Shown here: one piece after another, positions 1-64,000 of the stretch
Position numbering within the stretch: the stretch's first letter is position 1
Layout: each line of letters begins with the position of its first letter
Assembly (NCBI RefSeq): GCF_009660225.1
Contig: NZ_CP045920.1
Location: 1,922,001-1,986,000, forward strand
Direction of reading: 5' to 3'
Source of the DNA: Pseudactinotalea sp. HY158
Lineage (GTDB): Bacteria > Actinomycetota > Actinomycetes > Actinomycetales > Beutenbergiaceae
Length of the DNA: 64,000 nucleotides
Program-made: the position numbers and the translations under genes
Notes under the pieces: generated by a model
What the model saw: only the letters and a program-made list of their open reading frames with translations
What the model was told of the DNA's origin: nothing
Database searches by the model: none

Positions 1-1645
1 TCACGAGCACGTGCTCGCCCTCGACCCGGATCTCGGCGTGATTACGCGAGATGTCGAGGTTCGGGGAGGGCACGGCGAGCAGCTGGGGCGCCGCGCCCGC
101 GACCGTCGAGGCGCCCGCATCCGGGGAGCGCCCCACGAGCACCGGGGTGCTCAGGTGGCACACCTGCCCCGTGGAGACGCGCAGGATCGCCCGGGTCGCC
201 GCCGTGTTCTCGGCGGCCTGGGCGCCCTGGGCTCCCTGGACCCCCTGGGCGGCCTGGGCGGAGGCGAGCCGGGCGGCCTGGGCGGGCGGCACGGAGGAGA
301 GGATCGTCGACTCGGGCGCCGCATCCACGGCGGAGCCGGCGCTCGGGGCCGGTGCGTCGCCGTCGGGGCCGTACCGGTGGGGAATGATCGTGGCATCGTC
401 GACCGGCGCCCCGGCCGGCTGCGGCCGAGCAAGGCCCGGGCGGGTTCGCGGTACGGAGTCGATGATCCCCGCCGGCAGGCTGTGCTCCGGCGCTGACGGC
501 GCTGACGGCGCAGGCGGCACTGGCGGCGCAGGTGGCACTGACGGCTCAGGTGGCGCTGCCGCGGCGGGTGGCGCTGACGCCTCAGGTGGCACCGACGCGG
601 CGGGCGGCGCTGACGCCTCAGGTGGCACCGACGCGGCGGGCGGCGCTGGCGGCTCAGGTGGCGCTGCCGCGGCGGGCGGCGCGGGCGGCTCCGGGGGGAG
701 CGACTGCGCGGGCGGCTCCGGCGGATCCGCGGGCAGCGACTGCGCCGGCGGCGCCGCGGGCAGCGACTGCGCCGGTGACTCCGGGGGCAGCGACTGCGCG
801 GGCGGCTCCGGTGGCAGCGACTGCGCGGGCGGCTCCGGTGGCACTGGTGGCATGGGTGGCAGCGATTGTGCCGGGGGTGCGGGCTCCGGTGCTCCACCCG
901 GAACGGGCCCGCGGGCGAACGGGCGGCCGAGGATCGTGCGCTCGAGTTCCTCGATGTCGCTGATGTCGTCCAACGCCCCCTCGCCGGGGGATGGTTCCGG
1001 CGGGAGGACCGCGGCCGAACCGGTCCGGCCACCGTGGTCGGGCGGGCCCGCCTGGCCCAGCTGGCCCACCGGGCCCGCCGTGCCCACCGGGCCCGCCGTG
1101 TCCGTCTGGCTCGTGCCCGCCGGCGGCGGCGGCTGCTCCCCGGTGACGAGCGGCACCGGCGGCACGGGCGCGAGTTCGGGCTGGACGCCGAGGATCTGCG
1201 CGATCGTGGCCCCGGCGACCCGCACGGTTCCCTGGGCGCCGCCTGGATCGCGCACGCTCAGGGTGTGCGCGAAGACCACTCCGCCGGCGAGCGGATAGGT
1301 GCGCTCGACCGAGGCACCCTCGACCCACACGTGCGCCTCGTACACGCCCAGGCCGATGTGCTCGGCCCACGGGGCGCCGTCCCTGCCGCTGAGCCGCCGG
1401 CCGCCGATGAGCGCGGAGACCGATCCGCGCAGGAGCACCCGCACGCCGTCGACGCCCATATGCACGAGGGCGTACGGCCCGGCCGTGCCCTCGAGTTCAC
1501 GCACCCAGGCGGGCATGGGTGCGGCGGCGACCATCGCACCCCAGACCCGTTCGACCACCGCGGGAGGAATGCCGGGGTGCACGAGCGCCCCCGCGCCGTC
1601 GTGAGCGAGCGTGAGCCAGTCACCCGGCCCGTAGCTGTACCTCAT
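1..1645 (-). CDS. FHA-domain protein with long Pro/Ala-rich linker (3' end outside window)
   Basis: The gene reads on the minus strand from an ATG at 1645, preceded by a GGAGG-type ribosome site, and runs off position 1 without a stop. Three parts are visible: a globular N-terminal domain of about 140 residues, a very long Pro/Ala/Ser/Glu low-complexity linker, and at the window edge the start of a forkhead-associated domain (VGRSPD and ISRNHAEI, the phosphothreonine-binding loops). FHA domains bind phosphothreonine peptides, usually on targets of PknB-type Ser/Thr kinases, so a signalling or cell-envelope adaptor role is inferred. No kinase or phosphatase is visible here. It lies 51 bp after the hydrolase gene on the same strand. 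The FHA assignment is firm; the biological role is not. Confidence 0.85.
   Translation of the reverse strand, partial: MRYSYGPGDWLTLAHDGAGALVHPGIPPAVVERVWGAMVAAAPMPAWVRELEGTAGPYALVHMGVDGVRVLLRGSVSALIGGRRLSGRDGAPWAEHIGLGVYEAHVWVEGASVERTYPLAGGVVFAHTLSVRDPGGAQGTVRVAGATIAQILGVQPELAPVPPVPLVTGEQPPPPAGTSQTDTAGPVGTAGPVGQLGQAGPPDHGGRTGSAAVLPPEPSPGEGALDDISDIEELERTILGRPFARGPVPGGAPEPAPPAQSLPPMPPVPPEPPAQSLPPEPPAQSLPPESPAQSLPAAPPAQSLPADPPEPPAQSLPPEPPAPPAAAAPPEPPAPPAASVPPEASAPPAASVPPEASAPPAAAAPPEPSVPPAPPVPPAPSAPSAPEHSLPAGIIDSVPRTRPGLARPQPAGAPVDDATIIPHRYGPDGDAPAPSAGSAVDAAPESTILSSVPPAQAARLASAQAAQGVQGAQGAQAAENTAATRAILRVSTGQVCHLSTPVLVGRSPDAGASTVAGAAPQLLAVPSPNLDISRNHAEIRVEGEHVLV
490..880 (-). repeat. Pro/Ala-rich low-complexity repeat in the FHA protein
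   Basis: Tandem imperfect repeats encode short units such as AQSLPPEPP and SVPPEASAPPAA between the N-terminal domain and the FHA domain. The DNA copies (ggcagcgactgcgcgggcgg and similar) are close enough to change length by slippage. It is probably an extended, disordered linker. Confidence 0.8.
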
Positions 1646-1696
1646 GCGTTCCTCCGAATCGATCTCGCACCCCGGGCGTCGGCGGGTGGTTCCTCA

Positions 1697-3226
1697 TCAA
1701 CCGACGGCCGGGAAGACGCCCCAATACGCGGCGACCAACAACAACGCGAGCGACCCGACATGCGTCGCCCACCAACTCACCTTATCCGTCACCGTGAAAT
1801 ACGTACCGGCGCGTCTCGCGTGCATGGCCGCCCGGACGGAGACGACGCCGACCACCACCGCGAAGATCCCGAGGAGCTGAACCAGGATCCAGCCACCGAT
1901 GACGACCGTGTCGTCGAGATGGTAGTTCATCGCGAGGGTGGCGATCTGGGCGATATACGCCACGAACGTCGTGACGACGGCGAGTGCGGCGAGTCCGGCC
2001 GCCACCGCGAGCCGGCCGACCGCCGCGGCCGGGCTGCGCCGTCGCACCAGGCTCACGGCCCCGAGACCGAGCCCGGCGACCACGAGGAGGAAGGAGCCGA
2101 TGATCGACCACACGAGCATGTCACCCGAGGCGAACCATGCCGGTGACGGCACGGCGGCGGCCCGGTACTCCTGCTCGGGCCGGTCACCGGCGATCTGCGG
2201 CGGGGCGCTCGCCGTCGCGGGCAGTCCGAGGGTCCACGAACTGAGGACCGTGGTGAATCCCGGGGCCAGTTGCTCGTCGATCATGAGACCGTGATCGGCG
2301 CCGTCGAAGTAGCGCACCGTGACCGCGTCGTTCCCGTGCGCGGCCAGGGTGTCGATGACGATGAGCGCCCCCTGCACGATCGGCATGGAGGCGTCGTCCG
2401 TCCCGTAGGCCATGAGCACGGGCACGTCGACCTGGCGCAGGTAGGGCAGCACGTCGAAGTCCACGTACTCGAAGCCGCCGCCGGGGATCTGGGCCCCGAG
2501 CGCGCGCGGGATCGCCCGGAACACCCCCCGGGGCACGTGGGTGTTCCGCAGGTAGTTGGCGGTGGCGAAGGCCGCCTGTTCCCGGGGCGGCACGACCGGC
2601 GCCGAGATGAGCATGAGGAAGGCGACGTCGGGCTCGTCCGCCGCCGCGATGGGCGCGATCCAGGCGCCCTCGGACTCGGCGTAGAACCCGACCCGGTCCG
2701 GATCGACCCCCGGCACCCGCTCGCGCAGGTACCGCCAGGAGACGAGGTAGTCCTGGGCCATGCTGGGATAGTTCCGCTCGCGGGTGCTGTAGTCGTCGAG
2801 GCGCTTGGCGGGCACGAGCACGCGGATGCCGGCGCTGGCGAGCGCCTGCCCGTGCGGGGCGAACGCCTCCGGCTCCCCGGTGCCGGCCCCGTGCATGAAC
2901 ACGACCCCCGGGCCGGCCGGGGCCCCCTCCGGGAGGAAGAGCAGGCCGTCGACCGTCACCTCCCCCAGGTCGATCCGGATCGGCTCGACACGCACCGTGT
3001 AGGTGCCCACGGGGCTCTGCTCGGTGCCGCCGATGCGCACGTCGGCCGTCGTCGGGATGATCGTGCGGTGCATCTCGGTGGGCGCCCACCGCGGACCGGC
3101 GAGGGCCCCGCTCACCCCCAGGATCGTGGCGACGACGAGGCTGGTGAGCGCGACGGGCCAGAATCGTTGCCAGCCCGTGCGCAGCTCGACCGTGCGTTCC
3201 GTGCCCAGGACGCCGCGCAGCCCCAT
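1697..3226 (-). CDS. Alpha/beta hydrolase with C-terminal membrane domain
   Basis: 509 residues. One hydrophobic segment near residues 25-45 is followed by an alpha/beta-hydrolase (dienelactone hydrolase/peptidase-like) domain at about 75-345. The nucleophile elbow is AESEG with Ser185, the likely acid is Asp277 or Asp278 (YGTDD), and the His is His312 (DGADHG). About four predicted membrane helices follow from residue 370 to the end. The hydrolase domain is therefore probably held on the outer face of the membrane, acting on an unknown ester or amide. It starts one base beyond the stop of era on the same strand and is likely co-transcribed. The fold is clear, the substrate is unknown, and the membrane tail is unusual for the family. 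Confidence 0.8.
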   Translation of the reverse strand: MGLRGVLGTERTVELRTGWQRFWPVALTSLVVATILGVSGALAGPRWAPTEMHRTIIPTTADVRIGGTEQSPVGTYTVRVEPIRIDLGEVTVDGLLFLPEGAPAGPGVVFMHGAGTGEPEAFAPHGQALASAGIRVLVPAKRLDDYSTRERNYPSMAQDYLVSWRYLRERVPGVDPDRVGFYAESEGAWIAPIAAADEPDVAFLMLISAPVVPPREQAAFATANYLRNTHVPRGVFRAIPRALGAQIPGGGFEYVDFDVLPYLRQVDVPVLMAYGTDDASMPIVQGALIVIDTLAAHGNDAVTVRYFDGADHGLMIDEQLAPGFTTVLSSWTLGLPATASAPPQIAGDRPEQEYRAAAVPSPAWFASGDMLVWSIIGSFLLVVAGLGLGAVSLVRRRSPAAAVGRLAVAAGLAALAVVTTFVAYIAQIATLAMNYHLDDTVVIGGWILVQLLGIFAVVVGVVSVRAAMHARRAGTYFTVTDKVSWWATHVGSLALLLVAAYWGVFPAVG

Positions 3227-3227
3227 G

Positions 3228-4130
3228 TCAGAATCCGAGCCGTCGCAGCTGCTTGGGATCCTTCTGCCAGTCCTTGGCCACCTTGACGTGCAGGTCGAGG
3301 TAGACCGGCACGCCGAGCAGCCGTTGGATCCCCTGCCGCGCCTGGGTGCCGACCTGACGCAGCCGGGACCCGCGCGTGCCGATGATGATCGCCTTCTGGG
3401 AGGGGCGCTCGACGTAGAGGTTGACGCGCACGTCCGTGAGGTGGTCCCGCCGGTCCGGGCGCTCGACGATCTCCTCGACCAGCACGGCGAGGGAGTGCGG
3501 AAGCTCGTCCCGCACGCCCTCGAGCGCCGCCTCGCGCACGAGCTCGGCGATCGTCACCTCGGGATCCTCGTCCGAGAGTTCCCCGTCCGGGTAGAGCACG
3601 GGCCCGGTGGGCAGGTAGCGCACGAGGATCTCCGCGAGCAGGTCGACCTGGGTCCCGCGGGTCGCCGAGACCGGCACGATCTCCGCCCAGTCCCCGAGGT
3701 CGCCGATCTGCGTGAGGTGATGGACCACCCGTTCCGGGCCGACGGCGTCGATCTTCGTGGCGATCGCCACGACCGGGGTGCGACGGGAGGCCAACTGCCC
3801 GGCGATGAACCGGTCTCCGGGCCCGATCGGCTGATCGGCCGGCAGGCAGAAGCCGATGACGTCGACCTCGGAGAGGGTGTCGGCCACGAGATCGTTCAGG
3901 CGCTCGCCCAGCAGGGTGCGCGGCCGGTGGAGACCCGGGGTGTCGACGAGCACGAGCTGGCCGTCGGGGCGGTTGACGATACCCCGAAGCGCGCGCCGGG
4001 TGGTCTGCGGCCGGGTCGAGGTGATCGCCACCTTCTCACCGACGAGCGCGTTCGTCAGCGTGGACTTGCCTGCGTTGGGGCGCCCGACGAGGCAGGCGAA
4101 GCCGCTGCGGAATGTCGCGTCACGGGCCAT
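3228..4130 (-). CDS. era: GTPase Era
   Basis: 300 residues, the normal length for Era, an essential GTPase that binds the 3' end of 16S rRNA during 30S maturation. The G1 loop GRPNAGKS is at residues 16-23, G3 is DTPGLH, and G4 is TKID in place of the common NKxD. A C-terminal KH domain carries the IIIGTRGSRL signature near residues 250-275. Its start overlaps the end of the upstream CNNM gene by 11 bp, so translation is coupled. The phoH-ybeY-CNNM-era order is conserved in actinobacteria; recO, often next, is absent here. Confidence 0.97.
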   Translation of the reverse strand: MARDATFRSGFACLVGRPNAGKSTLTNALVGEKVAITSTRPQTTRRALRGIVNRPDGQLVLVDTPGLHRPRTLLGERLNDLVADTLSEVDVIGFCLPADQPIGPGDRFIAGQLASRRTPVVAIATKIDAVGPERVVHHLTQIGDLGDWAEIVPVSATRGTQVDLLAEILVRYLPTGPVLYPDGELSDEDPEVTIAELVREAALEGVRDELPHSLAVLVEEIVERPDRRDHLTDVRVNLYVERPSQKAIIIGTRGSRLRQVGTQARQGIQRLLGVPVYLDLHVKVAKDWQKDPKQLRRLGF

Positions 4131-5442
4131 GCGGGGTCTCCTCGGGGTGAGTGGTCGGCTCCGCAGGCGGGTTCTCCTGCGCGCGGGTGACGAGAATCGT
4201 GGAGACGCGCCGGCGCCTGCCCGAGGCCTCGACCACCTCGAACCGGAGCCCGTGGTCGAGGGCGACGGAGCCGAGGATCGGCACGCGGCCGAGCGCCTTG
4301 GTCAGCAGTCCACCCGTGGAATCGACCTCCGGATCGTCGATCTCGAGGTCGAACAGCTCACCGAGCTCGTCGAGCGGGAGCCGCGCGGGCACCCGGTAGC
4401 CGTCGCCGTCGGGCTCGACCTGCGGCTCGCTCTGGTCGTGCTCGTCGGTCAGGTCGCCCACGAGTTCCTCGAGCACGTCCTCGATCGTCACGAGCCCGGC
4501 GACCCCGCCGTACTCGTCGAACGCGATGGCGATGTGGACGCCGGAGGCGCGCATCTGGGCGAGCATGTCGTCGACCACCTTGGTCTCCGGCACGAACACG
4601 GCCTCCCGCATGACCCGCTCGATGCGGTGCTCGGAGCGTTCCGGCGCGCTCGTGAGCTTGCGCAGCAGATCCTTGAGGTAGAGCACCCCGCGCAGATCGT
4701 CGAGGCTCTCGCCCGCGACGGGGATCCGGGAGAAGCCGGAGCGCGTGAACAGGCTGAGCGCCTTGGTCAGGGTGACATCCGGCCGGACCGTGACCATGTC
4801 GGTGCGCGGGACCATGACCTCGCGCACCATCGTGCGCGAGAGCTCGAACACGGACTGGAGCATCTCGCGCTCGTCGTCCTCGATGTGCGCGCTCTCGGCC
4901 ACCCGGTCGACCATGTCCTGCAGCTCGCCCTCGGTCTCCCAGGTGGGGCCGCTCGCCCGGCTGGGACCCACCCGGGCCACGAACGGGGCCATGATCCGGT
5001 GGGCGCCGTGCATGAACGGACCGACGAGGGCGAGCACGGCGACGGGCCGGCGGCGGCCGAGCGTGCGCGGGCTGATCCCCACCACGACGATGTTGAGGAG
5101 CGCGACCGTCGCGACCGCGCACAGGAGCGCGACCCACCACCGCTCGAAGACGACCGCGTAGACGAGGGTGACGCAGACCGCGCCCGTCATCTCGGTGACG
5201 AGGCGCAGGTAGGCCGTCGCGCGCACCGGGCCGGTCGAGTCGGCCGCGATCGCGGCGATCGCGCGCAGCGCACCGGCGCGGCGGCGGCCCTCGATCGCGG
5301 CCTCGTGGGCGGCGGCGCGGGTGATCGACCGGCCGGCCTCCTCCCCCGCGGAGAGGATCGCGCCGGCCGCGATCGCCACGACCGCCACCGCGACGAGCAG
5401 CGGGATCGGCGCGGCCATCGCCTCGGTCACGCCCTCGTTCAT
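4120..5442 (-). CDS. CNNM/CBS-domain membrane protein (hemolysin-C/CorC family)
   Basis: 440 residues. An N-terminal DUF21/CNNM transmembrane domain with about three to four helices (residues 10-160) is followed by paired CBS domains (about 205-330; conserved MVPRTDM and DEYGGVAGLVTIEDVLEEL) and a C-terminal CorC/HlyC transporter-associated domain (about 345-425). Family members act in Mg2+ or Co2+ efflux or sensing; the old name hemolysin is misleading. The start overlaps the ybeY stop by 4 bp (ATGA) and its own end overlaps era, placing it within a tightly coupled ribosome-maturation operon, its usual position in actinobacteria. Confidence 0.92.
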   Translation of the reverse strand: MNEGVTEAMAAPIPLLVAVAVVAIAAGAILSAGEEAGRSITRAAAHEAAIEGRRRAGALRAIAAIAADSTGPVRATAYLRLVTEMTGAVCVTLVYAVVFERWWVALLCAVATVALLNIVVVGISPRTLGRRRPVAVLALVGPFMHGAHRIMAPFVARVGPSRASGPTWETEGELQDMVDRVAESAHIEDDEREMLQSVFELSRTMVREVMVPRTDMVTVRPDVTLTKALSLFTRSGFSRIPVAGESLDDLRGVLYLKDLLRKLTSAPERSEHRIERVMREAVFVPETKVVDDMLAQMRASGVHIAIAFDEYGGVAGLVTIEDVLEELVGDLTDEHDQSEPQVEPDGDGYRVPARLPLDELGELFDLEIDDPEVDSTGGLLTKALGRVPILGSVALDHGLRFEVVEASGRRRRVSTILVTRAQENPPAEPTTHPEETPHGP

Positions 5443-5887
5443 GCTCCGGCCAGGAAGGTCAACAGCAGTTGCCGCTGCAGGTCGAACATCTCCTTCTCCT
5501 CCGCGGCCTCGGCGTGGTCGTAGCCGAGCAGGTGCAGGATGCCGTGCGTGGTGAGCAGGAGCATCTCCTCCACCGCCGAGTGCCCGGCCTCACGGGCCTG
5601 GGCGGCCGCGACCTCGGGGCAGAGCACGACGGCGCCGAGCATCCCCTCGTCGGACGGCTCCGCCTCGGTGCCGGGGCGCAGTTCGTCGATCGGGAAGGAC
5701 ATGACGTCGGTCGGGCCGGGCTCGTCGAGCCACTGCTCGTGCAGTTCGGTCATGACGTCGGTCGTGACGAACCGGATCTCCAGCTCGGCCTGCGGGTGCA
5801 CGAACATCGCATCGAGCACGTGCCGGGCGAGGGCCACGAACTCGACCTCGTCGACGGGAGTGTCCGATTCGTTCATGATGTCGACGC

Positions 5888-5891
<4 letters not shown>
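5439..5891 (-). CDS. ybeY: Endoribonuclease YbeY (rRNA maturation factor)
   Basis: 150 residues. The zinc-binding signature HGILHLLGYDH gives ligands His116, His120 and His126, all present. YbeY is a single-strand-specific metal-dependent endoribonuclease needed for 16S rRNA 3'-end maturation and ribosome quality control. Conserved TDVMSFP is also present. ATGA overlaps join it to phoH upstream and to the CNNM gene downstream, the standard bacterial arrangement. Confidence 0.96.
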
Positions 5892-7024
<1,133 letters not shown>

Positions 7025-7102
7025 GATCGGGAGGGAACCCTGAGCCTTTCTGCTGTGGCGACTGGGACTGGCGGGGCAAGGCTGAGCCTAGTGGCTGGGC
7101 GG

Positions 7103-7891
7103 CTACCAGCGCCCGAGCCGCGCGTTCAGGACCGTGAGAGCGGCCGGGCCGGCCGTCGAGGTGCGCAGCACATGGGGCCCGAGGAGGGTCGCCGTGCCGC
7201 CCGCGCCGGACCAGCGGGCCAGTTCCGCCTCGCTCAGTCCGCCCTCCGGGCCCACGACCACGACGACGGGCCGGTCCGCGGGCCCCGCGTCGCGCCCGCT
7301 CCCGAGAGCCATCGCCGTCAGGGGGGCCTCGGCGCTCTCGTGGAGCACGAGGATCCGGGCCCCGGCGGCGATCGCGGGTCCAAGTGGCCCGCCGACCCCG
7401 AGGATCCCGGGGCCCGCCGCGAAGCCGAGCATCCGCGGGAAGCGGGCCCGCCGGGACTGCTTGGCGGCGGCGACCAGGATCGACTCCCAGCGATGGACGC
7501 CCTTGGCCACCTTCGGGCCGTCCCAGCGGGCGACGGAGCGCTCGGCCTGCCACGCCACGACGGCGTCGACCCCGAGTTCGGTCGCGGCCTCGATGGCCGC
7601 CTCGTCGCGGCCGCCCTTGCCGAGGGCCTGCACGAGGATGAGCTCGGGGGACGGCGCCGGCTCGAGCACGCGGTCCTCGACGCCCAGCGTGAGCGACGGC
7701 GGGTTCGCGCCTACGGCGGTGGCGCGGCCGCGCAGACGGGTGCCTGCGCCGTCCACGATCTCGATCGCCTCCCCCACGCGGATCCGCCGCACGGCGACCG
7801 CGTGGCGCGCCTCGGGCCCGGTGAGTTCGAACGTGTCGCCCACCCGGGCGGCCGCCGGCAGGTCGGCGGCGAAGAACACGGGATCGGTCAT
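7103..7891 (-). CDS. rsmE: 16S rRNA (uracil-1498-N3)-methyltransferase RsmE
   Basis: 262 residues from an ATG at 7891 that overlaps the dnaJ stop (ATGA). A short PUA-like N-terminal domain carries the GPEARHAVAVRRIRVGE motif typical of RsmE (residues 24-40). A SPOUT knot methyltransferase domain follows, with LVQALGKGGRDE, VVGPEGGLS and the final LGPHVLRT motif of the AdoMet-binding knot; the canonical TETA is altered to TSTA. The enzyme methylates U1498 of 16S rRNA. Coupling with dnaJ and hrcA is the common actinobacterial arrangement. Confidence 0.94.
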   Translation of the reverse strand: MTDPVFFAADLPAAARVGDTFELTGPEARHAVAVRRIRVGEAIEIVDGAGTRLRGRATAVGANPPSLTLGVEDRVLEPAPSPELILVQALGKGGRDEAAIEAATELGVDAVVAWQAERSVARWDGPKVAKGVHRWESILVAAAKQSRRARFPRMLGFAAGPGILGVGGPLGPAIAAGARILVLHESAEAPLTAMALGSGRDAGPADRPVVVVVGPEGGLSEAELARWSGAGGTATLLGPHVLRTSTAGPAALTVLNARLGRW

Positions 7892-8994
7892 CGGCTCGCG
7901 AAGGTGTCCTTGAGTCGCTGGAACACGGAGTTCTTCGTGGCCGCCACGCGGGCCTCGGGGCGCTCCTCGCCGCGGAGCACGGCGAGTTGACGCAGCAGCT
8001 CCTCCTCCTCGTCGGAGAGCCTGGTGGGCACCTCCACCTCGAGGTGGACGTTGAGGTCGCCGCGGCCCGTGCGGTTGAGGTGGCCCACCCCGAGACCCTT
8101 GAGGGTGAGCACCTGGCCGGGTTGGCTGCCGGGCGCGATGTCGACGTCGTGGATACCGTCGAGGGTCTCGAGGGTGACGACCGTGCCCAGGGCCGCGGCG
8201 GTCACGGGCAGCTCGACCGTGCAGTGCAGGTCGTCGCCACGGCGGGTGAACGTCTCGTGGCGCTGCTCGCGCACCTCGACGTACAGGTCGCCGGCGGGTC
8301 CCCCGCCCGGGCCCACCTCCGCCTTCCCGGTGAGCTTGATCCGGGTGCCGGTGTCGACGCCGGCCGGGATGTTGACCGAGATGGTCCGACGCGCCCGGAC
8401 CCGGCCCTCGCCGGAGCATTCGGCGCACGGCTCGGAGATGATCGTGCCGAAGCCGCCGCAGTCGGAACACGGGGCGTTGGTCATGATGTTGCCGAAGAAC
8501 GAGCGGGCCACGCGCTGCACGGAGCCGCGTCCGTGGCACGTGGGGCAGGTGGTCGGGCTGGTGCCGGGGCGGGTGCACGTGCCGTGGCACGCCTCGCACA
8601 TGACGGCCGTGTCGACCTCGAGCTCCTTCGTCACGCCGAACGTGGCGTCCGCGAGCGAGATCGAGACCCGCACGAGCGCGTCCTGGCCCCGCCGGGACCG
8701 GGAGACCGGCCCGCGTTGGGTCGCCCCGCCCGCGGCGGCGGCGAAGAAGTCGAACATGTCGGAGAACCCGAAGCCGGCGCCGCTGCCGCCCTGGCTGCCG
8801 CCGACGTCGTACATCTGCCGCTTCTCCGGGTTGGAGAGCACCTCATGCGCCTCGGTGATCTGCTTGAACCGCTCCTCCGACTCCGGCCCGGCGATGTCCG
8901 GGTGGTGCTGGCGGGCCAGCTTCCGGTAGGCGCGCTTGATCTCCTCCGTGGTCGCTTCGCGGGAGACACCGAGGATCTCGTAATAGTCGCTCAC
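7888..8994 (-). CDS. dnaJ: Chaperone protein DnaJ
   Basis: 368 residues. The J domain (1-70) has HPD at 31-33, followed by a short Gly/Phe linker and a cysteine-rich zinc region with four CxxCxGxx repeats (CEACHGTC, CPTCHGRG, CSDCGGFG, CAECSGEG). The first repeat ends in Cys rather than the usual Gly. The C-terminal substrate-binding domains are complete. DnaJ stimulates DnaK ATPase during protein folding. Its position just after hrcA fits the DnaJ2-type gene of actinobacteria, under HrcA/CIRCE control. The stop overlaps the rsmE start. Confidence 0.96.
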   Translation of the reverse strand: MSDYYEILGVSREATTEEIKRAYRKLARQHHPDIAGPESEERFKQITEAHEVLSNPEKRQMYDVGGSQGGSGAGFGFSDMFDFFAAAAGGATQRGPVSRSRRGQDALVRVSISLADATFGVTKELEVDTAVMCEACHGTCTRPGTSPTTCPTCHGRGSVQRVARSFFGNIMTNAPCSDCGGFGTIISEPCAECSGEGRVRARRTISVNIPAGVDTGTRIKLTGKAEVGPGGGPAGDLYVEVREQRHETFTRRGDDLHCTVELPVTAAALGTVVTLETLDGIHDVDIAPGSQPGQVLTLKGLGVGHLNRTGRGDLNVHLEVEVPTRLSDEEEELLRQLAVLRGEERPEARVAATKNSVFQRLKDTFASR

Positions 8995-9040
8995 TGGTTA
9001 CTTTCTGGTGGTGGACGAGTTGAACTGGTCAGACCGCAGG

Positions 9041-10057
9041 TCAGGAGAGGGTCTTGGACAGGTATCTGGCCACCGCGTGCACGGCGGCCATCGTGGTCGG
9101 GTAGTCCATACGGGTCGGGCCGATCACGCCGAGCTGACCGAGCACGCCGGCGTCGGTGCTCGAGTACCGCCCCGCGACCACGGAGGTCTCGAGGAGGGCC
9201 TCGTCGTGGGTCTCCGAGCCGATGCGCACGGCGATCGAGGGCTCGGAGGCCATGTCCGACAGGAGCCGCAGCATGACGACCTGTTCCTCGAGTGCCTCGA
9301 GCACGGGCGAGATGGTGCGGGAGAAGTCGACGTTCGTGCGGGCCAGGTGGGCCGTGCCCGCCATGACGATGCGCTCCTCGATCTCGTCGGAGATCACCTC
9401 GAGCACCGCGGTGACGACGCCGGCGGCGGTCGGCTGGTCCTGCGCGGGGAAGGAGGCCGCGATCTGGTGCAGGGCGGTGGCGAGTTCGGGCATCCTGCGC
9501 CCGGCGCCGGCCGCGTTGATCCGCGCCCGCAGTTCGGCCAGGAGCTCCTCGGTGAGCGGCTCGTCCGCCTCGATCGTGCGTTGTTCGACCTGGCCGTTGT
9601 CGCTGATGATCACCATGAGGATGCGGGTGCTGCTCGCCGGGAGGAGCTCGACATGCCGCAGCGCCGAGCGTCGCAGCGACGGGTACCGCACGACCGCGAC
9701 CTGCTGGGTGAGCTGGGCGAGCAGGCGGACGGTGCGCTCGAGGGCGTCGTCCAGGTCGACCGCTCCCTGCATGAGGGCACCGATGGCGCGGCGCTCGGCG
9801 GCCGAGAGCGGCTTGATCTCGTCGAGCCGGTCGACGAAGAGGCGGTAGCCGGCGTCCGTGGGGATCCGGCCGGCGGAGGTGTGCGGCTGGGTGATGAGCC
9901 CGGCCTCCTCGAGCAGCGCCATGTCGTTGCGGATCGTCGCGGGTGACACGCCGAGGTTGTGCCGTTCGACGAGGCTGCGCGAGCCGACCGGTTCGCGGGT
10001 GTGCACGTAGTCCTGCACGATCGCGCGAAGCACGTCGATATGCCGTTCCCGAGTCAT
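9041..10057 (-). CDS. hrcA: Heat-inducible transcriptional repressor HrcA
   Basis: 338 residues from an ATG at 10057 (MTRERHIDVL), chosen because GGAGG lies about 7 bases upstream; an upstream in-frame ATG at 10126 would start inside the operator. The N-terminal winged helix (REPVGSRSL, SPATIRNDMALLEE) binds CIRCE operators; a GAF-like dimerisation domain follows. HrcA represses chaperone genes and is kept active by GroEL. A CIRCE element lies 59 bp upstream of this start, so the hrcA-dnaJ run is autoregulated. Confidence 0.96.
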   Translation of the reverse strand: MTRERHIDVLRAIVQDYVHTREPVGSRSLVERHNLGVSPATIRNDMALLEEAGLITQPHTSAGRIPTDAGYRLFVDRLDEIKPLSAAERRAIGALMQGAVDLDDALERTVRLLAQLTQQVAVVRYPSLRRSALRHVELLPASSTRILMVIISDNGQVEQRTIEADEPLTEELLAELRARINAAGAGRRMPELATALHQIAASFPAQDQPTAAGVVTAVLEVISDEIEERIVMAGTAHLARTNVDFSRTISPVLEALEEQVVMLRLLSDMASEPSIAVRIGSETHDEALLETSVVAGRYSSTDAGVLGQLGVIGPTRMDYPTTMAAVHAVARYLSKTLS

Positions 10058-10115
10058 CGCGCGCCTCCGTTCCTCGTGCTCTGGCCGTTGCCGTGACCGC
10101 CATTCGATCCCTGGG

Positions 10116-10142
10116 GTGGCACTCACGGTACCTGAGTGCCAA
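10116..10142 (-). promoter_or_regulatory. CIRCE operator (HrcA-binding site) with overlapping -10
   Basis: An inverted repeat has arms GTGGCACTC and GAGTGCCAA around a 9-base spacer (ACGGTACCT). This matches the CIRCE consensus TTAGCACTC-N9-GAGTGCTAA in its GCACTC/GAGTGC core and exact spacing; the outer bases differ. On the minus strand a TAGAAT hexamer (10142-10147) abuts and overlaps the palindrome, so HrcA binding should block transcription of hrcA-dnaJ. Confidence 0.93.
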
Positions 10143-10216
10143 TTCTACGCCGCGCAATCGCCGGGTCGCCATCGCGCCTCCCACACCGGCCGACCCGTTG
10201 TGCGTAACCTCACGCC

Positions 10217-11068
10217 GTGACCGATCGATACGGGCGGGATGTGCTCTCGCGTGATCCCCATCATTCCAAGCGACCGACGACGACCGATATTCCCGCCCGG
10301 ACGGGGCTCGTGGTCGAGGACGTGACCTCCGGCTGGGTGGGCGCGGTGGTCCGGGTGGAGAAGTCCGGGGGTGCGCACGTGGTCGTCCTCGAGGACCGGC
10401 GGGGCGTGACCCGCACGTTCCCGCTCGGCGCGGGCTTCTGGGTCGAGGGCCGGCCCGTTCGGCTCGTACCCCCGGTGCGTCCGGCCGCCCCCGCCGCCCC
10501 GGCCCGCACGGCGAGCGGCTCGGTGGCCGTGCGCGGCGCTCGTGCCCGGACCGCGCGAGCGTCCAGGATCTGGGTGGAGGGCCGCCACGACGCGGAGCTC
10601 ATCGAGAAGGTCTGGGGCGAGGACCTCCGGATCGAGGGGGTCGTGGTCGAGATGCTCGACGGTGTCGATCACCTGGCCGCCGAACTCGCCGCGTTCTCCC
10701 CCGGCCCGCGGCGCCGGGTCGGGGTGCTCGTGGACCACCTCGTGCCGGGCAGCAAGGAGTCGCGGATCGCGGCCGAGGTGTGCGCGCGCCATCCGGGCGT
10801 GCTCGTGCTCGGGCACCCGTATGTGGACGTGTGGCAGGCGGTGCGGCCGGAGCGGGTGGGCCTGGCCGCCTGGCCCGACATCCCACGGGGCATCGACATC
10901 AAGGTGGGCTCGCTGCGGGCACTCGGCTGGGAGGCGGGCAGCCAGGCGGACATCGCCCGCGGCTGGAAGCGGATCCTCGGCCGGGTGCGGGACTTCCGGG
11001 ACCTCGAGCCGAGCCTGCTCGGGCGGGTCGAGGAGCTCGTCGACTTCGTCACCGCGGTGCCCGAGTAG
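10217..11068 (+). CDS. DUF3097 family protein
   Basis: 283 residues from a GTG at 10217. It matches my memory of the actinobacterial DUF3097 family: an N-terminal domain with WVGAVVRVEK and a C-terminal Toprim-like region (WVEGRHDAELIEKVWG, then VGVLVDHLVPGSKE and VLVLGHPYVDVWQ). A Toprim-like acidic motif (ExxxDaEL and a DHL patch) hints at nucleic-acid or nucleotide metabolism, but no function is established. An Ala/Pro-rich linker lies near residues 90-105. It diverges from hrcA, from which it is commonly found nearby in actinobacteria. Confidence 0.82.
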   Translation: MTDRYGRDVLSRDPHHSKRPTTTDIPARTGLVVEDVTSGWVGAVVRVEKSGGAHVVVLEDRRGVTRTFPLGAGFWVEGRPVRLVPPVRPAAPAAPARTASGSVAVRGARARTARASRIWVEGRHDAELIEKVWGEDLRIEGVVVEMLDGVDHLAAELAAFSPGPRRRVGVLVDHLVPGSKESRIAAEVCARHPGVLVLGHPYVDVWQAVRPERVGLAAWPDIPRGIDIKVGSLRALGWEAGSQADIARGWKRILGRVRDFRDLEPSLLGRVEELVDFVTAVPE

Positions 11069-11137
11069 CCGGCCGAGCACCTGGGTCACCTCGACCCGAC
11101 CAGACCGCGTTCGAAGGACCCGGCCCCGCGAGAGCAG

Positions 11138-11170
11138 CTCGACCCCGGCCGATGCCCGGCCGGGGTCGAG
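11138..11170. terminator. Bidirectional hairpin terminator
   Basis: A perfect 14-bp stem (CTCGACCCCGGCCG and its complement) closes a 5-base loop between two convergent genes (ends at 11068 and 11192). There is no U-tract, as is usual for actinobacterial terminators. Confidence 0.75.
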
Positions 11171-11191
11171 TGCTGCATGGGTGGCGGGCGG

Positions 11192-12262
11192 TCAGCCGTG
11201 GTTCGGGGCCACCGACTGCTGCGACGGGCCCGTGAGCCAGCGGTAGAAGACCGTGCCGGCCAGCAGCGACACCGGGCCGGCGACGAGCATGCCCACGCCG
11301 CACGCGAGCATTCCGATGAAGGTCACGACGTAGGCGAGCACGAGAATGAGGATGGTCTGGCCGACGTTCTTCGAGGCGAGGTCGACACTCGCCTTGATCG
11401 CCTCGATCGTGCCCATGCCGCGATCGATCACGAAGTAGAGGGCGAAGAAGGTGAAGAAGGCGGCGATGAGCGGGAGGATGAACGTGAAGGAGAGCACCCC
11501 GTTGACCACGCCGAGCAGCAGCGCGAGCAGGAGCACGTGCACCGGGTTCCGGAACACGAAGAAGTCCCCGAACGAGGCCCGGCCGGTGTCGACGATCCGC
11601 AGCGCGCCGTGGAGGAAGGCGGCGCCGGCGAGGACGGTGGCGACCACCAGGAGGAGGCTGAGCACGATGATCCCGCCGATGCCGACGGCGAAGAGACCGG
11701 TGAAGGCCCCACCGCTGCTGTCGACGCTCAGGCTGCTGCCCGCGCCGGCGAAGAGGGTCGTGACGGCGAGCATCCCGACCACGTAGACGATGATGATCCC
11801 GATCGCCCACACGAGGATCGCACCGACGAGAACGCCCCAGTTCTTGGTGAACAGGTTCCAGCCGCGACCGAACGCGTCGGTCGCCTGCGGCCCCGTGGCC
11901 TGCTGCCCCTGGTACTGCGGCGCGGCCGGGAATCCGCCCGCGGGGCCCTGCTGATACGGCTGACCCTGCTGATACGGCTGGCCCTGCTGATACGGCTGGC
12001 CCTGCGGCTGATCCTGCGGGGCGCCATACGGCTGGCCCTGCGGCTGATCCTGCGGGGCGCCATACGGCTGGCCCTGCTGATAGGGCTGACCCTGCGGCTG
12101 GCCCTGCGGGGCGCCATACGGCTGACCCTGCGGCTGCTGCCACTGGCCCTGCTGATACGGCTGGCCCTGCTGATACGGCTGACCCTGCTGATACGGCTGA
12201 CCCGGCTGGCCCTGCTGGTACGGGTCCTGGGGTGACCCCGGGGGCGGCGGGAACTGGCTCAT
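11192..12262 (-). CDS. Membrane protein with Gln/Tyr-rich N-terminal repeats
   Basis: 356 residues. About 115 N-terminal residues are repeats of the type PYQQGQ and PYGAPQDQPQGQ, followed by a membrane domain of about six helices (residues 135-345). The domain pattern (long polar segments between helix pairs, NxxHV) resembles the glycerophosphodiester-phosphodiesterase membrane domain/YciC-like families, but this is a weak match. The tail is probably cytoplasmic and disordered. An AAGGAG ribosome site is 4 bases before the ATG. It resembles in design the RDD gene at 16511 and the small membrane gene at 58096, all with MSQF- or Gln-rich starts. Function unknown. Confidence 0.8.
   Translation of the reverse strand: MSQFPPPPGSPQDPYQQGQPGQPYQQGQPYQQGQPYQQGQWQQPQGQPYGAPQGQPQGQPYQQGQPYGAPQDQPQGQPYGAPQDQPQGQPYQQGQPYQQGQPYQQGPAGGFPAAPQYQGQQATGPQATDAFGRGWNLFTKNWGVLVGAILVWAIGIIIVYVVGMLAVTTLFAGAGSSLSVDSSGGAFTGLFAVGIGGIIVLSLLLVVATVLAGAAFLHGALRIVDTGRASFGDFFVFRNPVHVLLLALLLGVVNGVLSFTFILPLIAAFFTFFALYFVIDRGMGTIEAIKASVDLASKNVGQTILILVLAYVVTFIGMLACGVGMLVAGPVSLLAGTVFYRWLTGPSQQSVAPNHG
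11920..12240 (-). repeat. Tandem repeats encoding YQQGQP units
   Basis: Near-identical copies of ctgatacggctggccctg (18-bp unit) and a longer unit containing ggggcgccatacggctg are present. They encode the Gln/Pro/Tyr tail of the membrane protein and are prone to copy-number change. Confidence 0.85.
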
Positions 12263-12328
12263 GACTCTCCTTGCTGGGGAACCGATCGTCGCTCCTGTGG
12301 GAGTACACGAATCGGATGACGGTTGCGA

Positions 12329-12357
12329 ACGCTAGCGAGGAAGCCGCACTCGTTCAA
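12329..12357 (-). promoter_or_regulatory. Putative sigma-70-type promoter of the Gln-rich membrane gene
   Basis: On the minus strand TTGAAC (12352-12357) is followed after exactly 17 bases by TAGCGT (12329-12334), about 66 bp upstream of the ATG at 12262. The -35 is good and the -10 fair. Confidence 0.5.
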
Positions 12358-12534
12358 TGCACGACCGCCGCGATTCCCCCACGGATTCTCCCACTCCCAT
12401 GGGTACCTCTGCCCTCACCGGCCCCTCATCGGCCACTCGCCGGCAATCACCGCCGGCGCTGCCGAACGCGGGATTCCGTGCAGGTGAACGCCGATCCACT
12501 CCGCACTGTCCCGCGTTCGGCGCCCCGGCGGCCG

Positions 12535-13742
12535 TCAGGCGACGAGGCGACCCACGACCGCGTCGGCGAGCAGGCGTCCACGCCGGGTGAGACGTGCCAC
12601 ACCGCCGGCCGCAGCCGCGCCGTCGATGAGGCCCTGCTCGGCGAGGGCGGGCAGGCGGTCCTCGAGACCCGGTCCCACTCCCAGCCCCTCGACCAGCCGA
12701 ATCCCGAGCAGGATCCGTTCGTCCTCCTGCTGGGTGGCGTCGAGGGTCTCCGACTCGGCGATCGGCAACCGCCCCTCCCGGATCCGCTGCGCGTAGGGGC
12801 GGGGATGCTTGACGTTCCAGAAGCGCGTGTCGCCGAGGTGGGAGTGCGCGCCCGGCCCGATCCCCCACCACTCCTCGTTACGCCAATACGCGAGGTTGTG
12901 CCGGCACCGGTGGTCGGCGGCGGTGTCGGCCGGCAGCCCGCCCGATCCACCCGATCCACCCGTTCCATCCGGGCGGGCCCAGTTGGAGATCTCGTACCAG
13001 CCGTAGCCCGCGGCGGCGAAGGCCTCGTCGGCGAGCTCGTACTTCGTGGCCTGGTCGTCCGGGTCGGGCATCGGGAGCTGTCCGCGTCGCACCTGGGCCG
13101 CCATCTTCGTGCCCGGCTCGATCGTGAGCGCGTAGGCCGAGATGTGGTCGGGCTCGAGCGCGATCGCGGCCTCGACGCTCGTGCGCCACTGCTCGACGCT
13201 CTCCCCCGGCGCGCCGTAGATGAGGTCGACGCTCACCGCGAGCCCGGCCGCACGCGCCCACTCGACCACGAGCGGCAGCCGCTCCGGATCGTGCGTGCGA
13301 TCGAGCGTGGCGAGCACCGCGGGCACCGCGGACTGCATGCCGAAGGAGACCCGGGTGAACCCGGCGGCGGCCAGGTCCGCCAGCTCGGCCGGGCCGACCG
13401 AGTCCGGATTCGCCTCCGTGGTCACCTCGGCCCCGGGAGCGAGCCCCCAGGTCTCGTCGATGCCGGCCAGCAGCAGCCGCAGGTCGCCCACGGGGAGCAG
13501 CGTGGGCGTGCCACCCCCGAAGAAGACGGTCGTGACGCCGTCCACACGCCGCCCGCGCCGAACCAGTTCGGCCGCCGCCAGTCGCATCTCCCCGAGCGCG
13601 GTCTCGGCATACTCGTCGCGGGAGGCGCCGCCGCCGAGCTCGGTCGCGGTGTAGGTGTTGAAGTCGCAGTACCCGCAGCGCACCGCGCAGAACGGCACGT
13701 GCACGTAGACGCCGAACCGATCGGATCGCTCCGGGGCCGCCG

Positions 13743-13746
<4 letters not shown>
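12535..13746 (-). CDS. hemW: Radical SAM heme chaperone HemW
   Basis: 403 residues from an ATG at 13746 overlapping the lepA stop (ATGA). The radical SAM cluster motif CAVRCGYC gives Cys20, Cys24 and Cys27. The HemW-type context VYVHVPFC is present, plus [13 protein letters not shown] and the C-terminal HemW domain. HemW carries heme for insertion into proteins; the older label oxygen-independent coproporphyrinogen oxidase is usually wrong for this subgroup. A Gly/Ser-rich insertion (GGSGGSGG) near residue 260 is unusual. The lepA-hemW pair is conserved. Confidence 0.94.
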
Positions 13747-15650
<1,904 letters not shown>

Positions 15651-15949
15651 AGGACGGCTGGCGCAAGGCTATCCCCCTGCGCCCCGGAGAGAGAATCGCC
15701 GCTCGCGGCGCGTATGGACGACGCAGCGCGGGTGAGGTGAATCACTCACGCCGCGCGGGGCGCACCCGCCCCGGCCGGTTCCCCCGGCACGCATAGCTGC
15801 TATGCTCGGCCGTTGGATCGAGCGCTTCTGTGCGCTCGGGACCGCTCGCTGACCTCGCCACGGGTTCCCCACCCCAGTCCCGGTCTGCGATACGCCCTCA
15901 ATCATCTGAGCACCCGATCGCGTCAGCGAACGCATAAGAGAGTCAACAC
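15651..15949 (+). other. lepA-rpsT divergent intergenic region
   Basis: About 300 bp without a convincing gene. A short perfect dyad GCATAG-ctg-CTATGC lies at 15791-15805, within which TATGCT (15801-15806) could serve as the -10 of the rpsT promoter; no good -35 is visible. A leader of about 140 nt before rpsT would be long enough for S20 autoregulation, but no specific structure is recognised. Confidence 0.4.
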
Positions 15950-16210
15950 GTGGCAAACATCAAGTCCCAGATCAAGCGCAACCGCACCAACGAGAAGGCG
16001 CGCCTGCGCAACAAGGCCGTCAAGTCGGAGCTGAAGACGCACGTGCGCACTGTGCGCTCGGCGATCACCGCCGGCGACAAGGACGCGGCCGAGACCGCGC
16101 TCCAGGAGGCCGGGCGCAAACTCGACAAGGCCGTAAGCAAGGGCGTCATCCACAAGAACCAGGCCGCCAACCGCAAGTCGGCGCTGGCCAAGAAGGTCGC
16201 CAAGCTCTGA
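15950..16210 (+). CDS. rpsT: 30S ribosomal protein S20
   Basis: 86 residues, GTG start at 15950 ([21 protein letters not shown]). A Lys/Arg/Ala-rich three-helix protein that binds 16S rRNA in the small-subunit body, of normal length. It diverges from lepA, a common arrangement, and is followed 52 bp later by a strong hairpin terminator. Confidence 0.98.
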
Positions 16211-16262
16211 GCCGACCGGCTGCGTGACGGCGACGAGCCGGTCCCGCAGCCACGAGGCGACA

Positions 16263-16300
16263 CGGCGCCGCACTCCCGAGCAGTCGGGGGTGCGGCGCCG
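16263..16300 (+). terminator. Intrinsic terminator of rpsT
   Basis: A 17-bp stem (one G-U pair) closes a GCAG loop and is followed by ttctctgttc. It lies 52 bp after the rpsT stop. Confidence 0.85.
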
Positions 16301-16425
16301 TTCTCTGTTCCCAAGGGAGTAGTCCCGGTCCGGGTCGATCCGGCCACCCGGGAGGTGGTCCGGGGCACCCACATCACGCGGGCCACCCACATCACGCGGG
16401 CGAGCGGCCCTCGCCCGGGGACACG

Positions 16426-16462
16426 CGATCGCCCGGGGCCCGATGCGGGCCCCGGGCGATCG
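16426..16462. terminator. Strong hairpin between rpsT and the RDD gene
   Basis: A perfect 16-bp stem (CGATCGCCCGGGGCCC and complement) has a 5-base loop. It lies 49 bp beyond the minus-strand RDD gene stop and probably terminates it. A further bulged GC hairpin lies at about 16476-16502. Confidence 0.7.
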
Positions 16463-16510
16463 TCGTCCGGATGGGGAGGCCGGCCGCACTGGGCCGGCCC
16501 TCCTGGTGGG

Positions 16511-17215
16511 CTACTCGGTGGTGACCACCCGGGTGCCGCCTGCGAACTTGTCGTGCCAGGCCTGGCGTCCGACGGTGTCGGCGTTGATCCCCACGGCGAT
16601 CATGATGACGGCCACGAGCGAGGCGATCCCGCCGAGGGCGGATCCGACCACCGGGATGATGCCGGCGATCCCGGCCGCCATCCAGATGTTGCGCTTGACC
16701 GCCTCCGACATCGTCGGCTTCTCGCTCGTGGGCCCGTGCACCCGCAGCTTGGTGATCATCTTGCCCACGGTCTGGCCGCGGCTCGACTCCAGGAACGCGT
16801 AGTACCCGAGCATGATCACCGCACCGAGCACGGCCAGGATCGCGTTGGCGAGCAGGATCCGGCCGGCGACCGACTGGCCCGACAGGATCGCGTCGAACGT
16901 GTTCGGCACGAGCATCGCCATGATGATGGCGTAGAGGATCCCGTAGACGATGCCGAGCAGGATCCCGTCGACGAGCCGGGCGAGGAAGCGCGGCATCAGC
17001 TCACCGGGACGCCCGGGGCCCGTGGGCTGCGGCGGCGGGGGCGCCGCCTGCGGGAACTGCCCCGGCTGCTGGGCGTAACCCGGCTGCTGGTTGTAGCCCG
17101 GCTGGTTGTAGGGCTGCTGCTGGGGCGGAACCTGCTGGCCGTACGCCTGCTGCGGAGGCGGTGGCGGCTGCTGCCCGTACCCAGGCTGCTGGGGTTGCTG
17201 GGGGTTCTCGGTCAT
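16511..17215 (-). CDS. RDD-family membrane protein with Gln/Pro-rich N-terminus
   Basis: 234 residues from the ATG at 17215 (MTENPQQPQQ); an upstream in-frame ATG at 17284 would lack a ribosome site. About 80 Gln/Pro/Tyr/Gly-rich residues precede an RDD domain (ARLVDGILL at about 95, then helices near 100-125 and 140-165, and WHDKFAGG at the C-terminus). RDD proteins are small multi-helix membrane proteins, some tied to Na+/H+ exchange; most have unknown roles. It is one of three membrane proteins in this window with the same tail style. Confidence 0.88.
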   Translation of the reverse strand: MTENPQQPQQPGYGQQPPPPPQQAYGQQVPPQQQPYNQPGYNQQPGYAQQPGQFPQAAPPPPQPTGPGRPGELMPRFLARLVDGILLGIVYGILYAIIMAMLVPNTFDAILSGQSVAGRILLANAILAVLGAVIMLGYYAFLESSRGQTVGKMITKLRVHGPTSEKPTMSEAVKRNIWMAAGIAGIIPVVGSALGGIASLVAVIMIAVGINADTVGRQAWHDKFAGGTRVVTTE

Positions 17216-17341
17216 CGTCGTCTCTTTCCTTCGCTGATTCTCATCCGGACTGTGTCCCGGCGGCCGCCGGCCGCAACAGGACATTCACGCGGTGCCCGAT
17301 GCTACCAGCGACGTTATCGGGGCACCGAAAGTCTCCGCGTG

Positions 17342-18793
17342 TCAATCGAGAATTCTGCCGCGACGCTCCGAGAGGAGCAGGGCACAACCCGCCGAGAGGA
17401 GGTAGGCGATCGCGAACACGATGAAGACGGTGGTCCAGGAGCCGCCGGCGTCCTGGATCCACACCACGGACAAGGGCGCGACGATCGAGGCGATCCGACC
17501 GAATCCGGCCGCCCAGCCGGTGCCGGTGCCGCGGATTCCCGTCGGGTACATCTCGGGGCCGACCGCATAGACCGCGCCCCAGGCGCCGAGGGCGAAGAAC
17601 GACAGGAGACAGCCGCTCAGAACGATGAGGGTTTCCGTGCCCGGGGCCGCGTTGATCGCCGCCAGCGCGAACAGGAAGGCCGAGACCGCGGATCCGCCGA
17701 GGAACGTGACGAGCGTGGCGCGCCGCCCCCAGGCCTCGATGAGCCAGGCGGCCACGGCATATCCGGGCAGTTGTGCCGCCGTGATGATGAGCGTATAGCC
17801 GAACGACTGGGAAATGGAGATACCGCGGTCGATGAGCAGCGTCGGCAGCCAGATGAACGCACCGTAATAGGCGAAGTTCACGAGGAACCACACGCCCCAC
17901 AGGCCGATCGTGCGCCGGCGGTGCTCGGCGGAGAAGAGCAGCGCGAGCCGCTGACGGGCGGACACCGGCACGGCGGCCGCCGGCTCTGCGGGCTCTGCGG
18001 GCGCTGCGGGCGCTGCGGACACCGTGGTCGGCGCAGCGGTCGCGACGGGCACCGCTTCGGCAGAATCGCCCGGACCGGCCTCGCCCGAGCGGCGCAGCGG
18101 CGGGGACTGCTCGAACTGCCGCACGATCGCCTCGGCCTCGTCGACTCGCCCTCGGCTCTCGAGGAAGTGGACCGATTCGGGCAGGTTGCGTCGGACGTAG
18201 ACGGCCCAGAGCGCGGGTACGGCGCCGATGGCCAGGCCCCACCGCCACCCGCTGTCGCCGGCCGCGACCACGAAGTAGCCGATGAGCGCGGCGGCGAGCC
18301 AGCCCACCGCCCAGAAGGCCTCGAGGATGACCACGAGGCGGCCCCGGATGCGCGGCGGCGCGAACTCCGAGACCAGGGTCGAGGCGACGGGGAGTTCGGC
18401 ACCGAGTCCGAGGCCCACGACGAATCGGAAGATGAGGAGCAGCGCGAGGGAGCCGGCGAGCGCGGAGGCGCCGGTCGCGATGCCGTAGATGAGCAGCGTG
18501 AGCGCGAAGACGTTCCGCCGGCCGATCCGATCGGCGAGGAGGCCGCCGAGACTCGCACCGAGCGCCATCCCGACGAAGCCGATGGATCCGAGCCAGGAGA
18601 CCTGCTCGGTCGTCAGTTGCCATTCGCTCTTGAGCGCGGCCATGACGAAGGAGATGAGCCCGACGTCCATGGCATCCATGGCCCAGCCGGCGCCGGAGCC
18701 CGTGAGCAGCCTGCGGTGAAGGCGCGTGAACGGGAGTCTGCCGAGTCGTTCGAGCCGGGTGGGAGTCTGCGTCGTCTCTGTGGTCACGGGCAC
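17342..18793 (-). CDS. MFS transporter (sugar/metabolite:H+ symporter-like)
   Basis: About 483 residues. Twelve predicted helices are present, with the loop 2-3 signature GGLLADRIGRRN, its half-repeat EAWGRRATL, and PESVHFLESRGR after helix 6 as in the sugar-porter/aromatic acid:H+ families. An Ala/Pro/Glu-rich insertion lies in the central cytoplasmic loop (about 235-275). The start is uncertain: two in-frame GTG codons, 18793 and 18787, lie 4 and 10 bases after AGGAGG. The substrate cannot be told. It diverges from the sigma-factor fusion gene. Confidence 0.85.
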   Translation of the reverse strand: MPVTTETTQTPTRLERLGRLPFTRLHRRLLTGSGAGWAMDAMDVGLISFVMAALKSEWQLTTEQVSWLGSIGFVGMALGASLGGLLADRIGRRNVFALTLLIYGIATGASALAGSLALLLIFRFVVGLGLGAELPVASTLVSEFAPPRIRGRLVVILEAFWAVGWLAAALIGYFVVAAGDSGWRWGLAIGAVPALWAVYVRRNLPESVHFLESRGRVDEAEAIVRQFEQSPPLRRSGEAGPGDSAEAVPVATAAPTTVSAAPAAPAEPAEPAAAVPVSARQRLALLFSAEHRRRTIGLWGVWFLVNFAYYGAFIWLPTLLIDRGISISQSFGYTLIITAAQLPGYAVAAWLIEAWGRRATLVTFLGGSAVSAFLFALAAINAAPGTETLIVLSGCLLSFFALGAWGAVYAVGPEMYPTGIRGTGTGWAAGFGRIASIVAPLSVVWIQDAGGSWTTVFIVFAIAYLLSAGCALLLSERRGRILD

Positions 18794-19090
18794 ACAGCCT
18801 CCTGGAGAAGTACGCGGCCGGTCAAGACCAGCCCATGTTCGTCCCATGGCTGCTGTGACGGGGCGCACAGGCGAGCCACAGGTCCCCCTGGCCGGGTGTG
18901 GCCGGCCGGTGGGGCCACCATCGCCACCAAGGGACGGTGACGGGGCGCCGGTGGGCAGCCGATCGGCCACCATGGGCCGAGAGTCAGAACTGCGCCTATG
19001 ATTGCCTCGAGTTCGAAACCGTCGGGGCCGAAGTCCTCGACCGGGGGAGGAACGTGGGGTCGCCCGCGCGAGCGATCGGGAAGGAGCCAC
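18794..19090. other. Divergent intergenic region, MFS / sigma fusion
   Basis: 297 bp holding the start signals of both genes. TATGAT at about 19000 on the plus strand is a possible -10 for the sigma-factor gene, with no clear -35. No other feature is seen. Confidence 0.3.
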
Positions 19091-21151
19091 ATGGCCGCGA
19101 TGAACCGCATGGCCGGTGATCAGGACGATCCTGTGGCCGCCGACACGGTTCGCGCGGGGTTCCTCGATTCCTATGATCTGCTCTATCGCAATCATTACGA
19201 CTCCGCCGTGGCGCAGGCCCGCCGGGTCTGCGGTTCCGGCATCGATCCCGACGACGTGGCCCAGGACGCCTTCCTCCAGGTGTTCCGGGCCCTCAAACGC
19301 GGCGCCGGACCCACTCGGGAATTCCGCCCCTATCTGCTCGCGACCGTGCGCAATACCGCGGCCGATCTGCAGCGGAACATCCGCGAGACCCCGACCGCCG
19401 AGATCGAATCCGCCCAGCCCGCGACTCCTTCTCATCGCACCGACGAGGAGATCGAATTCGCCACCGTGGGCGCGGCCTTCCGCCAGCTCCCCGAGCGCTG
19501 GCAGGAGGTGCTGTGGCTGACCGAGGTCGAGGGCTACACGCCCCGGCTCCTGGCGAAACACTTCGCCCTGCGCCCCAACGCGGTCGCCGCCCTCTCCTCC
19601 CGGGCACGCGAGGGACTGCGGTCCGCCTGGCTCGGCGCGCACCTGAGCGGGCGCGAGCTGAGCGGCGACTGCGCCCGGTTGGCGCCGTACCTCGCGGACC
19701 ATGAGCGCGGAACGCTCTCGGCCACGCGGGCCGCGCTGGTCGATGCCCACCTCGAGGACTGCGAGGACTGCCGCCGGGCCACCGGCAGGCTCGCGGCGCT
19801 CTCGCAGCGAATGCCCGCGCTCCTCCTGCCGGCCCTCCTGCTCGCCGCGAAGTCGTGGACCGTTCCGACCGTGCTCGTGGCCGGGGGCACGGCGGGTGGC
19901 CTCACCGGGGCTCTCGCGGGGAGCCTCGGGCCGCTCGGCTGGGTCAAGGGCGCCCTCCGGGCCGCGCGAACGATGTCGACCGGGCAGGCCCTCGGGGCAG
20001 GTGGCGTGCTCGTGGTGACGACCGCCGTCGGGGCCGCGGCCTGGCAGGCCGCCACGCCCGACGATCCGGCGGCCTCCCCGCCCGCGGCCGTCTCCTCCGA
20101 CCCGCAGGCCCCGCAGGCTCCGTCGGGAGCGACGGCCACGGACGCCGCCACACAGGAGACCACGGCGGCCGGCACGGCACCGAACACGGGCGACGCCGAG
20201 GAACCGGATCAGGGCGAGGACCCCTCGTCCATCTCGGTGTCCGGACCCGCCGGCGGCACGAGCATTCCCGTCCTGCTCCCGCCCGCGACGCCCCCGCGGG
20301 TGATCACGCCCGGTCCCGGGCCCGGGGAGTCCGGTCCCGCGCCGTCCGCAGACTCCTCCCCGCCGCCCACGCCGGCACCCGAACCGGCGCCCGAGCCGGC
20401 ACCCGAGCCGACACCGACTCCGACACCCGACCCGGAGCCGACACCGACACCCGACCCCTCTCCCGATTCGACACCGGATCCGGAACCCACGCCGGATCCG
20501 ACGCCGGACCCGGAACCCACGCCCGATCCGACACCGGATCCCGAGCCGACACCGGACCCCGAGCCGACACCGGACCCCGAACCCACACCGGACCCCGAGC
20601 CGACGCCGGATCCCGGGCTACCCCCCGCCCCGGTGATCGACGACGTCGTGGCCGAGCAGTACGTCGTCCATCCGCTCGCGGGAACCGCCGAACCGGGCGG
20701 CCGGATCACGGTGACCGACACGGCGGGAGCGGTCGTGGGCAGCACGGTCGCCGCCGACGACGGAACGTGGAGCGTCGTCCCGTCGATCACGACCGCAGGT
20801 GAGCACACCTTCCGGGTGACCGCCGCCCGCGACGGCGCCGTCTCGGAGCCCGCGACGATCGGACCGGTCGACTATCTCGCGCCGACGGCGGAGGATGTCG
20901 AGTTCCTGCCCGGGGTCCTGCCATGGCTCGTCGGCGTGCGCATCGACCTGCCCGCGGGGATCGACCGCCCCGAGCACCTCGTGTTCACGCCGGTCGACGG
21001 CTCCGCCCCGTCCACCCTGACCGACGTGCTCGGCGACGTCTGGAACGTCTACGTGGGCGTGCTCCCGCCCGGGGACTACACCGTGGACCTGACGTACACG
21101 GCCGGGGAACTCCGGGGGATCCCGACCCGGATCGAGCTCACCTCCCCCTAG
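19091..21151 (+). CDS. Sigma-70 (ECF-like) factor fused to zinc-finger anti-sigma segment, membrane helices and Ig-like tail
   Basis: 686 residues from an ATG at 19091 with AAGGAG 4 bases upstream. Residues 20-90 are sigma region 2 (DPDDVAQDAFLQVFRAL) and 125-180 region 4 (LPERWQEVLWLTEVEGYT). Residues 190-240 resemble an anti-sigma zinc-binding domain with His220-x3-Cys224-x2-Cys227. Hydrophobic segments follow (about 240-285 and 298-320), then a Pro/Glu/Asp/Thr repeat linker (about 400-550) and an Ig-like domain (about 552-640). A sigma factor and its membrane-bound inhibitor seem to be joined in one polypeptide with an outside tail, so release probably needs proteolysis (inference). ECF groups with fused anti-sigma extensions are known. 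Confidence 0.88.
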   Translation: MAAMNRMAGDQDDPVAADTVRAGFLDSYDLLYRNHYDSAVAQARRVCGSGIDPDDVAQDAFLQVFRALKRGAGPTREFRPYLLATVRNTAADLQRNIRETPTAEIESAQPATPSHRTDEEIEFATVGAAFRQLPERWQEVLWLTEVEGYTPRLLAKHFALRPNAVAALSSRAREGLRSAWLGAHLSGRELSGDCARLAPYLADHERGTLSATRAALVDAHLEDCEDCRRATGRLAALSQRMPALLLPALLLAAKSWTVPTVLVAGGTAGGLTGALAGSLGPLGWVKGALRAARTMSTGQALGAGGVLVVTTAVGAAAWQAATPDDPAASPPAAVSSDPQAPQAPSGATATDAATQETTAAGTAPNTGDAEEPDQGEDPSSISVSGPAGGTSIPVLLPPATPPRVITPGPGPGESGPAPSADSSPPPTPAPEPAPEPAPEPTPTPTPDPEPTPTPDPSPDSTPDPEPTPDPTPDPEPTPDPTPDPEPTPDPEPTPDPEPTPDPEPTPDPGLPPAPVIDDVVAEQYVVHPLAGTAEPGGRITVTDTAGAVVGSTVAADDGTWSVVPSITTAGEHTFRVTAARDGAVSEPATIGPVDYLAPTAEDVEFLPGVLPWLVGVRIDLPAGIDRPEHLVFTPVDGSAPSTLTDVLGDVWNVYVGVLPPGDYTVDLTYTAGELRGIPTRIELTSP
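20385..20620 (+). repeat. Tandem repeats encoding PDPEPTP units
   Basis: Short imperfect repeats (ccggaccccgagccgaca and variants) encode the Pro-rich spacer of the sigma-factor fusion. The spacer probably crosses the cell wall. Confidence 0.9.
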
Positions 21152-21266
21152 GTGTGCGATACATCACACCGCCGTCGCGTCACGATCGCCCCCGTGCCGG
21201 GTCTTTCCTCATGACACCGCCACGCCGGCGGCGTCGTCCCCCGCACGCTCGGCAATTGGACGCCCC

Positions 21267-21989
21267 ATGTTGCTCGCTCCACTTCACGTTCTCCCCCGGC
21301 CCGCCCGCGAGGCGCACCCGAAGGTCCGCTCCTTCGTCGTCTCCTCCGCATGGTCGGCGACCGGTTCGACCCTCCTGCAGGGGCTGCTCGCCCGGGGCGG
21401 GCCCGCCTACGGCGTCGACCTGACCTCCCTGCGCACCCCCGGCCGGGTCGGCGATCAGGCCAGGCGGTCCTTCATCGACTTCCTCGACCGGATGTCGGTG
21501 GCCGCGGTGCTGCCGAGCACGCCGCAGGATCACGAGACGCTCGCGGAGCTCGCCCGCACCGAGCATCCCGAGCGATTCATCACGGCCTCCCCCGACACAC
21601 TCGCCCGCATGCGCGACCGGTCCCTGCTCGCCGAGGCCTTCGCCCATGCCGGCCAGGCGGCCCCCGACGGCAGCCATCCCGATGTGGCCCCCTACCTCGC
21701 CGTGACCTACCGGCCCACGGCACACGCGGGCGCAACCCACGTGTGGCTCTACCGTTGGGCCGACGGCGGCCATGAGCTCATCGTGGACGCCGATCTGCGT
21801 GACGAGCTGCGGGCCCCCCTCGTCGACCTCGTGGCCGCGCTCGGGGTCACGGGCGTCGCCACGTTCGGGCTGACGCTCACGAACGACGCGACCGCCCTCG
21901 TGCTGTCGGCCCACCCGGGCTTCACCCAGATGAGCGCGCACTGCCCGGAGGTCTCGGAATACCTCGTGAGCAGGTTCACCGAGCTCTGA
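21267..21989 (+). CDS. Unknown protein, faintly ATP-grasp-like
   Basis: 240 residues, ATG at 21267, no clear membrane or signal segment. I do not recognise the family. The central part (MRDRSLLAEAFAHAGQAAP followed by a short beta/alpha stretch and LVDLVAALGVTGVATFGLTLTNDATALVLSAHPGF) recalls the ATP-grasp order in carbamoyl-phosphate-synthase-like ligases, but the catalytic Glu/Asn residues of that fold are not evident, so an inactive or distant relative is the most I can suggest. It lies between the sigma-factor gene and holA and ends 16 bp from the convergent holA stop. Confidence 0.65.
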   Translation: MLLAPLHVLPRPAREAHPKVRSFVVSSAWSATGSTLLQGLLARGGPAYGVDLTSLRTPGRVGDQARRSFIDFLDRMSVAAVLPSTPQDHETLAELARTEHPERFITASPDTLARMRDRSLLAEAFAHAGQAAPDGSHPDVAPYLAVTYRPTAHAGATHVWLYRWADGGHELIVDADLRDELRAPLVDLVAALGVTGVATFGLTLTNDATALVLSAHPGFTQMSAHCPEVSEYLVSRFTEL

Positions 21990-22005
21990 TCCGCTCCAAC
22001 CCGCT

Positions 22006-23019
22006 CTAGCCCCGGCGGCCCCGGGCCGCGGCGATGTCGAGCACGGCCCGCTCGACGGCGTAGCCGCGATCCCTCGATTCGCCCTTGACGGCGGCGTCGG
22101 CGTCGGCGACGGCCGTGATCGCCCGGGCGAGACCCTCCGGGGTCCAGCCGTTGAGATCCCGGCGCGCCCGGTCGACCTGCCACGGCGCGAGCTTGAGGTC
22201 GCCGGCGGTGAGCCCGCGGGACCGCATCGCGCTCACCCCGGCGAGCGTGCGCAGCTTCATTCCGAGCACGGCCACGAGCGGCACCGGATCCATGCCGGTC
22301 GCCAGCGCGTGCCGCACGAGGGTGACGGCGGCCGCGCCGTCGCCGCCGATGGCCGAGTCGGCGACCCGGAAGCCGGTGGCCTCGACCCTGCCGCCGTAGT
22401 AGCGCAACACGACGTCGGCGGTGATGCGACCGGTCACGTCGTCGCAGAGCTGTCGGCACGCCGCCGCCAGTTCGCGCAGGTCGGAGCCCGTCGCCTCGAC
22501 CAGCCCCCGCACGGCGTCCTTGGCGATCGCGCGCCGCTCGGAGGCGAAATACTGCGACACGAAGGCGGCCTTGTCGGCGTCCTTCTTGAGGGGGTCGCAC
22601 GCCACGACGGGGAATCCGGCCTTGGCGATCCGGTCGAGCAGCTTCTTGCCGCGCGTGCCGCGCTCGTGGCGGAGCACGATCGAGACGTCCTCGAGCGCGG
22701 CCCCGAGGCCGTCGACGTAGGCGAGCAGGTCGGTGATGAACGCGTCGGTGGCCGCGTCGACTCCCCCGACCACGATGTGGCGGCGCTCGTCGAACAGCGA
22801 GGGGCTGAGCCAGGTGTCGAGCATGCGCGGTTCGTAGGCGCCGGCCTCGACCCGGACGACCTCCACTCCCGGATCCAGCTCCGTGGCCAGGCGCGTGAGG
22901 TGTTCGGTCACGCGGTCGACAAAGTAGCCCTCGCCCCCCTTGACCAGCACGATCGGGGCGAGCGGGATCGAGTCGAGATCCTGGGGTGAGAGCGCGGCGG
23001 ACCGGGCACGGGGTGGCAT
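22006..23019 (-). CDS. holA: DNA polymerase III subunit delta
   Basis: 337 residues. HolA family features: APIVLVKGGEGYFVDR at the N-terminus, a degenerate P-loop-free AAA fold, RIAKAGFPVVACDPLKKDADKAAFV and the C-terminal collar domain with WQVDRARRDLNGWTPEGLARAI. Delta opens the beta clamp for loading at replication. In actinobacteria it follows comEA-comEC, as here: the comEC stop is 4 bp upstream. The island that splits comEC leaves holA intact, but separates it from the operon's native promoter region. Confidence 0.93.
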   Translation of the reverse strand: MPPRARSAALSPQDLDSIPLAPIVLVKGGEGYFVDRVTEHLTRLATELDPGVEVVRVEAGAYEPRMLDTWLSPSLFDERRHIVVGGVDAATDAFITDLLAYVDGLGAALEDVSIVLRHERGTRGKKLLDRIAKAGFPVVACDPLKKDADKAAFVSQYFASERRAIAKDAVRGLVEATGSDLRELAAACRQLCDDVTGRITADVVLRYYGGRVEATGFRVADSAIGGDGAAAVTLVRHALATGMDPVPLVAVLGMKLRTLAGVSAMRSRGLTAGDLKLAPWQVDRARRDLNGWTPEGLARAITAVADADAAVKGESRDRGYAVERAVLDIAAARGRRG

Positions 23020-23023
23020 GCCT

Positions 23024-23749
23024 CTAGCCTGCCACGCGCAGCCGACGGTGGGCCCACGCGCCGGCCGCGGCGACGATCAGTTCGAGGCCCACGGCGCCCG
23101 CGGGGCCGCCGGGCCAGGGCAGGAGCGCGCCCGGGAGCGAGGCGAAGGCGGTGGCGATCGCAGCGACCCAGCCCGCACACCACGTGGCCGCCAAGCACGC
23201 GAGCGCGCCGAATGCCGGCCAGAGGACGCCGCCGAGCGTCGCGGCCAGTCCGAGCAGGGTCGCGGGCGGCATGGCGACGGCGGCGAGCAGGTTCGCGGGC
23301 ACCGCGTAGGTGGGCAGGGTCGGGGACAGGAGCACGAGGATCGGCGCGCACCAGCACTGGGCGGCGATCGGCAGGGCCACGAGCCGCGCCACCCCGGTGG
23401 GCACGAACCGGGCCAACCGCGCGGCGAGCGGTTCGGTCCACACCACGAGGCCCGCGGTGGCGCTGACCGACAGCGCGAAGCCGACCGAGGTCGCCTGTCA
23501 TGGATCGGCCGCCAGCAGCACGATGACGGCGCCGGCCAGGGCGGGTAGGGCGAGCCGGGGCCGGCGCAGCCCGAGCGCCGCGAGCATGACCACCCCCATG
23601 CCCGCGGACCGCACGACGGATGCGGTGGCCAGCACGAGCACGACCATGCCCGCGAGCACGACCAGCCCGCAGCCGGCCCGCACGAGCACCGGGGCGCGGG
23701 CGAGCAGGAGGAGGACGAGGCCGACCACCACGGCCACGTGCCCGCCGGA
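23024..23749 (-). pseudogene. comEC: comEC 3' fragment (interrupted by island and by an in-frame TGA)
   Basis: About 241 codons of the ComEC competence (membrane channel) domain starting at SGGHVAVVVGLVLLL, joined at 23744-23749 to island DNA. The frame is closed by TGA at 23498-23500, exactly where the conserved Trp of DPW is expected (ADP*QATSVGFALSVSATAGL); reading resumes in the same frame to a stop at 23024. A TGG-to-TGA change explains this. ComEC is the inner-membrane channel for transforming DNA. The C-terminal metallo-beta-lactamase domain found in many ComEC proteins is absent, and holA follows after 4 bp, so this may be a naturally short form. The matching 5' half is at 42312-42821. 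Confidence 0.93.
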
Positions 23750-24295
23750 GAGGGTTATTTCTCGGGGTGGGTGCTGGATCTTCCGCGTTTGCGCTGGTCA
23801 AAGCGGGTTTCTCTCGATGTCGGCGAGCTCCAGGAGGCTGCCTAGGACAGTCTATCGAGTCTCTATCGAACGCAGATCGGGATAGACCTATCGAGCACCT
23901 CTTGAATAGTTGCCTGCGGCCAACTGTCGTTTAGGAGGGGCGTATCTGACGCCTATCGACCAAGGAGGAATAAGTTGTCTGCGCGTCGATGACTGGTATA
24001 TCGACCCCAATGGCCGCCAAGTCAGGGAAGGGTCTAGACACGCGCGCCGGGACCGTTCGCGACAGCGTGCGTGCTACCAAGAAGCATGGTGCAGATTGTC
24101 GCGACGAAGCGCACGACGCTCTACAGGATGCTCGACGGATCATCGTTCGAGACAGCGTTGACCGAGTCCAGGCGAGAGACCGACGACAACTTAACCGTCC
24201 CCGATCTCCAGATCGAGGGCGACGCGTCTGATGCTTGGGGAGGTAAGTCGATTGCGAGATAGCGGAGCATGCCGTGACGGGCAGCGAGGCTCCTG
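23747..24295. other. Island left end, without a convincing gene
   Basis: About 550 bp. It holds five TATCGA motifs (listed separately) and overlapping short frames. The most protein-like is a 58-codon frame at about 24086-24262 on the plus strand (MVQIVATKRTTLYRMLDGSS...), but it has a poor ribosome site and no recognised family. It may hold the remnant of a lost recombination or regulatory gene. Confidence 0.4.
23853..24004 (+). repeat. Cluster of five TATCGA motifs
   Basis: Copies at 23853-23858, 23864-23869, 23889-23894, 23954-23959 and 23999-24004, most preceded by C or CC (ctctatcga, cctatcga), with an inverted partner gatagac just before the third. Such iterated sites near an island end resemble recombinase arm sites or repressor operators; no function is shown. 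Confidence 0.6.
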
Positions 24296-25711
24296 CTACA
24301 GATTGCTGGCGGACGCCTTCGGCCTGGCATCGATCCACTCCGCTCGTAGATCGAAACCGGTCTCCCTCGCCGCCGAGGCCGTGCGTTTCGGAAGGTCTTT
24401 GGTGCGACTGACAGATACTGGCCTGTCGTCATATCGGACGGCGAGGAACCAGCCGAAGCCGCACTGGTCTGAGGTCAGGTACGAGGTCAGCTGCTTCTCG
24501 AGCCCATCCCAGTAGTCGTTGTTCGTCATCTTCTTGATCTCGAGCAGCACTCGCTCGAAGGCCGACCTAGTAAACGCGAAGTCGACGGGCCCCTTGCCGA
24601 GGTACACCTCGCGGTCGACGCGCACGCCGTTGGCCAGGCAGTAGTACTGCACGATGCCCTTGAAGAGGAGCTGGACCGACACCTCATGCTTGGGCTTGTT
24701 GGTGTCGTCGTTGTAGAGCAGGGACCAGCCACGCTCGTGCTCAATGTAGCGCTTGAACGTTGCGACCACTCTGCCCATGAAGTCGTGGACCGATTCGCCG
24801 TCTTGGGCGCTGATCGGGTGGGAGGAGACGAATCTCGCCGCGAGCCTGTTCCAGTTGTGGAAGCCCTTCGGGTCTCGGTCGACGTCATACGGCCGTGCCG
24901 CTTGCCCCTCCCGGTCCTTTGTCCACTCTCGGATGAGTTCCGCCCGTGTGCGTGCGAGCCTGACGATCTCCTTGGAGTTGACGTTCTCCATCACCGTGAG
25001 GTTCAGGTCGTCGCGGAGCGTGGTCTCGCTGTAGTCGAACCAATCGTCGGGGTTCAGCGTCGGCAGCTCTCGCAGAAACCGCTTCGGGACCAGGAGCACT
25101 GCCTTGCCCGTGAACGGGTTTCGGGGTAGGTCGAAGGTTCCTGTGACCCAGCGCTTTCTCATCGGCTCGTAGACCGAGTTGGCTACCTCCAGCGGCTGGA
25201 GCTCCAGTCCGAGTTCGCCCGCGATCTTCTGCGTGTACTCGATGAACCGATGCTTCAGGATCGACAAGGTCATGTCAGAGATCCGATCCCTGTTAATCCG
25301 CTCCACGAGTACGCCCAGCTCCTCGAAGTGCGCCATCCCCTTGTCCAGACCGCGCTTCACCGCCTCTCGTATCGCCTCCGTGATCTGCTTCGCCAGGCCG
25401 GTACCGGCACCAGCCCCGCTCGTGCCGGTTGCGACGTAGCCCAGGCAGAACTCCTCCGGTTCGTGGAATTCCATCAACCCGACGACTCGCTTGTACTGCA
25501 GGCTGCTCCGGTTGTCCTCGTGCCCTGACAGCAACTTGAAGGCCCGGTCGAAGTAGCCGATCAGTTCCTGATGGGCGGTCGACCAGGGCCCGTCGGACTC
25601 CTTGAAGATCAGGAACGGATCGACGAACAGCCGTGTGTCCGTGTCGAGGATCGGGTCGAACCAGTCGTCTTCATCGTCGACGGCGATCTCGAAGTACTCG
25701 CTGAACTGCAC
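24296..25711 (-). CDS. PD-(D/E)XK nuclease-like defence-associated protein
   Basis: About 471 residues. The start is taken at the GTG at 25711 because GGAGG lies 8 bases upstream; the frame is open to a GTG nine codons earlier (25738). The N-terminus (WFDPILDTDTRLFVDPFLIF) and RDRISDMTLSILKHRFIEYTQ recur in hypothetical proteins of defence islands. Near residues 343-393 is a restriction-endonuclease-like core: Glu343 on a helix, then GPVDFAF with Asp377 and LLEIKK with Glu391 and Lys393. A metal-dependent DNA cleavage role is inferred. Its nearest neighbour is a divergent pair with an ImmA/IrrE protease. The family name is not known to me. Confidence 0.72.
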   Translation of the reverse strand: MQFSEYFEIAVDDEDDWFDPILDTDTRLFVDPFLIFKESDGPWSTAHQELIGYFDRAFKLLSGHEDNRSSLQYKRVVGLMEFHEPEEFCLGYVATGTSGAGAGTGLAKQITEAIREAVKRGLDKGMAHFEELGVLVERINRDRISDMTLSILKHRFIEYTQKIAGELGLELQPLEVANSVYEPMRKRWVTGTFDLPRNPFTGKAVLLVPKRFLRELPTLNPDDWFDYSETTLRDDLNLTVMENVNSKEIVRLARTRAELIREWTKDREGQAARPYDVDRDPKGFHNWNRLAARFVSSHPISAQDGESVHDFMGRVVATFKRYIEHERGWSLLYNDDTNKPKHEVSVQLLFKGIVQYYCLANGVRVDREVYLGKGPVDFAFTRSAFERVLLEIKKMTNNDYWDGLEKQLTSYLTSDQCGFGWFLAVRYDDRPVSVSRTKDLPKRTASAARETGFDLRAEWIDARPKASASNL

Positions 25712-25850
25712 CAGCCGTTCCTCCCGGGCGGACGGCACCGATCTGGTCGACCGATGCGCTCACGGTTGCATCCTACTTCATTTTGCCTCAAATGTGCGCA
25801 TGCCCCCTTCGCTCCACGCAGCTGGAACGCGAATGTGCTTTACTAGTTGC

Positions 25851-26591
25851 ATGGACCAAGCCCAGGTAGCAGCTCGAGAGACGCTGAACGAAGTCGCCGA
25901 CACGTGTACAGACAGCGGGCTCGTCGATGCCTGGCAGGCACTCGTGCAGGACGTCTACGCGAGCAACCTCGACAGGTTCGAGCCGAACGAACTCGGTGAC
26001 ACAGTGATGTCGTTCGGCATCCAGTGCTACGAGAACCTGAAGTCGCGGGCCCTCCGCAGGTTCCGGCATGACGATCTCGAGATCGCCGACGCGCACTGGG
26101 ACATCGACGGTCTCCGTGTGGGCACTCCCGGGAACGTGCTCACCTTCAACTTCGCAGGCGCGCGTTTCGTCACGATGAAGGTGCCGTTCTCGGAGGGCCG
26201 GTCTCCGAACTGGGACCGCAGCGGCGACTGGGATCAAGGCAGCCAGGTCAGGTCAGAGATCGCCACCGAGAACTCCAATGTGCTGCAGTACAAGACCCCT
26301 GCTCCCGGAGCGTCGCCGCTCTTCCCGCACCTGGGCTCGCCCGGAGATGTCCGCAGCTTCATGCTCCTCTGGGCCGGTGAGTCGAGCGCGGCCCTGACTG
26401 CTGGGTGGTTGGGCATTCCAATTCTCGGTGAGACACCGTTCATCGCCCACAAGCGGCTTTGGTACGACCTCGAACCAGACACGCTAGTCACGCAGAAGTC
26501 GACACCCGATCGTGGTCCGAGCTTCGACGAACGACCTGCAGCCCGACCCGCGGTCGCTCTCAAGGAGCAGCGCCGGGAAGGCCAGGCGTGA
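25851..26591 (+). CDS. Unknown protein paired with an XRE-ImmA/IrrE gene
   Basis: 246 residues from ATG 25851 (MDQAQVAARETLNEVADTCT). The frame is open further upstream, but the sequence there is antisense to the nuclease-like gene. No ribosome site is clear, so it may be leaderless. A helical N-terminal half (about 1-75) precedes a beta-rich part with GVLTFNFAGARF-like and LWAGESSAALTAGWLGIP stretches; no membrane segment or known motif is recognised. The stop overlaps the GTG start of the next gene by 4 bp (GTGA), implying coupled, balanced synthesis as in toxin-antitoxin or sensor-protease pairs. Role unknown; it could be the substrate or effector of the protease. Confidence 0.6.
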   Translation: MDQAQVAARETLNEVADTCTDSGLVDAWQALVQDVYASNLDRFEPNELGDTVMSFGIQCYENLKSRALRRFRHDDLEIADAHWDIDGLRVGTPGNVLTFNFAGARFVTMKVPFSEGRSPNWDRSGDWDQGSQVRSEIATENSNVLQYKTPAPGASPLFPHLGSPGDVRSFMLLWAGESSAALTAGWLGIPILGETPFIAHKRLWYDLEPDTLVTQKSTPDRGPSFDERPAARPAVALKEQRREGQA

Positions 26592-27688
26592 AGCGCACAT
26601 CGCAATTCCCCGCCGCTGGCACCGATTTCGACGGAACCCGCCTGACCGTCGCGAGGAGGCTGCGCCGCAAGACCAAGGCCACCCTCGCACGCGAGGTCGG
26701 AGTGACACCGACAGCCATCGGTCAATTCGAGAAGAACCTCTCGAACCCCACCCAGAGCGTCCTCGCTCAGCTCTGCCTTCAGCTCGGCCTCCCTCGAGAC
26801 TTCTTCGGCGCTGGCCGACCTCTCGCGCTGCTGCCGGCGTCCGGTGCCCATTTCCGATCGCTACGTTCGACGTCCGCCGCAGCACGAGAACAGGCCCTCG
26901 CCTACGGGGAGCTGTGCCTCGAGCTGGTGGACCTGATCGGGGCGTACGTCGACCTGCCTCCGGTGTCACTGCCCGAATTCGAGCTCCCGGAAGCACTATC
27001 CGACGACGACATCTTCGAAGCTGCTCGTCTCACGCGCGAGGCTTGGAGCATCGAGTCCGGGCCCGTAGCCTCCGTGGTCCAGGCCCTTGAAGCTCACGGT
27101 GTCATCGCCTTGCGCTTGCCTGCGCGGACCGATGCTGCCGTCGACGCGTTCTCCACCTACTCCGGTAGCCGACCGCTCGTCTTCCTCTCATCGGTCAAGG
27201 ACGACAAGGCCCGCAGCCGGTTCGACGCCGCTCACGAGCTCGGACACCTGGTCCTTCACCCCGACACCGAGCCAGGCTCGAAGCTGGTCGAGCAGGAGGC
27301 CAACCGATTCGCGGCAGAATTCCTCATGCCTCGCGACGAGATTATCGAGGACCTGCCACGCCGCATCGACTGGCCGAAATTTCACGATCTCAAGCGCCAC
27401 TGGGGTGTCAGTCTGCGAGCCCTGGTGTTCCGCGCCCACACTCTGGGCCGCCTCTCCGACGCCTCCTATCGGCGTGGCAATCAGCAGCTCTCCATCTGGG
27501 GCCTCCCCGAACCGGGTCCGCTCGGGCCCGCCGAGTCCCCGCAGGTGCTTGGTATTGCAAGGCAATTGATCACCGACAGCGGCTACGAGTTCGACGACGT
27601 CATGGCCGCCGGACGCGTCGCCCCGGAGGTCGCAGAAGCAGTGATGGACGCAGCTTCGACCGACCGACCGAAGTTGCGTTTCACCTAA
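26588..27688 (+). CDS. XRE-family HTH / ImmA-IrrE metallopeptidase
   Basis: 366 residues, GTG start at 26588 within the upstream stop. Residues 15-72 form a helix-turn-helix (TLAREVGVTPTAIGQFEKNLSNPT). Residues 165-250 are a zinc metallopeptidase of the ImmA/IrrE type, with HELGH at 216-220 and a downstream Glu-rich helix (EQEANRFAAEFLMP) giving the third ligand. Such COG2856-type proteins cleave a repressor or partner on a signal, as in ICEBs1 control or DNA-damage responses, and are frequent in defence islands. The C-terminal 70 residues are helical and uncharacterised. The preceding gene is the probable partner. Confidence 0.88.
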   Translation: MKRTSQFPAAGTDFDGTRLTVARRLRRKTKATLAREVGVTPTAIGQFEKNLSNPTQSVLAQLCLQLGLPRDFFGAGRPLALLPASGAHFRSLRSTSAAAREQALAYGELCLELVDLIGAYVDLPPVSLPEFELPEALSDDDIFEAARLTREAWSIESGPVASVVQALEAHGVIALRLPARTDAAVDAFSTYSGSRPLVFLSSVKDDKARSRFDAAHELGHLVLHPDTEPGSKLVEQEANRFAAEFLMPRDEIIEDLPRRIDWPKFHDLKRHWGVSLRALVFRAHTLGRLSDASYRRGNQQLSIWGLPEPGPLGPAESPQVLGIARQLITDSGYEFDDVMAAGRVAPEVAEAVMDAASTDRPKLRFT

Positions 27689-27705
27689 GAAGCGATTCCA
27701 TCTCG

Positions 27706-30519
27706 CTACGGTCGTTGGCGAATCTTCTCCAGCTTCGGGCGCTTTCCAATGGGGGTGACCCCGCGACGACTCTTAAGCAGGTTCTCGTCTTTCATGTTCT
27801 CCCGCACGGCCAAACGGCTCAGGATCCGTTGTTGCGACTCCGGGGTCCAGAAGACTCCGAGCCGGCGACGGGCTCGAGTGATCGCGGTGTAGAAGATGCT
27901 GTGAGAGATCCGCTCCTCGTTGGCGTCGGTGATGACGACCTTAACTGAGTCGTACTCGAGGCCTTGGGCCTTGTGGATCGAGACGGCGTATGCGATCTGG
28001 AACGGGACGAGCGTGTTCACGGTGTCGTCGTCTTCGTCAGTGTCACCGCGTTCGAAGACATCGAACTGTACGACTGATCCGCCGATCCACCGCAAGTCAC
28101 CTCCGAAGGAGAAGTCCGCACGCGAAAGGTCGCGCTCAAGATCGACGTCGAACGTGATTCTTCCGGGCACGCGCTCGATGGCGGCGATCTTGCCCTTGAG
28201 GTTGTTGAAGATGACCGGGCGGAACCGATCGGTCTCGCCGAAGAGCACCGGGTCGCCAACCTTGTAGATCGCCTCGCTCCAGGCGATCGGCGGGTTTGGG
28301 TTGCTTGCCTGCATGAAGCGATTGACGTTGTTGATGCCGTAGAGCCCGTCGTAGTTCAAGCAGAGCACGGTCTCGTCCGCGCTCTCCCGGTGGAAGAGCG
28401 AGCTGTCCAGCAAGCGCGAATAGCCGTTCTTGGAGAGCGACTCCTCGATCCGGTCGTCGAGGTGTCGGACCCGGTCCCAGAGAGTCAGCAGCGCTTCGTC
28501 GCTGGTGCGGAATGGCCTTGTGAGTTCGAACACCGCTTCCTCTGGAAGATATGCCCGCATGAGGGCGAACCAGTTGCCGAACTCTATGGACTCGATCTGG
28601 TAGACATCGCCCACGAGCACGAGCAAGTCGAAGTTGGTGTTCTCAAGCACTTTGAGCAGGCTTGCGTTGCTCAGCGTGCTGCACTCGTCGATCACCAACA
28701 TGTCGTACTTGAGGTCGTGAGGCGACGCGTTGTAGACGTGGCTGCTGACGGTGCTGAACTCCGAGTTCGGGACATCCACTCGAGCCATCAGGTTGTCGAC
28801 GGCCGGGTTCGTGTGCGCGAGGAATAGCTTCCTCTCCTCGTCGAAGTAGTTGGCGATATGGTTGACCATTGTCGACTTGCCCGTCCCTGCCGCGCCGTAG
28901 ACGATCGCGACCTTCGATCGTTCGAAGAGATTCCTGAGCGCTGTCGCTTTCAGCTCGTCGTCGATGGCCTCCGGGTTCGCGTCCAGCCATTGCTGCACGC
29001 CGGCTGCGTGGCCGCGGACTCCTTCGGCTGAGATCGACTGGAGCTTGTCGATGATCGCCACGGCGTCGTCCTCATAGCCGACGACGAAGATGTGGCCGAG
29101 CTCGTGTGCGAGCCGCCGGGGGGAATGCCTCTCGCCGGGTGGGAGCAGCCGGTTGTGATCGCGGATCAGTTCATCCACGTCACCGAGGTCCTCGAGTTCG
29201 GCGACCGGTGTGTAAATCTCACCGGCCTGCTCGACATTGTTCTTGACTCGGCGGGCGAGCAGTTCATGGTGCCGATCCGACGCGTCGATACTTTCAGCGA
29301 GGTCCTCGAATCGAGGGTTGTGCCGGCGCGGCGAAGTGCAGTAGGGCATTGTGTCGAATGGTCGGCAGCTCCAGGACGCGTAGAGGTTAGACAGGTACCG
29401 GCAGGGCTCGACATCGTACTGGTTCCTGATCACCTCGTTCCGCATTCGGAGCATCAAGTAGCGGAGCAACCGAGACCCCGGTCGGTCCGGTCTGATGATC
29501 GCGCGCGCTTGATCGAGCATCGCGAAGATCAGTGGCGGGCGCTGCGCGTTCGCGAGGACCAAGGCGCGGAGCTTGCTATAGGCAATTTCGGTCATGTCCA
29601 CGATGTCGAGGAGGCTCGATCGCATCGTGGTGAGGTATCGCATGAGATTGCGGTACTCCGTGTGGTTCGACCTGATTTGGTCTTCCAGCCCGAAAAGTCG
29701 CGCGAAGTTGTTCAACTCGCACGGCCGGATCGACACCTGCCAAGCCTGGATGAGCAGGATCGGCATCGTCTGGCCGAGCACCGTGATCGCGTCCCTCACC
29801 AGCTCAAGCTGGGCCGCGTACTTGTCGGTGACGTCGATGTCGGTGAAACCGATCGCCCGGTCGAACTTGCTGGTCCTGTTGTGGGCGAGGGAGAACGTCA
29901 CCTCGTAGTAGATACGGCCTCTGATGAAGAACGGCCGGGAACTATGGATGTAGTAACGCTCGCTCCTGCCGGACGAGGCCCCGGAGTCGCGCATCGAGCG
30001 GATGTGTTCCGCAATCTCCTGCTGGTATTCGCGCAATGACGGGTCCAGGTCCACGGGGAACCGCTCGAGGTCGGCGAGGATTTCAATGCCGACCTCACGC
30101 TGTGCGAGGTCGCGCGTCCGCAATAGGTACTCGTAGTACTTGAGCATCAGGCGCTCGGACGGGTCCACGTCCAGGGTGTAATGAGAGGCGCTGGCCTGCA
30201 GAAGGTCGTGAAACCGTCCGAGCAGTCTGAACCTCGCCGTCGCCTTGATTGTGTCCAGCGCCGCACCAACTTGGTCATAGTGGAACTCCGCTCCGCCATC
30301 GTTGCGGTGCGCCCAGACGGCCAGTCCTTCGACGAGGTTGCGCAGCTGGGCGAGCAGGTTTTGCGAGAGGAGCCCCCTGTCTCTGGTCCCGCTTACGAGA
30401 TTCCCGCAGATTGCGCCATCAGCGGCACGAACCTGCTGCTCCACTGTCGCCACTTGCGCCTCCCCATCTGCATGCCCATGCCCAAGCTCTCGGACATGCG
30501 ACGATTCGCCTTCCGACAT
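27706..30519 (-). CDS. Large SF1 (RecD/UvrD-like) helicase with unknown N-terminal half
   Basis: 937 residues. The C-terminal half is an SF1 helicase: Walker A GAAGTGKST (542-550), DECS (611-614), VGDVYQIE (636-643), LTRPFRTSD (motif IV, about 666-674), IHKAQGLEYD (motif V, about 848-857) and YTAITRARR (motif VI, about 877-885). Residues 1-500 are a mostly helical region I do not recognise; it contains an HELGH string at 472-476 that is probably coincidental. It is the last gene of the run hsdM-hsdS-hsdR-methylase-like-small frame-helicase. The start at 30519 lies inside the preceding small frame (127-bp overlap), so a later start is possible. A translocase role in restriction or phage defence is inferred. 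Confidence 0.85.
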   Translation of the reverse strand: MSEGESSHVRELGHGHADGEAQVATVEQQVRAADGAICGNLVSGTRDRGLLSQNLLAQLRNLVEGLAVWAHRNDGGAEFHYDQVGAALDTIKATARFRLLGRFHDLLQASASHYTLDVDPSERLMLKYYEYLLRTRDLAQREVGIEILADLERFPVDLDPSLREYQQEIAEHIRSMRDSGASSGRSERYYIHSSRPFFIRGRIYYEVTFSLAHNRTSKFDRAIGFTDIDVTDKYAAQLELVRDAITVLGQTMPILLIQAWQVSIRPCELNNFARLFGLEDQIRSNHTEYRNLMRYLTTMRSSLLDIVDMTEIAYSKLRALVLANAQRPPLIFAMLDQARAIIRPDRPGSRLLRYLMLRMRNEVIRNQYDVEPCRYLSNLYASWSCRPFDTMPYCTSPRRHNPRFEDLAESIDASDRHHELLARRVKNNVEQAGEIYTPVAELEDLGDVDELIRDHNRLLPPGERHSPRRLAHELGHIFVVGYEDDAVAIIDKLQSISAEGVRGHAAGVQQWLDANPEAIDDELKATALRNLFERSKVAIVYGAAGTGKSTMVNHIANYFDEERKLFLAHTNPAVDNLMARVDVPNSEFSTVSSHVYNASPHDLKYDMLVIDECSTLSNASLLKVLENTNFDLLVLVGDVYQIESIEFGNWFALMRAYLPEEAVFELTRPFRTSDEALLTLWDRVRHLDDRIEESLSKNGYSRLLDSSLFHRESADETVLCLNYDGLYGINNVNRFMQASNPNPPIAWSEAIYKVGDPVLFGETDRFRPVIFNNLKGKIAAIERVPGRITFDVDLERDLSRADFSFGGDLRWIGGSVVQFDVFERGDTDEDDDTVNTLVPFQIAYAVSIHKAQGLEYDSVKVVITDANEERISHSIFYTAITRARRRLGVFWTPESQQRILSRLAVRENMKDENLLKSRRGVTPIGKRPKLEKIRQRP

Positions 30520-30770
30520 GATCCTCGACAGCCATTCTGAACCATCACGACGTCTTTCGGAAGCAATTGTCGCCGATCCACGAGGCCTCTCGTGTGCAAT
30601 CTCGCCAAGTCGCGACGCCCCTGTGGTCCAGCCCGTACTGCACGCAGCACCGGCCAGCGAAGTTCAGCCAGAACGATGCCCCGCCACTCAGAGGAGGCGT
30701 GTCGAATCGCCTGGACCTCTGCGGGGTCGAGGCCGTCGCCGCGGAGGATCGCGTCGAGTGTCAGGGTCAT
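30393..30770 (-). CDS. Small frame resembling the N-terminus of a GIY-YIG protein (possibly truncated)
   Basis: 125 codons from an ATG at 30770 overlapping the methylase-like stop (ATGA). The first 25 residues (LDAILRGDGLDPAEVQAIRHA) resemble the N-terminal leader seen in some larger GIY-YIG nuclease proteins. The rest is Arg-rich and unlike any fold I know, and no GIY or YIG motif follows. It overlaps the helicase start by 127 bp in another frame, which points to a deletion or frameshift that cut a longer nuclease gene. Coupling suggests it is still translated. Confidence in function is low. Confidence 0.4.
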   Translation of the reverse strand: MTLTLDAILRGDGLDPAEVQAIRHASSEWRGIVLAELRWPVLRAVRAGPQGRRDLARLHTRGLVDRRQLLPKDVVMVQNGCRGSCRKANRRMSESLGMGMQMGRRKWRQWSSRFVPLMAQSAGIS

Positions 30771-33286
30771 TCCGACATCAGCGCCCCGAAGTCCGCGCGG
30801 AGGCTCTCTACGTCGTCTTGCAGCTCGGTCTCCGGTCCGTACTGGTAGCTGACCATCCGAACGTTCGTGCCCTCGGTACGGTTGTAGAAGTACGTGGTGA
30901 ACTGGGCGCTGCTCGGCGCGGCGCGGAGCTGCACGAAGTGTGGGAGAGGCAGTGGCGACTGGGAGCCGTCCCGGACGAGATACAACTCGTCATCGATCAT
31001 ATGCTCCCCGACGGCGAACTCCCGGGTCGCGAAAGGCGTGCGAGTCCCTACGGCAACTTCGGCGGTTTGGACGAGGCCGTCGCGACGGCGTTTGGCACTG
31101 CCGGGGCGGACCAGCAGTAGTTGTGCCCAGACGTTCCCGAGAATCCCGCGGAGTTCTCTAAGGTCCGAGGTGAGCGATTCGACTTGAGACCTCAGCTCCT
31201 GCTCCGAGGTATACCCAGTGTGGCCGGACCACCGGTTGCGCTTGCCGTTGAGCTCGTTGAACTTCTTGACGACGTCCTTCGAGATCAGCCGCTCGATTCC
31301 GGCGCGGCTGAGGCCGGCGAAAGCGCGGCGGACGCGGGCCACATCATCGGCGTCGCCGTCCTCGAGCGTGCTACGCATGTTCTTCGACGTCTTCTCGACA
31401 ATGACCACCCACGTGCCGAACGAGGCCTTCTCGATCCCCAGGCGCTGCTCATGAAGCGTCTGGCGGATCGTTGCCTCGGTCACGCTGCTACTACCCGGAT
31501 CCCTGCGACTCGCGGCCAGCAGGACGGTCGCGTGGAAGGTCACGATCGCTTCCCAGGCGTGAAGATATGCGCGCTGCTGCTCCCCCACCGAAGGCGCGGA
31601 CTCCGCGGTCCACAGCGCCGACGCAATCGGGTACGGCAAGTGATCGAGCCAGGACGTTAACGAGTCATCGAAGGCACCCGCGACCTTGCTTACCACCTCA
31701 TCAGCGTTCTCCGGCGAAGACCAGATGCTAGCGCGTCGGGTGCCGAGGTCGGCCTGAAAAGAGTTGAGCCGTTCGTCGGCGGACGCCAGCGCGAGCTGAA
31801 CGCTGAGATTCGGCACCGGCACGAGGAGATCGTCGGCCCACCTCATCAGTGAGTTCGCATCCGACCGCAGAGCCTTGAGGTGGTGGCCCGTGCTGCCATT
31901 TTCGATCGCGCGACGCCGACTGGCGACGCCTTGCTCCGAGTTGAGCCATGCCGCCAGGAAGGGAAGGTACACAGATTCGTTGTCGAGCTGGATCGCCAGG
32001 ACCCGCCCGCCTGCGTTCGTCTCGGACAGGTCAGTGGCGGCTCGGCCGGCTCTGGTCGTGGGGACGAACAGGTGTCGTTCGCCGCGTGCGTCTGCCGAAT
32101 CCGTCACCGACTCGGGCTCTTGTGCGAGAAGACTGCTCAGACGTCGAGTTGCCCAGCCCTTCTCGCCCATCTCTCGGAGCAATTCGCGCGAGTCGTCCCC
32201 GAAGATTCGGCCGGGATCGAGATCGACGGTCACTCGCGGCTCCTCGGACAAGGAGACGCCGGAGTCCTTGCCGTAACGGGTCTCCAGGAACCGGCCGTCG
32301 ATCGCTGTGTCGTCGTACGTGGCGACGCGCCACGAAAGCTGATTTCCTTCGCTCGTGGTGCGCGACAGCCGTGCGTCCCTGCGAGTGAACTGGCGGATGC
32401 TGATGCTGCGATTGCGGGGCCCCGGTTTGTGCATCCTCAGCCCGGACTCGAGTTCGTGGAAGGCTTCGACCGGGATCGACCTGCGACGGTTCTCTGTGGT
32501 GAACATCGTCTGTAGATCCGCGATCATCGCTTTGCCGCGTCTGACGTCCTCGGTCTTGTTCGAGAAGGTCAGGAGGTACAGGGGGATCGCCGTGTTTGGC
32601 GCGAGGCCATCTGGCAGCCGGGTGACCGACTCCAGCAAGCCTGCGTCGACGATCCGCTGCCGCACGGCTGCAGTTGCTCCGCCCGAGCTGAGTGCGCCCG
32701 GGTTCACCAATGCTGCGACACGTCCTCCACCCTCCTCTGCTTGGCGGAGTTTCTCGAGGGCCAAGGAGATGAACAACCAAGTGCTATCGGAGCGCTGAGG
32801 GAGGCCGAATCCGAACTCGCCGCGATCTTGCCGTGCTTCCACAGCCGCAGCGGAGCTTCGCCAGTCCATCCCCCAGGGCGCGTCGACGATCGCCAGGTCG
32901 GCGCTGAAGTCCTCGAAAGCGTCGCGCGCCAGTGTGTCCGCGTGGGCGATTTCCACGTCGGGGACTGCCTTGAATCGACGAACGCTGGCGGACACGGCGG
33001 CTTCGTAGATGTCCTGGCCGCGGTAGCGGACCCGCACTCCCGACGACCGGAGCGCGTCTACGAGGAGGAGACCCGCGAACCCCAGACCCGCCGCAGGATC
33101 CCAGACATCGACGGTCGTCAGGCCCGGATTGAGGCGGCTGAGGCAGCCTATTGCTAGAGCCCGGGCCAAGGACACGCTCGTCGCGTGCTCCAGGCCGACT
33201 GGGCCACGGTCCGTGTCGGAGTAGGGCACGGAGTCGGATTCCTGGAGTGCCCTGCGAATCGCCGGGTGCGGAGGATTCTTCGCCAT
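30767..33286 (-). CDS. N6-adenine methylase-like protein with degenerate motif IV and HsdS-like region
   Basis: 839 residues. Residues 30-245 follow the HsdM fold: motif I DPAAGLGF (63-70), RLPDGLAPNTAIPLYLLTFSN (about 223-243). The catalytic motif IV, normally (N/D/S)PP(Y/F/W), reads DAPW (135-138), so methylation may be lost or altered. Around residues 415-520 is a stretch like an HsdS target-recognition half (FLAAWLNSEQG, GSTGHHLKALRS, LVPVPNLSVQLALASADERL). A helical C-terminal part of about 280 residues is unknown. The gene starts 3 bp after the hsdR stop, so it belongs to the Type I operon. It may be a DNA-recognition or modification-sensing subunit working with the helicase. Confidence 0.8.
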   Translation of the reverse strand: MAKNPPHPAIRRALQESDSVPYSDTDRGPVGLEHATSVSLARALAIGCLSRLNPGLTTVDVWDPAAGLGFAGLLLVDALRSSGVRVRYRGQDIYEAAVSASVRRFKAVPDVEIAHADTLARDAFEDFSADLAIVDAPWGMDWRSSAAAVEARQDRGEFGFGLPQRSDSTWLFISLALEKLRQAEEGGGRVAALVNPGALSSGGATAAVRQRIVDAGLLESVTRLPDGLAPNTAIPLYLLTFSNKTEDVRRGKAMIADLQTMFTTENRRRSIPVEAFHELESGLRMHKPGPRNRSISIRQFTRRDARLSRTTSEGNQLSWRVATYDDTAIDGRFLETRYGKDSGVSLSEEPRVTVDLDPGRIFGDDSRELLREMGEKGWATRRLSSLLAQEPESVTDSADARGERHLFVPTTRAGRAATDLSETNAGGRVLAIQLDNESVYLPFLAAWLNSEQGVASRRRAIENGSTGHHLKALRSDANSLMRWADDLLVPVPNLSVQLALASADERLNSFQADLGTRRASIWSSPENADEVVSKVAGAFDDSLTSWLDHLPYPIASALWTAESAPSVGEQQRAYLHAWEAIVTFHATVLLAASRRDPGSSSVTEATIRQTLHEQRLGIEKASFGTWVVIVEKTSKNMRSTLEDGDADDVARVRRAFAGLSRAGIERLISKDVVKKFNELNGKRNRWSGHTGYTSEQELRSQVESLTSDLRELRGILGNVWAQLLLVRPGSAKRRRDGLVQTAEVAVGTRTPFATREFAVGEHMIDDELYLVRDGSQSPLPLPHFVQLRAAPSSAQFTTYFYNRTEGTNVRMVSYQYGPETELQDDVESLRADFGALMSE

Positions 33287-33289
33287 CGC

Positions 33290-36200
33290 CTACTCGCCCT
33301 CGCCGGATGCCACGCCGTCTTCCGAATCCGTCTCATCGTCGGTCATCCGCATTCGGCGAGATTGGTACAGGTACTGGCCGATCAGGCGGATGAACTCGTC
33401 GGCCCGACCGTTCTCACCGGTCAGTGCGCCGGTGAGCTTGCCGAAGGCTCCTTCGTTGAGCACTGCTGCGTCGGTCAGGATCTCCCGCAGTTCAGGCGAT
33501 GCCATGAACTGGTCGAGCGCGTTGTGATCGATCTGGTCGGCGACGCGCGGGTCTTCTTCCGCCATCCCGGCGGCGGCAACGACAAAGCCCTGGATCTGGG
33601 GATCTGCAAACTCCGCGCCGAACAACGCGTTGATCCTGGCTACGATTTCTGAGAGCAGTTCCTGCTGCGGGTCTTGCCGTGACACGTGGGAACCAACACC
33701 GGTAATCCCGGGCAGTGCCGGGGTGTCCTGGTCACCAGACAGACCAATGTCGGCCTTGCCCTGATCGATCTGCCGGACTTGGCGCAGCTCGAGCCCGGAC
33801 ACGTCGACATCGACCGCGCTGTCGTCTGTCGGCAGCAGCCTGGTGAGCTGGCGCAGGAACTCTGCGAGCTTCTCCAAGTCGCTGGTCCCGTAGTCGACAA
33901 CCTGGGACATGAAGTCGTACAGGCGCACGTACGATCCGCAGTCCTTCTTGAAGGTGCGCAGCTCGTCGCGAGCCTGAGAATCGTGCGACTCGGATGCCTT
34001 CGCCCAGCGGGCAATGTACTCATCCCGCGCCGGAGACACGGCCGCGGTCAGCGCACTGTGGGACTGCACCGGTGCCCACCATGCTTCGCCGTACCTTTCG
34101 ACGTCGGCGGGCGTGTAGATGCGCGCCTGGGCCAGTTTCGTCGCCAGCTGGTGCACGAGGTTCGGGTCGGTGGCCGTCTCGACATGGGCTGCCGTGTAGT
34201 ACTGCAGGAACGCCTCGCGGATCTCCTCGGGATCGTTGACGAAGTCGAGGACGAACGTGCGGTCCTTCAACTCACCCGACGGTGCACGATACGTCCTGTT
34301 CAGCCGCGAAAGCGTCTGCACCGCATGCACGTCGGGCAGCTTCTTGTCGACGTACATCGCGCACAGCAGCGGCTGGTCAAAGCCCGTCTGGAACTTGTCG
34401 GCCACCAGCATCAGCCGGTACTCGGGACGGCGGAACTCGCGTGCCAGGTCAGAGCCGAGGCCGGCGTTCATGCTCGCCTCGGTGGCGTCGACGAGCCCGT
34501 ATTCGTCGTCGCTGATCTTGTCGCTGAAGGCGACGATGGACTGGTAGCCGTAGCCCTTCTGCTTCAGGTACTTGTCCGTCTCGACCTTGTAGCGCACGGC
34601 CGCCTGGCGGGAGTCGGTGACGACCATGGCTTTGGCATGGCCATCGAGCAGGTGGGCGACGTTGGCGCGGAAGTGCTCGACGATGATCTCGACCTTCTGC
34701 CCGACGTTCGTCGGATGCAGCTTGGCGAAGCGAATGATCTGGCGCGTCGCCGCTTTCGAGTCCACCAGCTCGTCGTCGCCAGCGGTGATGCTGGTGACCA
34801 GGCCGTCGCCCGCATGCTGTTCGATCTCGAAGGCGGTCTTGTAGGACTGGTAGCCGCGCAGCACGTCGAGGATGAAGCCCTCCTCGATTGCCTGCCGCAT
34901 CGAGTACACATCGAACGACACGGGCTTGCCATGATCGTTGAAACGGCCGAACAGAGTCTTCGTCTTGGTCTTCGGCGTCGCGGTGAACGCCAGCAGCGAC
35001 ACGTTGCGGGCTCCAGCCCGCGCAGCGGTCTCGGCCGCGATCTTCCGCTCCCGGGCCACATCGGCCTCGACCACCTGGTTGACCACATCCTGGCTATCGA
35101 GCTCTTCTTGGTCAGTGACCTCTCCCCCATCGGTGAGGACCTTCTTCAGGTCGCCGGCGGTCTTGCCGGACTGCGACGTGTGCGCCTCGTCGATGATCAC
35201 TGCGAAGTTCTTGTCGCCCAGTGTCGTGTCCAGCAGTCCCTTGACGTAGGGGAAGGTCTGGATGGTGACGACGACGATGAGGGCAGAGCCGGTCAGGGCG
35301 TCGAGCAGCGCGCGCGATTTCGAGCCGCCGGAACGGCGCACGGCGGCGGAGTCGATGACGGCGACGGTGCCGACGGTGTCGTCGACCTGTTCGACGGCCT
35401 GCTGCAGCTGTGCGTCCAGGACGCGGCGATCGGAGACGATCAGGACTTTGTCGAAGGCCTTCTCGTTCGCCTGGTCGTGCAGGCGGGCCAGCCGGTGTGC
35501 CGTCCATGCGATGGTGTTGGTCTTGCCCGAGCCGGCCGAGTGCTCGATGAGGTACCGCTTGCCAGGTCCTTCCTCGGCGATGGCACGGACGAGCTTCGTC
35601 ACTGCGCGCCACTGGTGGTAGCGCGGGAACATCAGTGCCGTGGACCGCTTGATCCGACCAGTGGCCGGGTCCTCGTCGGTCTCGGTCTTCAGGAACATCT
35701 GCGATCCGAGGATCGCCAGCCACGTATCGCGCTGCAGCACCTGCTCCCACAGATACGAGGTCGCAGCGCCATTCGGGTTCGCAGGGTTGCCCGACGCGCC
35801 GGTATCGTCGTGACCGCGGTTGAACGGCAGGAAGTACGTCTTCTCGCCCGCAAGCTTGGTCGTCATGTGCACCTGGTCGTCGTCCACGGCGAAGTGCACG
35901 AGCGCGCGGGTGCCGAACCCGAGCAACGGCTGGCCGGCCGGGTTGCGGTCCTTGCGGTACTGGGTGACGGCGCTGCGCCACTCCTGCTTGAAGAACGACT
36001 TCAGCTCACAGGTTGCCACCGGGAGGCCGTTGACGAAGAACACCAGATCGATGGAACGCGAGTCCCCGCGCTTCGGGGAGAAGTGCACCTGGCGCACCAC
36101 GCGCAGGCGGACCTTGCCGTAGTGCTCGTTGACCTCGCGGTTCAGCGACGTGGCCGGCTTGAACTGACACATCCGTAGGTGCGCGGTCGCACCCCGAGTG

Positions 36201-36508
36201 TGGGAGAACTTGCGGCGCAGCACATTCAGCGTGCCGCCGCCCGAGCTCATCGGGGTGCCCAAACGGGACACGAGGGAAGCGAGCAGCGCTTCGCGGTCGG
36301 CGGCCTCGGCCCCGGTGCCCACGCGCACGACCTTGGCGTACTCGTCGGGCTGGGTCTCGCTCAACCACCAGTGCACGTCCTCGGGCCAGATCGCCTGCTC
36401 GGCGTCGTAGCCGTCGTCAGTTGGGCTGTACTCCCAGCCGTGTGCGGCCAGGTACTCGGCGATCTCGGTCTCGAACGCCTCCTCGCGTGTACCGTCTGGC
36501 GATGCCAT
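33290..36508 (-). CDS. hsdR: Type I restriction enzyme, R subunit
   Basis: 1072 residues. The N-terminal endonuclease domain has the PD-(D/E)XK pattern Asp154...Glu168-x-Lys170 (SIDLVFF, CELK). The SF2 translocase has Walker A HSAGSGKT (323-330), DEAH (440-443) and later motifs including LMLVADKFQTGFDQP and LSRLNRTY. A helical C-terminal region joins the MTase. HsdR moves DNA past the bound complex and cuts at a distance from unmodified sites. The start overlaps the hsdS stop by one base (TGATG). All key residues appear intact. Confidence 0.97.
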   Translation of the reverse strand: MASPDGTREEAFETEIAEYLAAHGWEYSPTDDGYDAEQAIWPEDVHWWLSETQPDEYAKVVRVGTGAEAADREALLASLVSRLGTPMSSGGGTLNVLRRKFSHTRGATAHLRMCQFKPATSLNREVNEHYGKVRLRVVRQVHFSPKRGDSRSIDLVFFVNGLPVATCELKSFFKQEWRSAVTQYRKDRNPAGQPLLGFGTRALVHFAVDDDQVHMTTKLAGEKTYFLPFNRGHDDTGASGNPANPNGAATSYLWEQVLQRDTWLAILGSQMFLKTETDEDPATGRIKRSTALMFPRYHQWRAVTKLVRAIAEEGPGKRYLIEHSAGSGKTNTIAWTAHRLARLHDQANEKAFDKVLIVSDRRVLDAQLQQAVEQVDDTVGTVAVIDSAAVRRSGGSKSRALLDALTGSALIVVVTIQTFPYVKGLLDTTLGDKNFAVIIDEAHTSQSGKTAGDLKKVLTDGGEVTDQEELDSQDVVNQVVEADVARERKIAAETAARAGARNVSLLAFTATPKTKTKTLFGRFNDHGKPVSFDVYSMRQAIEEGFILDVLRGYQSYKTAFEIEQHAGDGLVTSITAGDDELVDSKAATRQIIRFAKLHPTNVGQKVEIIVEHFRANVAHLLDGHAKAMVVTDSRQAAVRYKVETDKYLKQKGYGYQSIVAFSDKISDDEYGLVDATEASMNAGLGSDLAREFRRPEYRLMLVADKFQTGFDQPLLCAMYVDKKLPDVHAVQTLSRLNRTYRAPSGELKDRTFVLDFVNDPEEIREAFLQYYTAAHVETATDPNLVHQLATKLAQARIYTPADVERYGEAWWAPVQSHSALTAAVSPARDEYIARWAKASESHDSQARDELRTFKKDCGSYVRLYDFMSQVVDYGTSDLEKLAEFLRQLTRLLPTDDSAVDVDVSGLELRQVRQIDQGKADIGLSGDQDTPALPGITGVGSHVSRQDPQQELLSEIVARINALFGAEFADPQIQGFVVAAAGMAEEDPRVADQIDHNALDQFMASPELREILTDAAVLNEGAFGKLTGALTGENGRADEFIRLIGQYLYQSRRMRMTDDETDSEDGVASGEGE

Positions 36509-37812
36509 CAGACTCGGGCCCCCTTCTTGGCAGTGCGAACGTCGAATTGCCCTGTGACCGCGGCAGTGATCAATGCCGAGCGACGTTCCTTCGCTAGAGC
36601 GACGTGTCCTTCGGCCTTGGAAATGAGGGTGTCGATCTGCCTTTTCTGCTCATTAATGTGCTTGACGATGGCGAGTTGCTCCTCGATGGGCGGGAGGGGC
36701 AACACGATAGTCCGAATATCGGCAGCTGATACTTTATAAGTTCCCACAGTCGTCCGGGCCAGTAGCTCGATTTGATTTCGACTCGCGGGAGATTCAAATG
36801 CTTCCACGAAAAACTCGGGAAGCATGCTAAGACCAGTGCGGATACGCATTAGGAGATCGGGATAGATGTACTCCTCACTGTCGAACCCATTGCCGACCAG
36901 ACCAGCCCGGCCAACCAAGCGGATGTTGCCGTTACCGCGGACAATGAGCACGTCGCCAGAGACGAGTCGCAGGCGTGGAATATCCCTCACCGCAGAGCGG
37001 TCAATGAACTTCGTGACATCATCGGAAAGCACTACCTGACCGTTGCGAACCGCGCCGATGGACAACGAGCGCAGGTCACCAACACGTCCAGCCTCAGGCG
37101 AAACTCCATTGGACGGCCCAAACGCAAGCACACGTCGTGTGGGAACAGCGCGCCAACCATCCGGTAGTTCCGGAAGGAAGGCGCTTTCTGTCACTTCGAT
37201 GCTCTGGCCGGCGATAGGACCATTAGTTAGCGCGTTGTCACGGAGTGCGGATCTCCGCTCCCGGAGCAGCCCGATAAACTCCTCCTGTTTGGCCACGAGC
37301 GCGTCGATCTGGGCCGTCTCCTGGTCCAAGTAGTCGGCGATGGCGTGCTGCTCGTCGAGGGGAGGGACCCCGAAAGGCATGTCCGCGATCATGTGCCTCC
37401 GTACGGAGTCCACGGTCGATTTGGCGCTGCCGTCGAGCGCCATCAAGTGGAACATGCTCTTGAAGGCATAGAAGAAGAACTCGGGCGTCACCCCGCGAAA
37501 GTCGTGAAGCACGTACACGCGCTGATGAGCCATGAACTTGCCCGATACCAAGTGGAAGACCTTAGCAACCCCGGCACCGTCGCCTGCGGTGAGAACTGCC
37601 GTGGTATCGAACTCCCATCCAGATGACCTCAACGGTGAGTCCGAACGAACATAGAACGGGAACTCCCCAATCTCGTCGGCATCCACGGTGTCACCTGAAC
37701 CGGTATGGATCTTGATTAGGTGCCGTCCACGCACGACGCGCCAGTGAGCGGGCAACTTGTCGAAGGTCGGCGAGTCGTAGGACTGGTATGACGGGTATCG
37801 CGCGTTGCTCAC
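36508..37812 (-). CDS. hsdS: Type I restriction-modification specificity subunit S
   Basis: 434 residues with two target-recognition domains (about 20-150 and 215-370), each followed by a conserved helix (PPLDEQHAIADYLDQETAQID and PPIEEQLAIVKHINEQKRQID) that sets the spacing of the bipartite DNA target. Specificity cannot be predicted by eye. The start overlaps the hsdM stop by 4 bp (ATGA). The second recognition domain is visibly more AT-rich than its surroundings, as expected from domain swapping. No inverted second copy or recombinase is present, so no phase variation is evident. Confidence 0.96.
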   Translation of the reverse strand: MSNARYPSYQSYDSPTFDKLPAHWRVVRGRHLIKIHTGSGDTVDADEIGEFPFYVRSDSPLRSSGWEFDTTAVLTAGDGAGVAKVFHLVSGKFMAHQRVYVLHDFRGVTPEFFFYAFKSMFHLMALDGSAKSTVDSVRRHMIADMPFGVPPLDEQHAIADYLDQETAQIDALVAKQEEFIGLLRERRSALRDNALTNGPIAGQSIEVTESAFLPELPDGWRAVPTRRVLAFGPSNGVSPEAGRVGDLRSLSIGAVRNGQVVLSDDVTKFIDRSAVRDIPRLRLVSGDVLIVRGNGNIRLVGRAGLVGNGFDSEEYIYPDLLMRIRTGLSMLPEFFVEAFESPASRNQIELLARTTVGTYKVSAADIRTIVLPLPPIEEQLAIVKHINEQKRQIDTLISKAEGHVALAKERRSALITAAVTGQFDVRTAKKGARV

Positions 37813-39815
37813 GCCTCCACCTCGCGCAGTAGCCCCATGATCTCGCCGACGACTCGTTCGAGGTCGGCGTCGATCTCGGCCAGCGGTCGAGGTGGTTCAT
37901 AGGTGTAGAAGTGTCGGGTGAACGGGATCTCGTAGCCAGTCTTCGTCTTGTCCCAATCAATCCAGGCATCGTCGACATGGGGCTTCACTTCGGCGTCGAA
38001 GTACGCCTGCACTGTCTCTCTCAAGGCTTCGTGGGTCTTGGGGCGGCCGCCCCAGCCGAACGGGACGTTCTCGGTGTCGCGCAGCGCGGGGTCGGGCTCG
38101 ATCTCGCCCTTGTTCTTGCCAGTGGCGACGCGGCAGTAATCGGCGGTGTCGTCGTGGACGCCAATCGTCTGCCACAGCGTCTTGCGCTGCGCCGTGGTTA
38201 GGCTGACGCTGTGGTCACCGAGGTGCTTGCCGATGGCCTTGTTGAACTTCTCGCGGTTCAGGTAGGCCTCGTCGCCGAACGCTTCGAGCGCGTTTACAAG
38301 GCCCTCGACCTTGCCGAGCTTCTTGTGCTCGGCCACAGCGCTGATCGCCTCCGGCGTGCATTGGAAGCGCAATTGAAGCGGGCGTTCGACGGTGATGGTC
38401 CAGTAGGCGAAGTCTCGGTTGGAGAACACCTTTACCGGAACATCAGGATTGTCATCTTCGGCTTGGGTGCCAGCGAAAGCCTGCACGATACGGTCGCGGT
38501 CAGCCTCCGAGACCTCGACGCGCTTGGAGCCGATGGACTTGCGCAGCTTCGAGCCGAGACCGGTGGCGTCGATGAGCTGGATCTTGCCCTTGCGCTCGTC
38601 GGACTTTGCGTTCGACAGGATCCATAGGTAGGTGGCGATGCCGGTGTTGTAGAACATGTCGTTCGGCAACGCGACGATCGCCTCGACAAGGTCGTTCTCC
38701 AGCATGTGGCCGCGGATTTCGGACGGCCCCGATCCCGCGCCGCCGTTGAATAGCGGGGAGCCGTTGAGGACGATGCCGGCCTTGCCGCCGCGCCCGGTCT
38801 CGTCGACGTCGCGCATCTTCGACGCAACATGCAGCAGGAACAGCATCGCCGCATCGCCGACGGCGGGCAGGCCCGGTGCGAAGCGGCACTGGCCGCCGCG
38901 GGCGTGTTCGTTCTTCACGTCGGATTCGACGGCTTTCCAGTCGGTGCCGAACGGAGGGTTCGAGAGCACGTAGTCGAAGCGCAGGTCCTCGAATCGGTCC
39001 ACGACCAGGGTGTCGCCCTGGCGGACGTTGGACGGATCCTGGCCCTTGATGAGCAGGTCGGCCTTGCAGATGGCGTAGGTGCGGGGATTGATCTCCTGGC
39101 CGAACAGCGCGGTCGACGCGCCGGGGTTGAGGTCATGTAGGTGCTCGTCGGCGACGGTGAGCATGCCGCCGGTGCCGACCGTCGGGTCGTAGATCGAGCG
39201 CACGGTGCCGCGCTCGCGCAGCGCGTCGGTGTCCTCGTCGTAGATCAGGTCGACCAGCAAGCGCACCACGTCGCGGGGCGTGTAGAACTGTCCCGCGCCG
39301 TCGTTGGCGGACTCGGCGAAGCGGTAGATGAGGTTCTCGAACAGGTCACCCATGTCGGCATTGGACACAGCTGCCGGGGACATGTCGATCTTCTCGAAGT
39401 GGCGGGTCACCTGGGCCAGCCGGTCACGCGTATCGAGGGTGCGGATGATGTTCTCGAAGTTGAAGGACTTGAACACGTCCAGGTTCGCGGAGAAACCGCC
39501 GACGTAGTCGATCAGGTTCGGGGCCAAGTTATCCGGGTCCTGCAGAGCTCTCTTCAAGGTGTAGTTGCTGGTCGTCCAGAAGGACAAACCAGCGCTATCG
39601 TCGCTCCGTGTCCGCAGCTTCAGATGCGTGCGCCGCTGCTGCTCACCCTCGTGCTTCCCGACGATCTCGGCCATGACTTCGCGGTGCGGCTCCATCACGC
39701 ACTCGAGGCGTCGCAACACGGTTAAGGGAAGAATGACCGAACCGTACTCGGCCTCGCTGTAGGGGCCCCGGAGCGTGTCGGCGACACTCCACACGAAGCT
39801 GGAAAGGACTGACAC
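37809..39815 (-). CDS. hsdM: Type I restriction-modification methyltransferase subunit M
   Basis: 668 residues, GTG start at 39815. The N-terminal HsdM helical domain (1-150) precedes the N6-adenine methylase: QFYTPR (176-181), motif I DPTVGTGG (210-217) and motif IV NPPF (286-289), all intact. With HsdS it methylates both strands of the recognition site. It is first in the operon. The 150-bp stretch upstream, which carries its promoter, is AT-rich (for example gaattcggtttgg), and the next gene upstream on the same strand is a small XRE regulator. Confidence 0.97.
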   Translation of the reverse strand: MSVLSSFVWSVADTLRGPYSEAEYGSVILPLTVLRRLECVMEPHREVMAEIVGKHEGEQQRRTHLKLRTRSDDSAGLSFWTTSNYTLKRALQDPDNLAPNLIDYVGGFSANLDVFKSFNFENIIRTLDTRDRLAQVTRHFEKIDMSPAAVSNADMGDLFENLIYRFAESANDGAGQFYTPRDVVRLLVDLIYDEDTDALRERGTVRSIYDPTVGTGGMLTVADEHLHDLNPGASTALFGQEINPRTYAICKADLLIKGQDPSNVRQGDTLVVDRFEDLRFDYVLSNPPFGTDWKAVESDVKNEHARGGQCRFAPGLPAVGDAAMLFLLHVASKMRDVDETGRGGKAGIVLNGSPLFNGGAGSGPSEIRGHMLENDLVEAIVALPNDMFYNTGIATYLWILSNAKSDERKGKIQLIDATGLGSKLRKSIGSKRVEVSEADRDRIVQAFAGTQAEDDNPDVPVKVFSNRDFAYWTITVERPLQLRFQCTPEAISAVAEHKKLGKVEGLVNALEAFGDEAYLNREKFNKAIGKHLGDHSVSLTTAQRKTLWQTIGVHDDTADYCRVATGKNKGEIEPDPALRDTENVPFGWGGRPKTHEALRETVQAYFDAEVKPHVDDAWIDWDKTKTGYEIPFTRHFYTYEPPRPLAEIDADLERVVGEIMGLLREVEA

Positions 39816-39966
39816 GACTGAAAATTCTCCGCAACTCTCGACAATAGGAATTCGACGACCAAACCGAATTTATGCGGGCAGGTGCATATGCGCTGCATCC
39901 TACCAATGGGCTCCGACACACGCGGGCGACCGTCCAGGGGCGGGCCCCGCCACAGCCCGGGGTCGG

Positions 39967-40176
39967 TCAGCCCAGCAGCGACCTCGCCTCCACGCCGAGC
40001 TGCTCCGCCAGCGCGTCGACTGAGTCCAGTGTCAGGTTTCGTTCGCCGCGCTCGACGCCGGCGAGGTACCGGGGCGAGACCTCGAGCTGCTCGGCCAGCG
40101 CCTCCTGGGTCAACCCGCGGGCACGACGGATCTCGCGCACTTGCGTGCCGAGCGTCGACTTCAAGGAGATGGCCAC
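39967..40176 (-). CDS. Small XRE-family regulator (possible RM control protein)
   Basis: 69 residues, GTG start at 40176 (MAISLKSTLGTQVREIRRARG). A complete five-helix Cro/C1-type HTH (LTQEALAEQLEVSPRYLAGVERGERNLTLDSV). Size and place, just upstream of hsdM on the same strand, match controller proteins that delay restriction after entry into a new host; that role is inferred, and no C-box was identified with confidence. Confidence 0.8.
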   Translation of the reverse strand: MAISLKSTLGTQVREIRRARGLTQEALAEQLEVSPRYLAGVERGERNLTLDSVDALAEQLGVEARSLLG

Positions 40177-40719
40177 ATATCAAGCGTCAAGGCAGGAAGT
40201 CATCAGTTCCAGGCACTTATCGCTTCCAGGAGGCGACAACTTCTGGTTACGATTGACCTCAAGATCTACTCGTATACGAGGGAGACACGATCGACCCGCC
40301 GCCGACGATCCGCTGGCGAGACCACCCACCGACGAGTCTCGTCCCAGCCACATCTCGGTGCGCCTCGATGCGGCTTCGCGGAGCGCACTGGCATAGCTCA
40401 CCAGCGATGGCACCGAGGCTTCCACGGCAGTCCGCGAGGCGATCATCCAGGCAGCTGGGCAGCAGTCGGACCGGAAGCAGCGATCGACCGAACCCGCGCC
40501 CACGCGCCGGCCGCGCCAGCGGAGCCAGGGCCCAGTGTCGGGCAACGATGATCCGAGCTAGCTGGCATAGGTGAAGCGACCGGCCGAGGCCGCTCCCCCG
40601 CTGGGCGAAGCGCAACTGGGGGTACTGCTCAAGGCATTCGAAGAAGACCAGCGATAGGCAGCTGCCAGCGCGGCGCTCGTGCTGGCCACCGCCACTACCG
40701 GGCGCATAGAGTCGACAGC
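40177..40719. other. Decayed intergenic stretch in the island
   Basis: 543 bp between the XRE gene and the small CxxC gene. It contains the broken ribbon-helix-helix gene described separately and, just after it, a short frame (about 40571-40657, VKRPAEAAPPLGEAQLGVLLKAFEEDQR) that ends in TAG. No intact gene is seen. Confidence 0.45.
40297..40558 (+). pseudogene. Ribbon-helix-helix (antitoxin-like) gene with an in-frame TAG
   Basis: One frame reads ...RPSHISVRLDAASRSALA, TAG (40394-40396), then LTSDGTEASTAVREAIIQAAG and a polar tail to TAG at about 40556-40558. Together this is a CopG/Arc-type ribbon-helix-helix: one beta strand and two helices, with the stop in helix 1. No start codon is present at the expected place. 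It was probably a small DNA-binding antitoxin or regulator; no intact toxin follows. Confidence 0.6.
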
Positions 40720-40923
40720 ATGGAGTACGACGAACTCGACGGCCCGGACGGCATGGACATCCGCGTGCCCAAGGACGATGACTACCGGACCTGCTCCGAG
40801 TGCGGCGGGGACTGCCACCCCGACCCAAGCGCCGGCGCGGACGGCCTGGGCGTGCGCATCGCCTTCGTCTGCCCCGAGCACGGAGTGCACAGCGTCATCG
40901 ACCCCTTCGAGGACCTGCGATGA
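40720..40923 (+). CDS. Small acidic protein with Cys pairs
   Basis: 67 residues, ATG at 40720. Acidic, with CSECGGDC (residues 25-32) and CPEHGVH (51-57), which together could bind one zinc. It overlaps the next gene by ATGA (40920-40923), so the two are co-translated. I do not recognise the family; a small zinc-ribbon adaptor is plausible. It is too short for firm assignment but the coupling supports it. Confidence 0.55.
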   Translation: MEYDELDGPDGMDIRVPKDDDYRTCSECGGDCHPDPSAGADGLGVRIAFVCPEHGVHSVIDPFEDLR

Positions 40924-41216
40924 TCGGCCCGCTGTTCACGATCAACCGGGACAACGTCGTTCGCGCAGCCATCGCAGAGGTCGCCAAGGATCTTTTGCCG
41001 GACACTCCCGTCGAGGTGGCAGCACGCCCCCATGAGAACGGGGTCGGTGCATTGATCCTGGTTGCTGACAGCAACGGAGAAGGGCACGAGATCGTGTTCA
41101 GGGAGAGCTCAATCGCTGATTGCCTGCAGCAGGCAGACACCAGAGCGGCGGCCCAGGATCTGATCGATCAGTTCGCCGGCGAGGTGCGTCGGTCCGTTGA
41201 CGAGGCGTTGGGATAG
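40920..41216 (+). CDS. Unknown 98-residue protein
   Basis: ATG at 40920 overlapping the upstream stop. Alpha/beta composition: helix NRDNVVRAAIAEVAKDLL, strands PVEVAARPH and ALILVADSNG, then helix TRAAAQDLIDQFAGEVRRSVDEAL. No known motif, signal or membrane segment. It is translationally coupled to the Cys-pair protein, suggesting the two act together. Function unknown. Confidence 0.55.
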   Translation: MIGPLFTINRDNVVRAAIAEVAKDLLPDTPVEVAARPHENGVGALILVADSNGEGHEIVFRESSIADCLQQADTRAAAQDLIDQFAGEVRRSVDEALG

Positions 41217-41299
41217 CTGGCGGAGCTTGCGTTCCGTTCCCCATCTATGGAGCCACCTGCAGTGGGCTGACCGTTCCCGAGCCTGCCTCCAGGGCGGGC

Positions 41300-42061
41300 G
41301 TGTCAGTGGCGAAAGATACATTGCTCGGCATGACTGAAATGCTGGCTGCCCTACTGGGCGCGATCGTGGGCGGCGTCCTGTCTGCCTGGGTAGGTTCGCG
41401 GCAAACCGCGAAGGTGTTGAAGCACGAAACCGAGCTTGCGGCGGAAGAGCGGCGAGAGTCAAAACTCGCCGATGAGCTCAGGCGACAGTCTTTCGCAGCG
41501 GATCAGTTGCTCGTTGCACTCGCTGACTTCACGACGATCAATGGAGACGAAAATCAACGAACGGCATCCTTCGCTCGAGTGCCAGCGACGGCCGATGTGC
41601 ACACAGGCCGGAAGAAGCGCGTCTCAACCCTTCTGCAAGCAGGCTCCAGCCATGCACACGCGCTTCCGCCGGAGTTGCATGCGCGCTGGGAAGCGCTGGC
41701 CTGGATGGTCCGCTTCAACCAGTCAGAACAAGGCGAGCGCACAGAGAACCTGCGACAGCGTGACGTTAGTGATCTCCTGAACTATGTGGAGTACGTACGG
41801 CAATCTTTGTGCGCTGTCAGCGGAGACGGCCCGATGCCGGCGAACTATGCCGCTCCGGATGTACGCCGCGATGGGCATCGCCGCTGGGGTTTCCGACCCG
41901 ATGCAGCCCACAACGAGCCCGACCTCACTGAGTGGCATCTGAGCACCCGCCTCATCGGCAAGGTCAAGCACACGACTGGAGAGACACGTTGGTACGGCCC
42001 GAACGGACTCGTCGAGGACATCCCACAAGAATCATCCGAAGCGGAACCAACTGGTGATTGA
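41300..42061 (+). CDS. Unknown membrane-anchored protein
   Basis: Up to 253 residues. Start uncertain: GTG at 41300, or ATG at 41330 (MTEMLAALLGAIVGG), which puts the membrane helix at the very N-terminus. One N-terminal helix (LAALLGAIVGGVLSAWVG) is followed by a charged coiled-coil-like stretch (about 38-75) and a soluble helical domain. The one-helix plus coil plus cytoplasmic domain design is seen in many uncharacterised proteins near defence genes. It is the last gene before the right end of the island. Function unknown. Confidence 0.6.
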   Translation: MSVAKDTLLGMTEMLAALLGAIVGGVLSAWVGSRQTAKVLKHETELAAEERRESKLADELRRQSFAADQLLVALADFTTINGDENQRTASFARVPATADVHTGRKKRVSTLLQAGSSHAHALPPELHARWEALAWMVRFNQSEQGERTENLRQRDVSDLLNYVEYVRQSLCAVSGDGPMPANYAAPDVRRDGHRRWGFRPDAAHNEPDLTEWHLSTRLIGKVKHTTGETRWYGPNGLVEDIPQESSEAEPTGD

Positions 42062-42196
42062 CGAGCCCTGCCTGCGTGAGTGCGCCCCTCGTCTTGAGGG
42101 TCCGCACCTAGCGCGCTGCGGACCCAGCCACTCGAGAACCAACCTGCGCGATATGGAAGGGGCAGGACGAGGGGAGGATTCTCTGGCGTACTGGCG

Positions 42197-42296
42197 AACC
42201 TAGTGAGGTGCGAGCCGACCACCAACGTTACCAACTGAGGTGGGTATGTATTACGCCTCTGACCGGGTGTAATACATTTGCGCACTTCGCTAGGTT
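42197..42296. repeat. Nested inverted repeats at the island right end
   Basis: Outer arms AACCTAGTGAGGTGCG (42197-42212) and the complement of 42281-42296 match at 14 of 16 positions. Inside lies a perfect 9-bp pair ATGTATTAC (42246-42254) / GTAATACAT (42269-42277). The structure ends 15 bp before the comEC junction. It could be a recombinase-binding att site, an element end, or a terminator pair. Confidence 0.65.
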
Positions 42297-42311
42297 GGAC
42301 GATTTTTTATT

Positions 42312-42821
42312 GCCCGAGACGGCCGTCAGGTGGGTGAGGCTCGTGGTGCGCATCGCCTCCGCGATCCGGTCGGGCAGGGCCCGGTCCTCGCCGATCGCCA
42401 CGCCGGGAACGAGCCCGCGCGCGAAGGGCGGCAGGTCGGCCACCTGCCTGCGCAGGCCCTCCCGGAGGCGGTCGACGCGGGCATCCAGGGCCGTCATCGG
42501 GGCGACCACCTCGGGCGGGCCGGCGAGGTCCACCTCGCGCACCTCGACCGACACGCCGTAGCTGCCGGGCCTGCTCCGCAGCTCCCGCGGCTCCGCCGCG
42601 ATCCGGGCGTGTACGGTGCCCGAGACCCCCGCCAGCGGGGCCACGGCCCGCTCGCGGGCGATGACGGCGGCGCTGACGACCGCACCGCCGACGCTCGCGA
42701 TCACGCAGGCGAGCAGCACGGTCATCCGGCTCCAGCCCACCCAGGCGGGCCGGTGCCGGGCCCGGGGCGGGCGCGGCCGGGCCACGAGCCGCAGGTCGAC
42801 CGGGGTCAGCGCGACGGACAT
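42312..42821 (-). pseudogene. comEC: comEC 5' fragment
   Basis: 170 codons from an ATG at 42821 through THLTAVSG, then island sequence (NKKSS...) to a stop at 42228. It contains the N-terminal membrane helix (TVLLACVIASVGGAVVSA), the OB-fold-like DUF4131 part (GVSGTVHARIAAEP) and the beginning of the competence domain. The matching 3' half lies at 23024-23749. The native operon would read comEA-comEC-holA. A short membrane peptide could still be made, but channel function must be lost. Confidence 0.93.
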
Positions 42822-42852
42822 GGCCCGTCGCCCCCGCGCCGGAGTGGCCGCG

Positions 42853-43635
42853 TCACACCCGCACCCTCCCCTCGAGCTCGGCGAGGGTCGCCGGACCGAT
42901 CCCGGGCACGGCCAGGAGGTCCGAGACGTCGCCGAACGGGCCGTGCGCCTCGCGCCACCCGAGGATCTTCGCGGCCGTGACCGGCCCGATCCCCGGCAGC
43001 GTCTCGAGCTGCGTGGCATCCGCGGTGTTGAGGTCGACGGGGCCCGCGGGCGCCGCTCCCCCGCTTCCGCCCTCGCCCCCGAGGGCGGCCGGCGGCGCCC
43101 CCTCCTCCCGCGTGGGCACGTAGATCTGCTCGCCGTCGCGCGCCGGGGCGGCGAGGTTGACTGCGTCCAGTGCCGCTTCGGGCAGGCTCCCGCCCGCGGC
43201 GGTCAGCGCATCGGCGATCCGTGCCCCGGCCGGCAGCGTGACGAGCCCCGGCTCGAGCACCGCTCCGGCGACGTGGACGATGAGCTCGCCCGTGTCGCCC
43301 GTGTCGCCCGTGTCGCCCGGTCTCTGGTCGGGCGGCCCACCGGCTCCCTGGTCGGGCGGCCCACCGGCTCCGGGCTCGTGCGCGTTCGCGGACCCGCCGG
43401 TCCGGTCCGCGGGATCCGGCCCCGCCGCGTCGTCGACCCCGGCCGCCGCCGGGAGGGGCGGACGCTGGATCTGCCCCGGCGGGGGCCGCAGCAGGAGCCA
43501 GCCGGTGACCGCGAGCCCGACGGCCAGCAGCACGACCCCGGCCTTGATGGCGATGCCCGGCCGGGTCGCCCACCAGAGGCGGGACCTGGCGCGCGCGGGG
43601 CGAGCTGCGTCGTCCGCAGGCTCGAATGGATCCAT
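42853..43635 (-). CDS. comEA: Competence protein ComEA
   Basis: 260 residues, ATG at 43635. One membrane helix (about 29-50), a Pro/Gly-rich spacer with GDTGDTGDTG repeats, an SLBB domain (ELIVHVAGAVLEPGLVTLPAGARIADAL, about 117-150), and a C-terminal double helix-hairpin-helix DNA-binding domain (VDLNTADATQLETLPGIGPVTAAKILGWR). ComEA binds incoming DNA outside the membrane and hands it to ComEC. It is intact, but its partner comEC is broken just downstream, so it may be a relic under weak selection or serve surface DNA binding alone. Confidence 0.95.
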   Translation of the reverse strand: MDPFEPADDAARPARARSRLWWATRPGIAIKAGVVLLAVGLAVTGWLLLRPPPGQIQRPPLPAAAGVDDAAGPDPADRTGGSANAHEPGAGGPPDQGAGGPPDQRPGDTGDTGDTGELIVHVAGAVLEPGLVTLPAGARIADALTAAGGSLPEAALDAVNLAAPARDGEQIYVPTREEGAPPAALGGEGGSGGAAPAGPVDLNTADATQLETLPGIGPVTAAKILGWREAHGPFGDVSDLLAVPGIGPATLAELEGRVRV

Positions 43636-43747
43636 GCGCGCCACGCTAGGCGCCGCGGCCGCCCGGCACCCGGGCCGGGTCGCGGGCTGTGGACGACGGT
43701 CCATCACGGGCCGCGCTGTGGATCCTCCTCGCGGCGGGCGGCGCGGC

Positions 43748-44971
43748 TCAGGCGGCGCGGCGCAGGAGCACGAGCACCTCGCTGTGGGCCGTGTGCGGGA
43801 ACATCTCGAAGAGCCGGGCCCGCACGGGGCGCAGCTGCGGCATGCGGGCCAGGTCGCGGGCGAGGCTGGCCGGATTGCAGGAGGAGTAGAGCACGGCGCC
43901 GGTGCTCGAGGCGTCGAGCCAGGAGGCCAGGGCGGTGCCGATGCCGCGCCGGGGCGGGTTGACGATGACCAGGTCGGGCCCGGCCGGCTGCTCGATGGCC
44001 CAGCTCGTGGCGTCGGCGACCTCGAAGCGGGCCCGCAGGCCGGCGGACCGTGCGGTGAGGCGGGCGGAGTCGACGGCCTCGCGGCTCGTCTCGACCCCGA
44101 CCACCTCCCGGGACGGGTCGGCCCGGGCGACATGCAGCCCGAACGGCCCGACCCCGCAGTACAGGTCCCAGACGCTTTGGGCCGCGCCGGCCCAGTCCGC
44201 GCCCTGGCGGTAGAGCTCGGCCGCGACGGCGGGGTTGGTCTGCAGGAAGCTGCGCGGGCGCACGTGGAACGTCAGCCCGCCGAGGTCGACGGGCAGGGTG
44301 GCGGCCTCGGTCAGGACGATCTCCCGCTCCCCCTCGAGGGTGGCCGCGTGGGCGGGATGGAGGTTGGCGGAGACGACCTCCAGGCCGGGGATGCGCTCGA
44401 GCAGGGCGGGCAGGTGCTCGCGGATCCGGGGCAGCGCGGCCTCGGAGCGGAGCACGAACCGGAGCATGAGGCGCCCCGCCGAGTCCTCGCCGCGGCCGAG
44501 CGTGAGGAGCACGTGCTTGAGCTCGCCGCGGCGCCGGTCCACCCGATAGGGCGGGAGGGCGGCCCGGGTGATGAACCAGGCGACGTGTTCGAGGGCGGCC
44601 GTGAGCTCGGGCGGATAGAGCGGGCAGTCGCGCAGATCGGCCGGCGCCGTGCCGGGCGCCCCCGGCAGCCCGAGGACCGGGCGCTCGGAGGTGCCGGTCA
44701 CGACCATCTTCGCCTTGGTGCGAAAGCCCCCGGCGGCCGAGCGGACCGGCGCCGACCACTCGATCCCGGGATCGGGGAGCAGGCCGCGCAGCCGCCGCAT
44801 CGCCCGGGAGCCCTGTTCGTCCGGCTCGAGCGGCAGCAGCGTGCACGAGCGGCACTCGTCGCGCCGGAAGTGCGCGCACTCGAGCGCGAGCGGGCCGTCG
44901 TAGGGCTCCCCCGGGATCACGGGCACGGTCGGCATGCGCGCCGGCGACCCGTCGGTCGCCGCCTCACCCAC
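43748..44971 (-). CDS. rlmC: 23S rRNA (uracil-C5)-methyltransferase RlmC-type
   Basis: 407 residues, ATG at 44971 (a second ATG lies 12 codons on). Four Cys for a 4Fe-4S cluster: Cys32, Cys40, Cys43 and Cys116. The AdoMet fold carries DLYCGVGPFGLHVA and FLQTNPAVAAELY; the catalytic motif is YSSCNPASLARDL, with IVNPPRRG before it. The short N-terminus without a TRAM domain fits RlmC (m5U747) rather than RlmD. It starts 12 bp after the leuS stop on the same strand. Confidence 0.9.
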   Translation of the reverse strand: MGEAATDGSPARMPTVPVIPGEPYDGPLALECAHFRRDECRSCTLLPLEPDEQGSRAMRRLRGLLPDPGIEWSAPVRSAAGGFRTKAKMVVTGTSERPVLGLPGAPGTAPADLRDCPLYPPELTAALEHVAWFITRAALPPYRVDRRRGELKHVLLTLGRGEDSAGRLMLRFVLRSEAALPRIREHLPALLERIPGLEVVSANLHPAHAATLEGEREIVLTEAATLPVDLGGLTFHVRPRSFLQTNPAVAAELYRQGADWAGAAQSVWDLYCGVGPFGLHVARADPSREVVGVETSREAVDSARLTARSAGLRARFEVADATSWAIEQPAGPDLVIVNPPRRGIGTALASWLDASSTGAVLYSSCNPASLARDLARMPQLRPVRARLFEMFPHTAHSEVLVLLRRAA

Positions 44972-44983
44972 TCGCCTACTCGA

Positions 44984-47869
44984 CTATTCGCCCGGCACGA
45001 TGTTGACGAGCTTGGGCGCGCGCACGATGACCTTGCGGATACCGCGCCCGTCGAGCACCCGGGCGACCGCCGCCGAGGCCCGCGCGGCCGCCTCGAGCTC
45101 GTCGGCCGAGATGTCCGGGGAGACCTCGAGCCGGTCGCGCACCTTGCCGGCGACCTGGACGACGCACGTGACCGTCTCGTCCACGAGCTTCGCCTCGTCC
45201 GCCGTGGGGAAGGGCTCGTAGGTGAGCGTCTCGGCGTGGCCGAGTCGGCTCCACAGCTCCTCGGCGATGTGCGGGGCCACCGGGGCGGTCATGACGAGCA
45301 GCGCCTCGACCGCCGCGCGGGGCACCCGGTCCAGGCCGGTGAGGTGGTTGTTGAGCACGATGAGGCGGGCGATGGCCGTGTTCGGGCGCATCGCCTCGTA
45401 CTCGACCCGGACATCGGCGATGGTGCGGGCGAGCACCCGGGCGGTGCCGTCGTCCATCGGCTCATCGGCCACGGTGACCTCACCGCTCTCCTCCGAGACG
45501 ACGTTGCGCCACAGCCGCTGCAGGAAGCGGTGCGCGCCGACGACGGCGCGGGTCTCCCACGGCCGCGACAGGTCGAGCGGGCCCATGCTCATCTCGTACA
45601 CCCGGAAGGTGTCGGCGCCGTACTCGGCGTACATCTGGTCCGGGGTGACCATGTTCTTGAGGGACTTGCCCATCTTCCCGTACTCGCGGGTCACCGGCGC
45701 GCCGTCGTGGGTGTAGGTCGGGTTCCCGTCGTCGCCGGGATGCTCGACGACCTCCTCCGCGGGCACGTACGCACCGCGGGCGTCGGTGAAGGCGTAGGCC
45801 TGGATGTAGCCCTGGTTGAAGAGCTTGTGGAACGGCTCGACCGAGGAGACGTGGCCGAGGTCGTAGAGCACCTTGTGCCAGAACCGGGCGTAGAGCAGGT
45901 GGAGCACGGCGTGTTCGACGCCGCCGACGTACAGGTCCGCCCCGCCGGTGCTCGAGGTGCCGTCCGGCAGGGTGCGCGGTCCCATCCAGTACTGCTCGAG
46001 GCCCGGGTCGACGGCGAACGACTCGTTGTCCGGGTCGAGGTAGCGCAGCTCGTACCAGCACGAACCCGCCCAGTTGGGCATCGTGTTCGTGTCGCGCCGG
46101 TAGGTCTTCGGGCCCTCCCCCAGGTCGAGTTCGACCTCGACCCAGTCGCCGGCCCGGCCGAGCGGTGCCTCCGGTTCGGAGGTGACGTCGTCGTCGTCGT
46201 AGGACTTCGGGCTGAAGTCGGGCATCTCGGGCAGCGTGACCGGGAGCAGCTCCTCCGGCAGCGGCACGACCCGCCCGTCGGAGTCGTAGACGACAGGGAA
46301 CGGCTCGCCCCAGTAGCGCTGCCGGGAGAAGAGCCAGTCGCGCAGGCGATAGGTGACCGTGCCCTCCCCCAGGTCGTGCTGGTCGAGCCAGTCGATGATC
46401 GCGGTCTTGGCGGAGGCGACGTCGAGGCCGTCGAGCGACAGGTCGGCGTTCGCGGAGTTGATCGTGGCGCCCTCGCCGGTGTAGGCGCCACCGGTGAAGC
46501 CCTCCGGGGGCTGCACGGTGCGCACGATCGGCAGGTCGAACGCCGTGGCGAACTCCCAGTCGCGCTCGTCCTGAGCCGGCACGGCCATGATGGCTCCCGT
46601 GCCGTAGCCCATGAGCACGTAGTCGGCGATGAACACGGGCAGGGGCGCGCCGTTCACGGGGTTCGTGGCGAAGACGCCGCTGAACACCCCGGTCTTGTCG
46701 CGCTCGGCGTTCGTCCGCTCCGCCTCCGTCCGGGCGGCGGCCTGGGCCCGATAGGCGGCCACCGCGGCCGCCGGGGTGGCCTCGCCGCCCGTCCAGGAGT
46801 CCTTCGTGCCCTCGGGCCACGCCGCGGGCACGAGCGCGTCGAGGGCGGGGTGCTCGGGCGCCAGCACCATGAACGTCGCGCCGAAGAGCGTGTCGGGGCG
46901 GGTGGTGAAGACGTCGACCGCCTGGGTTCCCTCGTCGAGGGTGAAGGTGACGGTCGCACCGGCGGACCGGCCCACCCAATTGCGCTGCATCGCCTTGACC
47001 TTCTCGGGCCAGTCGAGGCGGTCGAGGTCGGCCACGAGCCGGTCGCCGTAGGCGGTGATGCGCATCATCCACTGGCGCAGGTTGCGCTTGAACACCGGGA
47101 AGTTGCCGCGCTCCGAGCGCCCGTCGGCGGTCACCTCCTCGTTCGCCAGCACCGTGCCCAGTCCCGGGCACCAGTTCACCGGCACGTCGGCCACGTACGC
47201 GAGTCGGTAGTGACCCAGCGCCTCCTCCCGCTCCGCCGGGGTCAGGTCGCCCCAGGAGCGCGCCGCGAACGGCTCGGGCAACGTGACGACGCCCGCGGCG
47301 AACCGGTCGATCAGGGTGCCGATGGGGCGGGCGGCCCCGGCGCTGCCGTCCGGGGCGACGGCGTCCGGGTCGAACCACGAGTCGAAGATCTGCAGGAAGA
47401 TCCACTGGGTCCAGCGCACGTAGTCGTCGTCGGTCGTGGCGAAGGAGCGCCGGTCGTCGTGCGCCAGCCCGAGCCGGCGCAGCTGCTCCCGCATGACCGC
47501 GATGTTCTCCTCGGTGGTCGTGCGCGGGTGCTGACCGGTCTGGATCGCGTACTGCTCGGCGGGCAGGCCGAACGCGTCGTAGGCGAGCGCGTGCAGCACG
47601 TTGACGCCGGTCATGCGCTTATAGCGGCCCACGACGTCCGTGGCGATGTACCCGAGCGGGTGTCCCACGTGCAGCCCCTTGCCCGAGGGGTAGGGGAACA
47701 TGTCGAGCAGGTAGAACTTCTCGGGCAGGTCGCCGGCGCCGCCCACGTCCGGGTTCGCCGTGTGGAACGTGCCGTCCCGCTCCCACCGCCGCTGCCACGC
47801 TCGCTCGATCTCACCCGCCAGCTCGGCGGTGTAGCGGAAGGGGGGCACCTCGGGGGTGGTCGTGGTCAT
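44984..47869 (-). CDS. leuS: Leucyl-tRNA synthetase
   Basis: 961 residues. The HIGH motif is HVGH in [16 protein letters not shown] (about 57-72), the CP1 editing domain is complete ([20 protein letters not shown]), and the KMSKS loop reads KMGKS in [14 protein letters not shown]-terminal anticodon/tRNA domain is present. It charges tRNA-Leu. The start at 47869 follows GAGGAAAGA. A leader of about 155 nt with three hairpins lies upstream. Confidence 0.98.
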
Positions 47870-47927
47870 CGCTCTTTCCTCGGTCTACTGGGGCCACTGG
47901 GCCGATGGACACGTGGGCTCTCATGAC

Positions 47928-48017
47928 GACGACCCCTCACCCAGACGTGAGAGGTCGTCCGCGCTGACGCGGCGTCGTTCCGCTTCGGCTCAGCGCGGGC
48001 AGCTCAGGAGGGCCCGC
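47928..48017 (-). promoter_or_regulatory. Hairpin-rich leader of leuS
   Basis: Reading on the minus strand: stem at 48017-47995 (GCGGGC/GCCCGC), stem at 47996-47961 (GCGCTGA/TCAGCGC), and a 13-bp stem at 47959-47928 with one pair that is G-U only in this direction, evidence that it is an RNA structure of the leuS transcript. A TAGGCT -10-like box (48032-48037) would start the transcript just upstream. No T-box sequence or Leu-rich leader peptide is seen. It could be an attenuator or simply terminate the upstream reductase gene. Confidence 0.45.
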
Positions 48018-48088
48018 GTTTCCACCCGCACAGCCTAGCGCACCGGCGGGTCGCGCCCCGGGGCCCACACCAGCCGCGGGGGCCCGGT

Positions 48089-48634
48089 TCAGCCCCGCAG
48101 GGTCGCCCGGGCGGGCAGGAGGTCGGCGGCCTGGGCCACGGCGCGGCGGGCACGATCGGCGAGTTCGGGGGTGGGCAGGCCGGCGGCCGCCCAGTCCTCC
48201 TCCGCGGCATAGATCGCGGTGGGCACGACGAGCGCTCCGAAGTAGGAGAACAGCGGCCGCATGGCCTGGTCGATCACGAGCTGGTGGCGCGCCGATCCGC
48301 CGGTCGCGCCGAGGATCACGGGCTTGCCCTTCATCGCGACCGGGTCCACGAGGTCCCAGAACGCCTTGAACAGTCCGGCGTAGGACCCGCGGAACACCGG
48401 CGAGGCGGTGATGATCAGGTCGGCCTGTTCGACGGCCCGCAGCGCCCGGTCGAGCCGTTCGCTCGGCAGCCCGAGGAGGGTCGCGTCGGGGAGGTCGCCC
48501 GCGAGGTCTCGCAGTTCGAGCCGGGTGAGGTCCGCGCCGTCCAGCTCCTCGGCCGCGCGCGCGAGCAGGTCGGTCAGGGCGGTCGTGGTGGAGGGGTATC
48601 CGAACCCTCCGGAGAGTGAGACGACGGAAGTCAT
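48089..48634 (-). CDS. NADPH-dependent FMN reductase (CE1759-like)
   Basis: 181 residues from ATG 48634, with GGAGGA 6 bases upstream; it overlaps the MarR stop by ATGA. Flavodoxin-like fold: SLSGGFGYPSTTTAL phosphate loop (residues 6-20), ITASPVFRGSYAGLFKAFWDLV and ILGATGGSARHQL. It reduces FMN with NAD(P)H and probably supplies FMNH2 to the luciferase-like monooxygenase at the head of this operon. The pairing with that family is known in corynebacteria and relatives (CE1758/CE1759). Confidence 0.9.
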   Translation of the reverse strand: MTSVVSLSGGFGYPSTTTALTDLLARAAEELDGADLTRLELRDLAGDLPDATLLGLPSERLDRALRAVEQADLIITASPVFRGSYAGLFKAFWDLVDPVAMKGKPVILGATGGSARHQLVIDQAMRPLFSYFGALVVPTAIYAAEEDWAAAGLPTPELADRARRAVAQAADLLPARATLRG

Positions 48635-49143
48635 GAGGCATCCTCCCATGCGGTGCGATCGGGGCGGTCGGCGTGGTCGGGGACGGCGAGGGCGTCGGTC
48701 AGTCGCGTGCACAGCGCCTGCAGCAGCCGCGCCTCGCGCTCGCTCAGCGGGGCCAGCCGGGCCGTGATCGAGCGGACGTGCCGGCGTCCCAGCTCGCGTT
48801 GGAGCGCGCGCCCGCGCGGCGTGAGGACGACGACGATCGCCCGTCCGTCCCGGGCGTCGGGTTCGCGCCGGGTCAGGCCGGCGGCGGTGAGCCGGTCGAC
48901 CAGGCGCGAGATGCCCGGCTGGGAGACGAGGGCGCCGGTGACGAGCTCGCGCATCGCCAGCCGGCCGCCGGGCGAGCCGGCGAGGCGGAAGAGCACGTCG
49001 TACTCGCGGGCGGAGAGCGGGTCGAAGTCTCCCCCGGCCTCGAAGCCGGCCATGAGGGCGGCCTGGGTGCGCAGCAGCGCCTCCCAGGCCGCGCTCGCGG
49101 CGCGGGGCGTCGGCGGCCGGTCGAGGCCGGTGGCCACGCTCAC
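48631..49143 (-). CDS. MarR-family transcriptional regulator
   Basis: 170 residues, GTG start at 49143 inside the upstream stop (GTGA). Winged helix: LSAREYDVLFRLAGSPGGRLAMRELV, SQPGISRLVDRLTAAGLTRREPDARDGRAIVVVLT (recognition helix plus wing). It sits between the monooxygenase and its flavin reductase with 4-bp overlaps on both sides, so it should be a local autoregulator. A palindrome in the operon promoter is the likely operator. Confidence 0.92.
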   Translation of the reverse strand: MSVATGLDRPPTPRAASAAWEALLRTQAALMAGFEAGGDFDPLSAREYDVLFRLAGSPGGRLAMRELVTGALVSQPGISRLVDRLTAAGLTRREPDARDGRAIVVVLTPRGRALQRELGRRHVRSITARLAPLSEREARLLQALCTRLTDALAVPDHADRPDRTAWEDAS

Positions 49144-50303
49144 GACGACGCCGCGGGGTCGAATGCGCGGCCGGTCACGGTGTCCCGGACCGGCTGCCGC
49201 GGCTCCCCGATCGCGGCGGCGGTGCCCGGCGCGGCCCGGCGGGACTCGACGAGGGAGGCGTGCGTCGGCGCGTCCGGGACGTGGGCGGGCCGGTCCTTCG
49301 CGAACTCGGCGCGCAGGGTCGGCAGGATCTCGCCCAGCTCGTCCAGCTGCTCGAGCACGACCCGCAGCGGCAGGCCCGCATGATCGATGAGGAAGAGCTG
49401 TCGCTGGTAGTCCCCGAAGTGGTCGCGGAACGTCAGCGTGCGGTCGACGACCTCCTGCGGGGACCCGACCGTGAGCGGGGTGGCCTCGGTGAACTCCTCG
49501 AGCGAGGGGCCGCCGCCGTAGACGGGCGCGTTGTCGAAGTAGGGACGGAACTCGTTCACGGCGTCCTGGGAGTTCTTGCGGATGAAGATCTGCCCGCCGA
49601 GGCCGACGATCGCCTGGTCGGCGCTGCCGTGACCGTAGTGTTCGTAGCGCTCGCGGTAGAGCCGGATGAGCGACTGGAAGTGCTCGGTGGGCCAGAAGAT
49701 GTGGTTCGCGAAGAAGCCGTCGCCGTAGTAGGCGGCCAACTCGGCGATCTGCGGGCTGCGGATGGAGCCGTGCCACACGAAGGGGGCGACGCCGTCCAAA
49801 GGCCGTGGCGTCGAGGTGAACTGCTGGAGCGGGGTGCGGAAGCGCCCCTCCCACGTGACCACGTCCTCCTCCCAGAGGCGGCGCAGCAGCGCGTAGTTCT
49901 CGATCGCGAGCGGGATGCCCTGCCGGATGTCCTTGCCGAACCACGGGTAGACGGGCGCGGTGTTGCCCCGGCCCATCATGAGGTCGACGCGGCCGTCGGC
50001 CAGGTGCTGGAGCATCGCGTAGTCCTCGGCGATCTTCACCGGGTCGTTCGTGGTGATGAGCGTGGTCGAGGTGGTGAGCAGCAGCCTCGAGGTCTGCGCC
50101 GCGATGTAGCCGAGCATCGTCGTGGGCGAGCTCGGCACGAAGGGTGGATTGTGGTGTTCGCCCGTAGCGAACACGTCGAGGCCCACGTCCTCGGCATGTC
50201 TCGCGATCGCGACCATCGCCTTGATCCGCTCGCGCTCGGTCGGCGTGCGACCGGTCGTCGGGTCCGTGGTGACGTCCCCGACCGTGAAGATTCCGAACTG
50301 CAT
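49140..50303 (-). CDS. Luciferase-like (LLM) flavin-dependent monooxygenase, CE1758-like
   Basis: 387 residues from ATG 50303 (MQFGIFTVGDV); an ATG 11 codons upstream at 50336 lies inside the promoter and is less likely. Bacterial-luciferase TIM barrel with ATGEHHNPPF, LLTTSTTLITTNDPVKIAEDYAMLQHLADGRVDLMMGRGN and FVWHGSIRSPQIAELAAYYGDGFFAN. It uses FMNH2 and O2 to oxidise an unknown substrate. First gene of the monooxygenase-marR-reductase operon. Confidence 0.91.
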   Translation of the reverse strand: MQFGIFTVGDVTTDPTTGRTPTERERIKAMVAIARHAEDVGLDVFATGEHHNPPFVPSSPTTMLGYIAAQTSRLLLTTSTTLITTNDPVKIAEDYAMLQHLADGRVDLMMGRGNTAPVYPWFGKDIRQGIPLAIENYALLRRLWEEDVVTWEGRFRTPLQQFTSTPRPLDGVAPFVWHGSIRSPQIAELAAYYGDGFFANHIFWPTEHFQSLIRLYRERYEHYGHGSADQAIVGLGGQIFIRKNSQDAVNEFRPYFDNAPVYGGGPSLEEFTEATPLTVGSPQEVVDRTLTFRDHFGDYQRQLFLIDHAGLPLRVVLEQLDELGEILPTLRAEFAKDRPAHVPDAPTHASLVESRRAAPGTAAAIGEPRQPVRDTVTGRAFDPAASS

Positions 50304-50319
50304 CTCTACCGACTCCCAA

Positions 50320-50348
50320 GTTCTATGCGTGTGCATACATCACAACAA
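50320..50348 (-). promoter_or_regulatory. Promoter with embedded MarR-type palindrome
   Basis: Minus strand: TTGTTG (50343-50348), 17-base spacer, TAGAAC (50320-50325). The spacer and -10 contain the palindrome TATGC-gtgt-GCATA (50324-50337), a size typical of MarR sites. Binding would block RNA polymerase. It lies 17 bp before the monooxygenase ATG. Confidence 0.65.
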
Positions 50349-50660
50349 GGTAGTTGAAGATTCATTCCCGCTGTGACCGGCGTCATGGCCACGCCCGCGA
50401 CCAGGCGGGCCGGCACCCGAGTCACCGGCTGTTGCCAGCTGTTGTCAGCCGGTGTCGGCTGTTGCCGACCACGGCCGGCCGGTGCCCGCTCGCGACTCCC
50501 ACGCGGCGCCCGCCGGGGCCTGCACGGGCCTCGACGGGCCTCCTGCGGCCGCCGCGCCGGCTCGTGCGGCGGTCCCGGACGGTGGTCCGCCTCGCCGCGG
50601 CACGGCGCGGACCGGTAGGTTCGGTCGAGGAACTGCCGCATCGAAGGGACCCAGAGAAGA
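50349..50660. other. Intergenic region before gnd
   Basis: About 310 bp without a gene. A 9-bp stem CACCGGCTG/CAGCCGGTG (50423-50454) and repeated ctgttg words (gctgttgcc) are present; a sigma-70 promoter for gnd was not identified with confidence. CAGAGAAGAATG gives a modest ribosome site for gnd. Confidence 0.4.
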
Positions 50661-52094
50661 ATGAGCACTGTCGGAACCGCCCACGTCGGGGTGATCGGCC
50701 TCGCGGTCATGGGGCGCAACCTCGCCCGGAACATCGCGAGCCACGGCCACACGGTCGCGCTGTACAACCGCACCCAGGCCCGCACGGACGACCTCATGGC
50801 CTCCCACGGGGACGAGGGATCCTTCGTGCCGGCCGCCGAACTGGCCGAGTTCGTGGCGAGCCTCGAGCGCCCGCGCCGGATCATCATCATGGTCCAGGCC
50901 GGTCCGGCCACCGACGCCACGATCGACTCCCTCATCCCGCTGCTCGAGGAGGGCGACATCGTCGTCGACGGCGGGAACGCCCACTACGAGGACACCCGTC
51001 GCCGGGAGCAGGCACTGCGCACGCGCGGCCTGCACTTCGTGGGCGCCGGCATCTCCGGCGGCGAGGAGGGCGCGCTCAACGGGCCCTCGATCATGCCCGG
51101 CGGATCGCTCGAGTCGTATGCGGCGCTCGGCCCCATCCTCGAGGACATCGCCGCCCGCTACGACGGTGAGCCGTGCTGCGCCCACATGGGCCCCGACGGC
51201 GCCGGCCACTTCGTCAAGATGGTGCACAACGGCATCGAGTACGCCGACATGCAGTTCATCGCCGAGGCCTACGACCTGCTGCGGGCCGCGGGCCTGAGCG
51301 TCGCCGAGATCTCGGAGGCGTTCCGCGAGTGGAACACCGGCGACCTCGACTCCTTCCTCATCGAGATCACCTCGACCGTGCTCGACCAGCTCGACCCGCG
51401 CACGGGCGCCCCGCTCGTCGACGTGGTCGTGGACGCGGCCGGCCAGAAGGGCACCGGCACGTGGACCGTGCAGAGCGCCCTCGGTCTCGGTGTGCCGGTC
51501 AACACGATCGGCGAATCGGTCTTCGCCCGCGCGGTCTCCAGCCACCCCGACCTGCGGGCCGCCGGCCGGGAGCACCTGAGCGGGCCCGACCGCCGGGTCG
51601 AGCGCACCGACTCCCTCGTCGAGGACGTGCGCCAGGCGCTGTGGGCGTCCAAGGTCGTCGCCTACGCCCAGGGGCTCGACCAGATCCGCACCGCCTCCCT
51701 CGAGTACGGCTGGGACATCGACGTGGCCGAGGTGGCCAAGATCTGGCGGGCCGGCTGCATCATCCGGGCGCGCCTGCTCGAGCGCATCCGGTCCGAGTAC
51801 GCCGGCGGGAACCTGCCGACCCTGCTCGCCGCGCCGAGCATCGTCACCGGCCTCACGGCCGCGCAGGACGGCTGGCGCCGGGTCGTCGCCACCGCGGCCA
51901 TCGCGGGCGTGCCCGCCCCGGGCTTCGGTGCGGCCCTGTCCTATTACGACTCGGTGCGCGCCGAGCGCCTGCCCGCCTCGCTCATCCAGGGCCTGCGGGA
52001 CTTCTTCGGCGCCCACACGTATCGGCGGGTGGACGACGAGGGGTCCTTCCACATCGAGTGGACCGCCGACCGCAGCGAGAGCCGCATCTCCTGA
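50661..52094 (+). CDS. gnd: 6-phosphogluconate dehydrogenase, decarboxylating
   Basis: 477 residues, ATG at 50661. Rossmann NADP site GVIGLAVMGRNLARN (residues 10-24) with NRT at the second strand end suggesting NADP+. Catalytic signature GISGGEEGALNGPSIMPGG and KMVHNGIEYADMQ (active Lys and Asn), C-terminal all-helical domain complete. It converts 6-phosphogluconate to ribulose-5-phosphate in the oxidative pentose phosphate route, giving NADPH. The next gene begins 10 bp after its stop. Confidence 0.97.
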   Translation: MSTVGTAHVGVIGLAVMGRNLARNIASHGHTVALYNRTQARTDDLMASHGDEGSFVPAAELAEFVASLERPRRIIIMVQAGPATDATIDSLIPLLEEGDIVVDGGNAHYEDTRRREQALRTRGLHFVGAGISGGEEGALNGPSIMPGGSLESYAALGPILEDIAARYDGEPCCAHMGPDGAGHFVKMVHNGIEYADMQFIAEAYDLLRAAGLSVAEISEAFREWNTGDLDSFLIEITSTVLDQLDPRTGAPLVDVVVDAAGQKGTGTWTVQSALGLGVPVNTIGESVFARAVSSHPDLRAAGREHLSGPDRRVERTDSLVEDVRQALWASKVVAYAQGLDQIRTASLEYGWDIDVAEVAKIWRAGCIIRARLLERIRSEYAGGNLPTLLAAPSIVTGLTAAQDGWRRVVATAAIAGVPAPGFGAALSYYDSVRAERLPASLIQGLRDFFGAHTYRRVDDEGSFHIEWTADRSESRIS

Positions 52095-52104
52095 CCCGCA
52101 ACCG

Positions 52105-53055
52105 ATGACCGAGCGACCGATCGAGGTGTTCCCACCCGCTCCGGCGTCCGCGCCCCGCGCGCTGACGCCGGAGCGGGTGCGCTCCCGCCTGGCCGATCCG
52201 GCCCTGTGGGATCGGCTCGGCTTCTATCCCGAGGACCGCGCCGAGCTGGACCGCCTGCTCGAGGCGATCGGGCCGGCCGACCTCGACCGGGTCGCCGCCG
52301 CGACCGGCCCGGTCCTCGGGCTCATCGGCGACCGGCTCGGCCCACAGGCCAAGGACTTCTTCGACGTCCTGCCCGACGAGCCCGGCCGGCCCCGCGGACT
52401 CCTGCCGCTGCTGGCCCTCGCCGTCACGTCGCCGGAGGTGCACGCCTACGGCCGCCGGCTCGGCCTCTCCGCGGAGGTCGCGGCGAGCGGCCTGCGCGAC
52501 CTGGGCCAGCAGGTGCACGTGCACCGCCTCGTCACGGGCTCCTTCGGCCTGCACACCCAATGGTGGCTCACGGTCGCCTGGTCGGGCACCCTGTGGTGGC
52601 TCGGCCGGCTGCAGTTCAACGTCGTCCGCTACGACGGCCGCCTCCACCTCTCGGCGCACATCCCCCAGACGGGCCCGCTCACCGGGGTGCAGGAGTCGTT
52701 CGACCAGGCGCGCGAGCTGGCCGCCGGACCGCTCGCAGGGCTCGACCTGGCCGGATTCCATTGCGATTCCTGGCTGCTCGACCCGAACCTGTCCGAGGCG
52801 CTCGAGGGCCGGGGGAACATCGCCGCGTTCCAGCGCCTGTGGCAGCTACGGGAGGAGTCCCGGCCGGCGGACGGCGACGCGATCTTCTTCACGTTCCGCA
52901 CCCGCGAGCAGGTGGGCCCGGAGCAGCTGGCCCGGCTGCCGCAGCGCACCTCCCTCGAGCGGGCCGTGGTCGGGCGGCTCCGGGCGGGCCGGCACTGGTC
53001 CTCCCGCGTCGGGGTCATCCGCCCGCTCCGACGGGCGACGCCGCCGGTCACATGA
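52105..53055 (+). CDS. Acyltransferase-like protein (GNAT-like C-terminal domain)
   Basis: 316 residues, ATG at 52105. It matches a family of actinobacterial and firmicute proteins with an N-terminal helical domain (VRSRLADPALWDRLGFYPEDRAEL) and a GNAT-like C-terminal domain marked by WWLGRLQFNVVRYDG, LSAHIPQTGPLTG, HCDSWLLDPNLSEAL and LPQRTSLERAVVGRLRAGRHW. An N-acyltransferase role is proposed for the family; the substrate is unknown. It follows gnd on the same strand and overlaps the convergent VKOR gene by 8 bp. Confidence 0.82.
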   Translation: MTERPIEVFPPAPASAPRALTPERVRSRLADPALWDRLGFYPEDRAELDRLLEAIGPADLDRVAAATGPVLGLIGDRLGPQAKDFFDVLPDEPGRPRGLLPLLALAVTSPEVHAYGRRLGLSAEVAASGLRDLGQQVHVHRLVTGSFGLHTQWWLTVAWSGTLWWLGRLQFNVVRYDGRLHLSAHIPQTGPLTGVQESFDQARELAAGPLAGLDLAGFHCDSWLLDPNLSEALEGRGNIAAFQRLWQLREESRPADGDAIFFTFRTREQVGPEQLARLPQRTSLERAVVGRLRAGRHWSSRVGVIRPLRRATPPVT

Positions 53056-53701
53056 CCGCGAGGAGCGCCTCACCGAGCACGAGCAGGATCGCGGCCGCGA
53101 CCACGAGGTACCACAGCACGACGATGATCCAGCGGTTGCGCACGAGCTGACGGGCCACCCCGGCGGAGAAGCCGAGCGCCCCCGCCTCGCCGGCGCGGGC
53201 GACGATGTGCACGAACAGCGGGATCATCACGGCCCAGATGACGAGGCAGTAGGGGCACAGGCCCGACAGCACGAACAGCGCCTGATACTGCAGCCAGGTC
53301 ACGAACCCGATCCCGAAGAGTCCGCCGACCACGGCGCCACGCCAGATCCACCGGGGCAGTTCGACCCGGCTGAGCAGCAGCATCGCGAGCGTGATCACCA
53401 CCGGGAAGGCGGCCACCCCGACGACGACGTTGGGGATCGCGAAGGCCGAGGCCGCGTCGCTGTCGAGGAACAGGCCGCAGCCGATCATCGGGTTGATGTC
53501 GCAGGCGGCGACGTAGTCCTGGCCGAACACGAGCCGGTTGATGTAGTCGATCGCCAGCGAGGCCGAGGCCCACAGGCCCAGGAGCCCGGTGATGAGGGCG
53601 ACCCAGCCGAACTCCCGGCCGCCCGGCGCCCGGGTGGGGACCTGGTCGTCGATCGGGTCCAGCGGGCCGGCCGTCGCGGGGCTCGGGTGTGTGTCGCTCA
53701 C
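53048..53701 (-). CDS. Vitamin K epoxide reductase (VKOR) family protein
   Basis: 217 residues, GTG start at 53701. Five predicted helices. Redox Cys pairs: CDINPMIGC in the first outer loop (about residues 67-75) and CPYC (about 149-152) in the active helix; a conserved Ser/Asp stretch SDAASAFAIPN lies between. Bacterial VKOR reoxidises DsbA-like oxidases, passing electrons to quinone, and so drives disulfide formation in secreted proteins. No DsbA partner is visible in this window. It overlaps the preceding convergent gene by 8 bp. Confidence 0.92.
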   Translation of the reverse strand: MSDTHPSPATAGPLDPIDDQVPTRAPGGREFGWVALITGLLGLWASASLAIDYINRLVFGQDYVAACDINPMIGCGLFLDSDAASAFAIPNVVVGVAAFPVVITLAMLLLSRVELPRWIWRGAVVGGLFGIGFVTWLQYQALFVLSGLCPYCLVIWAVMIPLFVHIVARAGEAGALGFSAGVARQLVRNRWIIVVLWYLVVAAAILLVLGEALLAVM

Positions 53702-53763
53702 TCGCGGTTCCTCTCCTGTCGGCCCCGGTGCGGGCCCTGTCCGGTCAGCCTAGTCCGCCCCGC

Positions 53764-55707
53764 TCAGCTCCACGGACCCTGCCCGGGGGCCGGCCACTCG
53801 AGTTCGACCTCGTGGTCGGGCCGGGCGGGGAAGGCGAACCACGGGGACAGGTCGACGCTCTGATCCGGGTCGGCGATGATCGTGCGGAAGCTCAGGGGCG
53901 TGTGGGTGGCACGGTCCCAGCGCATCACCGTGATCGTCGCGGGCGCGTTCAGGGGTCCGATCGTGGGCACCTTGTACGTGGCCCCGCCCGAGGACGAGCT
54001 GACGTACTGCACGCCGAGCCCCCGCTGCCACGGTCCGATCCGGCGGTGGTAGTGGCCGGCGAGGGCCAGCGGCACGCAGCCGCTCTTGAGCGCGGCCTCC
54101 GTGCCCCGGGGGTTGTGCATGAGGAGCATGTCGACCGGGTCGCCGCCCGCCGCCAGCTCGCACGCCTCGTCGCGGAGCCGGTCGCCGATCTCCGGGATCG
54201 TCTCCGGCCCCACCTGGCGGGTCGGCGCGCCGAGGGAGGTGAGGGTGGGGTCCGTGTCGCCGAGGAAGCGGATCCCCTCGATCACGACCGGCTTGCCGTC
54301 GAGCACGGTCCATCCGTGGCCGCGTTCCTGGTCGGCCGTCACGTCCGAGTCGTGGTTGCCGTCGGCCACGACCACCGGCAGGTCCCCGAAGCCGTCGGCG
54401 AAGGCGTTGACGCAGATCGCCTCGACGGCGGTGCCGCCCATGACCGTGTCCCCGAGGTTGACGATGAGGTCGGCCTCCGCCTCCTGGGCGGCGGCTCCGA
54501 TGACCTTGCCCATCCCCACGTTGCAGTGCAGGTCGGAGACGATGACGATCGTGGCGACGTCCTCCTCGTCCACGGCGCGGATCCCGTCCGGCCCGGCCGT
54601 GCCCGGCGGCGTCTCCTCGTCACCGGTCCGGTCGCCGTCCCCGCTGCCGTCGGCGGCGCCCGTGGGACCGCCGAGGTCGTCGCCCGTGGGCTCCGGCGTG
54701 GCGGTGGGCGTCGACGCCGCCCCCGAGGGGGCCTCGGAGGCTCCGTCTCCGGGTGCCGGGCTCGCGTCCGGGCTCATCGTCGGAGCCGGCAGCGGCGGGG
54801 TCCGCGGGGCGTGCGGGGCGGAATCGGCGGCGTAGGCGTCGCGCAGGTTCGCCTCGACCACGTCGTAGAACTCCGAATTCTTGTTGATCGCGTCGATGAC
54901 GACCTGCCCGTAGTGGTCGATCAGCTCGCCGAGCCGGCCGGTGATCCGGGCGTCGGCCAGCGGCGTGTTCGCGAGGACCGAGGACGTGTGCCCCACGCCG
55001 GCGGAACCCTTCGTCACCGAGACCGCCGGCGCGACGGCCAGGGCGAGGACGAGGCCGATGGTCACGGCCCGGATGTCGGGGCGACGCCAGGCCGAGGCGA
55101 CGGCGTTGCGGAACAGGCCGTGCGCCGTCAGTCGGCTGAGCATGATGACCGTGAGCAGGATCGACCAGTAGAGGAACGTGCGCAGCACCGCGTTCGAGGC
55201 GAGCCCGAACGCGGCGGTGCGGATCGTCGTGGCCGGGTCGGTGAAGAACTGCACGTAGCTGTTCAGGTCCTCGGTGAGCCCCGCGATCGCGTCCCCCGGG
55301 CCGGCGGGCACCTCCTCCCCGCCGATCGAGAGCTCGTCGGGGATCCGCTCGACGAGCACGTCGACACCGAGGCCGAGCGGGAGCGGGGAGTCGAGGATGA
55401 GCGATCCGAGCGGGCCCATGTTCACGGTGATCTCGTGGTTGAGCGTCATCGAGTACTCGGCGATGTGGGGCCCGAGCGAGCCCTCGTGGTCGGCCGTGAG
55501 CACCCCGCCCACGACCGCCACGAGGCCCGTGACGACGAAGGCGATGCTCGCCCGGATCGAGCGCCGGGCCCACGGGTGCAGCCGCACCCACCAGCTGTGC
55601 TGCTCGGCCTCCGCGGGGATGTCAGGGACGTCGGTCCCGTCCGTGCCGTTCTTGCCGTCGGTGCCGTTCTTGCCGGCCTTCCCCTCGGGGGCGGATGGCG
55701 CGGTCAT
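53764..55707 (-). CDS. Membrane-anchored metallophosphoesterase
   Basis: 647 residues, ATG at 55707. Gly/Lys/Asp N-terminus (GKNGTDGKNGTDGTD), helices near 55-75, 160-180 and 190-215, a Pro/Ala/Thr-rich spacer (about 290-370), then a calcineurin-type phosphoesterase with all metal motifs: SDLHCN, NLGDTVMGG, DGNHD, LLMHNP and GHYHR. The catalytic domain probably lies outside the cell, acting on an unknown phosphoester. The start overlaps the stop of the lipoprotein gene (ATGA), implying a joint envelope role. Confidence 0.88.
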   Translation of the reverse strand: MTAPSAPEGKAGKNGTDGKNGTDGTDVPDIPAEAEQHSWWVRLHPWARRSIRASIAFVVTGLVAVVGGVLTADHEGSLGPHIAEYSMTLNHEITVNMGPLGSLILDSPLPLGLGVDVLVERIPDELSIGGEEVPAGPGDAIAGLTEDLNSYVQFFTDPATTIRTAAFGLASNAVLRTFLYWSILLTVIMLSRLTAHGLFRNAVASAWRRPDIRAVTIGLVLALAVAPAVSVTKGSAGVGHTSSVLANTPLADARITGRLGELIDHYGQVVIDAINKNSEFYDVVEANLRDAYAADSAPHAPRTPPLPAPTMSPDASPAPGDGASEAPSGAASTPTATPEPTGDDLGGPTGAADGSGDGDRTGDEETPPGTAGPDGIRAVDEEDVATIVIVSDLHCNVGMGKVIGAAAQEAEADLIVNLGDTVMGGTAVEAICVNAFADGFGDLPVVVADGNHDSDVTADQERGHGWTVLDGKPVVIEGIRFLGDTDPTLTSLGAPTRQVGPETIPEIGDRLRDEACELAAGGDPVDMLLMHNPRGTEAALKSGCVPLALAGHYHRRIGPWQRGLGVQYVSSSSGGATYKVPTIGPLNAPATITVMRWDRATHTPLSFRTIIADPDQSVDLSPWFAFPARPDHEVELEWPAPGQGPWS

Positions 55708-57461
55708 CGCCGGCTCACCCAGTCGGGCACGGGCGAGAGCAGGTCGGCGACCTCGGCCGGACCGACCGGGGGGTCGGACTTCGCGGGGATCGTGACCCCC
55801 CAGGCCAGGCCGGCGGGGGCCTCCGCGCGGACGGCCCGCCAGGCCTTGCCGCGCGCCTCGGCGTCGCCGCCGACGTCGACGTTGATGAGGACGGGGATCC
55901 GCGGGTCGTCGGTGATGAGGATCCCCCGGTGGCGCACCTGCCCGGCGGTGGACTCGCTCACGCTCACGAGCTTCTGGGGCAGGTCGTGGGCGGCCACGAA
56001 GGCGCTCAGGTAGGAGATGAGGTCGTTCACCTCGCCGGCGTCGACCGACCCCTCCCGGTCGCGGGCCCGCGCGTCGGTCTCGTACCGCCAGCCCGGCTCG
56101 AGCCGCACGCCCACGTTCGGGTGGGCGAGCAGGGTCTCGTATTCGCGGACCTGGTCCAGGAACGAGTATCGTCCCGGCTGGAATGCGAGCAGCACGAGCA
56201 CCCCGGCCTGCTCGGCCCGCTCGATCCACGGCTCGATGTCGGCGGCGGGCCACATGTGGCTGTACTTTCCGTGGGTCCCGGGCTCCTCGCTCGCCACGGT
56301 CACGAGGATCTCCACGGCCGGCACGACCCGGTCGTCCCAGGCGGCGGTGTAGGCCGCCGCGTCGCCGATGACCCGGGTCATCGTGGCCGCGGCGTCCTGC
56401 GCGCCGAGGGTGCCGAGCTTGTCGGTCTGGATGCTGCCGTAGAGGCTCACGTAGCGGATCGACGAGTCCCCGGATCCGAAGATCAGCTGTCCGCCGCCGG
56501 GGAGTTGCACGCCCGTGCGGACGGCATCCAGCACCACGTCGAGCTCCGCGCGCGGCATCGACCACGTCCCCAGGGCGACGAGGCTCGTGACCGCCGATTC
56601 GCCCAGCGCGCCGATGAGGTCGGCGTCGCCGCGCAGTGGTTCGCTGCCCACGAGCAGCCGGGCGCCGGCCCCGGCCGCCGTGCCCGCGGCCGCCACGAGG
56701 ACCGGCTCGTCGCGAGTGATGACGACGGCCCCCGCGAGCGGCTCGGCGGCGAGGGTCTCGGGCATCGACCCGTAGGCGTCCGGGCCGGCGCCGGCCTCCG
56801 GGGCGGCGAACACCTCGTCCTCGCCGAGACGTGCGAGCGCCTGGACGGCGTCCTCGGGCTCGGGTGGCGCCACGGAGGTCACCTCGCGTCCGAGGAGGGC
56901 GCCGAGGGCCTCGTCGTCGCCGGGGTCGGGCGCGACGATGAGCGCGGTCGTGTCGACGTCCGCGAGGCTCACGGCCCCGACGGTCAGCACCGCCCGGGTG
57001 CCCAGCCGCACGAGTTCGGTGTTGAGTTCCCCCGGGGTGGCGGTGTCGGACGGCGTCGTGGATTCACCCGGCGCCGGGGTGAGCAGCACCGGCACTCCGG
57101 CGACCGCTCCGATCGAGGCGGCACGCAGGATGGCCCCGGGCTCGTCGACCGGGGCGAGCACCACGACCTGGGCGGCCTCGAAGTAGGACTGGGACGCGGC
57201 GAGGGCGAGCTCGGCCGGATCGCTGCCCGAGATCCGTTCGGACTCTGGTTCGTGGGTGACCGAGATGCTGCGGACCGCGTGGCTCACCCCCGGTTCGGGG
57301 TCGAGCGTGACCCCGCCCGAACAGCCCGCCACGAGGAGGGCCATGCCGGTGAGCAGGGAGGTGAGCAGGGCGAGGGTCGCGCCCGGGCGCCGCCTCGCCG
57401 GCCGGGCGCGCGACCGGCGGCGCCGTGGCAGGTGCCGTCGGTCGGTCGCGGGGCTTGCCAT
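55704..57461 (-). CDS. Secreted lipoprotein, unknown function
   Basis: 585 residues, ATG at 57461. An Arg-rich n-region, hydrophobic segment and lipobox LVAGC with Cys47 mark a lipoprotein. The N-terminal half resembles the repeated cell-wall-binding type-2 layout (VVLAPVDEPGAILRAASIGAVAGVPVLLTP; AVLTVGAVS), though only loosely; the C-terminal half (about 330-560) looks like a TIM-barrel-type domain (YSHMWPAADIEPWIERAEQAGVLVLLAFQPG). No catalytic residues are assigned. Coupled by ATGA to the metallophosphoesterase. Confidence 0.75.
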   Translation of the reverse strand: MASPATDRRHLPRRRRSRARPARRRPGATLALLTSLLTGMALLVAGCSGGVTLDPEPGVSHAVRSISVTHEPESERISGSDPAELALAASQSYFEAAQVVVLAPVDEPGAILRAASIGAVAGVPVLLTPAPGESTTPSDTATPGELNTELVRLGTRAVLTVGAVSLADVDTTALIVAPDPGDDEALGALLGREVTSVAPPEPEDAVQALARLGEDEVFAAPEAGAGPDAYGSMPETLAAEPLAGAVVITRDEPVLVAAAGTAAGAGARLLVGSEPLRGDADLIGALGESAVTSLVALGTWSMPRAELDVVLDAVRTGVQLPGGGQLIFGSGDSSIRYVSLYGSIQTDKLGTLGAQDAAATMTRVIGDAAAYTAAWDDRVVPAVEILVTVASEEPGTHGKYSHMWPAADIEPWIERAEQAGVLVLLAFQPGRYSFLDQVREYETLLAHPNVGVRLEPGWRYETDARARDREGSVDAGEVNDLISYLSAFVAAHDLPQKLVSVSESTAGQVRHRGILITDDPRIPVLINVDVGGDAEARGKAWRAVRAEAPAGLAWGVTIPAKSDPPVGPAEVADLLSPVPDWVSRR

Positions 57462-57505
57462 GACCCCAGGGTAACCGGCTCGCGATCCGGGCCGGGACCC
57501 GGCGC

Positions 57506-58033
57506 TCACGCGCCGTCCGTGCTCGCCTCGGACCGGCCGCGATTCACCCACAGGTAGCGGCCGCCCCCGGCGAGGAGGGCCGCGACGACGACGCCCACGA
57601 GGGTGCCGACGGTGAAGCCGGGCGCGGTGATGCGCAGCACGACGTCGGCCCGGGCGAGCGGCGCGGTGAGCCCGGTCGCGATGAGCAGGGTGAGCAGGTT
57701 GGGTGCCGCGAGCACGGCGGTCGCGACCACGAGCCCGATCACGAGGCCGCGCCGTTCCGGGCGGTGCCGGCTGCGCAGGGCGAGCGCCGCCGTGGCCACG
57801 GCGGCCAGGGTGAACACGATCCCGAATCCGACCCCGTGCCACGAGGCCGCCGTGCCGTGGGTCATCGAACCGACGACGCGGGCCCATCCGGCCGGGAGCA
57901 GGAAGTAGAGCACGAGCCCGAGCGCGAGGATCGCGAGCACGATGAGCAGGAGCAGGGTGCTGCGGCGCATCCAGCGCGGGGGCCGAGGGTCCGTCGCCGT
58001 GACGCTGCGGTCGGGCTCGGCTACTGGTTCCAT
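57506..58033 (-). CDS. Small integral membrane protein
   Basis: 175 residues from ATG 58033 (MEPVAEPDRS). Four predicted helices: about 25-50, 65-90, 100-125 and 130-160. The second loop carries GSMTHGTAASWHG. Resembles uncharacterised actinobacterial permease-like proteins; no motif gives a function. It is 44 bp upstream of the lipoprotein gene on the same strand and may be in the same transcript. Confidence 0.75.
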   Translation of the reverse strand: MEPVAEPDRSVTATDPRPPRWMRRSTLLLLIVLAILALGLVLYFLLPAGWARVVGSMTHGTAASWHGVGFGIVFTLAAVATAALALRSRHRPERRGLVIGLVVATAVLAAPNLLTLLIATGLTAPLARADVVLRITAPGFTVGTLVGVVVAALLAGGGRYLWVNRGRSEASTDGA

Positions 58034-58095
58034 GCCGCTATCGTGCCGCACGCGAGCCCCGGCGGGCCAGCCTCCCCGCCCGGCCGGGCCCGGCC

Positions 58096-58668
58096 TCAGT
58101 CGGTCCGATCGGCGGCCCGGTCGGCCCGGTCGAGGGCCGCGCCCACGAAGAAGTCGATCGCGAGCCTGCCCACCGTGGCGACCACCGCCGCCAGGGACAC
58201 ACCCTTGAGGAGCACCGCGATCCCACTGAGCACGTTGCTCGCGCCCCCGTAGAGGCCGCCGAGCGAGAAGTTCGCGATCGCGCTGAGCACCGCGGCCAGC
58301 GCGACGAGGCCCGAGAACACGGCGACGGCGAGCCAGGCGGCCTTGCCGAGTCGCACCGGGTCCTCGAACAGCGACGGGCCGCTCGGGGCCGCCGGCTGAT
58401 ACGCGGGATATCCGGCGCCCTGCTGATACTGCTGACTCTGCTGATACTGCTGGCCCTGTTGGTATTGCTCGGGCTGCTGGTACTGCTGCTGGGGGTACTG
58501 CTGGTAGTGGTCTGCCTGCTGATAGTGCCCGGGCGCCGCGGCACTCGGCACGCTCGGCGGAACCTGTCCGGTGTAGCCGCCGGGCGCGGGCGCGGACTCC
58601 CCGAACCCACCGGCCGACCCGAACGGCGGTTCCCCCTGCGGGCCCGCGGGTGGCTGAAACTGGCTCAT
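58096..58668 (-). CDS. Small membrane protein with Gln/Tyr-rich N-terminus
   Basis: 190 residues, ATG at 58668. About 95 residues rich in Gln, Tyr, Pro and Gly (QQYQQPEQYQQGQQYQQ) precede two to three predicted helices (about 110-135, 145-165). It begins MSQFQPPAG, like the MSQFPPPPG of the protein at 11192. Function unknown; the tail may support clustering at the membrane. Confidence 0.7.
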   Translation of the reverse strand: MSQFQPPAGPQGEPPFGSAGGFGESAPAPGGYTGQVPPSVPSAAAPGHYQQADHYQQYPQQQYQQPEQYQQGQQYQQSQQYQQGAGYPAYQPAAPSGPSLFEDPVRLGKAAWLAVAVFSGLVALAAVLSAIANFSLGGLYGGASNVLSGIAVLLKGVSLAAVVATVGRLAIDFFVGAALDRADRAADRTD

Positions 58669-58741
58669 GTGCGCTCCTTCGTCATTCTCCTCGGGCCGGC
58701 ACAGCCGTGCCGCCCCGGGTTCACTGTACGACCCGCGCCGC

Positions 58742-59149
58742 TCAGGCGGTCACGACGTTCCCGCCGGTGACGGCGACCGTGATCTCCGGCAGCGGGTCGA
58801 CCGCCGGCCCCTCGAGGACGTCGCCGGTGAAGGTCTCGAACTCCGAATGGTGGCACGGGCACATGAGGACCTGCGGTTCCCCGTCGATCGGGGCCACCTC
58901 GCAGCCCTGGTGGGTGCAGATCGCACTCACGGCCACGACGGTGCCCTCGGACGGACGGCCCACGACGATCGGCGAGCCCCCTTCGGGCGTCACCGTGACG
59001 GATCCCCCGACGGGCACGTCCGCCAGGGGCGTGAGCACGATCCCCGGCTCGAGCGCCGTCGATTCGCCGCTGCACGCCCCGAGCAGGGTCACGCCCGCGA
59101 TCACTCCGGCACCCGCGAGAACCTGACGCCTGCACACCTGCGAAGACAT
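58742..59149 (-). CDS. Rieske [2Fe-2S] lipoprotein
   Basis: 135 residues, ATG at 59149. An RR-containing hydrophobic N-terminus with LLGAC lipobox (Cys26) suggests export, possibly by Tat, and lipid anchoring. Rieske ligands are Cys78 and His80 (CTHQGC) and Cys97 and His100 (CPCHHS); Cys83 and Cys99 give the usual disulfide. A soluble outer-face electron carrier; the partner is unknown, but a FAD-dependent ferredoxin-reductase-like gene lies 0.8 kb away. Confidence 0.93.
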   Translation of the reverse strand: MSSQVCRRQVLAGAGVIAGVTLLGACSGESTALEPGIVLTPLADVPVGGSVTVTPEGGSPIVVGRPSEGTVVAVSAICTHQGCEVAPIDGEPQVLMCPCHHSEFETFTGDVLEGPAVDPLPEITVAVTGGNVVTA

Positions 59150-59280
59150 GCCCCCATCGTAGGCGAGCCTCGTCGGCCCGCACGCCGTCCGGCCCGCGAG
59201 CTGTCCGCCTCGGCAGCGGCGCCCCGGCGCGGACGGGCATGATGGAGCCACCCGCCGGCCACCGCAGAATCGGAGCACGA

Positions 59281-59871
59281 ATGACCTCCTACGAGCTCGA
59301 CGCCCGCGTGATCCCCCACGCCGACCGGCACTCGACCATCCTCGCCACGTTCGATGCGCTCGCGGTGCAGGAGTCGTTCGTCCTCGTCAACGATCACGAT
59401 CCCGTTCCGCTGCGCGGCCTGTTCGAACGCGAGTATCCGCGCGGCTACGACTGGGAGTACCTGGACGAGGCCCCCGAATGGCGGATCCGGATCACGATGC
59501 TCGCGGCTACGCCGCTGCCGCGGCTGCTGGCCGATACCGCCGACCTGGCCGGGCCCACGGCGGAGGCGGACCTGTTCGGGGCGGTCTGGCGGCTCGACGT
59601 GGCCGAACGCGACCTGGACGCCAACGTCATCGCGATCGCGCCGGAGGGCAGGATCGCCACCCACGCCGGCCCCGACCTCGACGTGCTCCTGCACGTGATC
59701 GCCGGTTCGGGCAGGGTCGTCACCGAGCGCGACGTGGTGCCGCTCGGCCCGGGCGGCCTCGTGTGGCTTCCCCGCCGCTCGCAGCGTTCCATCGAGGCCG
59801 GCCCGGACGGATTGCGCTACCTCTCGGTGCATCGGCGCAAGCCCGGCCTGAGCATCCGATCCACGCGCTGA
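59281..59871 (+). CDS. DUF2249 domain protein with cupin-like C-terminus
   Basis: 196 residues, ATG at 59281. Residues 1-70 are DUF2249 (ELDARVIPHADRHSTILATFDALAVQESFVLVNDHDPVPLRGLFE), a domain often tied to hemerythrin-like or nitric-oxide/redox proteins. Residues 95-190 form a small cupin-type beta fold (DLDVLLHVIAGSGRV, PLGPGGLVWLPRRS) that lacks most classical metal His residues. It diverges from the Rieske gene, so a redox-stress link is possible but unproven. Confidence 0.82.
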   Translation: MTSYELDARVIPHADRHSTILATFDALAVQESFVLVNDHDPVPLRGLFEREYPRGYDWEYLDEAPEWRIRITMLAATPLPRLLADTADLAGPTAEADLFGAVWRLDVAERDLDANVIAIAPEGRIATHAGPDLDVLLHVIAGSGRVVTERDVVPLGPGGLVWLPRRSQRSIEAGPDGLRYLSVHRRKPGLSIRSTR

Positions 59872-59923
59872 CCGGCCGCCGTCCGTCCGCCGCCGTCCGC
59901 TCAGGCGCCGGCTCGGGCCCGGT

Positions 59924-59946
59924 GGGCCGGCCCCGGTGGCCGGCCC
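59924..59946. terminator. Bidirectional hairpin terminator
   Basis: A perfect 9-bp stem GGGCCGGCC/GGCCGGCCC with CCGGT loop sits between convergent genes ending at 59871 and 59968; no U-tract. Confidence 0.6.
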
Positions 59947-59967
59947 CGGTGTGTCGGGTCAGGCGGA

Positions 59968-61203
59968 TCAGGCCAGGTCGGCGAGGCCGATGCCGTCGTC
60001 GGCGAGCCGGCCGGGCTCGATCCGTCGCCCGATGAGCGCCCGCAGGTCGTCGTTCACGTCCCAGATGTTCACGTTCATCGCCGCGGTGACGACGCCCTCT
60101 CGCAGCCAGAACGCGATGAACTCCCCCGCCGCCTCGGCCGCGGTGAGGTCCCCGCGGACCACGAGGATGTCGCTGCCGCTTCCCAGGCCCACGTACTCCA
60201 TGCCGAGGTTGTACTGGTCGGTGAAGAAATACGGCTGCCAGTCGTAGGTCGCGTTCTCGCCGAGGATGACCCTGCCGGCGAGGGTGCCGTGCCGGATCGC
60301 GTTGTCCCAGTGCTCGACGCGCAGGCGCTCCCCGCGCAGGCTGTTGTGGGCGTTGGCCACGTCGCCGATCGCGAGCACGGCCGGATCGCTCGTGACCAGG
60401 TGCTCGTCGGTCAGCACGCCGCCGTCGACGTCGAGACCGGCGGCGGAGGCGAGCTCCGTGTTCGGCACGGCGCCGATTCCCACGAGCACGACGTCCGCGG
60501 GCAGTTCCTCACCCGAGTCGAGGCGCACGCCCGTGGCCCGGCCCTCGGTGGTGACGATCTCCACGACGCTCGCCCGGGTGCGCAGGTCCACGCCGTGGGC
60601 GCGGTGCAGGCCGGCGAAGTGATCGCCGAGCACGGACCCGAGGATCCGGCCGAGCGGGGCCTCGCCGGCCTCGAGCACGGTGACGGACGCGCCGGCGAGC
60701 ACCGCCGCGGCCGCGACCTCGAGCCCGATCCAGCCGCCGCCGACGATGACGACCCGGGCACCCGTCGTCAGCACGTCCCGCAGGCGCTTCGAGTCGGCCA
60801 TCCGCCGCAACATGAACACGCCGTCGGCGTCGGCGCCGGGGACGGGCAGCGCGCGGGCGTGGGCCCCCGTGGCGAGCACGAGCCGTCCGTAACCCACGGT
60901 GGCACCGGAGGTCAGCCGGACGGTGCGGGCGGCGCGATCGATCGCGACCGCGGCGTCGTCCAGGTGCAGCGCGATCCCGGCCTCCCGGTACCAGGCCTCG
61001 TCGTGGACGTAGGCGTCGGCATAATCGGCGGTGCCCTGGAGCGCCTCCTTCGACAGCGGCGGGCGCTCGTAGGGCCGCTCCCCCTCGTCGCCGATGAGCG
61101 TGATCGGCCCGGTGTAGCCGCCGCCGGTGAGGGTCGATGCGACGTGCGCGGCCGCCAGCCCCGCTCCGACGATCACTGTTCCGCTGCCGGACTCCTCGGA
61201 CAT
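59968..61203 (-). CDS. FAD-dependent NAD(P)H:ferredoxin/rubredoxin reductase-like
   Basis: 411 residues from ATG 61203, with GGAGG 5 bases upstream. FAD site GAGLAAAHVASTL (residues 12-24), NAD site VVIVGGGWIGLEVAAAA, YERPPLSKEAL, second FAD motif AIGDVANA, and a C-terminal reductase domain. Typical of ferredoxin reductases feeding Rieske oxygenases or P450s; the nearby Rieske lipoprotein is a different class, so a partnership is only a guess. Confidence 0.92.
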   Translation of the reverse strand: MSEESGSGTVIVGAGLAAAHVASTLTGGGYTGPITLIGDEGERPYERPPLSKEALQGTADYADAYVHDEAWYREAGIALHLDDAAVAIDRAARTVRLTSGATVGYGRLVLATGAHARALPVPGADADGVFMLRRMADSKRLRDVLTTGARVVIVGGGWIGLEVAAAAVLAGASVTVLEAGEAPLGRILGSVLGDHFAGLHRAHGVDLRTRASVVEIVTTEGRATGVRLDSGEELPADVVLVGIGAVPNTELASAAGLDVDGGVLTDEHLVTSDPAVLAIGDVANAHNSLRGERLRVEHWDNAIRHGTLAGRVILGENATYDWQPYFFTDQYNLGMEYVGLGSGSDILVVRGDLTAAEAAGEFIAFWLREGVVTAAMNVNIWDVNDDLRALIGRRIEPGRLADDGIGLADLA

Positions 61204-61296
61204 CGTGGCCTCCTTCGCCCGTGCGGCCCGGCCCCGGTGGCCGCCCCGCACGATTGTCATCGTACGCCGAGGCCTCCGACATCGGCCCCGATCATG

Positions 61297-61340
61297 GACG
61301 ACGGCCGCTCCCCTCCCGTGGGAGGGTCGCGGCCGTCGTC
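61297..61340 (-). terminator. Hairpin terminator after the surface beta-galactosidase
   Basis: GACGACGGCCGC pairs with GCGGCCGTCGTC, with an inner CCTCCC/GGAGGG stem and a short gtg loop, 36 bp beyond the stop codon. Confidence 0.7.
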
Positions 61341-61375
61341 GGTTGCGTGGGTCGGGTGCCGACCCGTCCGGTGCC

Positions 61376-64000
61376 TCAGTCGCGGGCGATCCGGGTCCGG
61401 CGTCGCTGCACGAGCAGGAGGCCGGCCGCGAGCAGTCCCGCCATGAGGCCGAGCGCGCCAAGCCCGACCCCGGTCGAGGGCAGGCCGCCGGAACCACCCG
61501 GCCCGTCCGCGCTGCCAGAGCTGCCCGCGTCGGAACCGCCAGAGCTGCCCGCGTCGGAACCATCGGCCCCGCCAGAGCTGCCGGTGTCGGAACCATCGGC
61601 CCCGCCAGAGCTGCCGGCGTCGGAACCAGCGGAGCCGTCCGAACCGTCGGACCCACCCGTGCTGCCGGCGTCGGAACCATCAGAGCCGTCGGACCCACCC
61701 GTGCTGCCGGCGTCGGAGCCATCGGAGCCGTCCGACCCGTCGGAACCAGCCGAACTATCCGCGTCGGAACCGTCCGAGCCATCCGAACCGTCGGTGTCAC
61801 CACCGGCGTCCGTGTCACCACCCGAGTCGGTGTCACCGCCCGCGTCCGTGTCACCACCGGCGTCCGTGTCACCACCGGCGTCCGTGTCACCACCGGCGTC
61901 CGTGTCACCACCGGCGTCCGTGTCACCACCCGAGTCGCTGTCACCGCCGGCGTCCGTGTCACCACCCGAGTCGGTGCCGCCGTCGCCGACGACGATCCGC
62001 CCGTCCTCCACGATCACCGTGAAGGTGCGCTGGGCGAGGTGCGCCCCGCCGACGAGTTCTGTGGCCGTGGCGGTGACCGTGTAGTCGCCGTCGGCGGTGT
62101 AGTCGTGGACGGCGGCGAAGGACTCGGGCGCGAGCGTCTCGGACTCGGTGCCGTCGCCCCAGTCGACCACGACGCCCGTGAGCGCGTCGCCGGCGAGTTC
62201 GGGAACGATCAGGGATCCGCTCACCCGGGCGGTCGCCGTCCGGTCGTCGGCGGTGAGGTCGGCTGCGAGCTCGTAGGCCGCGAGTTCGGGCGCCGCGTTC
62301 TCGACCGCCGGCATCCCGCCGGTCATGTTCCCGACCTGTACGAGGTCGATCGAGTCCGGACCGGCCCCGGTGGCCTCCGCCGTGACGGCGATGGCGATCT
62401 CATTCTCCCCGGTCATGTCGAGGAATCCGGAGGGGATGGTGAACCGGGACTGCGGGCCCACGTAGCCCACCCACGTGCCGATGTTCCAGCCGTTGACGAA
62501 CATGACCGTGCGCGAAGCGTCGGTGCGCTGGGCGAACGTCGGACCGAAGTCGGTGGCGTTCACATCGAGGGCGAAGGAGGTGTCCTGCCCGGCCGGCACG
62601 TCGAGCTCGAAGGAGGTCCGATACCAGGCCACGCCCGGCTTGCTCGCGTGCAGCGTCGTGGTCTGCGCCCACGCCTCGTCGTCGTACCCGGGCAGGTACC
62701 AGCCCGCCCGCTCGCCGTAGAGGCCGCCGTTGTTGTACAGCGTGCGCGCGCTGTCGATCGGATCGTCGACGTCGCGGGCCCCCTGGATCTTCCAGGTGAC
62801 CGGTCCGTCGTTGTTCAGGCGCGCGTTCCAGAGCCCGCGGTTCTGCTTGGAGAGGCCGTTGTCACTCCAGTCCAGGTTCTGGCCCTGGTTGCGCACGAGC
62901 ACCGAGACCACCACGTCCTCGCCCGGGGTGACCGCCCCGTCGGGAACGTCGAAGGTCTTGTCCCGGCCCTCGGCCATGGCCGCACCGGCGTACTCGCCGT
63001 TGATCCACACGAGCATGGAGGCGGAGTTGCGCCCGTGACCGGGCCCGCCCGTGGCACCGTTCCCGTTGAGCGTGATCGTCTCCGACGTGCCGGCGGTGTA
63101 GTGCGCCCGGTACCAGACGTCGCCCTCGAAGAAGTGGTAGAAATTCGAGTCGAGCACCACCCCCGTGTCGGGTCCGGGACCCTGCTGGGGGTTGAGGGGC
63201 GCGGCGGCGTCGGCGATGACCCAGTCCGAGTCGTCGAATGCGACGGTCGCCTCGGGATTCTCCTCGGCGACGCGCCAGGTCTCGAGCACGGGGGTGTCGA
63301 CGGGCTCGGGCCCGGGCACCCCGCCGGTGAGCGCGCCGCCCTCGCCCGCGCCGGCGCCGGCGAGTTCCGCGCCGTTCCACGTGACCGAGGTGATCCCCTC
63401 GGGCACGTAGACCTCCACGTCGCCGGCAGCGGTCATCGAGCCGGTCAGATGCGCGACCTCCCCGTCGAAGGTGACCGTGCGCACGAGGTGCGCGCCGAAC
63501 ACCTCCACCGTGGCGTTGCCGTCGCCGCGGGCTCCCGAGACCTGCCACATGCCGCCCATCTCGTCGCGGTCGGTCACGCGCAGCAGCAGCGGTTCGTCCG
63601 TGCCCTCGGCCGCGATCCGATAGAGCGCCGCGGCGTGGGTGTAGTTGAGCCGGAGGGTGCCGTCGGCCTCGTTCCAGGTGACCTGGGGCTCACCGCCCTC
63701 GAGGGTGGTGACCTCGGGTCGGGCGGCGTAGTGGAGCACGGTCTCGCCGTCGTCGCCGGCGTAGCCGTCGAGGGTGAGCAGGCGGCCGCCGGCCGTCGGG
63801 ATGTTCCCGACCGGCTGGGAGGTCGTGTAGTAGAGCTCGTGCTCGCCGACGCGGTAGTCGGCGACCATCGCCAGGGCGTCGCGCCCGTGCAGGGTGAGGT
63901 GGGTGCCCTCCTGCTGCGGGATCCGCTCGAAGTAGGGGGCCTCGCCGGCACCGGGGGCCTCGGACTCCTCGTCGCCGGTGAGCACGTTGAACGCGTCGAT
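61376..64000 (-). CDS. Cell-wall-anchored beta-galactosidase-like protein (5' end outside window)
   Basis: The frame is open to the window edge, so the N-terminal catalytic part is missing; about 874 residues are visible. The two jelly-roll segments (WVGYVGPQSRFTIPSG, VMFVNGWNIGTWVG and MLVWINGEYAGAAM) fit the non-catalytic domains of GH35 beta-galactosidases. A PKD-like domain follows (VDWGDGTESETL), then a long Ser/Asp/Gly/Thr repeat, and a sortase signal LPSTG, hydrophobic helix and RRRTRIARD tail. Probably displayed on the wall to split galactosides. The GH35 call rests on the C-terminal domains only. Confidence 0.82.
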   Translation of the reverse strand: MDAFNVLTGDEESEAPGAGEAPYFERIPQQEGTHLTLHGRDALAMVADYRVGEHELYYTTSQPVGNIPTAGGRLLTLDGYAGDDGETVLHYAARPEVTTLEGGEPQVTWNEADGTLRLNYTHAAALYRIAAEGTDEPLLLRVTDRDEMGGMWQVSGARGDGNATVEVFGAHLVRTVTFDGEVAHLTGSMTAAGDVEVYVPEGITSVTWNGAELAGAGAGEGGALTGGVPGPEPVDTPVLETWRVAEENPEATVAFDDSDWVIADAAAPLNPQQGPGPDTGVVLDSNFYHFFEGDVWYRAHYTAGTSETITLNGNGATGGPGHGRNSASMLVWINGEYAGAAMAEGRDKTFDVPDGAVTPGEDVVVSVLVRNQGQNLDWSDNGLSKQNRGLWNARLNNDGPVTWKIQGARDVDDPIDSARTLYNNGGLYGERAGWYLPGYDDEAWAQTTTLHASKPGVAWYRTSFELDVPAGQDTSFALDVNATDFGPTFAQRTDASRTVMFVNGWNIGTWVGYVGPQSRFTIPSGFLDMTGENEIAIAVTAEATGAGPDSIDLVQVGNMTGGMPAVENAAPELAAYELAADLTADDRTATARVSGSLIVPELAGDALTGVVVDWGDGTESETLAPESFAAVHDYTADGDYTVTATATELVGGAHLAQRTFTVIVEDGRIVVGDGGTDSGGDTDAGGDSDSGGDTDAGGDTDAGGDTDAGGDTDAGGDTDAGGDTDSGGDTDAGGDTDGSDGSDGSDADSSAGSDGSDGSDGSDAGSTGGSDGSDGSDAGSTGGSDGSDGSAGSDAGSSGGADGSDTGSSGGADGSDAGSSGGSDAGSSGSADGPGGSGGLPSTGVGLGALGLMAGLLAAGLLLVQRRRTRIARD
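61500..61975 (-). repeat. Ser/Asp/Gly-rich tandem repeats
   Basis: Repeats of caccaccggcgtccgtgt (encoding DTDAGG) and gtcggaaccatcggagcc-like units (GSDGSD) form a spacer before the LPSTG signal. Likely a wall-spanning stalk, variable in length. Confidence 0.9.

Follow-up and report, generated by a model that had tools for sequence, protein, structure and literature searches.

A type I restriction-modification gene cluster in Pseudactinotalea sp. HY158 is followed on the same strand by three further frames, and the locus raises the question of whether all six form one composite defence operon. A preliminary description of the window (the whole 64,000-nucleotide stretch of DNA analysed) had read them as tightly coupled, with a methylase-like protein and an SF1 helicase appended to restriction as a second recognition and translocation module. 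We confirmed the six minus-strand frames at their coordinates (Table 1), and the domain calls made for them (M, S, R, methylase-like and SF1 helicase) were borne out by profile matches. The island that holds them interrupts comEC. The methylase-like protein is called X below.

Table 1. Features of the locus, with positions in the window.
Feature	Position	Strand	Remarks
XRE control-type regulator	39967-40176	-	69 aa; upstream of hsdM; HTH_3 2.7e-15; PADLOC Control_protein 2e-14
hsdM	37809-39815	-	668 aa; type I modification subunit
hsdS	36508-37812	-	434 aa; type I specificity subunit; 4-bp overlap with hsdM
hsdR	33290-36508	-	1072 aa; restriction/translocation subunit; 1-bp overlap with hsdS
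X	30767-33286	-	839 aa; fourth gene of the type I module; 3-bp gap to hsdR
X, motif IV position	32873-32884	-	residues 135-138, DAPW instead of NPP[FY]
X, HEPN-type motif RNRWSGH	31220-31240	-	residues 683-689
Small frame	30393-30770	-	4-bp overlap with X
Probable relic, 5' end of a GIY-YIG (UzuA-type) gene	30696-30770	-	25 codons; beginning of the small frame
Helicase ORF	27706-30519	-	127-bp overlap with the small frame
RecD-like SF1 helicase, PADLOC candidate family PDC-S53	27706-30453	-	915 aa from probable GTG start; ORF reaches 30519
XRE-HTH and M78 peptidase gene (PADLOC RmrA)	26459-27688	+	tail to tail with the helicase; RmrA 7.6e-154
PDC-M36A-like protein	24296-25738	-	480 aa; PDLC04597 8.7e-34

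A complete type I system with a fourth gene

HsdM matched Pfam N6_Mtase (1.1e-58) and HsdM_N (3.7e-22) as well as PADLOC MTase_I (813 bits), and its motif IV (L004) is an intact NPPF, as expected of a type I HsdM. HsdS likewise has the matches of a type I specificity subunit (Pfam Methylase_S, 2.8e-11; PADLOC Specificity_I, 1.3e-64). In HsdR both the nuclease and the SF2 motor were found, with HSDR_N (1.4e-13), SWI2_SNF2 (3.1e-23) and T1R_D3-like (1.7e-10) domains above cut-off; the whole-protein NCBI hsdR model stayed under its cut-off (184 vs 284.55 bits). Together with X these genes are a complete type I restriction-modification system with a closely spaced fourth gene, and the four are presumably co-transcribed.

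The methylase-like and recognition-like parts of X

X has an N6-methylase-like domain, then a recognition-like region, and ends in a helical part that carries a HEPN-type motif; its homologues are 64-84% identical. Residues 107-269 matched Pfam N6_Mtase (2.7e-20), and a Pfam search at E 0.1 gave no further domain. The methylase domain also matched solved structures of type I and related N6 methylases (7vs4, 1.3e-10; 3lkd, 2.7e-10). With HsdM and the gamma-class N6-adenine methylases X shares the fold, motif I (in close members) and an alignment over about residues 53-265; it differs from them in motif IV and in about 570 extra residues that hold the HEPN-type motif.

Active N6-adenine DNA methylases carry the catalytic motif [DNS]PP[YFW]. 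We found it in 0/14 X sequences: ten have DAPW at this position, one DSPW, two EIPY and one DVPM, so that neither NPP[FY] nor the PP pair is kept in any. These counts leave out G998, where the X-relative pieces are broken by stops, and L090, a split gene; L002 and L003 had no aligned motif IV. All 27 HsdM controls keep PP[FY] (NPP[FY] in 26, EPPF in one), the controls (L010-L036) having been taken as X's best partial matches within the sample of the order and not at random. Motif I (WDPAxGxGFAG) is intact in the 11 close members and altered in the three distant ones. Judged by sequence, the X scaffold has lost the canonical methylase catalytic motif; DAPW might still allow methylation.

The middle region of X weakly resembles half of an HsdS (hhalign P 2.5e-4, probability 43%). 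Over the 21 pairs of seven loci, HsdS identity ranges from 17 to 84%, whereas the recognition-like region of X stays within 53-82%. In five of five pairs pN/pS was lowest in the HEPN-like region, at 0.12-0.17, against 0.20-0.31 in the methylase part and 0.24-0.33 in the recognition part.

A rival reading makes X a second, catalytically active N6-adenine methylase whose own recognition domain gives the type I system a further modification specificity. This would agree with the motif I of the close members, the confident methylase fold and the likeness to half of HsdS. However, it agrees poorly with a motif IV that lacks PP throughout and differs in type between members, with the altered motif I of the distant members, with a HEPN-like region more constrained than the methylase domain, and with a recognition-like region that does not diversify with HsdS. 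We consider this explanation quite improbable. A second modification activity is unlikely because motif IV is missing from every sequence and the recognition-like region is not diversifying as HsdS does.

A probable HEPN domain at the C-terminus of X

Section 6 of PMC3710099 defines the HEPN superfamily by an Rx4-6H motif. We found this motif in all 14 X sequences, R683 and H689 of the RNxxxxH motif being invariant in 13/13 and, with G148 added, in 14/14. A polar residue, typically N, D or H, directly follows the R in HEPN proteins; it is N in 13 of the 14, and T in L105. Alignment A3 has 34 invariant columns, three of them R and two H, so that chance could produce an R-H pair at this spacing with a probability of about 0.06, a rough estimate. 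The stop-broken X-relative fragment of G998 still has RNRWTGH.

The C-terminal model is helical across the HEPN-like region and places the motif at the end of the penultimate helix, with a modest pLDDT of 61 (45 for AlphaFold of whole X). Pfam HEPN_Swt1 matched two of 13 members, not significantly (best E 0.047), and 0/5 sequences in a re-scan; aligned by hhalign with 12 HEPN_Swt1 domains, the profile fell in the expected register, but with P of 0.11 (local) and 0.21 (global). Foldseek with the C-terminal model returned nothing below 0.001, and searching PDB sequences with the C-terminal profile brought up chance-level matches only (E 0.84 and up). With VIA-align the model reached Z 6-7 against HEPN structures (2hsb, 7.0; 7ae6, 6.2), but equal or higher scores went to helical bundles and receptors that are unrelated, and no row of that list rose above the helical-bundle background. 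The C-terminus of X is probably a HEPN domain, although no single search was significant and the model is weak, and X would accordingly be a putative RNase.

X is a regular companion of hsdMSR

Full-length X was found in 3/297 genomes of the order. Nine of the 12 close X loci have it directly behind a complete hsdMSR, that is, encoded within the hsdMSR locus as PrrC is; in one more, at the edge of a contig, it follows the end of an HsdR, and in two it stands alone. (Here L009, L068 and L076 count as one place, G174, and G866, with L097 and L103, is merged with L081.) In six of the seven loci measured outside the window hsdR and X are separated by a 4-5 bp gap or joined by a 4-bp overlap; in the seventh, L078, the spacing is 231 bp. 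Viral contigs were scanned twice for relatives of X, and there was no relative among the 22 and 14 pattern matches obtained.

X occurs with different hsdMSR types and also alone. Intact X is present in L075 and L082, in genomes without an HsdR match, and distant relatives lie in stretches read without hsdMSR (Streptomyces plasmids, L091; G779; G965); guarding this HsdMSR therefore cannot be an obligate role of X. At L078, X shares 72-78% identity with the main group (six loci), although HsdM and HsdR share only 44-51%. All three observations would suit a stand-alone abortive-infection or restriction factor that hitch-hikes behind hsdMSR by way of shared defence islands. The position right behind a complete hsdMSR in most close loci, mostly at 3-5 bp, argues against this, and we think it rather unlikely. 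The suggestion that the methylase-like protein is a back-up defence working with hsdMSR has held up in that X is a regular companion and plausibly a back-up.

The helicase probably belongs to a separate candidate system

We found that the helicase matches PADLOC PDLC05035 over its full length (1278 bits; residues 25-921 on profile positions 3-896 of 900) and is by profile a member of PDC-S53, with no difference found. This places it in a catalogued candidate family; a match to a named defence system was one of the outcomes that the preliminary description had set as counting against its composite reading. A literature search, with bioRxiv and most subscription journals outside its coverage, found no paper on PDC-S53.

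In six intact homologues from actinobacteria (L069-L072, L084, L092) the alignment to the long frame sets in at its residues 13-23. The starts called for L070 and L072 and annotated for L092 correspond to residue 23, and GGGGAGG lies 5 nt upstream of GTG 30453. The helicase very probably starts at this GTG and not at ATG 30519, which leaves 313 bp between its start and the end of X. The tight coupling described for six frames thus stands for hsdM, hsdS, hsdR and X and fails for the helicase and the small frame.

The start of the small frame matched positions 1-28 of the model of UzuA (E 0.0048), which we take to be a GIY-YIG protein, and the N-terminus of the UzuA protein at L085 agrees with the frame in 15 of the first 25 residues. 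The resemblance covers these first 25-28 residues only; the nuclease part is absent, and beyond the first 25 codons we found no support for a gene. The small frame is probably no gene but at most a GIY-YIG gene relic in the gap before the helicase. When two UzuA proteins were compared by tblastn with 28 loci and the window, the window alone had a match to their N-terminus (E 0.002 and 0.089), all other matches having E of at least 0.12; a role for the small frame as antitoxin or adaptor of the helicase was rejected with this N-terminus confined to the window. By eye, the 121-aa gene that precedes the helicase of R. erythropolis (L092) appears to be a different sequence.

Full-length PDC-S53 is present in 6/297 genomes of the order (in one as two frames), and it coincides with full-length X only in the window's own genome. 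At 1e-30 PDC-S53 was found in 0/12 further X-carrying genomes or records, two of which are plasmid records only, in a run without any match by a profile that does match in other searches; the helicase was seen in 0/11 other close X loci. The XRE-M78 (RmrA-type) gene adjoins the helicase in four of 12 helicase loci (the window, L071, L095 and L123). These 12 are the window, L069-L073, L084, L092-L095 and L123, the helicase being in pieces in L073, L095 and L123; H36 and H38, which are fragments, and H37, of low identity, are not among the intact ones, and H34 also lies outside the inspected set. The best stretch of the RmrA-type protein is residues 50-408, with Pfam Peptidase_M78 at 2.8e-18, and the true start of its gene may lie downstream of 26459. 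A homologue of the PDC-M36A-like protein (32% identical) adjoins the helicase in L071, and this gene possibly belongs to the helicase-side module.

For the six frames to be one composite operon, with the SF1 helicase as a second translocation module, there is their shared strand and adjacency in the window, and in G001 and G238, too, PDC-S53 follows a type I system, though a different one. We nevertheless regard it as highly improbable, given that no other examined genome has X and the helicase together, that they are kept apart by a gap holding a gene relic and a ribosome-binding site of the helicase's own, and that the helicase recurs beside XRE-M78. Two independent defence modules side by side in one island, the second being a candidate system of the PDC-S53 helicase and its XRE-M78 neighbour, perhaps with the PDC-M36A-like gene, is part of our best explanation, which we hold at about even chances.

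A possible restriction-coupled RNase

The other part of that explanation, given the same even weight, is that X acts as a fourth-gene sensor, made of a methylase and recognition scaffold, with a HEPN-like RNase effector. The scaffold would bind to DNA, to the restriction complex or to both, keeping the HEPN domain silent. DNA recognised as foreign yet not destroyed, or a complex jammed, for example, by phage DNA-mimic inhibitors, would be the trigger; the freed HEPN domain would then cut RNA and the cell would stop. What X senses, and its link to failed restriction, we infer by analogy with PrrC beside PrrI, the methylase-like sensor taking the place of the ABC ATPase.

PrrC is a HEPN anticodon nuclease within a type Ic hsdMSR locus and provides the precedent for a HEPN RNase coupled to restriction (PMC3710099, sections 6 and 10). 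X, too, sits with hsdMSR as a putative HEPN RNase and plausibly plays the same part as a second line of defence. However, PrrC has an N-terminal ABC ATPase where X has a methylase-like and recognition-like front end, so X is not a PrrC; the gene order here is M-S-R-X, and X is also found without hsdMSR. PrrC cuts tRNA when restriction is inhibited; X may act in a comparable way. The DUF499-HEPN ATPases of BREX-related (Hma) systems resemble X in joining HEPN to one part of a defence system that includes modification, but the HEPN partner there is an AAA+ ATPase and the methylase a separate protein (PMC12839542; PMC3710099, section 10).

Section 10 of the 2013 HEPN survey (PMC3710099) states that HEPN domains linked to restriction-modification have restriction nucleases, helicases and ATPases as their only fusion partners, and no methylases. 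Our literature search, whose coverage left out bioRxiv and most subscription journals, found no description of a HEPN-methylase fusion with hsdMSR, including in the parts consulted of PMC3710099 and PMC12839542. X looks like this missing combination and, if so, would be an exception to the survey's generalisation, with the lost catalytic motif as a possible explanation for the pairing. Tentatively, X may represent a new class of restriction-coupled suicide RNase, in which a dead methylase and recognition region serve as the trigger for HEPN; we see this as possible rather than probable. If true, a methylase fold would act as a sensor of foreign DNA that triggers RNA cleavage, in a simple and testable case, and genes annotated 'N-6 DNA methylase' behind hsdR may be effectors rather than modification enzymes.

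Results

The preliminary description read hsdM, hsdS, hsdR, a methylase-like gene (P0003, here X), a small frame and an SF1 helicase as one extended operon, a possible composite or backup defence system. We found the six frames and their spacings as given there; GTG 30453 is likely the helicase start, leaving a 313-bp gap after X. The defining domains are present in HsdM, HsdS and HsdR, and NPPF is intact in HsdM (locus L004). However, the helicase was absent from the stretches read at all other 11 close X loci, and it belongs to a separate PADLOC candidate family, PDC-S53, already catalogued. The composite six-gene system is thus not supported. A genome-wide helicase search was likewise negative for 8 of those 11 loci, for the Gordonia JH63 plasmid and for genome G148.

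Coordinates of the features discussed (window positions unless a locus is named)
Feature	Position	Strand	Remarks
comEC parts either side of the island	23048-23752 and about 42312-42821	minus	Competence domain PF03772; frame ending HLTAVSG
Helicase + XRE-M78 + PDC-M36A-like region	24296-30453		helicase with XRE-M78 also at L071, L095, L123; PDC-M36A-like gene also at L071
Helicase (P0001)	27706-30453	minus	PDC-S53; GTG 30453 is the likely start
Small frame	30393-30770	minus
X (P0003)	30767-33286	minus	839 aa
XRE control-type regulator	151 bp upstream of hsdM	same as hsdM	69 aa
Microbacterium mangrovi system	L078 3102-12517		hsdR-X gap 231 bp
Split X, Gordonia JH63 pJH63-1	L090 8992-11511		annotated as two genes

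The four-gene type I module, hsdMSR plus X, is a genuine arrangement of genes that recurs. A related-locus search gave 9 X loci and the plasmid set added one close relative, from Gordonia JH63; the close X loci total 12. A complete hsdMSR lies directly 5′ of X in 9 of the 12 (window, G148, L074, L076/G174, L077, L078, L079, L081 and L090). At L080, a record of only 7.7 kb, the HsdR C-terminus stands at the contig edge before X. L075 and L082 have no hsdMSR beside X, and an HsdR search of their genomes found no match at E 0.001. The two annotated genes of X in L090 share one reading frame, so there is an internal stop; hsdMSR lies 5′ of this split X and a SIR2 gene 3′.

X is rare, with the kind of scattered distribution that a mobile defence gene would have. 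Among 297 genomes of the order, full-length relatives occur in 3 (its own, G148 and G174); the other 110 matching genomes align in the methylase region, among the matches listed. A profile of the C-terminal two-thirds matched 5/394 class genomes, one of them broken (G998). A profile of the C-terminus matched 1/371 genomes in the phylum sample, that of the window itself. Distant relatives (26-31% identity) were found on three Streptomyces plasmids, which share one identical protein, and in G779 and G965; no hsdMSR was seen in the 20 kb, 20 kb and 6.8 kb read there, respectively. G779 has an HsdR, 39% identical, on a different contig from its X relative.

Residues of about 30-280 of X form an N6-methylase domain by alignment with HsdM, and among solved structures Foldseek matched this domain to type I and related N6 methylases. 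In none of 14 sequences does motif IV retain the PP of NPP[FY] (DAPW 10, DSPW 1, EIPY 2, DVPM 1), whereas all 27 HsdM controls do (NPP[FY] 26, EPPF 1). Motif I is intact in the 11 close members listed and changed in 3 distant ones. Residues 281-519 weakly resemble half an HsdS (P 2.5e-4 for HsdS halves and 0.054 for the whole protein). In the predicted model about residues 540-720 are helical, and residues 721-839 are rich in beta structure and end in a helix. The helical part holds RNRWSGH, in which R and H are invariant (RNRWLGH in L078; RNTWSGH, RNVWKGH and RTAGAH in distant members), a motif of the kind given as the HEPN RNase signature in section 6 of PMC3710099. We regard the C-terminal region as a probable HEPN member with a putative HEPN fold.

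Across five sequence pairs pN/pS was lower in the HEPN-like region (0.12-0.17) than in the methylase (0.20-0.31) or recognition (0.24-0.33) regions; the C-terminal tail fell below the HEPN-like region in 2 of the 5. The orphan X of L075 is under purifying selection (0.20-0.21 overall, two pairs). HsdS identity ranged over 17-84% compared to 53-82% for the recognition-like region of X (21 pairs, 7 loci). X therefore does not track the target sequence of its HsdS. HsdM and HsdR of L078 are 44-53% identical to the rest and its X 66-78% (against the window, X 75%, hsdM 49%, hsdR 44%). Together with the 231-bp gap this contrast points to module exchange, in which X may have moved between hsdMSR systems or the system been swapped beneath X.

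The helicase is a full-length match to PDC-S53 (1278 bits); the prefix PDC-S denotes a single-gene defence candidate. The profile matches 141/297 genomes of the order at E 0.001, but full-length in only 6 (its own, G001, G177, G197, G277 and G238, the last in two pieces); the other genomes give partial helicase hits that score at most about 50 bits. Three of 396 phylum-sample genomes reach 1e-60 (its own, G001, G304). Six plasmid records hold relatives at coverage of 80% or more: those of Rhodococcus, Arthrobacter (two frames), Sporosarcina, Phocaeicola and Lactiplantibacillus are 42-71% identical, that of Mesomycoplasma 26%. Decayed copies occur as two frames in G238 (L073) and as pieces in R. 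fascians D188 (L123).

Helicase neighbours differ between loci, and in G001 and G238 they are other type I systems. An XRE-M78 gene (PADLOC RmrA) lies near the helicase in 4 of 12 loci: the window, where the two converge, G277 (L071), Arthrobacter Hiyo8 (L095), where they are coupled on one strand, and R. fascians (L123, a broken copy). In the window and in G277 the helicase also has a PDC-M36A-like gene as a neighbour. No shared neighbour was recognised in the remaining loci. The helicase, the RmrA-type gene and the PDC-M36A-like gene are possibly one unrecognised multi-gene system.

The first 25 residues of the small frame are 60% identical to those of a UzuA (GIY-YIG) protein, with the same start methionine (UzuA model match, E 0.0048); beyond residue 25 there was no convincing match. 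The frame begins within the X stop codon (ATGA), so the simplest history would be that X was once followed by a GIY-YIG gene, cut away as the helicase side arrived. No GIY-YIG gene appears, however, in the available stretch of any of the 11 remaining close X loci. In G080 (L086 2-2349) a UzuA gene stands directly 5′ of a different type I hsdM and shares its strand, so association between UzuA-type genes and type I systems does occur.

The window covers positions 1922001-1986000 of a genome that is one contig of 3.65 Mb, with actinobacteria as relatives. GC in 2-kb steps is 0.61-0.65 at about 24-42 kb against 0.68-0.75 outside, which gives this entire segment the look of an acquired island, although a search for a target duplication showed no clear one. 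This 18.5-kb low-GC island splits comEC. One side carries the Competence domain, with an internal stop within its stretch; the HLTAVSG frame on the other, which we take to be the N-terminal part of ComEC, adjoins a ComEA-like SLBB-HHH gene. DNA uptake has probably been lost in this strain.

Discussion

A dead methylase scaffold and an intact, strongly constrained HEPN-type motif beside a restriction system suggest that X could be a second line of defence, by analogy with PrrC-PrrI, in which a HEPN nuclease is released once restriction is blocked (PMC3710099, section 10). PrrC carries an ABC ATPase and X does not, and X was therefore rejected as a PrrC. Since X also occurs without hsdMSR it must be capable of sensing something by itself, most simply DNA, which the methylase/recognition part would detect. 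We hold the chances of this full mechanism to be evenly balanced.

The available part of a BREX survey treats HEPN-DUF499 ATPase fusions as back-up effectors and describes no HEPN-methylase fusion (PMC12839542); there the HEPN partner is a DUF499 ATPase of BREX-related systems, in X a methylase-like part. If the HEPN reading holds, the X module falls among restriction-coupled HEPN effectors. According to the part of PMC3710099 available, methylases are not among the fusion partners of restriction-modification-linked HEPN domains. In form X would depart from this rule, yet it fits the reasoning behind it because its methylase part has apparently lost the ability to modify DNA.
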